Below, piece by piece: positions 1-48,756 of a DNA stretch of 48,756 nt (its first letter is position 1; every line of letters starts with the position of its first letter). Origin of the DNA: Balneolaceae bacterium ANBcel3 (GTDB taxonomy: Bacteria > Bacteroidota > Rhodothermia > Balneolales > Natronogracilivirgulaceae); NCBI GenBank assembly GCA_030012235.1, contig JASCXY010000004.1, positions 1 to 48,756 of the forward strand, written 5' to 3'. The position numbers and the translations under genes are program-made. The notes beneath the pieces were generated by a model. That model was not told the origin of the DNA and ran no database searches. It was given only the letters and a program-made list of their open reading frames with translations.

Positions 1-273
1 GTTTTCTCCCTCTGCCTTGAACCCGTTCTCGAACAACTTCACCATGCACTCCATTGCCGCTTCTTCATCCGGGCCATCAAGCTCTAATTCCAGCTCAGCC
101 CCTTGTTCAGCAGCCAGTGTCAATAACCCGAGAATACTTTTTCCGTTTATTCTGTATCCATACATATGGACATGAAACTCCGACTCGAACTGGGTTATTT
201 CCTGTACGATTATTGATGCTGGCCTGGCATGAATCCCTGCGGGATTATTAACGGTTACTTTCTTTTTAATCAT
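1..273 (-). CDS. HPr-family phosphocarrier protein, partial (3' end cut by window edge)
   Basis: Reading the minus strand from ATG at 273 gives 91 codons open to the first base, with no stop inside the window. The N-terminal half has the HPr active-site signature NPAGIHARPAS, with the phosphorylatable histidine at residue 15 and the Arg two residues later. GKSILGLLTLAAEQG around residues 46-60 matches the region holding the regulatory Ser-46 site. Family HPr proteins are about 85-90 residues, so almost the whole gene is visible and only the stop, or a short tail, is missing. HPr carries phosphate from PEP via enzyme I in the PTS, or acts as a regulator when Ser-phosphorylated by HPr kinase. 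No enzyme I or HprK gene is in view, so which role applies cannot be told. It is divergent from gatC. Confidence 0.9.
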   Translation of the reverse strand, partial: MIKKKVTVNNPAGIHARPASIIVQEITQFESEFHVHMYGYRINGKSILGLLTLAAEQGAELELELDGPDEEAAMECMVKLFENGFKAEGEN

Positions 274-331
274 TGCTTCTACTTACAAGTCTGAATTCCT
301 GTTTTCAGCTGCAATCCTGACACAAACCTGA

Positions 332-359
332 TTGCTATAATTATTTATTTATAACTTTG
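332..359 (+). promoter_or_regulatory. Candidate Bacteroidota-type promoter upstream of gatC
   Basis: TAACTTTG at 352-359 fits the TAnnTTTG -7 consensus of Bacteroidota housekeeping promoters. A TTG at 332-334 lies 17 bases before it and could be the -33 element. It would give a leader of roughly 80 bases before gatC at 447. Pattern match only; this spacing is slightly short for the class. Confidence 0.35.
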
Positions 360-446
360 ATTCCACGTCTCGTAACTTATATTTTACGTCTTTGAAAATA
401 CAGTGATATTAACGTTTCTTCCTATAAAATTTGACAATCGACAATT

Positions 447-734
447 ATGCCGGTCAATTTAAATGACGTTTACTACATGGCCAACCTGGCCCGGCTTCAG
501 CTTTCAGAAAACGAAGCCAAAGAACTGCTTAAGGATATGAATGATATTCTATCGTATATGGATCTCCTAAATCAAATAGACTCTACCGGTATCCCTCCTA
601 TGGAACATGTTACCGATACTACCGCGGGTTTCCGGCCGGATAAAGCTCATGATCCGCTAAGCCATGAACTTGCATTAAAAAATGCACCTGACGCCGATAC
701 CAATCATTTCCGGGTTCCTAAGGTGATAGATTAA
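447..734 (+). CDS. gatC: Asp-tRNA(Asn)/Glu-tRNA(Gln) amidotransferase subunit C
   Basis: The 95-residue product has the standard GatC layout: an N-terminal helical region (DVYYMANLARLQLSENEA) followed by a central MNDILSYMDLLNQID segment and a Pro-rich linker ending in a C-terminal FRVPKVID strand. GatC is the small scaffold of the GatCAB complex, which converts misacylated Glu-tRNA(Gln) and Asp-tRNA(Asn) to Gln-tRNA and Asn-tRNA in the cytoplasm. Length is normal (about 95-100). gatA and gatB are not adjacent, which is common outside Gram-positive bacteria. The ATG at 447 has no clear Shine-Dalgarno sequence and sits in an AT-rich leader. Confidence 0.93.
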   Translation: MPVNLNDVYYMANLARLQLSENEAKELLKDMNDILSYMDLLNQIDSTGIPPMEHVTDTTAGFRPDKAHDPLSHELALKNAPDADTNHFRVPKVID

Positions 735-881
735 ATCACATCACACTTTGCATGACATAAGCTATCCTAATACAAGGTCGCTAATTGATGCTAATTTCAT
801 ATTCTTTAAGCCGAACGCTTAGGACAATGTAACCATCACTGCCGGTCTATTGCAACTATTATCCTGCCAAATTTTTGAGCC

Positions 882-3485
882 ATGAAAAAAAAACGGCATC
901 CACATAGAAAAAAAAACGACCCCTCTTCTAAAAAAGTACAAAAAGACACTCCTTCGCTGATTCCGGATATATGGAATACCCTCTCTCCCAAGCATCAGCA
1001 CCTGATTCTCCTTGCCTTTCTTTTTCTGATTCCCGCCTTTATTTTCCCGGAAGTCTATTCTTTCAGCCAGCGTTTTGTGGCTCACGATATTCAGCAATTT
1101 ACCGCAACGGCTCAATCGGTGATTGAATATCGTGAAGAAACCGGTGATGATGCTTTATGGGCTACGAATATTTTTAGCGGCATGCCCTCTTTCACCGTTA
1201 TTAAAAACCACGCGTTTCAGCATATCGATTCTTTTTTACGTGCTTTGTTTCCTGCTTTTTTTATCCCCGCCATCCCATTGATGATTGCCGCCGGAGGAAT
1301 CTATTTCTTATTATGGCTTATGGGCTTCAAACCACTGCCATCTGCTCTGGCAGCCCTGGCTATTACGCTCTCAACCTATATTCCCATCATCGTTGGCGCA
1401 GGGCATAATTCTAAATTAATCGCCTGGTCTTTTATCCCCTGGGTCATTGCCGGTTATTGGATGACTTCAAGAAGCCCGTATCGACTTGCCGGACTTTTTG
1501 TATTTGCCATGGCCCTGAATTTTGCTCTGCGTGCAGAACACATTCAGGTCGTTTATTACTTCCTCGTGATGTTAGCCGTATGGTTTCTTTTCGACACCAT
1601 AGAGGCTTTACGTGAAAAAAAACAGGCCGAATGGGTAAAACGATTCGGACTCATGGTCGCCGCCGGCCTTATTGCCCTGGCAGCAAATACCCAACCATAC
1701 TGGAGTACCTACGAATATTCTTCTTACAGTATTCGCGGCGGTTCGGAACTTCGGGCAGAAACCGGAAATGGATCCGGAGGCCTGGATACCGATTACGCGT
1801 TTGCATGGTCTCAGGGTAGAGCTGAACTACTTACCCTGATTATCCCTGAAAGCTTTGGCGGTTCTTCCATGGATGGTGGGTACTGGGGACCAAAAACGTT
1901 TACCAGTGGTCCGCATTACCTCGGAGCTCTGGTTTTTTTATTGTTCATTATCGGCTTGATTCGAGCTCCCGGACGACTAAAGTATGTGTTTTTATCTGCG
2001 GGAACACTAACCCTGTTGTTTTCTCTCGGTAAAAACTTCTACAGCTTCAATATTCTGTTTTTTAATTACTTTCCTCTTTTCAACAAATTTCGTACTCCGG
2101 AAATGTGGCTCATCGTCACGGTCTTTTGTTTTGTCTTGATTGCCGCAATGGGAATGAAGTGGCTATACGACCAGTGGTCCGATCACTCTCTGACATTGAA
2201 ATCTCTTTATCTGCCATTAGGTATTACGCTCGGGACCGCACTGTTTTTTGCTCTGTTTATCGGCCATGTACTCACTTTTGAAAAAGACGGCGAAAGAGCT
2301 ATGATGAGTGAACAGCTGGCCCGCCAACATGACCTGGATCCCCGAAGCGAGCAGGTACAACAGGCCATAGGACAGTACATGAGCACCGAAATTATCCCGG
2401 AACGGCAACGTAAAGCCTCATCGGATAGTTTACGCTTTCTGTTACTGATCGCTGCCGGAAGCGGCCTTATTGTACTCGCGGCCACGCGCCGGCTCTCCAT
2501 GAATTACGCCCTGACCGGAATGTTAATCCTGACTGCCGTGGATCTCGTTCAGGTGGGAAAACGATATACAGACAAAAGCGGTCTGGTTTCGGCTGATATG
2601 TCCTATCAGAATGTTCTGGAGCAAAAAGTACGGCCCATGGATCGTTTTATCGAACAGCATATTTTTGAAGATCGCATCTGGCCCTGGCGATCCCTGCCCC
2701 TGGGAGACAGTCCTTTTAATAATGCGGTACCGGCATCGTTTGTTTATCCTTCTGTGGGAGGGTATTCCGGTGCAAAGCTTTCCCATTACCAGGACGTCAT
2801 AGACCATGCGTTTTATTCCGGCCGACATGGTATTAATCTGAATGTCCTCAACATGCTTAACACCCGTTATATTTCTTACCCTTCACCACTTGGCTTGCCC
2901 GGTTTCCGTGTCGTTTACCAGGAACAGGACGGTGTCGTTATGGAAAACCAAAACGCGCTCCCAAAAACATTTTTTGTGGATTCGCTGACGGTAAAAAATT
3001 CCATCAGAGAAACGGTAGAGGCACTGAATGACTTTGACCCGGCATCTACAGCTATTCTTATGCCCGATAGTACCACCCCGGAGATTGTCCCGACTGAAAA
3101 CAGATCCAGCCGTGTCACGGAATATGGCCCCAGACAAATCAACATCGAAATTGAAACCGACCAGCCTTCGTTTCTGGTCTTGAGTGAAATCTACTACCCG
3201 AAAGGGTGGTACGCTTTTCTGAATGAAGAAGAAACGGATATTATCAGAACCAATTATTTACTGAGGGGCGTATATGTCCCGGAAGGAAATCATGAACTGG
3301 TGTTTCGGTTTGATCCACGGTCTCACCTGTTAGGAAGCACCATTTCACGGACATTTAACCTGATTCTGTTACTTATTGGTGGTTTTGTACTTTTGGGATT
3401 CTATCAAAACCGGCACCAAACCGCCCAATCAGATAAAGATTCTGAAGCCAACTCTGACAAATCGGTTCCTCCTCAAAACGAATGA
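882..3485 (+). CDS. YfhO-family polytopic membrane protein
   Basis: The 867-residue protein begins with a very basic cytoplasmic tail (MKKKRHPHRKKND), followed by about a dozen hydrophobic segments over residues 45-560 and a last one near residue 835. A large loop of about 270 residues precedes that last helix and ends in a beta-rich segment (YYPKGWYAFLNEEETDI) typical of YfhO proteins. YfhO-family members are GT-C-like integral membrane proteins. In Gram-positive bacteria they glycosylate lipoteichoic acid, and in Bacteroidota they are frequent but mostly uncharacterised. The position just before a glycosyltransferase and a flippase supports a role in adding sugars to an envelope polymer; this is inference. 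The start ATG at 882 fits the basic N-terminus. Confidence 0.85.
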   Translation: MKKKRHPHRKKNDPSSKKVQKDTPSLIPDIWNTLSPKHQHLILLAFLFLIPAFIFPEVYSFSQRFVAHDIQQFTATAQSVIEYREETGDDALWATNIFSGMPSFTVIKNHAFQHIDSFLRALFPAFFIPAIPLMIAAGGIYFLLWLMGFKPLPSALAALAITLSTYIPIIVGAGHNSKLIAWSFIPWVIAGYWMTSRSPYRLAGLFVFAMALNFALRAEHIQVVYYFLVMLAVWFLFDTIEALREKKQAEWVKRFGLMVAAGLIALAANTQPYWSTYEYSSYSIRGGSELRAETGNGSGGLDTDYAFAWSQGRAELLTLIIPESFGGSSMDGGYWGPKTFTSGPHYLGALVFLLFIIGLIRAPGRLKYVFLSAGTLTLLFSLGKNFYSFNILFFNYFPLFNKFRTPEMWLIVTVFCFVLIAAMGMKWLYDQWSDHSLTLKSLYLPLGITLGTALFFALFIGHVLTFEKDGERAMMSEQLARQHDLDPRSEQVQQAIGQYMSTEIIPERQRKASSDSLRFLLLIAAGSGLIVLAATRRLSMNYALTGMLILTAVDLVQVGKRYTDKSGLVSADMSYQNVLEQKVRPMDRFIEQHIFEDRIWPWRSLPLGDSPFNNAVPASFVYPSVGGYSGAKLSHYQDVIDHAFYSGRHGINLNVLNMLNTRYISYPSPLGLPGFRVVYQEQDGVVMENQNALPKTFFVDSLTVKNSIRETVEALNDFDPASTAILMPDSTTPEIVPTENRSSRVTEYGPRQINIEIETDQPSFLVLSEIYYPKGWYAFLNEEETDIIRTNYLLRGVYVPEGNHELVFRFDPRSHLLGSTISRTFNLILLLIGGFVLLGFYQNRHQTAQSDKDSEANSDKSVPPQNE

Positions 3486-3578
3486 CTGTTCCGGCTTTCC
3501 GGCTTTTCTTGTATCTTCGGATTTCTGCCGTATTGTTTGAATTCGTTTTGAGAAAATATCCACTTACCGGTAAAGGTT

Positions 3579-4943
3579 TTGAAGTACCCTGCAATTGATC
3601 ATGATTCCGACCGTTCAACGGAGGCTGTACTTATAATAACCTACTACTGGCCCCCCAGCGGAGGCGCCGGCGTTCAGCGTTTTTTAAAATTTGTAAAATA
3701 CCTGCCGGATTGCGGGCTGAAGCCTGTCGTTCTTACGTGTGCCAACCCGTCTTATCCACTGCTGGACCCCTCATTGGAAGAGGATATTCCTGAAGGGACG
3801 GCGGTTTATTTGGCACGTACAGTGGAGCCTTTTTCTCTGTATAGCTCCCTTTCCGGAAAACCCCTCGATGTTATCGCCAGTCCTTCACGCTCTCTGGGTA
3901 CCAACCAATCCGGAGTTTCTCAAAAACTCATACAGTGGATTCGTGCCAATATTTTTATCCCCGATGCACGCGCAGGGTGGATTCCATTTGCCCGAAAAAA
4001 AGCCCTTGAGCTGATCCGACAGCATTCCATATCCTCTGTGATCACAACCGGACCGCCGCACTCCACACACTATATAGGAAAATATCTTAAAAAAAAGGCG
4101 GGGATTCGCTGGATTGCCGACTTCAGGGATCCATGGACGGACATTCATTATAATCAGGTGCTTCCCCGTACCTGCATTACCCGTTGGATCGATCGAAAAC
4201 TGGAAGCCTCGGTTCTGACAGCTGCGGATGAAATCACCGTCACGGCTCCGGGTACAGCACGCTATTTCAGTGAAAAAGTAGATCGATCTTACCATGTCAT
4301 AACCAATGGATTTGATCCGGATGACTTTGGTCCGCCTCCTGCTGCTGATAAAAAGGAGGCTTCGTTTGTGATTCGGCATATTGGCAGTATCATGGAAACC
4401 TCTTTTCCCACCAGCCTGATTAACGTTTTATCGGAGCCGGAATTTGATAAGTGCACGTTTGAATTCATTGGAGGTATCCACCCGGGACTCAAAGAAAAAG
4501 CGGCACAACCTGAGTTGAAAAAGGTGCTTCGCTTTACACCCTATCTCCCTCACAAAGAGGCCGTCAAAAAAATGCAGGAAGCCGATATCAATGTAGTCAT
4601 TGTTCACCAATCAACCGATAGCCGCATTCTTATCCCCGGAAAAGTATTTGATTATCTTAAAGCCGGGAAGCCTATTCTTGTATTGGGTCCCCCGGACGGA
4701 GATGCAGCCTCGATCGTCCATGAGTGTCGTGCCGGTAAAGCCTTTGATTACGAAGATATCAACGGAATCAGAAAGTGGCTTTTAGATTGCATCCAGGCAA
4801 AGAAAGACCGTGCTGTTTCTTCTCCGGATGTGCCCGCCGTCATGGAGTATGCCCGCCCTGCCCTGACCCGAAAACTGGCAGGGGTTCTTCTTGGTCCTTC
4901 GGGAGAAAAGAAACCTCCTGAGTCAGCTGCATATCAACCATAA
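3579..4943 (+). CDS. Glycosyltransferase, GT4-like (GT-B fold)
   Basis: The product has the N-terminal GT-B opening VLIITYYWPPSGGAGVQR with a glycine-rich loop around residues 15-30, and a C-terminal nucleotide-sugar region with IPGKVFDYLKAGKPILVLG near residue 355-375. That matches family 4 glycosyltransferases acting on polysaccharide or lipid-linked sugars in the cytoplasm. No in-frame ATG lies upstream of the conserved N-terminus. The TTG at 3579 gives an open frame of 454 codons and is the most likely start; the ATG at 3601 is in another frame. The stop may overlap the start of the next gene, suggesting coupled translation. Donor and acceptor sugars cannot be told from sequence. Confidence 0.85.
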   Translation: MKYPAIDHDSDRSTEAVLIITYYWPPSGGAGVQRFLKFVKYLPDCGLKPVVLTCANPSYPLLDPSLEEDIPEGTAVYLARTVEPFSLYSSLSGKPLDVIASPSRSLGTNQSGVSQKLIQWIRANIFIPDARAGWIPFARKKALELIRQHSISSVITTGPPHSTHYIGKYLKKKAGIRWIADFRDPWTDIHYNQVLPRTCITRWIDRKLEASVLTAADEITVTAPGTARYFSEKVDRSYHVITNGFDPDDFGPPPAADKKEASFVIRHIGSIMETSFPTSLINVLSEPEFDKCTFEFIGGIHPGLKEKAAQPELKKVLRFTPYLPHKEAVKKMQEADINVVIVHQSTDSRILIPGKVFDYLKAGKPILVLGPPDGDAASIVHECRAGKAFDYEDINGIRKWLLDCIQAKKDRAVSSPDVPAVMEYARPALTRKLAGVLLGPSGEKKPPESAAYQP

Positions 4944-6285
4944 TTTCACAGAATCGTTTACTTTGTTATTTCATCGTATACCCTCTTTTACCGGAAACCA
5001 GGAGTTTCGAAAGTATTTGTTTAATACTGCCTGGATGATCGGCGAAAAAGCCTTCACCATGGGTGTACTGCTGGTGGTAAGCATCTTTGTTGCGCGTCAT
5101 CTGGGAGCAGAGGGCTATGGAGTGCTCTCGTATGCGTTTTCTCTGGGAACTCTTTTTGCCATGGCCACCCATATGGGCTTGCACGGACTGGCCGTAAGAG
5201 AGCTTGTTCGACATCCAGACGACCAGAAGCTTCTTCTTGGCACCATGTTTTCTCTTAAATTTGCCGCCGGTGTACTGGCATTCCTTTTGTTTTTAACACT
5301 GGTTTTTTTGACAGAAACGCCTGGAAGCACTCCTTACTATACGCTCCTGATCTTGTCCGGGATTATTTTGTTAAAGCCCTTTGAAGTCTTCGATTTTTGG
5401 TTCCAGGCACGTGTAATCGCACGTTTTTCTTCTTTTTCGCGTATTATTGCCGGTCTGCTTTTTGCCGGAACCAGCTTTTTCCTGATTCTAAAGGACGCAC
5501 AGGTTCCTGCATTCGCCTCCGCTTATCTTATTCAGGCTGGTTTTACCGCTTTGTTGTTCAGCCTTTTCTTTGTGCTTAAATCGGGACATCCACCCCCGCT
5601 ACTTCACTTCCAAAAAGAAAAGGCAAAAAAGCTATTATCGGAAAGCTGGATGATTTTACTCGCGGCTGTATTTGCCATGGTCTACCTCAAAATAGATCAG
5701 GTCATGTTGAGATGGATGATCGGTTCAACAGAAGTGGGACTCTATTCGGTAGCTGTTCAATTATCCGAAGCCTGGTACTTTATCCCGTCCATGATTGCCG
5801 CTTCCATTTTTCCAAAACTGATTGAGCTTAAAAAAGATCAACCGGAACAATATCAAATACGGCTTCAGCAGCTGATCGACCTTCTCTTTTTGGCCGCATT
5901 GGGAGTTGCTGTTTTTATTTCATTGCTATCACGGCCTCTTATTGCTTTTCTCTATGGAGTAGAGTATGAGTCGTCTTCTCTTTTTCTTTCGATTCATATC
6001 TGGGCCGGCATCTTTATTTTCATGCGGGCCGCATTCAGTAAATGGATCCTTATCGAAAATGCCGTCATTTTTTCTATGATAACGCAAGGTCTTGGCGCTC
6101 TGTGCAACGTGCTTCTTAATCTGCTTTTAATCCCAGCTTTTGAAGGTACCGGTGCCGCACTGACCACGGTATTTTCCTACGCCATGGCATCTTACTTCGC
6201 CCTGCTTTTTCATTCTAAAACCCGGCCCATGTTCTGGATGATGACACGCGCTTTTACCGCACCTTTCCGTTTAAGAATGAGTTAA
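4891..6285 (+). CDS. Oligosaccharide flippase, Wzx / polysaccharide biosynthesis (MOP superfamily)
   Basis: The product has 12-14 predicted membrane helices and the family N-terminal motif WMIGEKAFTMGVLLVVS followed by VARHLGAEGYGVLSYA. Such proteins flip undecaprenyl-linked repeat units across the inner membrane. The open frame starts with TTG at 4891, inside the previous gene, giving 464 residues. A second TTG at 4963, just after the glycosyltransferase stop, would give 440 residues. The first ATG (5035) would cut into the first helix and is less likely. The start is therefore uncertain; the family assignment is not. It probably works with the glycosyltransferase and pyruvyltransferase of this block. 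Confidence 0.85.
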   Translation: MVLREKRNLLSQLHINHNFTESFTLLFHRIPSFTGNQEFRKYLFNTAWMIGEKAFTMGVLLVVSIFVARHLGAEGYGVLSYAFSLGTLFAMATHMGLHGLAVRELVRHPDDQKLLLGTMFSLKFAAGVLAFLLFLTLVFLTETPGSTPYYTLLILSGIILLKPFEVFDFWFQARVIARFSSFSRIIAGLLFAGTSFFLILKDAQVPAFASAYLIQAGFTALLFSLFFVLKSGHPPPLLHFQKEKAKKLLSESWMILLAAVFAMVYLKIDQVMLRWMIGSTEVGLYSVAVQLSEAWYFIPSMIAASIFPKLIELKKDQPEQYQIRLQQLIDLLFLAALGVAVFISLLSRPLIAFLYGVEYESSSLFLSIHIWAGIFIFMRAAFSKWILIENAVIFSMITQGLGALCNVLLNLLLIPAFEGTGAALTTVFSYAMASYFALLFHSKTRPMFWMMTRAFTAPFRLRMS

Positions 6286-6315
6286 TTTGGCGCAAAATCT
6301 TGCCCGATAAAATCG

Positions 6316-6344
6316 TTGACATATACATACATTGTAATTACATT
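6316..6344 (+). promoter_or_regulatory. mazEF promoter with overlapping palindromic operator
   Basis: A perfect TTGACA (6316-6321) is followed after 17 bases by TACATT (6339-6344), a reasonable sigma70-type -35/-10 pair. The 10-base perfect palindrome TGTAATTACA at 6333-6342 covers the -10 region. MazE-MazF complexes repress their own operon by binding palindromes in this position, so autorepression is likely. The TTGACA box is unlike the TAnnTTTG-type promoters expected of the host branch. Positional and pattern evidence only. Confidence 0.55.
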
Positions 6345-6375
6345 TAGGAATAACGATCCTAATCCTTTTCCCGAT

Positions 6376-6633
6376 ATGAAAACCAAGCTCATACGCATCG
6401 GTAACTCCAAAGGAGTTCGTATTCCCAAACCTCTCATCGAACAATCCGGGCTATCCGAAGAAATCGAACTCACTGTCAAAGACAATGAAATTGTGCTTAG
6501 GTCAGCAGATGGCCCCCGAAAAAATTGGGATCAGGCTTTCCAGAAAATGGCCGAAAAAGGTGATGATCAGCTCCTTGAGGGAGATTTTCCAGATGCTTCC
6601 AATGGATGGGATGAATCGGAGTGGACATGGTAA
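6376..6633 (+). CDS. mazE: Antitoxin MazE (AbrB/SpoVT-type DNA-binding)
   Basis: From ATG at 6376 the product is 85 residues. An upstream TTG in the same frame (6316) is the -35 box itself and would add 20 residues unlike any MazE, so it was rejected. The N-terminal half (KLIRIGNSKGVRIPKPLIEQSG) is the swapped-hairpin AbrB fold that binds the operator. The acidic C-terminus (GDFPDASNGWDESEWTW) is the disordered tail that wraps round and blocks MazF. The stop overlaps the start of mazF by a few bases, the standard arrangement for translational coupling of antitoxin and toxin. Confidence 0.9.
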   Translation: MKTKLIRIGNSKGVRIPKPLIEQSGLSEEIELTVKDNEIVLRSADGPRKNWDQAFQKMAEKGDDQLLEGDFPDASNGWDESEWTW

Positions 6634-6962
6634 GCCAATCAACCGTCAGGCGATTTGACGTTTTCCTTATTTCACTGGATCCGACAAAAGGCTCAGAAAT
6701 CAAAAATACTCGTCCCTGCCTGATCATCTCTCCTGATGAAATGAACCGGCACATCAAAACAGTGATCATCGCCCCAATAACATCCACATTAAAACCTTAT
6801 CCCACTCGCGTAACAACTACATTTCAAGGGAAACAGGGCCAAATTGTACTGGATCAAATTCGAACCGTAGATAAACGACGATTGGTTAAGAAGCTTGGAG
6901 TTATCAGCGACCCAGCTCAGTCAGAGGTTTTGAACACGCTACAAAGCATGTTTTCTATGTAA
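6627..6962 (+). CDS. mazF: Toxin MazF, endoribonuclease (PemK/CcdB fold)
   Basis: The ATG at 6627 overlaps the mazE stop, giving 111 residues; a GTG at 6621 would add two. The sequence follows the MazF pattern: RRFDVFLISLDPTKGSEIKNTRPCLIIS with the conserved Lys-x-x-x-Pro segment, then VIIAPITST, and GQIVLDQIRTVDKRRLVKKLG with the basic catalytic-face Arg residues. MazF proteins cleave mRNA or other RNA at short sequence motifs when MazE is degraded. The pair sits inside a polysaccharide block and has its own promoter, so it is probably a separate mobile module. The cleavage motif cannot be predicted here. Confidence 0.92.
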   Translation: MVSQSTVRRFDVFLISLDPTKGSEIKNTRPCLIISPDEMNRHIKTVIIAPITSTLKPYPTRVTTTFQGKQGQIVLDQIRTVDKRRLVKKLGVISDPAQSEVLNTLQSMFSM

Positions 6963-7150
6963 ATGTGCCAAATTAACAAGCGTTTCATGCTGTCCGGTGT
7001 TGATTTGGGAAGTATTGGCTACATTGATTTACCCGGCAGCATAAACGGGTGGCCGTACAAAAACGTAAGTTTTCGTCTTTTTTTGACTCTCCCAAAAACA
7101 GTACTTTAACGACACCTTTCAGTTCTTGTTTTGCAACCTTTGCTTTGAAT

Positions 7151-8584
7151 ATGAACCCGGATACCCCTCATAAACTTACGGATACGGTCATTAAACACGA
7201 CTTCTGCATAGGTTGCGGAGCGTGTACCTATGTTCAGCCTGAGGCATTTAAGCTGACAAAAGATTCGTTCGGAATGTTTAAAGCGCTCCCATTAGAAGAT
7301 CATCCGGAGGATGGTAAACCTGAACAGGTCTGTCCCTTTTCGGAAACTTCCATCAATGAACAGACCCTTGCTGAAGATCTTTTCCCCGAAGCCCATATTC
7401 AATTTAATGGCCTGGGCCGGTACATACGTGCCTGTGCCGGATATGTGGCAGAGGGCTCCTATCGCTCCAAAGGCAGCTCGGGAGGGATGGGAAAATGGCT
7501 TTTAAACCGGCTTTTGGAAGAAGGCCATGCAGACACCGCCATTCAGGTTCGTTCACATCCCAAAGATCACCGGCTGTTTTACTACGATTGCTTCAAAAAA
7601 GGAGATTCGGTACTGGATGGATCCACATCCGCCTATTACCCGGTCACCCTGGCGGACATTCTGACTCATGTAAGAGATACTCCCGGACGCTATGTAATTA
7701 CAGCATTGCCTTGTTTCAGTAAAGCTCTGCGCCTGCTATGCCGTCAGGATCCCATTCTAAACGAGCGTATTCGCTATGTCATCGGGATGGTCTGCGGCCA
7801 CCTGAAGTCTGAAGCATTTGCCGAGTGCCTGGCCTGGCAGCGTGATGTCCCCCCTTCCGAACTGGCTGGCATTGAATTCCGTGAACATATCCCTGGTGCA
7901 AAAGCCAATGACAAAGGAGTCATTGCCTATAAAAAAGACGGTACGTGTACAGATGTTATTTCCAGCCGTCAACTGATAGGGGGTAACTGGGGGCACGGCA
8001 TGTTTAAATACCCGGCTTGTGATGCCTGTGACGATACCGTTGCTGAAACAGCCGATATCACCATCGGAGATGCATGGCTTCCCCGATTCATGAATCAACC
8101 GGAAGGCACCAGTCTTGTTATAGTCCGCTCGGTATTTTTTGATAACCTCATCTCAGAGGGAATCAAAAATCAGCAACTGACACTTGAACCCCTGAAACAG
8201 GCAGAGGTAGCTGCGTCTCAGGATGCCGGTATCCGACATAAAAATGAAGGCCTCGCCTACCGGATGCATCTTTGGCAAGAGAAAGGTATGTGGCACCCTC
8301 CAAAGCGGGTGCATCCTCACGTTCCATCCAGCCGGAGAAAACGACACCTTTTTAAGCTTCGGCAAGAAATAACAGAAGCATCGCACCGTCTCTTTAGCGA
8401 GGCAAAAGCGAAAGGTGATTTCAACTATTTCCGGAAAGAGATGTCAGACCGGCTTGAGGCGTATCAGAACCTATACCTGCCTTTGTGGATGCGTATTGCA
8501 AAACGTATATTGATGCAGCTTGGACTATTTAATCTGGCCGTTCGTATTAAAGATGCCATAGCAAAGAAAAAAAGCCGCCGGTAA
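7151..8584 (+). CDS. Coenzyme F420 hydrogenase/dehydrogenase beta-subunit-like iron-sulfur protein
   Basis: The ATG at 7151 gives 477 residues; the open frame can be extended to a GTG at 7049, but those 34 residues look non-coding. The N-terminus holds a ferredoxin-like cysteine cluster (CIGCGACTY, then CPFSE near residue 60). It is followed by the FrhB/FdhB N-terminal domain (GSSGGMGKWLLNRLLEEG) and its C-terminal domain with CGHLKSEAF and ACDACDDTVAETADITIGDAW. These domains bind flavin and [4Fe-4S] clusters. In polysaccharide loci such proteins often stand next to pyruvyltransferases and are thought to act in sugar modification rather than in F420 metabolism. Here it lies 27 bases before exactly such a gene. 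The substrate is unknown. Confidence 0.82.
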   Translation: MNPDTPHKLTDTVIKHDFCIGCGACTYVQPEAFKLTKDSFGMFKALPLEDHPEDGKPEQVCPFSETSINEQTLAEDLFPEAHIQFNGLGRYIRACAGYVAEGSYRSKGSSGGMGKWLLNRLLEEGHADTAIQVRSHPKDHRLFYYDCFKKGDSVLDGSTSAYYPVTLADILTHVRDTPGRYVITALPCFSKALRLLCRQDPILNERIRYVIGMVCGHLKSEAFAECLAWQRDVPPSELAGIEFREHIPGAKANDKGVIAYKKDGTCTDVISSRQLIGGNWGHGMFKYPACDACDDTVAETADITIGDAWLPRFMNQPEGTSLVIVRSVFFDNLISEGIKNQQLTLEPLKQAEVAASQDAGIRHKNEGLAYRMHLWQEKGMWHPPKRVHPHVPSSRRKRHLFKLRQEITEASHRLFSEAKAKGDFNYFRKEMSDRLEAYQNLYLPLWMRIAKRILMQLGLFNLAVRIKDAIAKKKSRR

Positions 8585-8611
8585 TTCCCATATTTTACTA
8601 CAAGCATCTGC

Positions 8612-9751
8612 ATGAAGATTGTCATTGACGGTACCAATTATCTGAATAAAGGAGCCGAGCTTATGCTCGAAGCCATCCTGGAGCAGATAAAGGTGCACCA
8701 CCCCCATGCTTCCGTTATACTAAATGACCGCCACTCCGGTATCGATTTACGTAGTAAAAGGAAAGATGTAAACACTTTCAGGCCCTGGAGGTTGCGTTTC
8801 GGCCATTATCCCTGGGGGATCCTTCAGCTTTTAAGACTTCCTTCTACCTATTTCACAGAACTTTACCCTCTTAAACGTGCAGATATTTTGTACGATGCCT
8901 CCGGCTTTCGTTTCGGCGATTCGTGGAATCATCCGGATACCTGGCTGGATGCCTATGAATCATATTTGTCGGCCATCGCGGCACAAGGAACCCGAATCAT
9001 TTTCCTGCCCCAGGCATTCGGCCCCTTTCATACATCCGCTGGCAAGCGCAGCGCATCGATACTTGGTAAATATGCCGATCTGATTATCGCACGGGAACAG
9101 ATTTCATTGGAATATCTTCTTGAAGCCGGTGTACAAAGGGAAAAAACCGCCTGTTTTTCTGATTTCACCCTGGCCGTCGACGGGGTATTTCCATCCAGAT
9201 TTGAGACGCTTAAAAATGCGGTATGTATTATCCCAAACCGCAAAATGATATCACATGGCGGCCTGAAAAAAGAGCAATATCTGAAGGCTGTGTGTCAGCT
9301 TTTCGAGTATCTCAGGCAGAAAAACGAACCGGCCTATATCTTAAACCATGAAGGGAAGAAAGACCTTCGAATCTGCAGGGAAATATCCAAAACGATGCAG
9401 GTTCCGTTGATAACCGGCCTGAATGCCAGAGAAACCAAAGGAATGATCGGTTCTGCCAGATTGGTAATTACCTCCCGTTACCACGGGCTCGCAAGTGCAT
9501 TAAATCAGGGTATTCCCTGTATTGCAACAAGCTGGAACCACAAATATGAACTTCTTTTCCGTGACTTCGGGATGGATGGAACACTATGGGAGATGACGTC
9601 AGAGGAAGTACCCCATGCGGTACTGGACACTTTGCTGAAACCGGAGGAAAGAGAGCGTATTCATGCTAAACTTACGGAAAAAAAACAGACATTGGTTAAG
9701 AAGAATACTGAAATGTGGAGTCTGGTTCGCAATGCGTCAGACCGGGATTGA
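8612..9751 (+). CDS. Polysaccharide pyruvyl transferase family protein (CsaB/WcaK-like)
   Basis: The 379-residue product opens with MKIVIDGTNYLNKGAELML, the N-terminal strand and loop of the pyruvyltransferase (GT-B-like) fold. It ends with the diagnostic segment TSRYHGLASALNQGIPC followed by a Tyr/Lys-containing loop. Family members transfer pyruvate from PEP to a sugar hydroxyl pair as a ketal, adding negative charge to exopolysaccharides or cell-wall polymers. Together with the upstream iron-sulfur protein, glycosyltransferase and flippase it suggests an acidic surface glycan. The ATG at 8612 fits the family start. Some family members have other roles, so true pyruvylation is likely but not certain. 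Confidence 0.82.
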   Translation: MKIVIDGTNYLNKGAELMLEAILEQIKVHHPHASVILNDRHSGIDLRSKRKDVNTFRPWRLRFGHYPWGILQLLRLPSTYFTELYPLKRADILYDASGFRFGDSWNHPDTWLDAYESYLSAIAAQGTRIIFLPQAFGPFHTSAGKRSASILGKYADLIIAREQISLEYLLEAGVQREKTACFSDFTLAVDGVFPSRFETLKNAVCIIPNRKMISHGGLKKEQYLKAVCQLFEYLRQKNEPAYILNHEGKKDLRICREISKTMQVPLITGLNARETKGMIGSARLVITSRYHGLASALNQGIPCIATSWNHKYELLFRDFGMDGTLWEMTSEEVPHAVLDTLLKPEERERIHAKLTEKKQTLVKKNTEMWSLVRNASDRD

Positions 9752-9873
9752 ATAAGGAATTAACAAAGATTTCCCTTATCTTTTTTTCTTTTCACAGAGG
9801 ATGTTCCGGCCATTTACATCAGCCGGGTCCTGCCTGAATAACGATACCGTCAAACGCAAGGAATGTAATCGCG

Positions 9874-11136
9874 ATGAGTACCACAAAGCTTACCACACAT
9901 CATGGTATGGTTGATCTTCTTCCGGAGGACACCGAAAAATGGAATTATATTGAATCGGTCATTAAAGATGTTGCCCGGAGGTATCATTTTCAGGAAATCC
10001 GTACCCCCATTATGGAACCCACTGAGCTCATTGCTCGAGGAGTGGGCCAGTTGACCGATATTGTCAGCAAAGAAATGTTTGCCTTTAACCGGGGAGACGA
10101 CCAGTATGTTCTTCGTCCGGAGGGTACCGCTCCGGTGGCCCGCGCATTCATCCAGCATCACATGGCACAACGCGGAGGAGTACAGCGGTTGTTTTATATC
10201 GGGCCCTTTTTTCGGGCTGAACGGCCTCAAAAGGGACGACAACGGCAGTTTCATCAGTTTGGAGCCGAGTTAATTGGAGCAAAAGGGGCCATCGCTGATG
10301 CCGAAATCATTGCTTTTATGATGGAGGTATACCGGCGATTTGGTATAGAAAACATTAAACTGAAAGTAAACTCTGTTGGAAACCCTTCATCGCGGGCCGC
10401 TTATAAAAAAGCTCTCTATGAGTACTTCGTGCCCCTGCAGGATCAGCTCAGTGACATTTCCCGGAACCGGCTTGAAAGCAATCCCATGCGTATTCTGGAT
10501 TCCAAAGAAGAGCAGGATCAACCACTGAAGGAAAAGGCGCCACGAATCACAGACTACCTCGAAAAAGAGTCAAGGGATCATTATGAAGAGGTGCAGCAAC
10601 ATCTCAAACAATTGGGCATTCCATTTGAAACAGACCCTTTTCTGGTTCGCGGCCTGGACTATTATACGGAAACGGCTTTTGAACTTATCAGCCCTGACCT
10701 CGGGTCGCAGGATGCGCTGGGAGGCGGAGGCCGGTATGACCTTCTGATTGAGGAAATCGGTGGTGCTCCTGCGCCGGCCGTAGGATTTGCCTGCGGAATG
10801 GAGCGGCTTTTGATCGTTCTGGAGGCTCTGAACATTGAGTTACCCTCAGCAGAACCTCCGGATGTATACTTTGTCACCAGAGGTGCACCTGCGGCAAAAT
10901 GGGCGCTGGAAACAATGCCCGGGCTTCGCTCAAAGGGCCTCGTTTGTACGATGGATTATTCCGGCCGATCCATAAAAGCCCAAATGAAAGACGCCAACAG
11001 ACAACAAGCCCGTTATGCTATAATTGCGGGTGAACAGGAACTGGAGGAGCAGATATTTACCTTCAGGGATATGTCGGAAAGTACAGAAAAAAAAGCGGCC
11101 ATGGCCGATATCATTTCTGAAATTTGTCAAAAGTAG
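9874..11136 (+). CDS. hisS: Histidyl-tRNA synthetase
   Basis: The 420-residue length is normal for bacterial HisRS. Class II motif 2 is clear (YIGPFFRAERPQKGRQRQFHQFG). The histidine-specific loop appears as LVRGLDYYTETAFE near residue 256, and motif 3 as FACGMERLL near residue 305. The C-terminal anticodon-binding domain starts near residue 325 (PDVYFVTRG). It charges tRNA(His) in the cytoplasm. AAGGAA about 10 bases before the ATG is a plausible ribosome-binding site. It stands apart from the polysaccharide genes upstream. Confidence 0.97.
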   Translation: MSTTKLTTHHGMVDLLPEDTEKWNYIESVIKDVARRYHFQEIRTPIMEPTELIARGVGQLTDIVSKEMFAFNRGDDQYVLRPEGTAPVARAFIQHHMAQRGGVQRLFYIGPFFRAERPQKGRQRQFHQFGAELIGAKGAIADAEIIAFMMEVYRRFGIENIKLKVNSVGNPSSRAAYKKALYEYFVPLQDQLSDISRNRLESNPMRILDSKEEQDQPLKEKAPRITDYLEKESRDHYEEVQQHLKQLGIPFETDPFLVRGLDYYTETAFELISPDLGSQDALGGGGRYDLLIEEIGGAPAPAVGFACGMERLLIVLEALNIELPSAEPPDVYFVTRGAPAAKWALETMPGLRSKGLVCTMDYSGRSIKAQMKDANRQQARYAIIAGEQELEEQIFTFRDMSESTEKKAAMADIISEICQK

Positions 11137-11190
11137 CATTGTAAGAAGCTCATACGAACATCTTAATTTTTCTGGTTCAGGGAGGCCCCT

Positions 11191-11937
11191 ATGCGAAAAA
11201 AAATTGTGTTCATCCTGTTAGCATTCATTGCCCTGTTGTTCCTCATTAATCTGATTGCAGGACATTTTCTGGCAAAACGCCTTGATCAGGAACTTCAAGA
11301 TATCTTCAACCCTGCCTACAGTGTTTCTGATTCGGTACCATCCGACTCCATATCGTACGGGTCGATTACGGTGAATCCTCTAATGAGCACCGTCACTATC
11401 TATGACTTCCATTATTTCCTGGATGGCGTTACCGGATTTGAACTGGAGTCCAGTCGTTTCACTTTTCGAATCCCTTATAAAGATCTCTTCCACATCATAT
11501 TTTATCGGGAGTACTTTCAGACTCTTTCTTTTTCAGTGTGTCTGGGTGAACCACAAATTACACCTTCCCGGCGTTTTAAAGATCAGTACGGAGTTCTTTT
11601 ATCCATGCTTGGAATACCCTCGGAAACTTTTTCCATGGATCTGTTTTGTGTTTCTTTCAAAATAGATGAAGAAAACAACATCTACGCAATGGACAACATT
11701 GTTCTGGAAGCCCGTGCTTTTGACCTTTCGGCTTACCTTGAATGGATTCCGGGATCACCACCTCAAATCGAAAATGGTTCGGTTACCTTCGTCCGCATTG
11801 AGCCGGAATATCAAATTATTCTGGACTCCATAGAACAACTCATTGGAAAGCCCATCCCGCAAAAAAACGGCCATCCACACTTTACTTTTTCAGGACGTTT
11901 TTCAGCACCGGAGATACATTATTTCATGCAGGAGTAG
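11191..11937 (+). CDS. Membrane-anchored protein of unknown function
   Basis: I do not recognise a named family. The 248-residue product starts with a short basic tail and one hydrophobic helix (KIVFILLAFIALLFLINLIAG), so it is probably anchored in the inner membrane with its bulk in the periplasm. The rest is beta-rich (SISYGSITVNPLMSTVTIYDF, then FELESSRFTFRIPYKDLFHI). The phrase order is reminiscent of the first repeat of AsmA-like or other lipid-transport bridge proteins, but it is much too short to claim that. GGGAGG at 11180-11185, five bases before the ATG, is one of the strongest ribosome-binding sites in the window and fixes the start. It follows hisS by 54 bases. Confidence 0.6.
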   Translation: MRKKIVFILLAFIALLFLINLIAGHFLAKRLDQELQDIFNPAYSVSDSVPSDSISYGSITVNPLMSTVTIYDFHYFLDGVTGFELESSRFTFRIPYKDLFHIIFYREYFQTLSFSVCLGEPQITPSRRFKDQYGVLLSMLGIPSETFSMDLFCVSFKIDEENNIYAMDNIVLEARAFDLSAYLEWIPGSPPQIENGSVTFVRIEPEYQIILDSIEQLIGKPIPQKNGHPHFTFSGRFSAPEIHYFMQE

Positions 11938-11988
11938 CCTTTTGAAGTGAAATCCACGCAGAGATTGATGAAACGTGTCTCCTAAAAA

Positions 11989-13797
11989 TCAGTCACCCGG
12001 CTGTTCTTCCTTCTTTTTTGCATGATAGTCGGTAAAAAACGCAATCCCTTCATCTCCCATATACCGCTTTAAAATTTTGGGATCTGTTTTTGTAAGATCT
12101 ACAAGGATCAATCCATCCAGCACATCACTAAAATCGGGATCAACGTTAAATCCAAGAAGCTTTCCACCCAGTTTAAGGTATTGCTTCAATAAAATGGGTA
12201 CGCTTTTCTTTTCCCCTTCAAATTCCGTCATAAGATCGGAGACATCTTCAAGCGATCGTATAACATTTTTATTTCTGGTATCCATTCCGCGCACCCGGTG
12301 CCCCTTGTACGGCATTTTTGGCCGAACCATTCGAGCCATATCCGGCAGATAGTTATTCAGTTTCAGGAATGTAACGATCAAATGCCTGGAAAGAGAACTA
12401 TAGTCACTGCTGATACTTACCGGCCCAAAAAGAATTTTATAATCGGGATATTTGACGACATAATGGCCTATACCTTTCCACAAAAGCATGAGAGGGGCAA
12501 AGCTGCGCTGGTATTCCGGACGGATAAAAGAACGGCCCATTTCAAGTGCCGGACTAATTTTATCAAAAAAAGCTGACCTTATTCTAAACAAAGTCGTTGT
12601 ATAAAGCCCGCGCTTGCCAAAGCGCTTAATCAGATTGTCGGTCCGCCCAATCCGATAGGCTCCCACCAACTCCTCTTTTTCTCTGTTCCATACAAATAAG
12701 TGTACGTAATATTCATCGAAGCGGTCCAGGTCGATGGCTTTACCAGTGCCCTCATTTGTACCACGAAAGGTGACTTCCCGAAGTCTTCCTATTTCCCGGG
12801 TGATCAATGGTACTTGTTTTTTTACCGCATGATATACCTCAAACTCTCCGCTTTGCAACAGACATTGTGATTTTGCCAGCGAATCGATCTCACCCTTTAG
12901 TTCATCGACAGGCACCGGATCGATAATATCCTCCTGGGCTGCCGAAGCAACAGGAACTTGCACTGTACGTGCATCCTCCGATGAACGGTTTTGAAGCATG
13001 ATCGTCCGCTGTCTCAAAAAGTTCGCTAGCTCTTTGTTATCCTCGATGGACGTAATTTTCTTGGGTGTAATGATGTTCCCGATGCGAACTTCAAAGTCTT
13101 TATCCTGTTTATTCAGAAACTCTCTGGGCAACATCATGGTTCGCAAGCGGGGATGGATTGCGCCCACCATCTGAAATAAAAAGCGGTTATGCCCGCTAAA
13201 ATAAACAGGAAGTACAGGAGCATTCGTTCTTCGGATAAGAGAAGCAATGGACTCAGACCACTGAGGTTCAACAATTCGCTGTTTTTTCTTGGAAAAATGA
13301 GCGACTTCACCTGCCGGAAACACCCCGAGCAAATGGTCATTATTCAGCCATTCGAGCGACTTTTTTATGGTTGCAATGTTCGCCCTGGCAGATGCGGCCC
13401 CACCAAAAGGATCTACAAAAAAGAAAACCTCACGCAATTCCGGAATTTTCTCCAACATATAGTTGGCCATTATTTTGGAATCCTTTCGCACAGAACGCAG
13501 CAATGAAGCAAGCATAACGCCTTCGATACCACCGAACGGATGATTCGCAACAACGACCAGACGTCCGTCTTTGGGAATACGCTGGAGATCCTGATCTGAA
13601 ATGAGGTATGAAATATTCATCCTGTCAAGCAATCGATCATAGTATGCCTGATCTGTTTCATACTCAAGGGCATCGTTATACAAGCGATTCAGACGTTTAA
13701 ATGCCAGAATCCTCTCCAGGGGTCGTTGTGCCAACCTAAAAAGAAGCCGATTCCCGGATTGCTCTATCTCTTTGTCAAACGTAAAAATTTTAGCCAC
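11989..13797 (-). CDS. Fused PlsC-type / GNAT-type acyltransferase (OlsF-like amino-acid lipid synthase)
   Basis: The 602-residue product has two acyltransferase halves. Residues about 60-275 form a lysophospholipid-acyltransferase-like domain with VVANHPFGGIEG (His-86) and LLGVFPAGEVAHF. Residues about 300-460 form a GNAT/hemolysin-like N-acyltransferase domain (REVTFRGTNEGTGKAIDLD, then EELVGAYRIGR). This fusion is known from OlsF and from Bacteroidota glycine-lipid enzymes, where the GNAT half N-acylates an amino acid and the PlsC half O-acylates the hydroxy fatty acid. It therefore probably makes ornithine- or glycine-type membrane lipids. The acidic residue after the His is Glu (E92), where related proteins usually have Asp. 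The start is GTG at 13797 with CAGG upstream. It is convergent with the upstream unknown gene. Confidence 0.82.
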   Translation of the reverse strand: MAKIFTFDKEIEQSGNRLLFRLAQRPLERILAFKRLNRLYNDALEYETDQAYYDRLLDRMNISYLISDQDLQRIPKDGRLVVVANHPFGGIEGVMLASLLRSVRKDSKIMANYMLEKIPELREVFFFVDPFGGAASARANIATIKKSLEWLNNDHLLGVFPAGEVAHFSKKKQRIVEPQWSESIASLIRRTNAPVLPVYFSGHNRFLFQMVGAIHPRLRTMMLPREFLNKQDKDFEVRIGNIITPKKITSIEDNKELANFLRQRTIMLQNRSSEDARTVQVPVASAAQEDIIDPVPVDELKGEIDSLAKSQCLLQSGEFEVYHAVKKQVPLITREIGRLREVTFRGTNEGTGKAIDLDRFDEYYVHLFVWNREKEELVGAYRIGRTDNLIKRFGKRGLYTTTLFRIRSAFFDKISPALEMGRSFIRPEYQRSFAPLMLLWKGIGHYVVKYPDYKILFGPVSISSDYSSLSRHLIVTFLKLNNYLPDMARMVRPKMPYKGHRVRGMDTRNKNVIRSLEDVSDLMTEFEGEKKSVPILLKQYLKLGGKLLGFNVDPDFSDVLDGLILVDLTKTDPKILKRYMGDEGIAFFTDYHAKKKEEQPGD

Positions 13798-14301
13798 GTT
13801 TACCTGTTTCTTTCAATTAATGCATTTGTTGCGATACTGCTTCGTACACCTCTCCTCAGGAACGAATGGCGACGATATTTATTTAAAAAATTACGACGGA
13901 TTTGAACCCTTTATCCCGGAAAGGTTTCGATCTAAAACACCACTACATGATCCAGTGCCTTTTTATACTTGAACGGGTGTGTTTTCTGGGTCACAGAAAG
14001 CCTTCTTCGCTTATTTAAATAATAATTATAAAGCGATTATCGTTCACGCATAAAAGGATTTAAGTATTTTTTTAACAACGGCGAAATGCTGGGAATACCC
14101 CTTCCTCTGTTTTTGGACAAAACAGATACATCCCGGACTAAATTCATCGCCAAAATCAACGGAACTACTCCCCTGTTTCAGCATGAATAACGTTGGAACA
14201 TGGCAACTGAATCAAGTATTTTATCACCAAACAAACCTGGACAGGATTTTCTGGTTCAGGTGCTGTTTGGAATATAATAAAAACCACAGAGTAAACCACT
14301 T
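13798..14301. other. Intergenic region between divergent acyltransferase and clpS genes
   Basis: This 504-base AT-rich spacer must hold promoters in both directions. A TATAAT at 14273-14278 lies 24 bases before clpS, with TTCTGG about 17 bases upstream of it; the match is weak. I see no tRNA, no convincing small gene and no strong palindrome. An open frame at 14183-14428 runs into clpS in another frame and looks spurious. Confidence 0.5.
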
Positions 14302-14616
14302 ATGGCCGAACAGGAAATGCAGCATGACCCGGACGTACTTGAAGATATTAAGGACAAAGTCTCTGAGCCCCCGCTCTTTAAAGTCATACTTCTTAATGAT
14401 GACTATACAACTTTTGACTTCGTTGTGAGTATTTTAACTGGTATTTTTAATAAAACCGTCCCAGAAGCCATTAAAATTACCAATGATGTTCACCGCAAAG
14501 GATCCGGTGTTTGTGGTGTTTTTACCCGGGATATCGCAGAGACTAAAATTGAACTCGTAAACCAGTGCAGCTCAGAAGCCGGGTTCCCTCTCCAATGCAC
14601 AATAGAAGAAGCTTAA
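14302..14616 (+). CDS. clpS: ATP-dependent Clp protease adaptor ClpS
   Basis: The 104-residue product has the ClpS core: FKVILLNDDYTTFDFVVSIL at residues about 26-45, with the NDD loop that holds the N-degron pocket. VHRKGSGVCGVFTRDIAETK follows, containing the His of the pocket and the ClpA contact surface. ClpS binds proteins with destabilising N-terminal residues and hands them to ClpA. The extended acidic N-terminus (MAEQEMQHDPDVLEDIKD) matches the flexible delivery tail. One base separates its stop from clpA, so the two are surely co-translated. Confidence 0.96.
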   Translation: MAEQEMQHDPDVLEDIKDKVSEPPLFKVILLNDDYTTFDFVVSILTGIFNKTVPEAIKITNDVHRKGSGVCGVFTRDIAETKIELVNQCSSEAGFPLQCTIEEA

Positions 14617-14617
14617 A

Positions 14618-16918
14618 ATGATCAGTAAAGATTTAGACCAGGTACTTAAAAGCTCTTTTCTACTGGCCACTCATATGCATCATGAGATGGTCTGCCTGGA
14701 GCACCTGTTGCATGCCATATCAGATCATCCTGAAGGAGCCCTGATTTTAAAACGAACGGGAGTTCATCTAAAAAAACTCAGCGACGACCTGAGTTCTTTT
14801 ATGGAGTCACTTCCTAAAAGAAAGGAAATAGAAAACGAGCCTGTTCATACACTTGGTTTTCGCAGAACGCTTCAGCGCGCCATCATGCATACCCAGTCGG
14901 CCGAAAAAGAGCTAACGGATATCGGGGATGTCCTTATCTCCATGTTGCAGGAAAAAGACAGCCATGCAGCCTTTTTTATCAAACGACAGGACGTATCCAG
15001 GCTGGATATACTGAAGTATGTATCGCACAACATTGCCCGTCCCGGCTTTGAACACGAAGATCAACCGGATGATCAGCAGAGGTCTCCTTTTTTAGATGAC
15101 AGGGAGGAAACAGAATACGAGCCTTCAGAAGATTTCCCGGATCCGAATTCTCCAATCGATTCAGAATCTGAAACCAAATCTACCACGATTCCCTATACCG
15201 AGAACTGGACCGAAAAAGCCCGGGATGATTTTTTTGATAAAGTGATCGGGCGGGATATGGAAATTGAACGCAGCATTGAAATCTTGTGCCGGCGACAAAA
15301 AAACAATCCTATTTATGTAGGGGATCCGGGGGTTGGAAAAACAGCGATAACACAGGGACTCGCTCAAAAAATAGTGTCCGGGGATGTACCGGACAGAATG
15401 AAAGATATGAGCATTTATTCTCTCGACCTGGGTGCACTTCTGGCAGGCACAAAATACCGGGGAGATTTTGAAGCACGGCTCAAAGGCGTGTTAAAAATGC
15501 TTCAACAGAAAGAAAATATCATCCTGTTTATAGATGAAATCCACACCATTGTGGGCGCCGGAGCCGTTTCGAACAGTACCATGGATGCTTCAAATATGCT
15601 CAAACCCCTATTAGCTGACGGACGCATCCGCTGTATTGGTGCAACCACTTTTGAAGAGTATAAAAACCATTTTGAAAAAGACAGAGCCCTTTCCCGACGC
15701 TTTCAGAAAATTGAAATTGAAGAACCGGACCATGACACTACGATTTCAATTCTCAAAGGCCTTAAGCCCGTCTATGAAGAGTATCATCAGCTGAAAATTA
15801 CCCATGCGTCACTGGAATCCGCGGTCCACCTTTCATCAAAATATCTGACCGACCGGTGGCTGCCGGACAAAGCCATCGACGTTATTGACGAAGCATGCGC
15901 CCGGGTGTCTTTGAAAAAAGAAAGCCGGAAACAGCTCACTCCAAGGGATATTGAAGAACTCATTTCAAAAATGGCCCGTGTCCCGCTCCAACAGCTTAGC
16001 GGAGTTGAAAAAGAGGGTCTTAAAGAACTTACTTCCCGTCTGAATGCAGAAGTTTTTGGACAGGAGGATGCGGTGGCCGCTCTTGTGAAAGCCGTAAAAA
16101 GAAGCCGTGCAGGACTGGGAAATGAATCCAAGCCCATTGGTTCTTATCTCTTCAGCGGTCCCACCGGAGTTGGAAAAACCGAGTTATGCAAGCAAGTGGC
16201 CCGTTCACTCGGAATCCCTCTCATTCGGTTTGATATGAGTGAGTATATGGAGAAACACACCGTATCCAGATTGATCGGTGCTCCGGCTGGATACGTTGGG
16301 TTTGAACAAGGCGGCTTGCTTACAGATGCTATTCGCCGACAGCCCAATTCGGTTCTTCTCCTGGATGAAATCGAAAAAGCCCATCCCGATATCTTTAATA
16401 TTCTGCTGCAAATCATGGATTATGCAACGGCAACGGATAACACCGGGAGAAAAGCCGATTTCAGGAATGTGCTGCTAATTATGACCTCGAATGTCGGCTC
16501 CAGAGAAATGGCTCAACATCGAATCGGTTTTTCCGGCGAGCCACATCAGCAACTCAATGATTCGAAAAAAGCTCTTGAAAAGCATTTCACGCCGGAATTC
16601 AGAAACAGGCTGGATGAGATTGTCATTTTCCGGCACCTGGATCCTTCCATTGTTGAAAGCATTGTCTATAAATTTCTGCGCGAACTGGAGGGACAGATAA
16701 AGGATAAAAAAGTCAACATCAGAACCTCCAAAGAAGCCGTGGAATGGCTGGCGAAAAAGGGGTATGACCCTGCCTATGGTGCACGCCCCATGGCCCGGGT
16801 CATTCAGGAAAGTATCAAGGATCGCCTGGTGGATGAGTTGCTTTACGGGAAATTGCAATCAGGGGGCACCGTATCCATTTCTGTTAAAAACGACGCACTG
16901 GATTTTTCTTTTCCGTAA
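14618..16918 (+). CDS. clpA: ATP-dependent Clp protease ATP-binding subunit ClpA
   Basis: The 766-residue protein has the normal ClpA length. A Clp N-domain (residues 1-145) is followed by an acidic linker (about 150-200) and AAA+ module D1 with Walker A GDPGVGKT near residue 234 and Walker B IILFIDEIHT. Module D2 has Walker A GPTGVGKT near residue 514 and Walker B VLLLDEIEKAH. The IGF loop at 636-638 (RIGFSG) is the tripeptide that docks onto ClpP. There is no ClpB-type middle coiled coil, which separates it from ClpB. It unfolds substrates for ClpP in the cytoplasm, with N-degron substrates delivered by the adjacent ClpS. clpP is not in view. Confidence 0.96.
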   Translation: MISKDLDQVLKSSFLLATHMHHEMVCLEHLLHAISDHPEGALILKRTGVHLKKLSDDLSSFMESLPKRKEIENEPVHTLGFRRTLQRAIMHTQSAEKELTDIGDVLISMLQEKDSHAAFFIKRQDVSRLDILKYVSHNIARPGFEHEDQPDDQQRSPFLDDREETEYEPSEDFPDPNSPIDSESETKSTTIPYTENWTEKARDDFFDKVIGRDMEIERSIEILCRRQKNNPIYVGDPGVGKTAITQGLAQKIVSGDVPDRMKDMSIYSLDLGALLAGTKYRGDFEARLKGVLKMLQQKENIILFIDEIHTIVGAGAVSNSTMDASNMLKPLLADGRIRCIGATTFEEYKNHFEKDRALSRRFQKIEIEEPDHDTTISILKGLKPVYEEYHQLKITHASLESAVHLSSKYLTDRWLPDKAIDVIDEACARVSLKKESRKQLTPRDIEELISKMARVPLQQLSGVEKEGLKELTSRLNAEVFGQEDAVAALVKAVKRSRAGLGNESKPIGSYLFSGPTGVGKTELCKQVARSLGIPLIRFDMSEYMEKHTVSRLIGAPAGYVGFEQGGLLTDAIRRQPNSVLLLDEIEKAHPDIFNILLQIMDYATATDNTGRKADFRNVLLIMTSNVGSREMAQHRIGFSGEPHQQLNDSKKALEKHFTPEFRNRLDEIVIFRHLDPSIVESIVYKFLRELEGQIKDKKVNIRTSKEAVEWLAKKGYDPAYGARPMARVIQESIKDRLVDELLYGKLQSGGTVSISVKNDALDFSFP

Positions 16919-16968
16919 GCGGCTCCTAATATTACCAGTCCTTTTGATCCCTATAAATCTCCAGAAAT

Positions 16969-17005
16969 AAAAAGGGGAAGAACCCGATGGTCACTCCCCC
17001 TTTTT
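16969..17005. terminator. Bidirectional intrinsic terminator between clpA and the tricorn-like gene
   Basis: AAAAAGGGG at 16969-16977 pairs perfectly with CCCCTTTTT at 16997-17005 around a 19-base loop. The T-run on either strand provides the U-tract, so it can serve both convergent genes: clpA ends at 16918 and the minus-strand gene ends at 17012. Confidence 0.75.
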
Positions 17006-17011
17006 GATTGA

Positions 17012-20000
17012 TTATCGTTCCGGATAGGGCGGTGGTTCGGGCAACCCCACATCCATTTGCTCGAGTTTTCCAAGCAGATGATCGATGGCACGGTTAAGTT
17101 GCTCATCTATTCCGGCATACTCATTCGCAGGATCGTTATCTACATAAATATCCGGTTCAACTCCAAATCCCTCAATGATCCATTCTTTACCTTCGGTGTC
17201 ATAAGCCGCATATTCCGGCCGGTTCAAGTAACCGCCATCCACAAACGGCAGGGACTGCCGGATGCCAACCACTCCGCCCCAGGTTCGTTTCCCGATCAGT
17301 TTACCCAGTCCGTGTTTTCGAAAACGGTATGGAAACAGATCACCATCGGAAGCAGAAAACTCATCGATCAGAGTCACCATCGGACCGAGCATCATCGCAC
17401 CCGGGTTAGGAGATGGGATTGTATTCCTTGCCACATCCACTTTGGCAAGTTCTCTTCGAAGCCGTTCAATAATCATGGGCGAAACATTACCGCCCCCATT
17501 ACCGCGGACATCGATAATAAGCGCCTTTTTCCGAAGCTGTGGATAAAAATGCTTTACAAATTCATTAAGTCCGCCCGGGCCCATATCCGGTATATGAATA
17601 TATCCAACCTTTCCATCGGTCGCTTCACTGACTTTCCGAATATTCTCCTGAACCCAGTTGTAATAATAGAGGCCGGATTCATCGGCGACGGGCTTGATAA
17701 CGAAATCACGCGTCCCCTGCAGCGACGGGCTGCTGTTTACGCTGATAAGAACCGGTTTTTCGGCTTTGTCAATGAGCAATTCATAGATATTTGACACTTC
17801 TGAAACAGGAAAACCATTTATCCGGATGATATATTCACCTTCTGAAACCTGAACACCCACTTCCGTCAACGGTGAACGTCGGGAACTATCCCAGTTCTCG
17901 CCTTTCAATATCCGATCGATCCGGTAAAATCCGCTGCCATCATCCCGGCTTAATTCCGCTCCAAGGCGCCCCATGGGTACCCGGTCTGGCTGCGGCCGGT
18001 CACCATCGCCCACATATGCATGTCCAACATTGAGCTCTCCGATCATTTCACCAATGATATATGTAAGGTCATTGCGATGAGCCACATAATCCACCAGAGG
18101 CCTGTATGTTTCTCTTATTGCTTCCCAGTCTACGCCATGCATATTGGGTGCATATAAAAAGTCACGCATTTGCCGCCATGACTCATTAAATATCTGAACC
18201 CATTCCGCTTTTCGATCCAGCCGAACGTTCATATTCGACAAATCAAGTGTCGGATCAAGTTCAGCTTCCCGGGACGGGAGGTCAATAATCGCATAGTCAC
18301 TTCCCCTTACCAGCAGCATTTTCTTACCATCTGCAGATATACGATATCCACTGGCCGGACCAACCATCTGTTCTTCCTTTGAAGCAAAGTCATAGTAAAG
18401 AAGCATGGTCTGGCGATCGGTACGTCCGTTTCGCTGATAGTATATGCGCGAATGTACCGCCTGCAGATTGCCATAATTAGACGCCTGTACAGGCAGGTCA
18501 ATAATCCGGCTGGAAAGACGATCCGTATCCACTTGAATTTGTTCGGTTGCATCTGCATTATTCCCGTTGTCTTCTGATTCATCATCCAATGCAACTTCAT
18601 CGTTTTCCGGTTTAAAAGGAGAAGGTGTATCTTCACGAAGAGTTACAAAATAGAGTCTTTGCATATCGGTATATGCATGATTCCACTCGGTATGGCTGTA
18701 AATCGGATTAAAATCCCGGTTGGAAACAAAAAAGAGATACTTCCCGTCGCGGCTGAACTCCGGACCACTTGCCGAATACCATCCATCGGTTACTTTATAA
18801 TGCTCATCTTCATCCAGAGAATAGATCCAGATCCGGTTCATGGTTTCATGCTCCGGCATGGTGTAGGCAATCCAGCGACTGTCAGGAGCCCAGGTATATT
18901 GAGAAAACTCCCAGGATTCAGCCTGACGAATCACCTTGGTCTCTCCGGAGTTGATATCCACCATATTCAGGCGAAGCATCTTATCCGCCCACAAGATTTT
19001 TTTACTATCCGGAGACCATTCTATCCGGTATTTGTATGTATCGGCCTCGGTGGTAATCTGGCGGGCCTCACCAGATCCGTCCTGGGGCCTGATATAAATT
19101 TCATCTTCACCGCTCTTATCTGAGATATAGGCAATCCAGCGGCCATCCGGCGACCATACCGGGTTACGGTCGTGTGCGCCCGGAGAATTCGTTACATTTC
19201 GGGTGATGCCACTACGAGCAGGTACCGTGAATATATCGCCGCGAGCACCAAACAATGCTCTGCTGCCATCCGGGGAAAGTGAGGCGCTGTGAATAAAGTC
19301 CGAAGCATTCACGAGCCCGCCTCTGGAAGTTAGGCGGTCATCCAGAATACGAACGGTAATTTTATGCAATTCCTCCGTGGTAATGTCAAAACGGTACAAA
19401 TAACCGCCATTTTCAAAAATGATGTTATTCTGTCCGATAGAAGGAAATTTGATATCAAACTCCGTAAAGTCAGTCAGTTTACGCTCATGTCTCGAATCCA
19501 GATTGTACTCATATAAATTCATTCGTCCGTTTTCATCCCGGTCTGAGATAAAAAACAATCGGTTCTCGTACCACATCGGAATGATATCCTGAGAATGGCT
19601 ATCCGTGATCTGCCTTGTTTCTTTGGTCTCAAAATCATAGATCCAAATATCATCTGCCATTCCTCCACGATACCGTTTCCAGGTTCTGAACTCACGAAAA
19701 ACCCGATTATAGGCTAACTTGGATCCATCCGGAGAAAACGTTGCAAATCCTCCTCGTGGCAAAGGAAGCTGCTCCGGCAAGTCCCCTTCAGGATGCGTCA
19801 GATATAAATGGCCTTTGAATGCATTAAACTCCCTTTTTCGGGATCGGAACAGTACCTGCTGGCTGTCCGGTGTCCAACCCATGACAAGATTATTCGGTCC
19901 CATTCGGTCAGCGACATCATCTCTACCAAGAGTCGTCGTATAGGTCATGCGAACCGGCTCTCCACCGGTTGCCGGTATCCGGTACACTTCTGTATTTCCG

Positions 20001-20302
20001 TCGTATTGGCCTGTAAAAGCGATCCAGCGCCCGTCCGGTGAAAACCTCGGGAAAATTTCGTAACCGTCGTGGCTGGTCAGCTTTCTGGCGGTTCCCCCAT
20101 GGATGGATACCGTATACAAGTTTCCGGCATAGGAGAATACGACTCTGTTTTCATGTACCGCAGGGAATCTCATGAGCCGGGATTCCGTAGCAGATGCCTG
20201 TACTTGAACCGAAAAAGCCGTGATCATCAGCCACGCCAGGATAAACGAACAAAGATAGGAGTTTAAGGCCCTGCAACAAGGCCATAATCTTGAATTTTGC
20301 AT
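17012..20302 (-). CDS. Tricorn-like S41 protease with beta-propeller and PDZ domain, exported
   Basis: The 1096-residue product starts with a signal peptide (hydrophobic FILAWLMITAFSVQVQASA). WD40/PD40-type beta-propeller blades follow over residues about 40-640, with repeats of the type SPDGRWIAF and SPDSKKILW. A PDZ segment (GVQVSEGEYIIRINGFPVSEV) near 855 precedes the C-terminal S41 peptidase domain. The nucleophile region is DEFSASDGD with Ser-985 followed by Asp-986; the upstream NVGHAYVGD gives the conserved His, and GFGVEPDI the late Glu. Archaeal tricorn is cytosolic and trims peptides from the proteasome. The exported bacterial relatives in Bacteroidota probably digest peptides in the periplasm. 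A charged, low-complexity insert (DDESEDNGNNADA) lies between blades near residue 560. Confidence 0.9.
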   Translation of the reverse strand: MQNSRLWPCCRALNSYLCSFILAWLMITAFSVQVQASATESRLMRFPAVHENRVVFSYAGNLYTVSIHGGTARKLTSHDGYEIFPRFSPDGRWIAFTGQYDGNTEVYRIPATGGEPVRMTYTTTLGRDDVADRMGPNNLVMGWTPDSQQVLFRSRKREFNAFKGHLYLTHPEGDLPEQLPLPRGGFATFSPDGSKLAYNRVFREFRTWKRYRGGMADDIWIYDFETKETRQITDSHSQDIIPMWYENRLFFISDRDENGRMNLYEYNLDSRHERKLTDFTEFDIKFPSIGQNNIIFENGGYLYRFDITTEELHKITVRILDDRLTSRGGLVNASDFIHSASLSPDGSRALFGARGDIFTVPARSGITRNVTNSPGAHDRNPVWSPDGRWIAYISDKSGEDEIYIRPQDGSGEARQITTEADTYKYRIEWSPDSKKILWADKMLRLNMVDINSGETKVIRQAESWEFSQYTWAPDSRWIAYTMPEHETMNRIWIYSLDEDEHYKVTDGWYSASGPEFSRDGKYLFFVSNRDFNPIYSHTEWNHAYTDMQRLYFVTLREDTPSPFKPENDEVALDDESEDNGNNADATEQIQVDTDRLSSRIIDLPVQASNYGNLQAVHSRIYYQRNGRTDRQTMLLYYDFASKEEQMVGPASGYRISADGKKMLLVRGSDYAIIDLPSREAELDPTLDLSNMNVRLDRKAEWVQIFNESWRQMRDFLYAPNMHGVDWEAIRETYRPLVDYVAHRNDLTYIIGEMIGELNVGHAYVGDGDRPQPDRVPMGRLGAELSRDDGSGFYRIDRILKGENWDSSRRSPLTEVGVQVSEGEYIIRINGFPVSEVSNIYELLIDKAEKPVLISVNSSPSLQGTRDFVIKPVADESGLYYYNWVQENIRKVSEATDGKVGYIHIPDMGPGGLNEFVKHFYPQLRKKALIIDVRGNGGGNVSPMIIERLRRELAKVDVARNTIPSPNPGAMMLGPMVTLIDEFSASDGDLFPYRFRKHGLGKLIGKRTWGGVVGIRQSLPFVDGGYLNRPEYAAYDTEGKEWIIEGFGVEPDIYVDNDPANEYAGIDEQLNRAIDHLLGKLEQMDVGLPEPPPYPER

Positions 20303-20531
20303 GAGTTCAGAGGATTATCGGGTTAAAAGTAAAGAGACGATGTAGTTTATGAACATAGCCGGATTGTCGGAGTCGTGTAAAAATCGCTGTTAAACGGTTT
20401 CTGTTCCGGCATATCTCTGTAAATATGCGCAACCCGGCGTCAAGGAACAACCCGACACCTGTTTTTTTCCCCTGTCTTTACAAGTTATTGCAAAAATAGA
20501 AGCAAACTCTGCCTTTCCACGGTACTTCGAC

Positions 20532-22538
20532 TTAATTCAATTCCATGGTCATTTTTTTTCCATTTCGTACAGATCCGTTTTGATACCCATTGCCATTGGG
20601 GCGATGCAAAGGAGCATCCCATGAGGTCTCACTCACACCGTTTGTTTTTACTTTCTGCTTTTCCTGTACGTGATTCTTTTTGCCAATAACATCCAATAGC
20701 GCACTGACCATCGTTTTCAGCTCTTCGGCTTGCGAGGAAAGTTCTTCAGCCGAGCTTGCACTCTCTTCCGAAGTGGAGGCATTGCGCTGAACCACTTTAT
20801 CCATCTCTGACATAACCATGGTCAACTCACGGATACCGGAATCCTGCTCACTGGCTGCGGCCGCAATTTCTTCCACGACACTCTTTACATCCGATATACT
20901 TTTGCTGATTTCCTCCAGGTTTGTGGCTACTTCTGAAGCCATCTCTGTACCTTCTCTCGTACTTGACTGCGAGCGTTCAATAAGATTGGACGTTTCACTG
21001 GCTGCTGCTGCGCTTCTTTGAGCAAGATTCCGGACCTCTTCGGCCACTACGGCAAACCCTTTTCCTGCTTCACCTGCCCTGGCCGCCTCAACGGCTGCAT
21101 TCAAAGCCAACAGATTGGTCTGAAAGGCAATATCATCAATCGTCTTGATGATTTTTGATGTTTCATCCGCTGATTTATGAATTTCCTCCATCTGGATGTT
21201 CATTCGTTTCATAGCATCCATACCTTTCTTTAACCTTGGATCGGCTTCTCTCATAGCATTATTTGCCAGACTTGCATTTTCTGCCGTCTGTTTGGTTTGA
21301 GAAGATATCTCCTCCAGAGAGGAGGACGTTTCTTCCAGGCTGGCCGCCTGCTGACTTGCACTTTCGGATAAGTCCTGGCTGGTTGCTGATAATTGCGTAG
21401 ATGAGGCGTTTACCTGTTCCGAGCCGGACATCAGTCCGTCAATAACCTCGGACAGGGATCGATATAGGGCTTTTACCCCTCCGGAGACAAAATAGGCCAG
21501 TCCAAGGGCGAGCAGTACCCCTATGATCAACGCTATACCCGTAATTTGAAGCAGCGCCTCCGACAGCCCCCCGGCTCGCAACGCTTCTTCTTCAGCAATT
21601 TGTACATTTATCTGAACCAAACGGGCAAGCAAGTCCAATGCATCTGTCTGAGATTCCGTAAGCGGCCCCTCCAGATGATCCTGCATCGTATACATAGTCT
21701 CCCCGGCTCGATGTGACATATCCAGCATTTCATTAAACTGACGAAATACCGTATTCATTGCCGGTTCCATACTTTGTTCATATACCCGGTTGGCCTGTGC
21801 ATGATTACCTGCCCGCATCAAACGTTGTATCTCAGCGACACTCTCATGAAACTCACTGTGAGCTGTTTCAAAGCGCGCGATCAATTCTTCAAGCTGGCGA
21901 TTACTCGTTTCATAGTGAGGCAGCCAGGATCCTGCTCCGCAGGCTGTGTGGTCTGTGCCCCCTGAAAATGTCAATTCTCCCTGCCCAAGCGACTGCAAGA
22001 CCCCTTGCACCAGTATATAATGATCTTTCATAAATTGCTCGAGCCGATAGTTGAGCTCCATGGGATCCGTAATACCATATCCGTCAAATGCCTCCGATAA
22101 CTCTAAAAACGTATTACTTTCTTGTCTGTAGTGGTTCCATACCGGGACAAACTCCTGCCATAACCGCTCTTCCTCTCCCGTTCTGGGCAAAACCTCAAAC
22201 TGTTCCCAGGCTGAACGATATAAGCTTTCTTCATCCTGTATATGTCTGTAACGCTCTCTTCGTTCTTGAAAGGTATACCCAGCCGTTGACAATCCAAACA
22301 TAGTTCCCCGAAACTGCTCGGCCGAGCGTTCCACCTGAACTAAATGGTTAACACTGGGAAAACGCACCTCTCCTATTTCAGTAATAGAATCATTGCCGCT
22401 GGACACACCGTAGTAGCCAATTCCACCCATAGCTACCAGTAATACAATCATGGAAAAAAACGCAATCCCAATTTTGACTCCAATGGGCATACGCGTTAAA
22501 CCGGAGATCGAGAATAGTTTATATTTACTTTTTTTCAT
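20532..22538 (-). CDS. Methyl-accepting chemotaxis protein with periplasmic sensor and CZB-like segment
   Basis: The ATG at 22538 gives 668 residues; a TTG at 22640 lies within a hairpin and was rejected as the start. A basic N-tail leads to a first membrane helix (residues about 22-44), a periplasmic helical sensor of about 280 residues, and a second helix near 325-348 ([15 protein letters not shown]). A long cytoplasmic coiled coil follows, with the highly conserved MCP tip ([21 protein letters not shown]) near residue 470-490. I see no obvious HAMP domain after the second helix. Within the sensor, a D-H-T-x-C-G-x-x-x-W stretch near residue 195 and AHSEFH about 40 residues later resemble the zinc-binding CZB pattern. 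It signals to CheA/CheW; the ligand is unknown. Confidence 0.88.
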
Positions 22539-22616
22539 TTCAGAAATGGATTCGTAGACATTATAACTCCCTGATGTTATCGCTAAAATCACCTTGGACC
22601 TAAGCCGGAATGAGAC

Positions 22617-22645
22617 CTTTCTTGTCCCCGTTTGGGACAAGAAAG
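22617..22645 (-). terminator. Perfect 12-bp hairpin between araC-type gene and chemotaxis receptor
   Basis: CTTTCTTGTCCC (22617-22628) and its exact reverse complement (22634-22645) flank a five-base loop, five bases after the AraC-type stop. There is no strong U-run on the minus strand, so it may be a weak or factor-dependent terminator, an mRNA-stabilising stem, or an operator. Confidence 0.5.
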
Positions 22646-22649
22646 AAGA

Positions 22650-23591
22650 TCAATACGTTCTCTTAATCTCCGAAGGATGAACTCCGTGTCTTTGTTTAAA
22701 GAGACGAATAAACCACGAAGTTTTTTGATAACCCGTCATGAAGGCAATTTCTTCCAGGCTCTTTTCAGGGTATTTCTTTATAAGTTTTTTTGCCATTTCA
22801 AGCCGGATTTGACGAATAATTATGGACGGACTTTCTCCTGTTTCCTCCTTTACCAATCGATAGAGTTGTTTTCTCCCCAGGTTTGACTCCTTTGCAAGCA
22901 CTTCGACATTAAACGACGGGTCTCGGTATCTCTTTTGAATAATATGAAAGATTCGTGCTATTCGACTTCCCGGGCTATCCTCGAGAAAAGAGAAACCGGA
23001 CAAACGATACCTGATTTGATAAAAACGTCCTGAAGTTCTTGCAATATAGATTTTGCCTTTATAGAAACCTCCCGAAATAGAATCAAGGTTAAACGAATAT
23101 TTCTGGACATATGATTCTCCTGGCCCATTCTTATTTTTCTTATTGTATTTACTTTTTTCATCACTGTCAGCCTGAAGTTCATAAATAACTTCAACATGCT
23201 CTGACTCTCTATGATAGCTAACTTGTAAACGGCTATTCACGGGTGCATGATTCATTAAATACATGAAGGTACAATAAAACACACAATAGGATTCTTCCTT
23301 GAAAAACGGTTGCAGCTCTTTTTCCGATGGAAGGCTTGCAAAGAGGTGTATGCCTTTTTGAATGGCATGCCGCTCTAATGCTTTTAGGGATTTTTCAATA
23401 TCCGGACTGTAAAACAGGGGCTCTTTCCGCTGGTGATAGCACTTATGAAAGGAGTTAGCAAGACCTTCTGCAATACGTACCACTGATGTATCTTCTCTAA
23501 AGAAAAAAACAGGACTCTTCATTGAATATACACTGCTCAGTTTTTGTTGATCTTGAATAATAAAACAGCATTCGACCTGATTTTCGTTCAT
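22650..23591 (-). CDS. AraC-family transcriptional regulator with unrecognised N-terminal domain
   Basis: From ATG at 23591 the product is 313 residues. A run of six bases, GGGGGA (about 23594-23600), just upstream is a good ribosome-binding site and decides against the GTG at 23603. The last 100 residues are a clear AraC-type double helix-turn-helix: FNVEVLAKESNLGRKQLYR in the first, and SLEEIAFMTGYQKTSWFIRLFKQRHG in the second. The N-terminal 210 residues match no ligand-binding domain I recognise. They contain several cysteines and a Lys/Asn-rich insert (KSKYNKKNKNGPG). Its target is unknown; the chemotaxis receptor directly downstream is a candidate. Confidence 0.85.
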   Translation of the reverse strand: MNENQVECCFIIQDQQKLSSVYSMKSPVFFFREDTSVVRIAEGLANSFHKCYHQRKEPLFYSPDIEKSLKALERHAIQKGIHLFASLPSEKELQPFFKEESYCVFYCTFMYLMNHAPVNSRLQVSYHRESEHVEVIYELQADSDEKSKYNKKNKNGPGESYVQKYSFNLDSISGGFYKGKIYIARTSGRFYQIRYRLSGFSFLEDSPGSRIARIFHIIQKRYRDPSFNVEVLAKESNLGRKQLYRLVKEETGESPSIIIRQIRLEMAKKLIKKYPEKSLEEIAFMTGYQKTSWFIRLFKQRHGVHPSEIKRTY

Positions 23592-24108
23592 TTTATCCCC
23601 CACAAAACAGCGCTCATTGGTATGACCGTGTACTTCCGGTTTAGAAGCAATCAGAGAGTAGTATCTTCAAATGACTTCATGATCCTTGAAGTTTAAGTTC
23701 ACATCTGTAAATCTACTATAAAGCATATGACTGAAATGGTAACCGAATATCCTCATAATCATAGGTACACTATTCCGTAAGGAGAGCCCGGGCGGGTCAT
23801 CCGTAATGTTCATGCTCTTCCATTTTGCACACTTTTTTCCTCATTTTTATCCCTTTTTTTCCAACCTGTAACCCATTATCAAACAGGCATCAAAAAAACG
23901 ACCGCCAACGACACTTTTCTCTTTTCTTTTGATTAGAAAAGTGCTTTATTACTCTATGTATCGCCATGTTTGTTTTTATTTTTATTAAGAACCTGCTTTT
24001 ATATTGAATAGGTTGCTACGAATATTCCACATGGTTCAGGGTTGTTTATTGTTTTTATTCTTCTTTAATTTTGCATAAATATTTACCACACTTTTAGACC
24101 ACTTTTGC
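23592..24108. other. Intergenic region between divergent AraC-type and LacI-type genes
   Basis: About 517 bases without a gene. It holds a 9-bp inverted repeat CACTTTTCT/AGAAAAGTG (23912-23920 and 23935-23943, 14-base loop). Overlapping its right arm is AGAAAAGTGCTTTATT (23935-23950), which resembles the 28297 palindrome at 12 of 16 positions. A promoter-like pair lies near 24042-24073. No tRNA or small ORF is evident. Confidence 0.5.
24042..24073 (+). promoter_or_regulatory. Candidate promoter of the LacI-type regulator
   Basis: TAATTTTG at 24066-24073 matches the TAnnTTTG -7 consensus. A TTG at 24042-24044, 21 bases upstream, fits the -33 element. It lies 35 bases before the ATG at 24109. 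Pattern match only. Confidence 0.45.
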
Positions 24109-25164
24109 ATGAAGGTAACCTTACGAGACATTGCATCTGCCACCGGATTCTCCATTTCTACAGTATCCAGGGCACTTCGCGGAGAAGGCCGTATTTCTGA
24201 AGAACACAGGCACGAAATTCTGGCAAAAGCCCACGAAATGGGCTATGAACTACCAACAGGCAGAAGAAGTATCCCAAAAAACCAGCCTCCTCACATTGCC
24301 ATTATCACACAATTTGAGACCGGTGAATTCTACTCCTGCTTTTTTGAGGGCTTTTCTATCGCTTCACTACAAAAAGGGGTTCAGGTAAGCCTTTTTAGTG
24401 TATCGCATGACTATACAAAAGTGGATACACTGATCAATAATTTAAGGGCACTCGGTTATTCCGCTGCTGTAGTTTTTGTTCCCGAGCTTAAGGAGGAACA
24501 GTACAAAAGGCTGCTGCATGCTATTCCAAAGGATTTCCCGGTTATCTCATGTTCAAACATTAATAATCCCGTACTGGATACAGTCACCTTTGATGCCTAC
24601 CGGGGAGCGTCGCTCGTTGCCGAACATTTCTGCAAGCAAGGGTATCGCAAGGTGGGTATCATTGAAGGCCCGCAGGAAAAGCCGGAAGCACGTTTTCGTA
24701 CCAATGGGTTTACTGACTACATCAAACACGAGTCTATCTCCGAAATTGTCTGGTCATTCCCCGGTGACTATACTCACGATGGCGGAATCCGTGCATTTGA
24801 GGCTCTCAAAGAAGCCAGTGATGTACCCAGAGCCATATTTGCTGCCAATGATGCCATGGCATTTGGTTTTATGGAATCCGCCCGGGCCCAGGGCTGGCGT
24901 TTTCCGCAGGACATCGCTTTGGCCGGATACGACAGCCTTCCGCTGTGTAAATATCATTACCCTCAATTGACTTCTGTAAATACAAATTACACCTTATTGG
25001 CTAAAAACACTCTGGAAACACTCCTTTCCAGGATCGGACGGCCGGTAAGCCACCAGGGAATTGTTAGCCTGGTTCCTGTAAGTCTCGATATTCGTGAATC
25101 CAGTGTGTATGCTGAAGATGCGGAGAAGCATCCACCAACCCAAAAAGCTGCCATAAAAGTCTGA
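24109..25164 (+). CDS. LacI-family transcriptional regulator
   Basis: The 351-residue product starts with the LacI helix-turn-helix: VTLRDIASATGFSISTVSRALRG and the hinge region RHEILAKAHEMGYE. A periplasmic-binding-protein-like sensor domain covers residues about 60-335 (AAVVFVPELK, TVTFDAYRGASLVAEHF, AIFAANDAMAFGFMESARAQGW). Such regulators repress or activate sugar genes in response to a sugar or sugar acid. It directly precedes a TRAP transporter operon in the same orientation (132-base gap), so it most likely controls that operon. The palindrome at 28297-28312 has the central CG and AT-rich arms typical of LacI operators and is a candidate target. Confidence 0.92.
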   Translation: MKVTLRDIASATGFSISTVSRALRGEGRISEEHRHEILAKAHEMGYELPTGRRSIPKNQPPHIAIITQFETGEFYSCFFEGFSIASLQKGVQVSLFSVSHDYTKVDTLINNLRALGYSAAVVFVPELKEEQYKRLLHAIPKDFPVISCSNINNPVLDTVTFDAYRGASLVAEHFCKQGYRKVGIIEGPQEKPEARFRTNGFTDYIKHESISEIVWSFPGDYTHDGGIRAFEALKEASDVPRAIFAANDAMAFGFMESARAQGWRFPQDIALAGYDSLPLCKYHYPQLTSVNTNYTLLAKNTLETLLSRIGRPVSHQGIVSLVPVSLDIRESSVYAEDAEKHPPTQKAAIKV

Positions 25165-25296
25165 AACACCTATAGAGTCCATAGGCTTCCGGGGTTTCAT
25201 ACATCCTTGTTCCGAAAAAGCTCTCTTTTTAACCAGAGGAGTTTCGTATTATTTCAGGGATACGTTTTTTTTTGAATCCTGACTTTATTTTAAACC

Positions 25297-26352
25297 ATGC
25301 TGAAGTGTGTTTTTCCTTTTAAGTTATTCACGGTTTTTGTTCCGTCAGCACCCGGCGTAAAGAATATGGTACTGTGGGCTCTGCCCCTCTTTTCCGTATT
25401 TCTTTTTTTAGGATCATGCAACAAGGCCGATGATCATGAGGATACCAGAACCATTATTTTGGCTCATGCCATGCATACCAATCATCCGGTATCCATAGCC
25501 ATGGCTCAGATGGCTGAAGACATTGAAGAAAAAACCGATGGCCGGATGCGCATAACCATTTATCCGGCCGGCCAACTGGGAAATGAACGTAAACTATTAG
25601 AGCAGATTCAGCTGGGTGTTATTGGCTTGACCAAAGTATCTACAGCCACTCTTGAAAATATCGTTCCCGCGATGCGTGTTTTCAGCCTGCCGTATCTGTT
25701 CCGGGATAACGATCACAGTACGAAGGTCTTTGACGGAGATCTTGGCAAAGAACTGCTCCTGGAAGGTGTTCCCTACGGACTTCGAGGGGTCGGTTACTAC
25801 GATGCAGGAAGCCGAAGTATTTATACCACCGACCGGGCGGTGGAGACTCCGGACGATCTCGCAGGATTAAAAATCCGTGTGATGGAAAGTGTCATAGCCA
25901 TGCAGTTTATGAGAACCATGGGAGGATCTCCCACCCCGCTTTCTTATGGCGAATTATATACCGCTTTTCAGGGTGGAATTGTTGATGGTGCAGAAAACAA
26001 TCCCCCCAGCTTTTTTACATCCAGACACTATGAGGTATGTAATTATTATATCCTGAATGAGCATACAACCATACCTGACATCCTGGTAATCGGAGAGTCT
26101 TTATGGAATTCACTGTCCGAGCAGGAACAAATCTGGCTTCAGGAGGCCATTGATGCTTCTGTCCTCCATCAACGACAGCTATGGGAAGAATCCGAAGAAG
26201 TTTCGATGCAGGCGTTCCGCGATGCCGGTGTGAACATCATATATCCTGACAAAGAGCCTTTTCGTGAAGCTTCCAGACCCTTATATGATCTCATCCGGGA
26301 TAACGATCCGGAGCTTTATGAGTGGGTGGAAAGAATACGAAACATACCATAA
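25297..26352 (+). CDS. TRAP transporter solute-binding protein, DctP family, lipoprotein
   Basis: The 351-residue product carries a lipobox (LGSC, Cys-41), so the binding protein is probably tethered to a membrane rather than free. The mature part shows the DctP fold: TIILAHAMHTNHPVSIAM, YPAGQLGNERKLLEQIQLG, and GLKIRVMES with the Arg that usually pairs with the substrate carboxylate. LSYGELYTAFQGGIVDGAENNP follows. Substrates of this family are mostly organic and sugar acids. With a LacI-type regulator in front and a glucuronoxylan cluster nearby, a uronate is a sensible guess but unproven. ATG at 25297 and ATG at 25366 are both possible; the later start leaves an uncharged signal peptide, so the first is preferred. 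Confidence 0.9.
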   Translation: MLKCVFPFKLFTVFVPSAPGVKNMVLWALPLFSVFLFLGSCNKADDHEDTRTIILAHAMHTNHPVSIAMAQMAEDIEEKTDGRMRITIYPAGQLGNERKLLEQIQLGVIGLTKVSTATLENIVPAMRVFSLPYLFRDNDHSTKVFDGDLGKELLLEGVPYGLRGVGYYDAGSRSIYTTDRAVETPDDLAGLKIRVMESVIAMQFMRTMGGSPTPLSYGELYTAFQGGIVDGAENNPPSFFTSRHYEVCNYYILNEHTTIPDILVIGESLWNSLSEQEQIWLQEAIDASVLHQRQLWEESEEVSMQAFRDAGVNIIYPDKEPFREASRPLYDLIRDNDPELYEWVERIRNIP

Positions 26353-26366
26353 ATCAAAAGATATCC

Positions 26367-26867
26367 ATGCTTAGAAAAAGAATTGATCAATACACAAGGC
26401 TGGCTCTGTTGATTATTATGTCCCTTTTGGTTCTGGATGTTGTATGGCAGGTATTTACAAGGTATATCCTGCAGTCACCCAGTACATTTACAGATGAGCT
26501 GGCCCGTTTTCTTCTCATTTGGGTAAGCTTACTGGGCGGCGCCTACTACAGCGGAAAGAATATTCATATTTCTGTAGAAGTACTACCGTCGCGCCTGAGT
26601 CCACAGAACAGAAAAAAGCTACAGATTTTTATCAAAGCGCTGGTGTGTGTCTTTGTCTTTTCTGTTTTTGTCATCGGTGGCATCTATCTGATGTACACCA
26701 TTCGGCATCAGATTACCCCCGCACTGCAAATTCCCATGGCCCTGGTTTACCTGATCGGCCCTGTCAGCGGATCCCTGATTTGTTTTTACCAACTGGATGA
26801 CATTCGTCTGATTCTTTCAGGAAAAGATCCGCAGGATGTTGAAGCGGCCCCTGAAGTAACGTCCTGA
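26367..26867 (+). CDS. TRAP transporter small permease, DctQ family
   Basis: From ATG at 26367, 14 bases after the dctP stop, the product is 166 residues with four membrane helices. The first helix region (LALLIIMSLLVLDVVWQVFTRY) and the following TDELARFLLIWVSLLGGAYYSG are the DctQ signature. A GTG at 26322 inside dctP was rejected as the start. DctQ forms the membrane complex with DctM and is needed for sodium-coupled uptake of the DctP-bound solute. Confidence 0.92.
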   Translation: MLRKRIDQYTRLALLIIMSLLVLDVVWQVFTRYILQSPSTFTDELARFLLIWVSLLGGAYYSGKNIHISVEVLPSRLSPQNRKKLQIFIKALVCVFVFSVFVIGGIYLMYTIRHQITPALQIPMALVYLIGPVSGSLICFYQLDDIRLILSGKDPQDVEAAPEVTS

Positions 26868-26929
26868 GACCGATATCATGAATGCACAAAAAAGAGTAAA
26901 ACGCATAGCCTGTATAACTGATTGAGTTT

Positions 26930-28228
26930 ATGGAACTGACCGAAATACTGATCCTGATTCTTACATTTATCGTCCTGCTGGCTATTGGGGTTCCCATTGC
27001 GTGGACACTCGGCATTGCCGCCCTGCTCACATTGCTGGTTTCTATGGATTCACTGACGGCCGTTTCGGTCCTGGCTCAGCAGTTTGTTACCAGCCTGGAT
27101 AGTTTCGCATTGCTCGCCATCCCGTTTTTCATTCTGGCCGGCCAGATCATGAATCAGGGAGGAATAGCCACCCGCCTGATCCGTTTCGCAAAAAACCTGG
27201 TGGGTGCACTTCCGGGCGGACTTGCGCACATTAACGTGGTAGCGGCCATGTTGTTTGGTGCAATCGCCGGTTCCTCGGTTGCAGCAGCCTCGGCCATTGG
27301 CAGTATTTTGGGCCCGAGAATGGAAAAAGAAGGGTACTCGAAAGAGTTCGGCGCGTCCATAAATATTACTTCTTCTACCATGGGGTTGGTGATACCTCCT
27401 TCCAATGTGCTGATTGTCTATTCTCTGGCCAGCGGTGGCACCTCTATCGGAGCGCTTTTTATTGCCGGATATGTTCCAGGCATCCTTACCGGATTGATAT
27501 TGATGGGTATGGCCACGATTTGGGCTATCCGTAAAAACTATCCAACCGGAGAACGGTCTTCCGTTTCTGAGCTTTCAAAATCTTTTGGAGCCGCATTACC
27601 CAGCCTGCTTCTTTTGATAATTGTCATTGGCGGTATTGTAGCAGGAATATTCACGGCTACCGAAGCCGCTGCCATCGCAGTGGTCTATACTCTGATACTC
27701 GGTTTCATTTACCGTGAAATTACACTGGCCAGCCTCCCTGAAATCCTGATGGGCGCTATTAAAACGACTTCGATTGTGATGCTTTTAATCGCCGCTTCCA
27801 TTAGCATGTCGTGGGTGATGTCCTATGGGAACTTGCCTCAAAGCGCCAGTGAGGTGATGCTCGGACTTTCGGATAATAAGATCGTCATCCTGATAATTAT
27901 CAATTTACTTCTGCTTTTCGTAGGGATGTTTATGGATATGACTCCGGCTGTACTCATTTTTACACCCATATTTCTTCCGGTTGTTACCGAGCTGGGCATT
28001 CATCCGGTTCATTTTGGCATTATCATGGTCATGAACCTTTGCATCGGCATCTGTACCCCACCGGTCGGTACGTTGCTGTTTGTCGGTATCAGTATTGCCA
28101 ATACCACGATTGAAAAAATCATCCGGCCCCTGCTTCCTTTGTTTGTGGCCATGATCGTAGCTCTGCTTGTTGTTACTTTTTGGCCAGATCTCAGTTTATG
28201 GCTGCCCCGGCTTTTTGGACTGATGTAA
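26930..28228 (+). CDS. TRAP transporter large permease, DctM family
   Basis: The 432-residue protein has about 12 helices and the DctM landmarks: IPFFILAGQIMNQGGIATR near residue 65, AGSSVAAASAIGSILGPRM near 115, VIPPSNVLIVYSLASGGTS near 155, and a C-terminal GICTPPVGTLLFVG. It forms the ion-coupled translocation pore with DctQ. Its gene ends the TRAP operon; it follows dctQ after 62 bases. Full length and no frame damage. Confidence 0.95.
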   Translation: MELTEILILILTFIVLLAIGVPIAWTLGIAALLTLLVSMDSLTAVSVLAQQFVTSLDSFALLAIPFFILAGQIMNQGGIATRLIRFAKNLVGALPGGLAHINVVAAMLFGAIAGSSVAAASAIGSILGPRMEKEGYSKEFGASINITSSTMGLVIPPSNVLIVYSLASGGTSIGALFIAGYVPGILTGLILMGMATIWAIRKNYPTGERSSVSELSKSFGAALPSLLLLIIVIGGIVAGIFTATEAAAIAVVYTLILGFIYREITLASLPEILMGAIKTTSIVMLLIAASISMSWVMSYGNLPQSASEVMLGLSDNKIVILIIINLLLLFVGMFMDMTPAVLIFTPIFLPVVTELGIHPVHFGIIMVMNLCIGICTPPVGTLLFVGISIANTTIEKIIRPLLPLFVAMIVALLVVTFWPDLSLWLPRLFGLM

Positions 28229-28248
28229 TCTTATTTCCGACAATGCTT

Positions 28249-28340
28249 AAAGCCCGCCTTTTGTGCAAACCTTTTGCCCGTTCCCTCTGAGTTAGCATAA
28301 AAGCGCTTTTATCATTAAAAAAACAAGATAGTCGGGCTTT
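28249..28340 (+). terminator. Possible long-loop terminator after the TRAP operon
   Basis: AAAGCCCG (28249-28256) is the exact reverse complement of CGGGCTTT (28333-28340), which runs into TTTAT. The loop is long (76 bases) and itself contains the 28297-28312 palindrome, so a branched structure is possible. It lies 21 bases after the dctM stop. Weak, because of the loop size. Confidence 0.35.
28297..28312. promoter_or_regulatory. Perfect 16-bp palindrome, candidate LacI-type operator
   Basis: ATAAAAGCGCTTTTAT is a perfect palindrome centred on the CG step, the form bound by LacI/CcpA-type regulators. It lies about 190 bases before the CotH-type gene and about 70 after dctM. The regulator at 24109 is the nearest candidate to bind it. 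Confidence 0.45.
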
Positions 28341-28499
28341 TATCTCCTAAATTTCAGATATTGAAATAACCCATCGTTTTATTGACCATGAAGCTGTGGA
28401 TCTGAGGCCATCTGTTCTGATGAGTCTGCACATGTGTTCAGGCCGCCTTATCAGGCATACATCCGGCTTGTCACCAATTGTTCCTTTTACACTTTTTTT

Positions 28500-31400
28500 A
28501 TGATGTTTTCAAACCGCTTTTTTTTAACTCCCTTTCTTTTTCTCTTTTTTTTAGCAGTATTCATTCAACCGTCCATTGCTCTTCCGCAACTTCATCTTAA
28601 TGAGATCGTTGCCTCGAATGCCTCCGGGCTGGAAGATGAAGACGGAGATACCGAAGACTGGATTGAAATTTACAACAGCGGTGATACCGCCATACATCTG
28701 GAAGGGTTCGGCCTTTCGGATGACTATGACCGTCCGTTTCGTTGGGAATTTCCTGATGTTTCTATTCAACCGGGAGAATTCATGGTCATCTGGGCTTCCG
28801 GAAAAGACAGAAAGGACCCCCAGAGTGAGTTGCACACAAACTACCGAATTTCTTCTGCAGGGGAAGAAGTCCTGCTTACTACACCGGATGGAGAACGAAT
28901 CGATGAATTACCACCAACTCCTATTCCCACAGACATCAGTCTTGGCCGATATCCGGACGGTACCGGTGACTGGTATTTTTATACCTCTCCTACTCCGGGA
29001 GCTCCCAATACATCGGATGGCTATCAGGAACTCCTCGATCCGGTTGAATTCTCGGTCGAGGGAGGATTCCATAGTGGAGATCTGACCTTAACACTTTCTC
29101 ATCCGGATCCCGATGCCGTTATTATCTATACCCTGGACGGCTCCGAACCTTCTCCGGATAATCTGGATGGCGTATCGTATCCTTACATGCACCAGTACAG
29201 GGATAATAACTTTAACACAACTGAACGCCACTTCCGATCCCGAACCTATGAGAGTCCTATTCAAATAACGGACCGAACCAGTGAACCCAACTATATGTCT
29301 GAGTTCCAAACGTTTCACAGCGATCAGCACAGGCCCTGGCAATCGCTGTTCAAAGGTACCGTTGTTCGTGCACGTGCTTTCAAGGGAGGCGCTGTTTCTG
29401 TTAATCCTAAGACCCACACATACTTTATTACACCGCAACAGGAAAACCGCTATTCACTCCCGGTCATCTCTATTGCCATCCAGGAAGACCACCTTTTTGA
29501 CTACAATACAGGAATTCATGTCCCCGGTCGTATTTTTGATGAAGAAAACCCCTGGGGTGCCGATGGGGGCGCCAATGCAAATTACCACCAGCGAGGCATT
29601 GAATGGGAGCGACCTGCCTCTTTGGAGCTCTTTGAGCCTGATAACCCCTATCCGGAGTTAAGACAAAATATGGGCATCCGAATTCACGGTGGATGGAGCC
29701 GCGGCGAACCGCAAAAATCACTGCGTCTTTATGCGAGAAACATGTATGGAGAAAGCCGGTTTAATCATCAAATGTTTCCGGAGTTGCCTTATGCTTCTTT
29801 TAACCGTGTGATGCTTCGAAATTCCGGAAACGATTTTAATCGCTCTCTTTTCAGAGATGCCGCCATGCAGCGGGTGGTCGAACACATGAAGTGCGACACT
29901 CAGGCCTACCGTCCGTTCGTCATCTTTTTAAATGGCGAGTATTGGGGAATCATGAATATGCGAGAACGATACGACCGCCATTACCTGGCCAGAGTACATG
30001 GTGTAAATCCTGATAATGTAGACATTTTGACCAGTAATGCGGTGGTCAAAGAAGGTGATAATACTCACTATAATGAAACCCTGGAGTACATGCAGGATAA
30101 CGATATGTCGGATCCGGATCACTATGCGTACATTCAGACCCGAATAGATACAGATAATTACATTGATTATCTCGTTGCCCAATTGTATGTCAATAACAGT
30201 GACTGGCCGGGAAATAATATTGACTTCTGGAGATACCGAACCGACGAATATCAGCCCGATGCCCCCCCACAGCACGACGGACGCTGGAGATGGCTTATTT
30301 TTGATATGGATTTTGGTTTTCACTTATACGGTGGTTCCGGTCATTATTCATCGCAATACAATATGATCCGTCATGTCTTGGGACTTGACCAACACGCACA
30401 TGGGAATCCCGAATGGTCAACCCGGCTCCCAAACTACCTGTTTGAAAACGAGCAATTTACTAATGATTTTATCACCCGATATATGGATCAGCTGAATACC
30501 GCATTCCGCCCTTCGCGTGTAAAATCCATCCTCGAGGAAATGGCCGCACATATAGAACCAGATCGTGATGACCAATTTGTACGCTGGGGTAGCGGCTGGG
30601 AAGGTATCGGCCACATGGAACGTTTTGCAAATGAACGTCCAGAAGTTGCACGTCGCCATATACGGGAACATTTCCTCCCTTCCACCAGTTTGGAGCGCCG
30701 GCTGACCGTAGATGTATCCGATCCGGCAGAAGGACACATACGGGTCAATACCATAGATATCACTCCGGAAACACCGGGTGTGGATGAAAATCCCTGGCCA
30801 TGGTCTGGAACCTATTTTACCCAACGAGACCTCACATTAAAAGCAGAGCCATCTGCAGGTTTCCTGTTTTCTCACTGGGAGGGAAATATCGGCGATGCCG
30901 ATCCGAATGATCCTGAGATAACCTTTACCATGACAGGCAATCACTCGGTTACTGCCATCTTTGAACCGGGAGTAAGTGAAGACTTGTTTCCTGATCCTCA
31001 TTATTTGATAAGCGGGGCATATGAGTTCTCATACTGGGCTCCGGATGCCATTGGTGGAACATACCCGGATCATATGGCTTTTGTCTACATGGATGAACTG
31101 GATCCGGGAATAGACGCCAACGTGGAAGGATTCACTAATGGAGTGTACTCCTATAGTTCGCGTACACGGGTAAATGGCCTGAATGACAATGGATTTGCTT
31201 TTATAAATACCAGTAACGAAGAAGGAAACCCGGGATATCCCGGTGTCCGCCTGGGAGGAGCCCTGCTTGCTATTAATACCATAGATGTTGAAGATATTAC
31301 GGTCAGCTGGGATGGAATGACGGTACGGCCAAACTCCAGAGTATATAACCTCCGGCTGCAGTATCGTATTGGAGATACGGGCCCTTTTACGGATGTTAAA

Positions 31401-31907
31401 GACGGTGATGGCCAACCGGTAGAATATGCACGCAATAATACCGAAGGACACCGCCAAACGATGGGTCCGGTAACGCTGCCTTCTGAAGTGGAAGAACAAG
31501 CTTATGTTCAACTTCTCTGGAGATATTATTATACCGGTGAACAACTGGACGAAGATAGCGGACAACGGACCAAGCTGGCTGTTCCTCAGATCATGGTCAC
31601 GCCAAAGAGTATTATTGCTTCCGAAGCAGATCCTGTCTCTCCGAATAGCTATGAGCTCATGCAAAATTATCCTAATCCATTCAATCCAATGACCTCCATC
31701 AGGTATGCACTTCCTGTCGAGAGTCAGGTGCGGATTGAGGTTTTTGATGTCATGGGTCGGTTGGTAGAAACTCTGGTCAATGAACATCAGCGATCTGGGG
31801 TGCATCATGTCACCTGGGACGCTTCAGAAATGGCCAGTGGGATCTATTTATACAGGATTACTACCGGAGATTTTATGCAGACTAAACGCATGACCCTTCT
31901 ACGTTAA
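28500..31907 (+). CDS. Secreted CotH-like protein with lamin-tail domain and type IX sorting tail
   Basis: From ATG at 28500 the product is 1135 residues (a GTG at 28434 would add 22 that do not look like a signal peptide). A signal peptide ends near residue 28. A lamin-tail domain follows (QLHLNEIVASNASGLEDEDGD, then DWIEIYNSGD), then a chitobiase-C-like segment (VIIYTLDGSEPS) near 205-300. The CotH kinase-like domain runs from about 390 to 690 (MGIRIHGGWSRGEPQKSLRL, then FVIFLNGEYWGIMNMRERYD and IFDMDFGF). An InlB-type repeat (GNHSVTAIFEPG) and a beta-rich region come next. The end is a sorting tail, LMQNYPNPFNPMTSIRYALP followed by GIYLYRI. CotH proteins are atypical protein kinases in spore coats. 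The function of bacterial secreted versions is not known. Confidence 0.85.
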   Translation: MMFSNRFFLTPFLFLFFLAVFIQPSIALPQLHLNEIVASNASGLEDEDGDTEDWIEIYNSGDTAIHLEGFGLSDDYDRPFRWEFPDVSIQPGEFMVIWASGKDRKDPQSELHTNYRISSAGEEVLLTTPDGERIDELPPTPIPTDISLGRYPDGTGDWYFYTSPTPGAPNTSDGYQELLDPVEFSVEGGFHSGDLTLTLSHPDPDAVIIYTLDGSEPSPDNLDGVSYPYMHQYRDNNFNTTERHFRSRTYESPIQITDRTSEPNYMSEFQTFHSDQHRPWQSLFKGTVVRARAFKGGAVSVNPKTHTYFITPQQENRYSLPVISIAIQEDHLFDYNTGIHVPGRIFDEENPWGADGGANANYHQRGIEWERPASLELFEPDNPYPELRQNMGIRIHGGWSRGEPQKSLRLYARNMYGESRFNHQMFPELPYASFNRVMLRNSGNDFNRSLFRDAAMQRVVEHMKCDTQAYRPFVIFLNGEYWGIMNMRERYDRHYLARVHGVNPDNVDILTSNAVVKEGDNTHYNETLEYMQDNDMSDPDHYAYIQTRIDTDNYIDYLVAQLYVNNSDWPGNNIDFWRYRTDEYQPDAPPQHDGRWRWLIFDMDFGFHLYGGSGHYSSQYNMIRHVLGLDQHAHGNPEWSTRLPNYLFENEQFTNDFITRYMDQLNTAFRPSRVKSILEEMAAHIEPDRDDQFVRWGSGWEGIGHMERFANERPEVARRHIREHFLPSTSLERRLTVDVSDPAEGHIRVNTIDITPETPGVDENPWPWSGTYFTQRDLTLKAEPSAGFLFSHWEGNIGDADPNDPEITFTMTGNHSVTAIFEPGVSEDLFPDPHYLISGAYEFSYWAPDAIGGTYPDHMAFVYMDELDPGIDANVEGFTNGVYSYSSRTRVNGLNDNGFAFINTSNEEGNPGYPGVRLGGALLAINTIDVEDITVSWDGMTVRPNSRVYNLRLQYRIGDTGPFTDVKDGDGQPVEYARNNTEGHRQTMGPVTLPSEVEEQAYVQLLWRYYYTGEQLDEDSGQRTKLAVPQIMVTPKSIIASEADPVSPNSYELMQNYPNPFNPMTSIRYALPVESQVRIEVFDVMGRLVETLVNEHQRSGVHHVTWDASEMASGIYLYRITTGDFMQTKRMTLLR

Positions 31908-32092
31908 TTTAATATGGAAAGTAAGTATAAACCCTCGTTGGTCGCATTTGCCAATGTGCTGGTTTTACAGTATTATGCATTACAAAACACGTTCTAAAAC
32001 GAGCGTATTTTGTTGTGCTACATAAGGATCAAATCCTAAAAAAAGGGGAGCATATATATTTTTATTCATTTATCTAAACATATACTTCTGAT

Positions 32093-32980
32093 ATGCGCCT
32101 ATCATCTATTTTCTCTATTCTAATAGTAACCATACTACTAAACGGCTGCGAAGTTTCCGACTCTGAACGGCGGGATCGATCCAATGATAATGATACTGAA
32201 AATCAATCCTGGGTACGCCTCGAGAGAGGTACCGATCACAGCGGTATTCTTGTTGAAGTTTTGGAACACGCAGCATATGCCAAAACAGACGAAAACGGAC
32301 ATTTTTATTTTGAAGGACTGCCTAATGGCAATTTTACGGTAGCCGCGGAAATGCCCTATCATGAGTTCTATCAGTCCAGAGAACGAGGCGTTCGTTTTCG
32401 GGACGGCAGGCCGGATAGCCCGCTGGAGGTGAATCTGGCACAACAGGTATCCTTCATTGCAGAGTTACCTGAAACTACAATAAATCTTAGAGACCAACAT
32501 CCAAACGAACCCTTTTCTCTTCCCCCTCATGAACTGATTGTAACGAATCTGACAGATGATTACGTTACGTTGCAATCTAACAGAGGCCAGATGGTTTTAT
32601 ATGCCTTTGTGCCAGTCAGCGGAAGCTGGCCTGATTTTGAAGATACAGGCATTCCATGCGAACTGCAGTATGGAACTCTTGGATCGGATGAATCCGGCCC
32701 TGCCTTTGCAGAAACACTGGAACCCGGAAAATCATCTCGGCTCGAAGTTGAACCTGAGCTGTTTGGCCAAATGCTCAACGCCGTTTGTTTTTCATCAGGG
32801 GAATACGATGTATATATTGCTTTGTCAAACCAATTGGTTAACTCACGTTTTTTTAATCCGGACTTTCCCTTTGATATGGATTCGCAACAGGGAATGGATA
32901 TTTACATCAATCCACTCAGCCAGTCACTGATAGGCAAAACGTCTGTTATCGAGCCGGTCCGAATTACCATAATGAAATAA
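32093..32980 (+). CDS. Lipoprotein with carboxypeptidase-regulatory-like domain, function unknown
   Basis: The 295-residue product has a lipoprotein signal peptide with lipobox LNGC (Cys-19), followed by a low-complexity acidic linker (RDRSNDNDTENQ). Residues about 45-110 (HSGILVEVLEHAAYAKTDEN, then GHFYFEGLPNGNFTVAAE) look like a carboxypeptidase-regulatory/transthyretin-type beta sandwich. The remainder is beta-rich and not recognised. It is probably on the cell surface or in the periplasm. It follows the CotH-type gene by 185 bases and may belong to the same module. I cannot assign a function. Confidence 0.6.
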   Translation: MRLSSIFSILIVTILLNGCEVSDSERRDRSNDNDTENQSWVRLERGTDHSGILVEVLEHAAYAKTDENGHFYFEGLPNGNFTVAAEMPYHEFYQSRERGVRFRDGRPDSPLEVNLAQQVSFIAELPETTINLRDQHPNEPFSLPPHELIVTNLTDDYVTLQSNRGQMVLYAFVPVSGSWPDFEDTGIPCELQYGTLGSDESGPAFAETLEPGKSSRLEVEPELFGQMLNAVCFSSGEYDVYIALSNQLVNSRFFNPDFPFDMDSQQGMDIYINPLSQSLIGKTSVIEPVRITIMK

Positions 32981-32982
32981 AA

Positions 32983-33016
32983 AAAGGGGATGGTTCTTTC
33001 ACGACCCATCCCCTTT
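32983..33016 (+). terminator. Intrinsic terminator after the lipoprotein gene
   Basis: AAAGGGGATGG (32983-32993) pairs exactly with CCATCCCCTTT (33006-33016), 12-base loop, starting three bases after the stop. A-run in front and T's behind let it work on both strands, so it may also stop transcripts from the convergent GH51 gene. Confidence 0.75.
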
Positions 33017-33026
33017 ATGAGGTATG

Positions 33027-33056
33027 ACTCATCCACCGTGAACACAGTGGATGAGT
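33027..33056 (-). terminator. Hairpin downstream of the GH51 gene
   Basis: ACTCATCCAC (33027-33036) and GTGGATGAGT (33047-33056) form a perfect 10-bp stem with a ten-base loop, between the convergent ends at 32980 and 33099. The minus-strand U-tract is poor, so termination may rely on the neighbouring hairpin at 32983-33016. Confidence 0.5.
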
Positions 33057-33098
33057 TATTTAATTAGTTTATATATAAAAATGGCTCGTCCTGAAATA

Positions 33099-34682
33099 TC
33101 AACGCAATTTCAAAACAATCAGCGACTTGGCCGGCAAGTCAACCACCAGTTTCCCATCAGAGAATCGAGCTCCGTTAAAAGTCTGAGGTGATACAACATC
33201 GGGTTGCTCAAAGGTATTATGTGCGTTTAGTGCATCTGCGGTCAGAATCCTGCCTGAAACTTGTCTGAACTCATCGCCACGAAGATCAATTTCTATTCTT
33301 CTGGACTCATGAGGATCCACGTTGGTCATTGTAACATGCACGCCATCATCGTTTCTGGATGCGGTTGCCGTAACTGCTTCCAAAACTATGTCATCGTACA
33401 CATACTCTCCCGCGTCCAGATAAAAAGAAAGATAGTCTGCATCATGGTGCACCGTATAAAATTCGAAAACATGATATGTAGGAGTCAGAATCATCTGATC
33501 TTCATCGGTGAGAATCATCGCCTGCAATACATTCACTGTTTGGGCGATATTTGCCATTTTAACCCGATCCAGGTGCCGGTGAAACATATCAAATGAAACA
33601 GAAGCCGTTAACGCATCTCTTAAAGCATTTTGCTGATGCAGGAAACCGGGATTGGTGCCTTCCAGGGGTTCATGCCAGGTTCCCCATTCACCGACAATCA
33701 GCCAGACTCTTTTTTCCGGATCATATACATCCATAATAGATTTATGCCGGTACAAGAGCTCGTCAAAAAACTGAGCGCCTTCCATCAGCTCTACATACTC
33801 CGCTTCAGTAAAATCCAGAGCTTCTCCTTTCTTCGTTTCCCAGGATCCGGTAATCGTGTAATGATGAAGATCCAGGCCTTCCATCATATGACCGGCTTCC
33901 CTCATAAGAACCTCTGTCCACTCGTAATCATCACCAGCGGCTCCGGCAGCAATTCGGAAAGGCTCCGAATCTCCCATTGGATGTAGGAACGTTGCAAATT
34001 GCTTATATAAGTCGGCATAGAACTGGGGACGCATATGTCCGCCACATCCCCAACTTTCATTTCCAACTCCCCAATAATGTACATTCCAGGGGTCTTCCCT
34101 TCCGTTTTCTTTACGGAGGTCTGCCATAGATCCGGGACCAGGATGAGTCATATATTCCCACCACCGGGCCATTTCCTGTACAGTTCCACTGCCCACATTT
34201 CCAACAATAATAGGTTCTGTTTCCAATGCGTCAACCAGTTCCATAAACTCATGTGTTCCTACCGCATTATTATCTACGACACCGCCCCACAAAACATTGA
34301 TAATGGACGGCCGCTCTTCAACAGGACCAATTCCATACTCCCAGAAATAATAATCGGCAAAACACCCGCCGGGCCAGCGTATGTTTGGAATTTGAATGGC
34401 TTTTAACGCGTCAACAATATCCTGACGAATATGGAAGTTCCCCTCATCGTCTTCCCTCCATAAGCCATCATAAATACCTCTGCCAAGATGTTCGGCAAAA
34501 TGTCCGTATATGTGTTTATTAATAACTTCTTCCGATTGATCGACATTAATTACCATTCTTTGTGCCGATTGTCCAGTTGCAACATCTGGCAACTGAACAC
34601 CTAACAGTACAACCAGCAAGAATACATATCCCTTAGATATGAACTGCTTCCAAAGAGCGTTTAAATGAATTTTTTTTGCCAT
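33099..34682 (-). CDS. Alpha-L-arabinofuranosidase, GH51, exported
   Basis: The 527-residue protein begins with a signal peptide (GYVFLLVVLLGVQLPDVATG) and continues with GH51 landmarks: NKHIYGHFAEHLGRGIYDGLW at 55-75, IRWPGGCFADYYFW at 101-114, and YWGVGNESWGCGG with the acid/base Glu-209. LIVGEWGTWHEP holds the nucleophile Glu-332. It removes arabinofuranosyl side groups from arabinoxylan or its oligomers. Export means it acts in the periplasm or outside, unlike the cytoplasmic GH51 of many Gram-positive bacteria. It is last in the cluster and sits behind a strong terminator, so it may have its own promoter. Confidence 0.93.
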   Translation of the reverse strand: MAKKIHLNALWKQFISKGYVFLLVVLLGVQLPDVATGQSAQRMVINVDQSEEVINKHIYGHFAEHLGRGIYDGLWREDDEGNFHIRQDIVDALKAIQIPNIRWPGGCFADYYFWEYGIGPVEERPSIINVLWGGVVDNNAVGTHEFMELVDALETEPIIVGNVGSGTVQEMARWWEYMTHPGPGSMADLRKENGREDPWNVHYWGVGNESWGCGGHMRPQFYADLYKQFATFLHPMGDSEPFRIAAGAAGDDYEWTEVLMREAGHMMEGLDLHHYTITGSWETKKGEALDFTEAEYVELMEGAQFFDELLYRHKSIMDVYDPEKRVWLIVGEWGTWHEPLEGTNPGFLHQQNALRDALTASVSFDMFHRHLDRVKMANIAQTVNVLQAMILTDEDQMILTPTYHVFEFYTVHHDADYLSFYLDAGEYVYDDIVLEAVTATASRNDDGVHVTMTNVDPHESRRIEIDLRGDEFRQVSGRILTADALNAHNTFEQPDVVSPQTFNGARFSDGKLVVDLPAKSLIVLKLR

Positions 34683-34709
34683 GGGTTTGTAGTATAAATT
34701 ATGTTTTAA

Positions 34710-34722
34710 TGTAACGCATACA
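34710..34722. promoter_or_regulatory. Imperfect palindrome upstream of GH51
   Basis: TGTAACGCATACA has TGTA/TACA arms and a central ACGCA, similar in plan to LacI-type half-sites. It lies 28 bases before the GH51 start and near a TTGACT (minus strand, 34730-34735). Weak pattern evidence. Confidence 0.25.
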
Positions 34723-34738
34723 CTTATTAAGTCAAGAT

Positions 34739-34817
34739 AAAAAAAAGTCCGGATTCAGCAAATAAATACAGATACCGCCCCCTCAAAGACAGTGATGCAA
34801 TTGCCGACCCGGACTTT
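34739..34817 (-). terminator. Intrinsic terminator/attenuator between GH10 and GH51
   Basis: On the minus strand AAAGTCCGG (34817-34809) pairs with CCGGACTTT (34752-34744), immediately followed by a run of T's (eight in all, 34746-34739). The loop is 56 bases, long for a simple terminator, but stem plus U-run is a textbook ending for the GH10 transcript. It would separate GH51 from the rest of the cluster. Confidence 0.7.
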
Positions 34818-34843
34818 AAATTATTTATACCTTATAAATAAGG

Positions 34844-36004
34844 TTATCCTTCGTCTTTAGTCAAATTAAGAATTTCATAGAATGCCGGTTTTGGCTGAAA
34901 CTCCCGATCAAAAATCAGAGGATAGTTCGTACGGCCCCTGACCGGCCAGTTGTTTTTCCAGGAGTCGCCGTCTGTTACGCCCCAGAAAGTTACTCTGGAC
35001 ATGTTATCACTATGACGAAGGTATATTTCAAACACATCAGCATAGCGTTGGGCCAGTTCTTGCTCCATTTCTTCTGGAAGTCCGTCTGGCCATGGATTGA
35101 GTTCATCTCTAAGTTCTGCACTCATTCCAACATCTGCACCCATATAATCGAAAGCCGCTGGTAAAACATCGATATCCAGCTCTGTCACCATTACATCAAT
35201 GCCCAAAGCAGCAAAATCAACTACGGTTTGCTCTACCTCTTCCAGCTCCGGCCAGTCCATCATGAAATGAGCCTGTGTACCAATACCCGTTACCGGGGCA
35301 TCGTTTTCCTGAAGATACTTAATCAACTCAACCGCACCGGCACGTTTGGATGGGATTTCGAGAGAATAGTCATTGTAATAGAGCTCCGCATCAGGATCAG
35401 CTTCTCTGGCATATTCAAACGCTTTTACCAGATAATCCTGGCCAATAATTCTGTACCACAGCGATTCCCGCAGAGAACCATCTTCATTCAGCGCTTCGTT
35501 TACCACATCCCAGGATTGTACACGACCTTTATATCGCCCTACTACCGTATGGATATGATCGCGCATGCGCTCCAGCAATGCCTCACGTGTCAACAGCTCT
35601 CCCTCTTCATCTTCAAAAACCCATCGGGGAGTCTGGCTGTGCCATACCAGGGTATGTCCGGTAATAAACATGTCGTTTTCTTCAGCAAATTCAACCAAGA
35701 GGTCGGCCTGCTCAAAATCATACTGTCCGGGTTCCGGATGGATGACTTCCCACTTCATAATGTTTTCCGGAGTGATGGCGTTAAAATGCCTTTCAACCAG
35801 CTCAAGACCCTGGGTATCCACTCCAAAAATATGATTACTGTTAAGAGCTGTTCCAATCATAAAAGCGTCTTTATATGCTTCATGAAGTGACGGTACTTCG
35901 TCTTTGGCAACAATATCAGCTCCGGCATCTTCTACAGGTGCTGTATCACAAGAAGACAAAATGAGCATGCATGGGAGAATCAAAAATAATAGTCGTATAG
36001 TCAT
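34844..36004 (-). CDS. Endo-1,4-beta-xylanase, GH10, lipoprotein
   Basis: The 386-residue protein has a lipobox (LSSC, Cys-19), so it is anchored in a membrane, probably the outer one. The GH10 barrel shows HFNAITPENIMKWEVIHP, GHTLVWHSQTPRWVF, WDVVNEALNE with acid/base Glu-170, and VMVTELDID with nucleophile Glu-275. VTFWGVTDGDSWKNNWP is the usual C-terminal motif. It cuts the xylan backbone and releases oligomers whose methylglucuronate is at the non-reducing end, the substrate of GH67. No carbohydrate-binding module is present. The gene is downstream of the symporter with a hairpin in between. Confidence 0.95.
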   Translation of the reverse strand: MTIRLLFLILPCMLILSSCDTAPVEDAGADIVAKDEVPSLHEAYKDAFMIGTALNSNHIFGVDTQGLELVERHFNAITPENIMKWEVIHPEPGQYDFEQADLLVEFAEENDMFITGHTLVWHSQTPRWVFEDEEGELLTREALLERMRDHIHTVVGRYKGRVQSWDVVNEALNEDGSLRESLWYRIIGQDYLVKAFEYAREADPDAELYYNDYSLEIPSKRAGAVELIKYLQENDAPVTGIGTQAHFMMDWPELEEVEQTVVDFAALGIDVMVTELDIDVLPAAFDYMGADVGMSAELRDELNPWPDGLPEEMEQELAQRYADVFEIYLRHSDNMSRVTFWGVTDGDSWKNNWPVRGRTNYPLIFDREFQPKPAFYEILNLTKDEG

Positions 36005-36059
36005 AAGTATAAAGTTTTATTGTTTGTTTGCTTTAAAAGAACACAGCAAGAAAACGAAG

Positions 36060-36086
36060 TCCTGCCGGCTGAAACCGCCGACAGGA
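36060..36086 (-). terminator. Hairpin between the GPH symporter and GH10 genes
   Basis: Five pairs (TCCTG/CAGGA), one mismatch and four pairs (CGGC/GCCG) close a seven-base loop. On the minus strand it is followed by CTTCGTTTTCTT, a poor U-tract. It may attenuate or protect rather than fully terminate. Confidence 0.45.
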
Positions 36087-36110
36087 TTGATTGATTTAAA
36101 CCATTGCGGA

Positions 36111-37565
36111 TTAAGCGTTATCCTCAGCTTCTTTTTGGGCTTTGCGTTCTTCAAGTTCTTTTTCAATTTGAACCATCAACGTGTCTTTGAGCGGATACAG
36201 AAGCATCAGCAAGCCACCGATTATTCCAAATATGGCAGGATAAAAACTCATAAGAAGACGGATTCCAAGAATCGCCTCCTCGGTTTGTTCCACATTAGGT
36301 ACAAAGTTGTGCAATTCAAGCACCCATCCTACAAAAGCACCGCCAAGAGTGAGACCCAGTTTCAGTGCAAACAATGATGCGGCCATGATAAGTGCTGTTG
36401 CCCTTCGATTGAACTTCCATTCGCCATAATCCGCGGCATCGGTATATATAGCCCACTGGAGAACAGATACCGACCCAAAAAAGAACGAAACCAGGACATT
36501 CAGAAAGAATATAAGTAAGACCTGGGATGGGTCAACGAAGAAGAACAAAGCCGAGAAACCGGCGCTAAGCATCAGGAAATAGGAGTAAATATTCTTTTTA
36601 TCGATGCGCTTCGTAAACAGCTTGGTTGTTACAGCTCCGATCAATGTGGAAAAAGAACCTACCGTTACAAATGCAGAGGTAAAAATTGCATACGACAGCG
36701 GTATGGTCCAGCCAAACAGAGCGAGCTCTCCTTCACCCACATAGTATCGGAAATAGTAGGCTGTTGATGACCCCCTCATTACGATATAGGTAAGCTGGAA
36801 AAGTGTTGCTCCTGCAATTAGCATCCAGGGCTTATTCCGGATTAAATCCCCAAGGTCATGACTAACTTTATTTCGAACAACCTTGGCAGGGGTTACCCGT
36901 TCCCGGGTCATGAAAAACGTGGTCATCAGCAGAAGAGCAGCAAGCAGTCCATAAGCCACCATCGTCATTTGCCATCCCAGCGCTTCATTACCGCCGCCAA
37001 ATAGTTCCACCAGTGACAGAGTAGCAAAACCTACAATCAACTGACCTACAAATGCGGCCGCAAACCGATAAGAAGATACTTCGGTTCGCTCTGAAGAGTT
37101 CGGAGTAATGACTCCCATCAATGCGGCATAAGGAACATTCACAGCGGTGTACATCATGACCAAAAGAATGTAGGTCACATACGCATAGATCAACTTCCCG
37201 GAGCCGGCTAAATCCGGCACGGTAAATGTTAAGACACCTGCAACGGCAAGCGGTATAGCAAGACCCGCCAGATACGGCCTGTACTTTCCCCACCTGGATT
37301 CGGTACGATCGGCAATCATACCCATAATCGGATCGTTTACGGCATCCCAGACCCGGGTCACAAGCATCATCGTACCCATTGCTGCTGCTGACAATCCGAA
37401 AACATCCGTATAAAAAATGGGCAGAAAGAGGACAAACATCTGGAAATAGAGATTGGAGGCCATATCTCCAAGACTATATCCAAACTTTTCCTTGAAGGTA
37501 AGCCTGGGCCGTTCCAATTGCTCCCGGCTTATCCCCTCAATCGGGGTTGTTTCACTTTTTTCCAT
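36111..37565 (-). CDS. GPH-family (glycoside-pentoside-hexuronide) cation symporter, MFS
   Basis: The 484-residue, twelve-helix protein has the GPH landmarks in its first half: LGDMASNLYFQMFVLFLPIFY and LVTRVWDAVNDPIMGMIADRT followed by RWGKYRP. These hold the Asp residues that couple sugar uptake to sodium or protons. Family members such as XylP, MelB and UidB take up xylosides, melibiose and glucuronides. Its place between GH67 and GH10 suggests xylose or short xylo-oligosaccharides as substrate; which of them is not visible. The C-terminus is a charged cytoplasmic tail (EKELEERKAQKEAEDN). Confidence 0.9.
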   Translation of the reverse strand: MEKSETTPIEGISREQLERPRLTFKEKFGYSLGDMASNLYFQMFVLFLPIFYTDVFGLSAAAMGTMMLVTRVWDAVNDPIMGMIADRTESRWGKYRPYLAGLAIPLAVAGVLTFTVPDLAGSGKLIYAYVTYILLVMMYTAVNVPYAALMGVITPNSSERTEVSSYRFAAAFVGQLIVGFATLSLVELFGGGNEALGWQMTMVAYGLLAALLLMTTFFMTRERVTPAKVVRNKVSHDLGDLIRNKPWMLIAGATLFQLTYIVMRGSSTAYYFRYYVGEGELALFGWTIPLSYAIFTSAFVTVGSFSTLIGAVTTKLFTKRIDKKNIYSYFLMLSAGFSALFFFVDPSQVLLIFFLNVLVSFFFGSVSVLQWAIYTDAADYGEWKFNRRATALIMAASLFALKLGLTLGGAFVGWVLELHNFVPNVEQTEEAILGIRLLMSFYPAIFGIIGGLLMLLYPLKDTLMVQIEKELEERKAQKEAEDNA

Positions 37566-37665
37566 AATAATTTCACTAAGATTTTCTGTATCTGCTTCCT
37601 GTTTTTACGTATTTCCGGAAAAATTGACCATGAACTTCATTTGAGTAAAGATAAAAACAGAATGA

Positions 37666-37694
37666 GGTGCCGGCCATTCCGGGTGGCCAACACC
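37666..37694 (-). terminator. Hairpin between GH67 and GPH symporter genes
   Basis: GGTG/CACC (37666-37669, 37691-37694) and GGCCA/TGGCC (37672-37676, 37684-37688) form a two-part stem about 20 bases after the GH67 stop. On the minus strand TCATTCTGTTTTTATC follows. Partial terminator or processing stem. Confidence 0.45.
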
Positions 37695-37714
37695 GTTCTG
37701 CGAAAAACATCCTA

Positions 37715-39904
37715 TCAGTTATACCATGGATCTGGCACATGAATAATATTTTCCAGCTCTATGTAGTGCTGTAAATCGTGTTCCGGTTGCTCGTATTCTT
37801 CAGGAATAGGCATTCCGGAGAACGATTGAAAATAGAGCACACAGGAGTTCCGCCAGCGAACCGCATCTCTTTCCTGAATGCTGAGCAGGGCTTTTACATG
37901 CTCAAAACGTTCCTGATCAATGAGTCCTTCCAAAGAATCCCATGTTTCCTGCATCCATCGAACGGTTTCAACGCCTTTATAATATTTGTGTACCAATTCA
38001 TCCCACAGAATCCTTCCGGAATTCATCGGATGATCCCAGGGAACATGATGAAACCATAACAGGTAATCATCAGGAATTTTATTCAGGTCGCCGAATACAG
38101 CAGCAACCTCCGGATGGAATTGTTCAACGGCATTTGATCCGGTTTCGGTGCGATCATACCCGATACCCCATTCCGTTGCCTGATGATAATAGACCGCCGT
38201 CCAGTCCGCTCTCGGAAGATCTGCGGTCCATGGTGCAGGGCCATAATGATGACCTTGTGCATAAAGGTGCGTCAGACCCAGCGGCGACCGGTAATTTACA
38301 CCGGCTTCTTTGGATTCCATCATAATTTCTTTCATGGGCTCAATGACTTTTTCATCATTTGAGAACGTCATCCGTATCCACTCTTCGGCGAGTTCTTCCG
38401 CTCCCAGTGTATAATCCCAGGCCATTCGTCCGTAAGCATACCAGCTGGACTGTACAAACGGATGTCCCGTCCAATTCCGGTCGGTTCCGGGATTTATTAC
38501 TCCCGCCATTCCTGTATGCTCATAGTCAAATACTTCACCTGCGATGATTCTCCCCACGGTAGTTCCTTCTCCTTTTACCCGGGTATCATCTCTGAGAACC
38601 TCCTCATAGTAGGTTCCTTTATAGGCCAGATGAAAATTAAACCCAAAATACTCCTGTGTAATCTGCAGTTCGAGTATGGTATTTGTATTTGGAAGAGCTC
38701 CAAATAGCGGAGAAAAGGGCTCTCTGGGCTGGAAATCAATAGGTCCGTTTTTAACCTGAACCGTCACATTATCCATAAAACGGCCATCCAGAGGGAGAAA
38801 CTCATCATAAGCTTCACGAAAACGGTCTTCCTGTTCAGGATCATATACAAAAGCTCTCCAGATTACCAGTCCACCATGCGGCTCCAGTGCTCTGGCCAGC
38901 ACATTTGCCCCATCGGCATGATCCCTTCCATACCCGTGCGGCCCCGGCTGCCCCTCTGAGTCTGCTTTAACCAGGTATCCTCCAAAATCAGGGATATAAG
39001 AGTAGACCTTATCGGTAATTTCATTCCAAAACTCCTGCACTTCGGGATCCAGCGGATCGGCAGTATCCAGTCCGCCCAGCACTACTGGAGAATCAAAGAA
39101 TACCGATAAATAGACCTGAATCCCATATGGACGAAAAATATCTGCAAGGACGGCTACTTTTTCAAGAAACTGATCGGTCAGAATTTCCGGATTGGCATTT
39201 ACGTTATTAATGGCCGTACCGTTAATTCCCAATGAGGCATTAAAACGGGCATAGTCGGTATATCTCGGATGTTTATAGTCCGGAAGTGTGCCCCACTCCC
39301 AAAGCGACAGTCCGGCATATCCCCGCTCCACCAGGCGATCCAGGTTATCCCAGTGATTCACTGTTCTATGGCGTACCCTGGGAGCGCTTTTTACATCGAT
39401 CGATTCAATACTCTGCTCCGTCTGCAATTCCCTGAGCAGGTGAAATGCCCCATACAGGACACCGATGTCTTCGTTGGCTGCAATTACGGTCAGTTTGTTT
39501 CCGGAATGATCCATGCGTCTGATTAAGAACCCTTCAGGCCCTACTTCCTTTAGCGCATCCTCCAATTCCAGTGAAGAGATGATCTGTGAGTTAGATGGGG
39601 TTCCGGCGACTAGTGCTCCGTCGCTATTAATGCCGGAGCATACTTCAATCGGACGGTCAAGCAGTCCGCCAAGCCCCATTTTCAACTCGGATTTTGTGGC
39701 AGACATGGTTTCAGAAGAAGTTTCCAGAACCAGGTGTTGCAATTGATCTTTATACGACTGGCGCAATTCGTTGTCATTCACCTTGTCATACCTCAACCAC
39801 ATGCGATAACCGTCCTCGGCAAACGAGGATGGGGCTAGCATTAGAGAAATAAATAAAACGAGGGTTAAACGTTTAAATAAGGAATTAATAGGGATGTTTT
39901 TCAT
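37715..39904 (-). CDS. Alpha-glucuronidase, GH67, exported
   Basis: From ATG at 39904 the product is 729 residues with a clean signal peptide ([17 protein letters not shown]); an ATG at 39928 would add eight. GH67 catalytic regions are present: [11 protein letters not shown] with the proposed acid Glu (residue 317), [17 protein letters not shown] with Asp-390, and [10 protein letters not shown] with Glu-418 as the second base. The enzyme removes 4-O-methylglucuronate from the non-reducing end of aldouronic acids produced by GH10 xylanase. In Bacillus relatives it is cytoplasmic; here it must act in the periplasm or outside. It is 31 bases after the SDR gene in the same operon. Confidence 0.95.
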
Positions 39905-39935
39905 GTAAAACCGATTATTATAAATCAAAAAAAGA

Positions 39936-40697
39936 TTAAAAACCTATGGAGTTTCCACCGTCTACCGGCAAGTTCACTCCGGTAATAAACTCCGAGGCAT
40001 CAGAAGCCAGAAAGAGAGCCGCATTCGCAATATCCTGAGGAACGCCCAGTTTACGCATGGGGGTACGGCTTATTACCTTATCCCGGCGTTCGGTATCGGC
40101 GTCAAATGCCCGCCTGGACATCGGGGTGTCAATAAAACCGGGGGCAATGGCATTCACGCGGACTCCTTCCGGAGAAAGATCCACGGCCATCGACCGTGTT
40201 AATCCCAGTATGGCGGATTTGGAAGCTGTGTAAGCACTTACTCCGGGAATACCGTAAATGGATGCCATCGAGGTTATCATGATGATGGAACCGCTTTTAC
40301 GCCGGGTCATAAAACGGGCCACTTCCCGTGTAAGAGCGAAGGCTCCGTTAAGATTGACCTGCAGAATCTTTTGAAACTCTTCATCCGTGACATCCAGCAT
40401 GGGCTTCTTCATATTGATGCCACAGTTATTCACTAATACATCAATAGGTCCATATTCCGACTCAATTCCTTCCACCAGGCCGGGTAACAACTCCAGATTA
40501 GTAATATCATTAACGATATAAGAAACCTGGCCTTCCATGCTGTCGGCCGCTTCTTTCAGTTTGTCTTCGGTCAAATCCGTGATGATTACATGGGCACCAA
40601 AACCGGCAAAAGCCCGGGCCATACACAGGCCCAGGCCACTACCGCCGCCAGTAATCAATACACGTTTATTTTTTATATCTGAGGTTAATTCAGCCAT
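39936..40697 (-). CDS. SDR-family oxidoreductase, likely acting on a sugar acid
   Basis: The 253-residue product is a classical short-chain dehydrogenase: the Rossmann motif [14 protein letters not shown] near residue 17, [10 protein letters not shown] near 91, catalytic Ser in [10 protein letters not shown], and YTASK near 155 with the Tyr and Lys. The C-terminus [14 protein letters not shown] is the usual substrate-loop end. Asp after the second strand (ITDLTED) suggests NAD rather than NADP preference. Context between xylA and GH67 suggests a sugar or uronate-pathway step, such as a fructuronate/mannonate-type reductase. The family alone cannot tell; 5-keto-gluconate reductase and other roles are possible. 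Confidence 0.85.
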
Positions 40698-40763
40698 AAA
40701 GTAAAACGAGGTAATTAGATTAAATACTTACATACGGAGCACAAACCTCCGTTTTATTCATAA

Positions 40764-42116
40764 TCAGGAGTAACGATTGATGATATTCTCAAACAACTCC
40801 TGTTTTCCACTGATTTGCTTGGGCTCTCCATTTTTAATGGCAATTTGACGAAGATCATCCATAGAAAGAGCACCTTCTTCAAACTCTTTTCCTTTTCCGG
40901 AATCGAAAGAAGCATATCGTTCTTTACGAAGCTTTGGATACGGTGAGTTGGAAAGCAGGTTATCCGCAGCAATCAGAGCTTTGGCAAACGTATCCATACC
41001 ACCGATATGCGCATGGAAAAGATCATCGAGATCTGTAGAGTTTCTTCGAAGTTTGGCGTCAAAGTTCACACCACCTCCCTGAAGTCCACCGGACTCAAGA
41101 AGAACCAGCATGGCTTCGGTAACCTCAAAGTGGTTGACCGGGAATTGATCGGTATCCCATCCATTTTGATAATCACCTCTGTTGGCATCCACACTGCCCA
41201 GCATTCCGGCATCTGCGGCAACCTGCAGTTCATGCTGGAAGGTATGATTAGCCAGTGTAGCATGATTCACCTCAATATTGATCTTGAAGTCTTTATCAAG
41301 GCCATAGTGACGCAGGAAACCAACCACTGTCGCAGAATCAAAATCATACTGGTGCTTGGTCGGCTCAGCCGGCTTGGGCTCTACAAAGAATGTTCCTTTG
41401 AATCCCTGTGCACGTGCATAGTCTTTTGCCATATGAAGAAAACGGGCAAGATGGTCAATTTCCCGCTTCATATTGGTATTGAGAAGCGACATATAGCCCT
41501 CTCTTCCACCCCAGAACACATAGTTTTCGCCATTCAATGCGATAGTTGCATCGAGGGCACGCTTCACTTGTGCACCGGCATAGGCAACAACATCAAAATT
41601 CGGATTTGTAGCTGCACCATTCATGAATCGCGGGTTTGAAAACAGATTCGCTGTTCCCCAAAGAAGCTTCACTCCGGACTCTTTTTGTTTTTCTGCGGCA
41701 TAATCAACCATTGCTTGCAGGCGTCGCTCGCTCTCCTCAATGGTGTCCCCCTCATCTACTACATCCACATCATGAAAACAGTAATACGGAGCCCCCAGTT
41801 TGGTAATAAACTCGAATGCAGCATCCATTTTTTCTTTAGCTGCCTGAACAGGGTCACTGCTTTTTCCCCACGGGAAGTTTCTCGGTCCCCAGCCAAATGG
41901 ATCGTTTCCGGTATCACACAAGGTATGCCAGTAAGCAACCGCAAACTTAAAATGCTCTTTCATGGTTTTGCCGGCAACCACCTTATTTTCGTCATAATAA
42001 CGAAATGCCATCGGATTATCTGTTTCCGGACCTTCAAATGCAATTTTTCCGATACCTTTAAAATATTCCTTGTCTCCAATAACTACGTTACCAGAGGATT
42101 TCGCTTCTTTACCCAT
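40764..42116 (-). CDS. xylA: Xylose isomerase
   Basis: The 450-residue length is that of the class II xylose isomerases with an N-terminal extension. Key elements: [15 protein letters not shown] with the catalytic His-115, [38 protein letters not shown] with the metal-binding Glu, and [18 protein letters not shown]. It interconverts D-xylose and D-xylulose using two divalent metal ions in the cytoplasm. It lies 25 bases after xylB and 66 before the SDR gene, all on one strand, so it is in the same transcript. Confidence 0.97.
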
Positions 42117-42141
42117 AATGTTATCTTTTATTTTAGATTTA

Positions 42142-43620
42142 TTATTTCAACAAATTTTCTTTCCAGCGGCCATAGCTTTCAGCATATGCTTCCGTTAACG
42201 AAGATTCCGGTTTGAAGTGATCCAGCATCTCCAGATGCATAAATGCTTCGTCAAAATTCGCATACAGCCCGGCTCCAACGGCTGCTCCACGGGCTGCTCC
42301 CTGTGAACCGTCCGTATCAAAAAGCTGAAGATCCGCTCCGGTAGTGTGAATAAATACTTCACGGAAAACCGGACTCAGAAACATATTGGCTCGTCCGGCT
42401 TTAATTGTTTTCATCTGCATGCCCATTTCCTGCATGATTTCCATACCATAGGCAAGGGCATAAACAATTCCTTCCTGTCCGGCACGGAATAAATGCCGAT
42501 GGTCGTGGCGATTAAATGAAAGTCCCTGAATGGATGCACCCGGTTCCCGGTTATTCAGTATCCTTTCGGCACCATTTCCAAAAGGATATACACAAACACC
42601 TTCCGAACCGGCCGGAATTTCTGCAGCCATATCGTCCATTTCCTTATACGAGAGCACTCCGCCGGTCATATTCTTTTTCGTCCAGCTATTGAGAATTCCG
42701 GTGCCGTTTACACAGAGAAGTACACCATACCGGGGATTATCCGCAGAATGATTCACATGTACAAATGGATTTACCCTGGACTGCGAGTCGTATGCCGGTG
42801 TATCCATTACTCCGTAGACAACTCCACTTGTACCGGCCGTGGCAGCAATTTCGCCCGGATGCAGTACATTAAGAGAAAACGCATTGTTGGGCTGATCTCC
42901 GGCCCGGTAGGTCACCGGTATACCGGATGGAATTCCCAACTCAGAGGAAGCTTTAGAAGAAACAAGACCCTGTTCCCCAAAAACCGGCTTCTGATCAGCC
43001 AGCAATGCTTCATCCATATCCCAGTGCTCCAACAGAGAACGCGCGATATCATTCTCAGGAAAATCCCATAAGATTCCCTCAGACAAACCGGTTGAGGTGG
43101 TTGAGATCTCATCTGTCAGCTTCATCGCCACATAATCTCCCGGGAGCATCATCTTGTAAATTTTGGCGTAGGTCTCCGGTTCGTTTTCTTTTACCCAACG
43201 CATTTTTGCGGCCGTAAAGTTACCGGGGGAGTTCAGAAAACGAGACAAACAATACTCTTCTCCAAGCGCACGAAACGCTTTATCTCCAATTTCTGCAGCC
43301 CGGCTGTCACACCAAATAATCGATGGACGCAAAACGTTTTTATCCCGGTCCACGAGTACCAGCCCATGCATCTGGTAAGTAACCCCCACTGCCCGAACCT
43401 GTTTCATGGCATCCGGCTGCTTCTTTGCCAATTTGGACGACGCCTGTTTAATATTTTCCCACCAGTCTTCCGGTTTCTGCTCGGCCCAGCCCGGCTGTGG
43501 TGCAGACATAGCCATCTCCGTTTCCGGCCAGGTAGCACTGGCTGCAATTTTTCCACTTTCTACGTCCATCAGCGCCGCTTTAACCGACGAACTACCAATA
43601 TCATATCCTATTACAAACAT
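42142..43620 (-). CDS. xylB: Xylulokinase
   Basis: The 492-residue product is an FGGY-family kinase: [19 protein letters not shown] at the N-terminus (phosphate-binding), [13 protein letters not shown] and IIWCDSRA with the catalytic-type Asp near residue 100, and a C-terminal nucleotide-binding lobe ([20 protein letters not shown]). It phosphorylates D-xylulose to xylulose 5-phosphate, feeding the pentose phosphate pathway. It is the first gene of the xylan cluster. Upstream, the 736-base spacer carries palindromes that may control it. Confidence 0.95.
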
Positions 43621-43886
43621 AGTTTTTTAAAATCGTTATCAGATTCAAACACAAGAACGAACTTTTTAATACATGAAGGTGAATGATAAGAAAACATGCA
43701 TTAAAAACCATCATGCACGGTGATTTTTTCTCCCAAAATTTCCCAAATTTTGAACAACATTAAGAACAACCTTTGTCTTTTTTTCCAGATATCAAACAAA
43801 AGAATCCTTTTTCGCAATCCAAAAACGAAATAATTGTTTCTGTAAAAAGATCACTGCCAAGTGATCCGCCCGAAGCTTTATGCCTT

Positions 43887-43903
43887 TTAAAAAGCGTTTT
43901 TAA
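43887..43903. promoter_or_regulatory. 17-bp near-palindrome upstream of xylB, candidate operator
   Basis: TTAAAAA and TTTTTAA arms are exact inverted repeats around a central GCG. The plan (AT arms, CG centre) resembles LacI-type operators and the palindrome at 28297. A TAGTTTTG box follows directly at 43904-43911 on the plus strand. It lies about 270 bases before xylB. Confidence 0.35.
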
Positions 43904-43953
43904 TAGTTTTGCCTTCTTGAATGCTGTTTACTAATTTGCCTGCAGCTTTTTTG

Positions 43954-44064
43954 AATGGTTACTCCCTTTTTAATACCATTAAAATGACTTTCTCAAACTA
44001 TCGCTAGTTTTGGGTTTAAATATTTGCTCTTACTTTGCACAAACGAGCACGAAGAGTAACCATT
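43954..44064. repeat. Pair of 11-bp inverted repeats, 100 bases apart
   Basis: AATGGTTACTC (43954-43964) and its exact reverse complement GAGTAACCATT (44054-44064) have centres exactly 100 bases apart. Two plus-strand promoter-like boxes lie nearby or between. Possibly paired binding sites of a dimeric regulator that loops DNA. Confidence 0.5.
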
Positions 44065-44356
44065 GATACTGCACCCTGTTTTCTGTGGCTGACAGTTTTT
44101 TTTTCAATATTACACACCCAACTTAGATTTTTGTGACAGGCACATTGAAATATGTCAGAATCCAACCAACTCCGTTCTGAATCTCCAAAATCATGTCTCA
44201 TAAAATGATTATCATCCCGGAATTCAACCATATTTCTTTGTGTGGATGGCTGGATAATCCTGTCCCTATTTCAGCTGCCTGCTAAAAAACTGTTAAAGCC
44301 ATGCAGTATCTTCACCAAATAGTACTTCTCATTACTTCTCTTTTTAACTTTCTTAG

Positions 44357-46702
44357 ATGAAACCACTACGTCTTATAGCACCCAGCCTTTTATTGATTTC
44401 AGCCTGTCTGTTGTGTTTCGAAATTCTTGCAACACGCATTTCTTCAGTAATCTTTGTCAACAGCTACGCTTTTTTCATTCTCTCTCTTTCAGTACTTGGC
44501 CTTGGAGCCGGTGGAATCCTTGCATACTACCGTCTCTCTGGTATATCGGAAGACCGGGTTCTTTCCGATATCGCTCCAAAGTTACTGCTGGCACTTGCTG
44601 TATCTAAACTTGTTTTTGTTTTAGCTGTACCTTCCATCCCTGCCATAACGCAACCCGTTTTCTTCTTTTTCCTGCTATTTATTCCTTTTTTCCTGGCAGG
44701 AATCTTCTATGCAGTAGTATTCAAGAACTTTGCCCGAAGCAGTTTTTTGATTTATGCTTCGGATTTATCCGGAGCAGCGATCGGCTCTCTGATGGCCATT
44801 GCTGCTATTACCTTTCTTGGGCCTATTAACAGCATCCTGCTGCTTTTTATTCTCATTACCACCTGTGCCATGAGGTTTTGGATCGGCTCCTGGCCCGGAA
44901 TACGAAAAACCCTGGCATATGGACTCTCAGCAATCGCCTGTATGTTCCTCTTTCTCAATGGAAGTAATACCCTTACCGGCCCCATACCGATTGGTTATTT
45001 TCCAGAAAAGGACTTTTACCATGTTTATTCGGATCCCTCTGTTACCTCCACCATCATGGAAAGCAGATGGAGCGTTTTCGGACGATCAGACCTTGTATCT
45101 CACAGCCATCAGGACATGGTTCGTCATCTTTTTGTTGATGGAGCAGCAGGAAGCCAAATGTATCGCTTTAACGGCGATATATCCAATGCGGATGTCATGC
45201 TTCAGAATATGCTTCTTGCTTTTTCAAGTACCACGCCGCTTCTGTTTCTGGAAGAAGATGAACGGGAACACATGCTGGTCATCGGCCCCGGAGGTGGAAA
45301 AGAGGTTCTGGCCGGCCTTATTTCAGGAGTAAAACACATAACGGGTGTTGAGATAAATGCCGACTTTGTCGGACTGGTTGAGGATCACAGCGATTTTAAC
45401 GGAGGCATCTACACAGACCTCCCCAATGTTGATATCCACGTCATGGAAGGCCGTCAGTATGTACGAAGTACGGAATCCAGATATGATATTATAAAGATGG
45501 TCTTACCCTCTACTCAACAAGTACAGCACATAGAAAACTATGCATTGGCCGAGAATTATTTGCTGACCGTTGAAGCATTGGAAGATTATCTAAACATCTT
45601 AAAACCAAAGGGAAGTCTCATCTTCACCGTATATAATGAGTGGGAACTTAAACGACTGGTTTTGACCGCTATTAAAGCTTTGGAAAACACAGGAGTCGCC
45701 ATCTCAACGACTCCTCTCCACTTTAAAATTCTGGAGGATCCCTATGCTCCTACACTGGTCATACGCAAGCAGCCGTTCTACCCCGAAGAAATTGCAGACC
45801 AGATGGAAACTATCCGTCAGTTTCCATCTCATATCCCCCGCTTTACATATTATCCATACCTGTGGGATCAACTTGAGGAAAGCAGAGTCAATCGTTTTAT
45901 GATGCATATACAAAACCAAACGGCTTCTATCAATAACCTCATCTCCATGCAGCCTTTTGACATCGCTCCTGTATATGATGACAGCCCTTATTTCTATAAA
46001 ATAGAAAAAGGGATTCCCGCACATTTTCAACAGCTTTTTGCAGCACTGCTTGGATTTAACTTCCTGGTAGTTTTTGTACCCTACTTTCTGATTCGCGGAA
46101 AAAGAACCACAAAAAAGCTGCCCCCGGTCACAAGAGCAACGGTGTTAAGGCCATTGCTAATTTTTTCGATGCTGGGACTGGGTTTCATGGTTCTGGAAGT
46201 TTCTCTGTTTCAAAAACTGGTACTCTATCTCGGCACTCCCACTGTTTCGCTTTCTATCTTGCTGAGTTCTCTTTTAGCCGGAATGGGACTTGGAAGTTTC
46301 TTCTCTTCACGTTTGTTTGCTGAACATCACATAAAAAGGCTTAATACAGCCGCACTGCTGGTGTGTATCTGCTCGACGATTGCCATATTCCTTTATCCCT
46401 GGATTTTAGATCAATTACTGGCCTATAATACCTGGGTTCGAGCACTGACTGCGTTTTTCTTATTGCTTCCACTTGGGTTTCTGCTCGGAATGCCTTTTCC
46501 ATCTGCATTAAAGTTCCTTTCAGAAAAAAATATGGAAACGATTATCCCCTGGATGTATGGAGTGAATGGTGCCATGTCTGTTCTGGGATCGGTTGTCGCT
46601 GTTATCTTATCCATGTTATGGGGTTTTACTCCCGCTTTTTTCATAGGAATTTTGTGTTATACCACCATATTTCTTGCCACTTTTAAGCACTCTGAAGAGT
46701 GA
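44357..46702 (+). CDS. Polytopic membrane protein with spermidine-synthase-like domain
   Basis: The 781-residue protein has a hydrophobic N-terminal third with about six helices (LLISACLLCFEILATRISSVI, then FFILSLSVLGLGAGGILAYY). A soluble central domain near residues 310-430 carries a methyltransferase-like fold (VIGPGGGKEVLAG, then ITGVEINADFV and ADFVGLVEDHSDF). Six or more helices follow at the C-terminus (LLIFSMLGLGFMVLEVSLFQ). Related multi-helix proteins are annotated as spermidine synthases. However, where aminopropyltransferases have a catalytic Asp in a D-x-x-D-P motif after the YD-I-I strand, this one reads YDIIKMVLPSTQQ. Polyamine synthesis is thus doubtful. The start ATG at 44357 fits the first helix. 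Confidence 0.75.
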   Translation: MKPLRLIAPSLLLISACLLCFEILATRISSVIFVNSYAFFILSLSVLGLGAGGILAYYRLSGISEDRVLSDIAPKLLLALAVSKLVFVLAVPSIPAITQPVFFFFLLFIPFFLAGIFYAVVFKNFARSSFLIYASDLSGAAIGSLMAIAAITFLGPINSILLLFILITTCAMRFWIGSWPGIRKTLAYGLSAIACMFLFLNGSNTLTGPIPIGYFPEKDFYHVYSDPSVTSTIMESRWSVFGRSDLVSHSHQDMVRHLFVDGAAGSQMYRFNGDISNADVMLQNMLLAFSSTTPLLFLEEDEREHMLVIGPGGGKEVLAGLISGVKHITGVEINADFVGLVEDHSDFNGGIYTDLPNVDIHVMEGRQYVRSTESRYDIIKMVLPSTQQVQHIENYALAENYLLTVEALEDYLNILKPKGSLIFTVYNEWELKRLVLTAIKALENTGVAISTTPLHFKILEDPYAPTLVIRKQPFYPEEIADQMETIRQFPSHIPRFTYYPYLWDQLEESRVNRFMMHIQNQTASINNLISMQPFDIAPVYDDSPYFYKIEKGIPAHFQQLFAALLGFNFLVVFVPYFLIRGKRTTKKLPPVTRATVLRPLLIFSMLGLGFMVLEVSLFQKLVLYLGTPTVSLSILLSSLLAGMGLGSFFSSRLFAEHHIKRLNTAALLVCICSTIAIFLYPWILDQLLAYNTWVRALTAFFLLLPLGFLLGMPFPSALKFLSEKNMETIIPWMYGVNGAMSVLGSVVAVILSMLWGFTPAFFIGILCYTTIFLATFKHSEE

Positions 46703-46717
46703 GGCTTGCACTCTTTT
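46695..46717 (+). terminator. Terminator overlapping the stop codon of the membrane-protein gene
   Basis: AAGAGTG (46695-46701) pairs with CACTCTT (46709-46715) around a seven-base loop, with TT and later TTTTTG downstream. The stem includes the stop codon TGA at 46700-46702. Short, so moderately supported. Confidence 0.5.
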
Positions 46718-46849
46718 GATTCTTTTTGATATTGACAAATCATATAATTCGTTATTGTTTACCATTATTAAGTTACTGTCAACCTGACACATACCGTTTT
46801 GCAAAAAATATGTATGTGTTTAACCAGAACATCCAAAACCTGAAAAGTC

Positions 46850-48756
46850 ATGGATTTTTTAATAACAAAATTACCAATGGCTATACTTCTTGCGGCTTTG
46901 CCGGGTTTAGCCTTTGCCCAGATAACCATGAGCCAGCCATTAACTATCAATGAGGAGGAGTATTTTGAGAGAAAAGGTGTTAATGTCCTCTCTTTCAGCA
47001 ATGCTCCGGGTGGCATGTTTAACGATTCCAAAACCAGTGGTGTCGAAATTATCCATCATGGTATACGCACCGCTACTAACGGTGATGTCCGCTTTTTGCA
47101 CACACCTGAACAGTGGGACGGCCTCGGAAATATCCTGGAACGAACGGTTGACAAGGCCAATAATACGATTGAAACTAAACTGGAGTACCCAGAATATCAT
47201 TTTGAATACCGTATCCGCACTACGGCTAAAGGGAACACCATGGTAGTTTCTGTTCACCTTGATGAACCTCTTCCACCATTGTTAGAAGGCCGGGCCGGAT
47301 TTAATATGGAATTTATACCCGCTGAATATTTTGGCAAAACCTGGAAAATGGATCAATCTACAGGGCTATTTCCGCGTCACCCCAGCGGACCCATGAATGT
47401 AAAGGAAGATGGTTCAACAGAACCCACCTATTTTGCCAAGGGTAATACCTTCATTCTGGCGCCGGAAGATCCGGAACGCAGGGTTACCATTCGTGAAGCT
47501 ACCGGTTCGAACGAACTGATGGTTTTTGATGGAAGAAATAAAGCTCAGAACGGTTGGTATGTCGTTCGCAGCCTGATTCCGGCAGAACAATCAGGAAAAG
47601 TGATTGAGTGGGAAATCGATATTCATGCTATCCCTGACTGGATCCGGACACCTGTAATCACCTATTCCCAGGTCGGGTACCATCCGGATCAACCCAAACG
47701 GGCAGTAATTGAATTGGATAAAAACGACCAGCCGGAAGCCAATGCCCGCCTCCTTCGTGTTCAAAAAGATGGAGAGCTGACAGAAGTACTGGATAGAAGG
47801 CTTGAATCGTGGGGACGTTATCTCCGGTACAATTATGTTACGTTCGATTTTTCAGAAATCCGGGAGCCCGGTATATATAAAATTGCGTACGGAGATCAGA
47901 CATCCGGACCTGTGCGTATTGATCCCACGGTGCATGATGATACCTGGCATCTGACTCTGGATGTGTTCTTCCCTGTACAGATGGACCATATGAAGGTACG
48001 GGAAGCTTATCGGGTTTGGCACGGTGCATCTCACCTTGACGATGCCATTCAGGCTCCGCCTCATTATGAGCACTTCGATTTGTATCGCCATGAAGAGACC
48101 GATACAGACTTTGAAACGTTTGAGCACATTCCCGGCTTAAATTATGGTGGATGGTACGATGCCGGTGACTATGACATTCGAACTCAATCTCAGTACTTTA
48201 CCGTTCAGCACCTGGTTCACACGCATGAATTGTTCCAAATTGAACGGGATAATACGACCGTAAGCCAGGAAACCAGGTATGTGGAAATTCATCGTCCCGA
48301 TGGCGTCCCGGATATCATCCAGCAAATTGAACACGGTACGCTGGGACTCATTGCCCAACATCGGGCCGTGGGACATGCCATTCCAGGTATTGTGGCCGGA
48401 CATCTGTATCAATACACACACCTTGGTGACGGGATTACCAAGACAAATAATATGATCTACGATCCTGAAATGGATCCGTTTGCAGATCAACGCCATCCTG
48501 GTACCATGTATAATCCCTCTACTACGGCTCCCGGCCCTGACGAGCGGGTGATGGAAAACGATGGTATCCGAAGCGGACACTTTGACAGCCGCTGGGCTTT
48601 TACAACGAATACGTCCGCTTTGAATTATGGCTCAGCCGCTTCTTTGGCCGCTGCAAGCCGCGTCTTACGTGGATATAACGATGATCTTGCGGAAGAATGT
48701 ATTGAAACAGCTCTGAATGTCTGGGAATATGAGCAGGGAAGAGAACCCAATCTGTT
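46850..48756 (+). CDS. Glycoside hydrolase family 9 enzyme, partial (3' end cut by window edge)
   Basis: Open from ATG at 46850 to the edge: 635 full codons. A signal peptide (LPMAILLAALPGLAFAQ) is followed by about 240 residues of beta-rich sequence I do not recognise. An Ig-like CelD N-terminal domain starts near residue 265 (RTPVITYSQVGYHPDQP), and the GH9 (alpha/alpha)6 barrel follows. The barrel shows NYGGWYDAGDYDIRTQSQYF with the catalytic-base Asp pair D437/D440. GH9 enzymes are mostly endo- or exo-glucanases with an inverting mechanism; some act on xyloglucan or on amino sugars. The catalytic acid Glu lies beyond the edge. An upstream in-frame ATG at 46814 meets a stop, which fixes the start. 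Confidence 0.9.
   Translation, partial: MDFLITKLPMAILLAALPGLAFAQITMSQPLTINEEEYFERKGVNVLSFSNAPGGMFNDSKTSGVEIIHHGIRTATNGDVRFLHTPEQWDGLGNILERTVDKANNTIETKLEYPEYHFEYRIRTTAKGNTMVVSVHLDEPLPPLLEGRAGFNMEFIPAEYFGKTWKMDQSTGLFPRHPSGPMNVKEDGSTEPTYFAKGNTFILAPEDPERRVTIREATGSNELMVFDGRNKAQNGWYVVRSLIPAEQSGKVIEWEIDIHAIPDWIRTPVITYSQVGYHPDQPKRAVIELDKNDQPEANARLLRVQKDGELTEVLDRRLESWGRYLRYNYVTFDFSEIREPGIYKIAYGDQTSGPVRIDPTVHDDTWHLTLDVFFPVQMDHMKVREAYRVWHGASHLDDAIQAPPHYEHFDLYRHEETDTDFETFEHIPGLNYGGWYDAGDYDIRTQSQYFTVQHLVHTHELFQIERDNTTVSQETRYVEIHRPDGVPDIIQQIEHGTLGLIAQHRAVGHAIPGIVAGHLYQYTHLGDGITKTNNMIYDPEMDPFADQRHPGTMYNPSTTAPGPDERVMENDGIRSGHFDSRWAFTTNTSALNYGSAASLAAASRVLRGYNDDLAEECIETALNVWEYEQGREPNL

Follow-up and report, generated by a model that had tools for sequence, protein, structure and literature searches.

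A palindrome upstream of a CotH-domain gene in a Balneolaceae bacterium is a predicted operator of a LacI-family regulator whose sites adjoin ammonium transporter and glutamine synthetase genes

Here, we describe a 16-bp palindrome in a 48,756-nt stretch of DNA from Balneolaceae bacterium ANBcel3, referred to below as the window. The palindrome lies in an intergenic region between dctM, the last of three TRAP transporter genes that follow a gene for a LacI-family regulator, and a gene for a CotH-domain protein that also carries LTD and Por secretion-tail domains (Table 1). It is located 68 bp past the dctM stop codon and 187 bp before the ATG of the CotH gene at 28500, or 121 bp before an alternative GTG at 28434. 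The CotH gene is the only gene whose start faces the palindrome within 450 bp and, because the palindrome is 3′ of dctM, control of the TRAP genes by this site is not expected. Elsewhere in the window, a 781-aa open frame (44357-46702) that is divergent from xylB has no match in Pfam.

Table 1. Positions of the features discussed; coordinates refer to the window unless a locus is named
Feature	Position	Strand	Remarks
Look-alike AGAAAAGTGCTTTATT	23935..23950	.	2 mismatches to the 12-bp core; unsupported
TRAP-adjacent LacI-family regulator	24109..25164	+	Probably not the protein that reads the palindrome
TRAP transporter genes dctP, dctQ, dctM	25297..28228	+	Pfam and NCBIfam; upstream of the palindrome
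Perfect 16-bp palindrome ATAAAAGCGCTTTTAT	28297..28312	.	Core AAAAGCGCTTTT at 28299-28310; predicted operator of the LacI-family regulator encoded on contig C471
TATTGA, possible -33 element	28359..28364	+	54 bp past the site center; suggestive only
CotH-domain gene with LTD and Por secretion-tail domains	28500..31907	+	Pfam; most likely target
Look-alike TTAAAAAGCGTTTTTAA	43887..43903	.	Upstream of xylB; 1 mismatch to the 12-bp core; unsupported
About 110-base leader	L066, about 1000-1235	-	
About 110-base leader	L199, about 1650-1765	+	
About 110-base leader	L211		
About 110-base leader	L219		

The palindrome is self-complementary over all 16 bases around a central CG, as the first-pass annotation of this DNA had described. 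It is the sole perfect 16-bp palindrome in the window and the sole copy in the genome that is symmetric over all 16 bases (one zero-mismatch match). Its symmetry alone is no evidence of function, because 0.89 such palindromes are expected per window by chance, and at least one occurred in 55 of 100 first-order Markov simulations. PMC4052901 describes LacI-family operators as even palindromes of 16-22 bp with a central CG, and places >75% of LacI-family sites 30-140 bp upstream of the start codon; with 16 bp and a central CG, the palindrome has this form, and it lies 187 or 121 bp before the two candidate starts of the CotH gene. The LacI-type operator plan that had been proposed for it is supported by the sequence, as the site is an even palindrome with a central CG and belongs to a recurrent, mostly intergenic family.

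This recurrence is evident in the genome itself and in related genomes. In the 3.2-Mb genome, AAAGCGCTTT occurs in 15 copies versus one for a control with reversed letters, and the core AAAAGCGCTTTT in eight versus none. A search for the 16-mer with up to three mismatches, which had been suggested as a check, yielded 61 matches versus 32 for the reversed control, and the random scatter of the motif that would have argued against an operator was not observed. Over 97 genomes, including this one, AAAAGCGCTTTT occurs 511 times versus 35 times for the control. Twelve of the 15 AAAGCGCTTT sites in the own genome and 84 of 106 sites in relatives are intergenic, against a coding share of 82% in the loci, with genes in the fetched loci of both called as the longest open frames. 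The 106 sites comprise 71 from eight chosen genomes (4-14 sites each), 30 from 30 other genomes (one each, some of them lacking the regulator described below), and five from G037. The core AAAAGCGCTTTT is therefore enriched, mostly intergenic, and conserved across Balneolales.

Two weaker look-alikes, at 23935 and 43887, had been proposed to tie the TRAP, CotH, and xylan genes into one regulon. Both exist, whereas the regulon tie is unsupported rather than refuted: the variant class AAARCGYTTT without AAAGCGCTTT is hardly enriched in the genome, with 44 matches versus 35 in the control (59 and 36, less 15 and 1). Near-matches to the 12-bp core in the window are not clearly due to chance by their count, because there are more of them than simulated (two with one mismatch versus 0.23 expected, and 11 with two mismatches versus 4.0 expected).

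Three proteins encoded in the genome score above the Pfam cut-off for a LacI DNA-binding domain. The first-pass annotation had assigned the palindrome to the one next to the TRAP genes, in a single sugar-acid regulon of TRAP, CotH, and xylan genes. Proximity and the LacI-like symmetry of the palindrome fit this assignment, as do the weak site at 23935 and a near-site in G007 (L050:4168), AGAAAGCGCTTCCT, which precedes the orthologue by 88 bp. Moreover, the TRAP-adjacent LacI has the same helix residues, I-S, as the regulator encoded on contig C471 (hereafter C471). Residues 15 and 16 of the helix set half-site bases 4 and 5, according to PMC2978694, and this rule cannot separate the two proteins because both have I-S. 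However, 20 of 59 genomes have no homologue of the TRAP-adjacent LacI at E 1e-40, and those among them with a completeness of at least 90% and with C471, 13 genomes in all, contain 70 sites versus two for the control. In nine loci of relatives with orthologues (49-79% identity), AAAGCGCTTT is absent, with one near-site each in L050 and L055, and five of the nine carry a different repeat, TTGAGCAAAnTTTGCTCAA, just upstream of lacI (TTGAGCAAA/TTTGCTCAA-type repeats). In the window, TTGAGCAAAnTTTGCTCAA has no match within three mismatches. The Pfam LacI match of this protein ends early at the hinge (1-43 of 46), and the sequence that follows, ELPTGRRSIPKNQ, is without the usual hinge pattern. Thus, the motif is neither found mainly where this regulator is nor near its orthologues. 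Because the motif is abundant in genomes without a close homologue and the orthologues carry another repeat, the TRAP-adjacent LacI is probably not the protein that reads the palindrome. The single sugar-acid regulon was also not borne out, the best conserved targets being amt and glnA, and we regard this assignment as highly improbable.

The surroundings of this regulator gene differ among relatives. xylB-xylA adjoins the orthologue in four of the nine loci. In the window and in G007, its neighbors are instead the TRAP genes, with a GH115 gene separating lacI from dctPQM in G007. In the window, the xylB-xylA-SDR-GH67-GPH-GH10-GH51-like cluster (33099-43620) is apart from lacI. From the comparison with L050-L055, the lacI/xylan locus seems to be split between lineages.

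C471 is a LacI-family protein of 336 aa encoded between a squalene/phytoene-synthase-family gene and purC. Its LacI domain is complete and the hinge is canonical, and CcpA and PurR are the solved structures that it matches best. All 45 examined loci with C471 orthologues encode AISTVSR in the recognition region and have purC nearby, and none of five look-alikes from genus g22 has either; because they lack AISTVSR and purC, these five proteins (47-49% identity to C471) were classified as non-orthologues, a reclassification made after inspection of the helices. The named relatives of C471 are from metagenome assemblies labeled Balneolales or Balneolaceae, except for one of 15 labeled Rhodothermaceae.

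The abundance of AAAAGCGCTTTT tracks this regulator. The 81 genomes with C471 have a mean of 6.0 sites (486 versus 25 in the control), whereas the 14 genomes without it have a mean of 1.3 (18 versus 9). The Mann-Whitney p values of 4e-7 overall and 7e-7 within family f3 are too small, because the genomes are related and phylogeny was ignored; only two or three losses of C471 may be independent. Before the g22 proteins were reclassified, the comparison was between 86 genomes (mean 5.7) and 11, or nine without the incomplete ones (mean 1.2). The incomplete genomes G001 (four sites versus one) and G015 (three versus none), which were left out of the 81-versus-14 count, contain sites despite having no regulator hit and run against the association. 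Conversely, some genomes have C471 yet few sites (G018 and G094, none; G009, one versus two; G027, one versus one; G039 and G093, one each).

Two further ideas were discarded. The third LacI-family protein, C30, has orthologues in the genomes of genus g22, in which the motif is not enriched. Autoregulation of C471 was rejected since no exact core is found just upstream of the regulator gene in 45 loci, in which two cores lie at far ends.

Among the targets found, amt and glnA are the best conserved. Upstream of amt, a core with at most one mismatch is present in 25 of 28 loci (24 of them exact), versus one of 28 for a control with at most two mismatches; the test comprised 30 loci among the 67 matches listed, two of which were omitted for short upstream sequence. 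In 19 of 21 amt loci, a TATTG[AC] element follows the site center at a distance of 55-59 bp. For glnA, the test comprised 30 + 20 loci from 63 genomes with a match, with one omitted for short upstream sequence. Of the 39 genomes with the regulator, 27 have a core with at most two mismatches (reversed control, 5 of 39), and in every one of the 27 it lies 148-192 bp ahead of the gene. Among ten genomes without the regulator, one has a core, at -43 (reversed control, 1 of 10). This difference has a Fisher p of 0.001, with nine of the ten regulator-less genomes belonging to one genus. In 14 of 22 glnA loci, the site center and a TTATATTTG-like box are 100-102 bp apart; the distance is 92-93 bp in five loci, 114 bp in two, and 83 bp in one. 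Judging from these promoter-like elements, the site would be roughly 90-110 bp upstream of the transcription start at amt and glnA. The steps of nearly one helical turn together with the distance from the promoter suggest contact or looping. The near-fixed spacing at amt and glnA points to activation or looping rather than simple blocking. A promoter spacing common to all targets, for which a -7 box scan was also run, was not found, and 113 oriented non-amt sites have no shared peak.

The sites adjoin genes of varied function. In the own genome, neighbors on the nitrogen side include an ammonium transporter gene and a gene for a type III glutamine synthetase (Pfam GSIII_N). Among the others are the gene for L-glutamate-gamma-semialdehyde dehydrogenase, a GH43 gene divergent from a transketolase gene, and genes for a CBM4_9-domain protein, a GPH-type sugar transporter, an enolase-superfamily protein, and an NFACT-domain protein, as well as the CotH gene in the window. 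Some copies in the own genome thus have sugar or xylan genes as neighbors (GH43, CBM4_9, and GPH-type genes), in line with the first-pass annotation. In relatives, site neighbors match glutamate synthase, GAPDH, citrate synthase, 2-oxoacid dehydrogenase E1 and E2, nitrite reductase NirB, L-lysine 6-transaminase, and HisC, several of them below model cut-offs because the genes are partial at locus ends. No purine genes are among the named neighbors. A global LacI-family regulon is defined, in PMC4052901, by >15 genes in at least seven operons and several pathways; the 12 intergenic sites in the own genome adjoin genes of several pathways.

Some of these loci have features of their own. Upstream of the L-glutamate-gamma-semialdehyde dehydrogenase gene, two operator-like sites lie 32 bp, i.e., about three helical turns, apart (L008/L009; G000:C312:5735-5782). 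Four genomes share, just downstream of a AAAAGCGCTTTT site, a highly conserved leader (CTGTATAACCGAACAGATTAACACCAACC ... TATGGGGTTGCGGGGTGACCACCTCGTAACCCTA) that is about 110 bases long and includes a long hairpin; it has no match in Rfam and is possibly an undescribed RNA element. L012 and L013 (G000:C479 and C481, both of 10654 bases) contain near-identical open frames in opposite orientation with a few amino-acid differences and represent a recent duplicate or a strain mixture in the assembly.

At the CotH gene, the TATTGA element lies at a distance from the site center close to the 55-59 bp seen at amt. This match was spotted post hoc and is only suggestive, because the 113 oriented non-amt sites share no such spacing. 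None of 30 loci with CotH homologues has a core, and 19 of these have at least 385 bp that is truly upstream (0 of 19), the other 11 being short on true upstream sequence owing to a late alignment start or a contig end. Because it is absent upstream of the CotH homologues in relatives, the site in the window is regarded as a lineage-specific member of the family. Overall, it probably belongs to a carbon/nitrogen regulon that is apparently undescribed, and would act on the CotH gene.

Altogether, these findings support a model, to which we assign a probability of about 0.65, whereby the palindrome is the operator of the global LacI-family regulator encoded on contig C471. A C471 dimer would bind the palindrome and alter transcription of the downstream CotH gene, which would be co-regulated with genes that serve ammonium uptake, the synthesis of glutamine and glutamate, the catabolism of amino acids, and central carbon metabolism. 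The likeliest effector would be a carbon- or nitrogen-status signal.

Other explanations were weighed against this model. The motif could be a genuine operator family that belongs to an unrelated transcription factor missing from the same genomes as C471, since the association with C471 is correlational and few of the losses are independent. However, LacI-family proteins typically have even palindromes with a central CG as their sites (1173 of 1303; PMC4052901), and the complete domain and canonical hinge of C471 also argue against this explanation, which we consider unlikely. Equally unlikely, in our view, is that the motif is real and the copy in the window a chance or nonfunctional match. 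The lack of conservation at CotH homologues and a background of about one AAAGCGCTTT match per genome in the reversed control fit such a match, but the palindrome is intergenic, faces the CotH start, and is unmatched in the genome in its full 16-base symmetry.

The self-complementarity of the palindrome and its position 68 bp past dctM would also be consistent with part of a transcription terminator. Against this, the sequence allows no more than a short A/T-rich stem around GCGC, no T run follows, the window has no Rfam matches, and members of the family precede genes at a near-fixed promoter distance. A terminator is, therefore, extremely improbable.

If C471 reads the palindrome, it resembles several described regulators in part. 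As proposed for C471, CcpA of Firmicutes is a global LacI-family regulator whose targets are carbon genes and some nitrogen genes; C471 matches CcpA structures best in sequence, and the CcpA cre consensus is a AAAGCGCTTT-like palindrome. By contrast, C471 scores 182 bits on TIGR01481 (NCBIfam), below the cut-off of 442.35, and amt and glnA are the best conserved targets here. PurR of Gammaproteobacteria is likewise a global LacI-family regulator that reaches nitrogen assimilation, as described in PMC4052901, and C471 adjoins purC; however, C471 scores 202.5 bits on NF007979 (NCBIfam; cut-off, 501), and its named site neighbors are free of purine genes. GapR, PckR, and GluR of Alphaproteobacteria, described in the same paper as often unclustered with their targets, are similar as global LacI-family regulators that are lineage-specific and control central carbon metabolism. 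They differ in that the paper gives 20-bp consensus sites for GapR and GluR and, in its passages on them considered here, makes no mention of ammonium or glutamine genes. UxuR2 of Algoriphagus, a LacI-family regulator with the hexuronic-acid TRAP transporter UxuPQM-II (PMC5507952), resembles the TRAP neighborhood in the window by gene neighborhood and concerns the TRAP-adjacent LacI and not the palindrome. Among titles and abstract openings in open-access PubMed Central, no such regulon in Balneolales was found.

A role in nitrogen balance is usually held by NtrC-, NtcA-, or GlnR-type proteins. We tentatively suggest, as a possibility at less than even odds, that Balneolales instead may have one LacI-family master regulator of carbon/nitrogen balance that, acting from a helically phased site ∼100 bp ahead of the promoter start, would activate both the uptake of ammonium and glutamine synthetase, and that would have been extended to secreted proteins such as CotH. 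From a single palindrome, the analysis arrives at an order-wide regulon that can be tested and for which a candidate regulator is named. It also cautions that the nearest LacI gene need not read the nearest LacI-like site. If the model is correct, nitrogen assimilation in Balneolales would be wired via a LacI-family protein, and some sugar-polymer genes would share the same switch.
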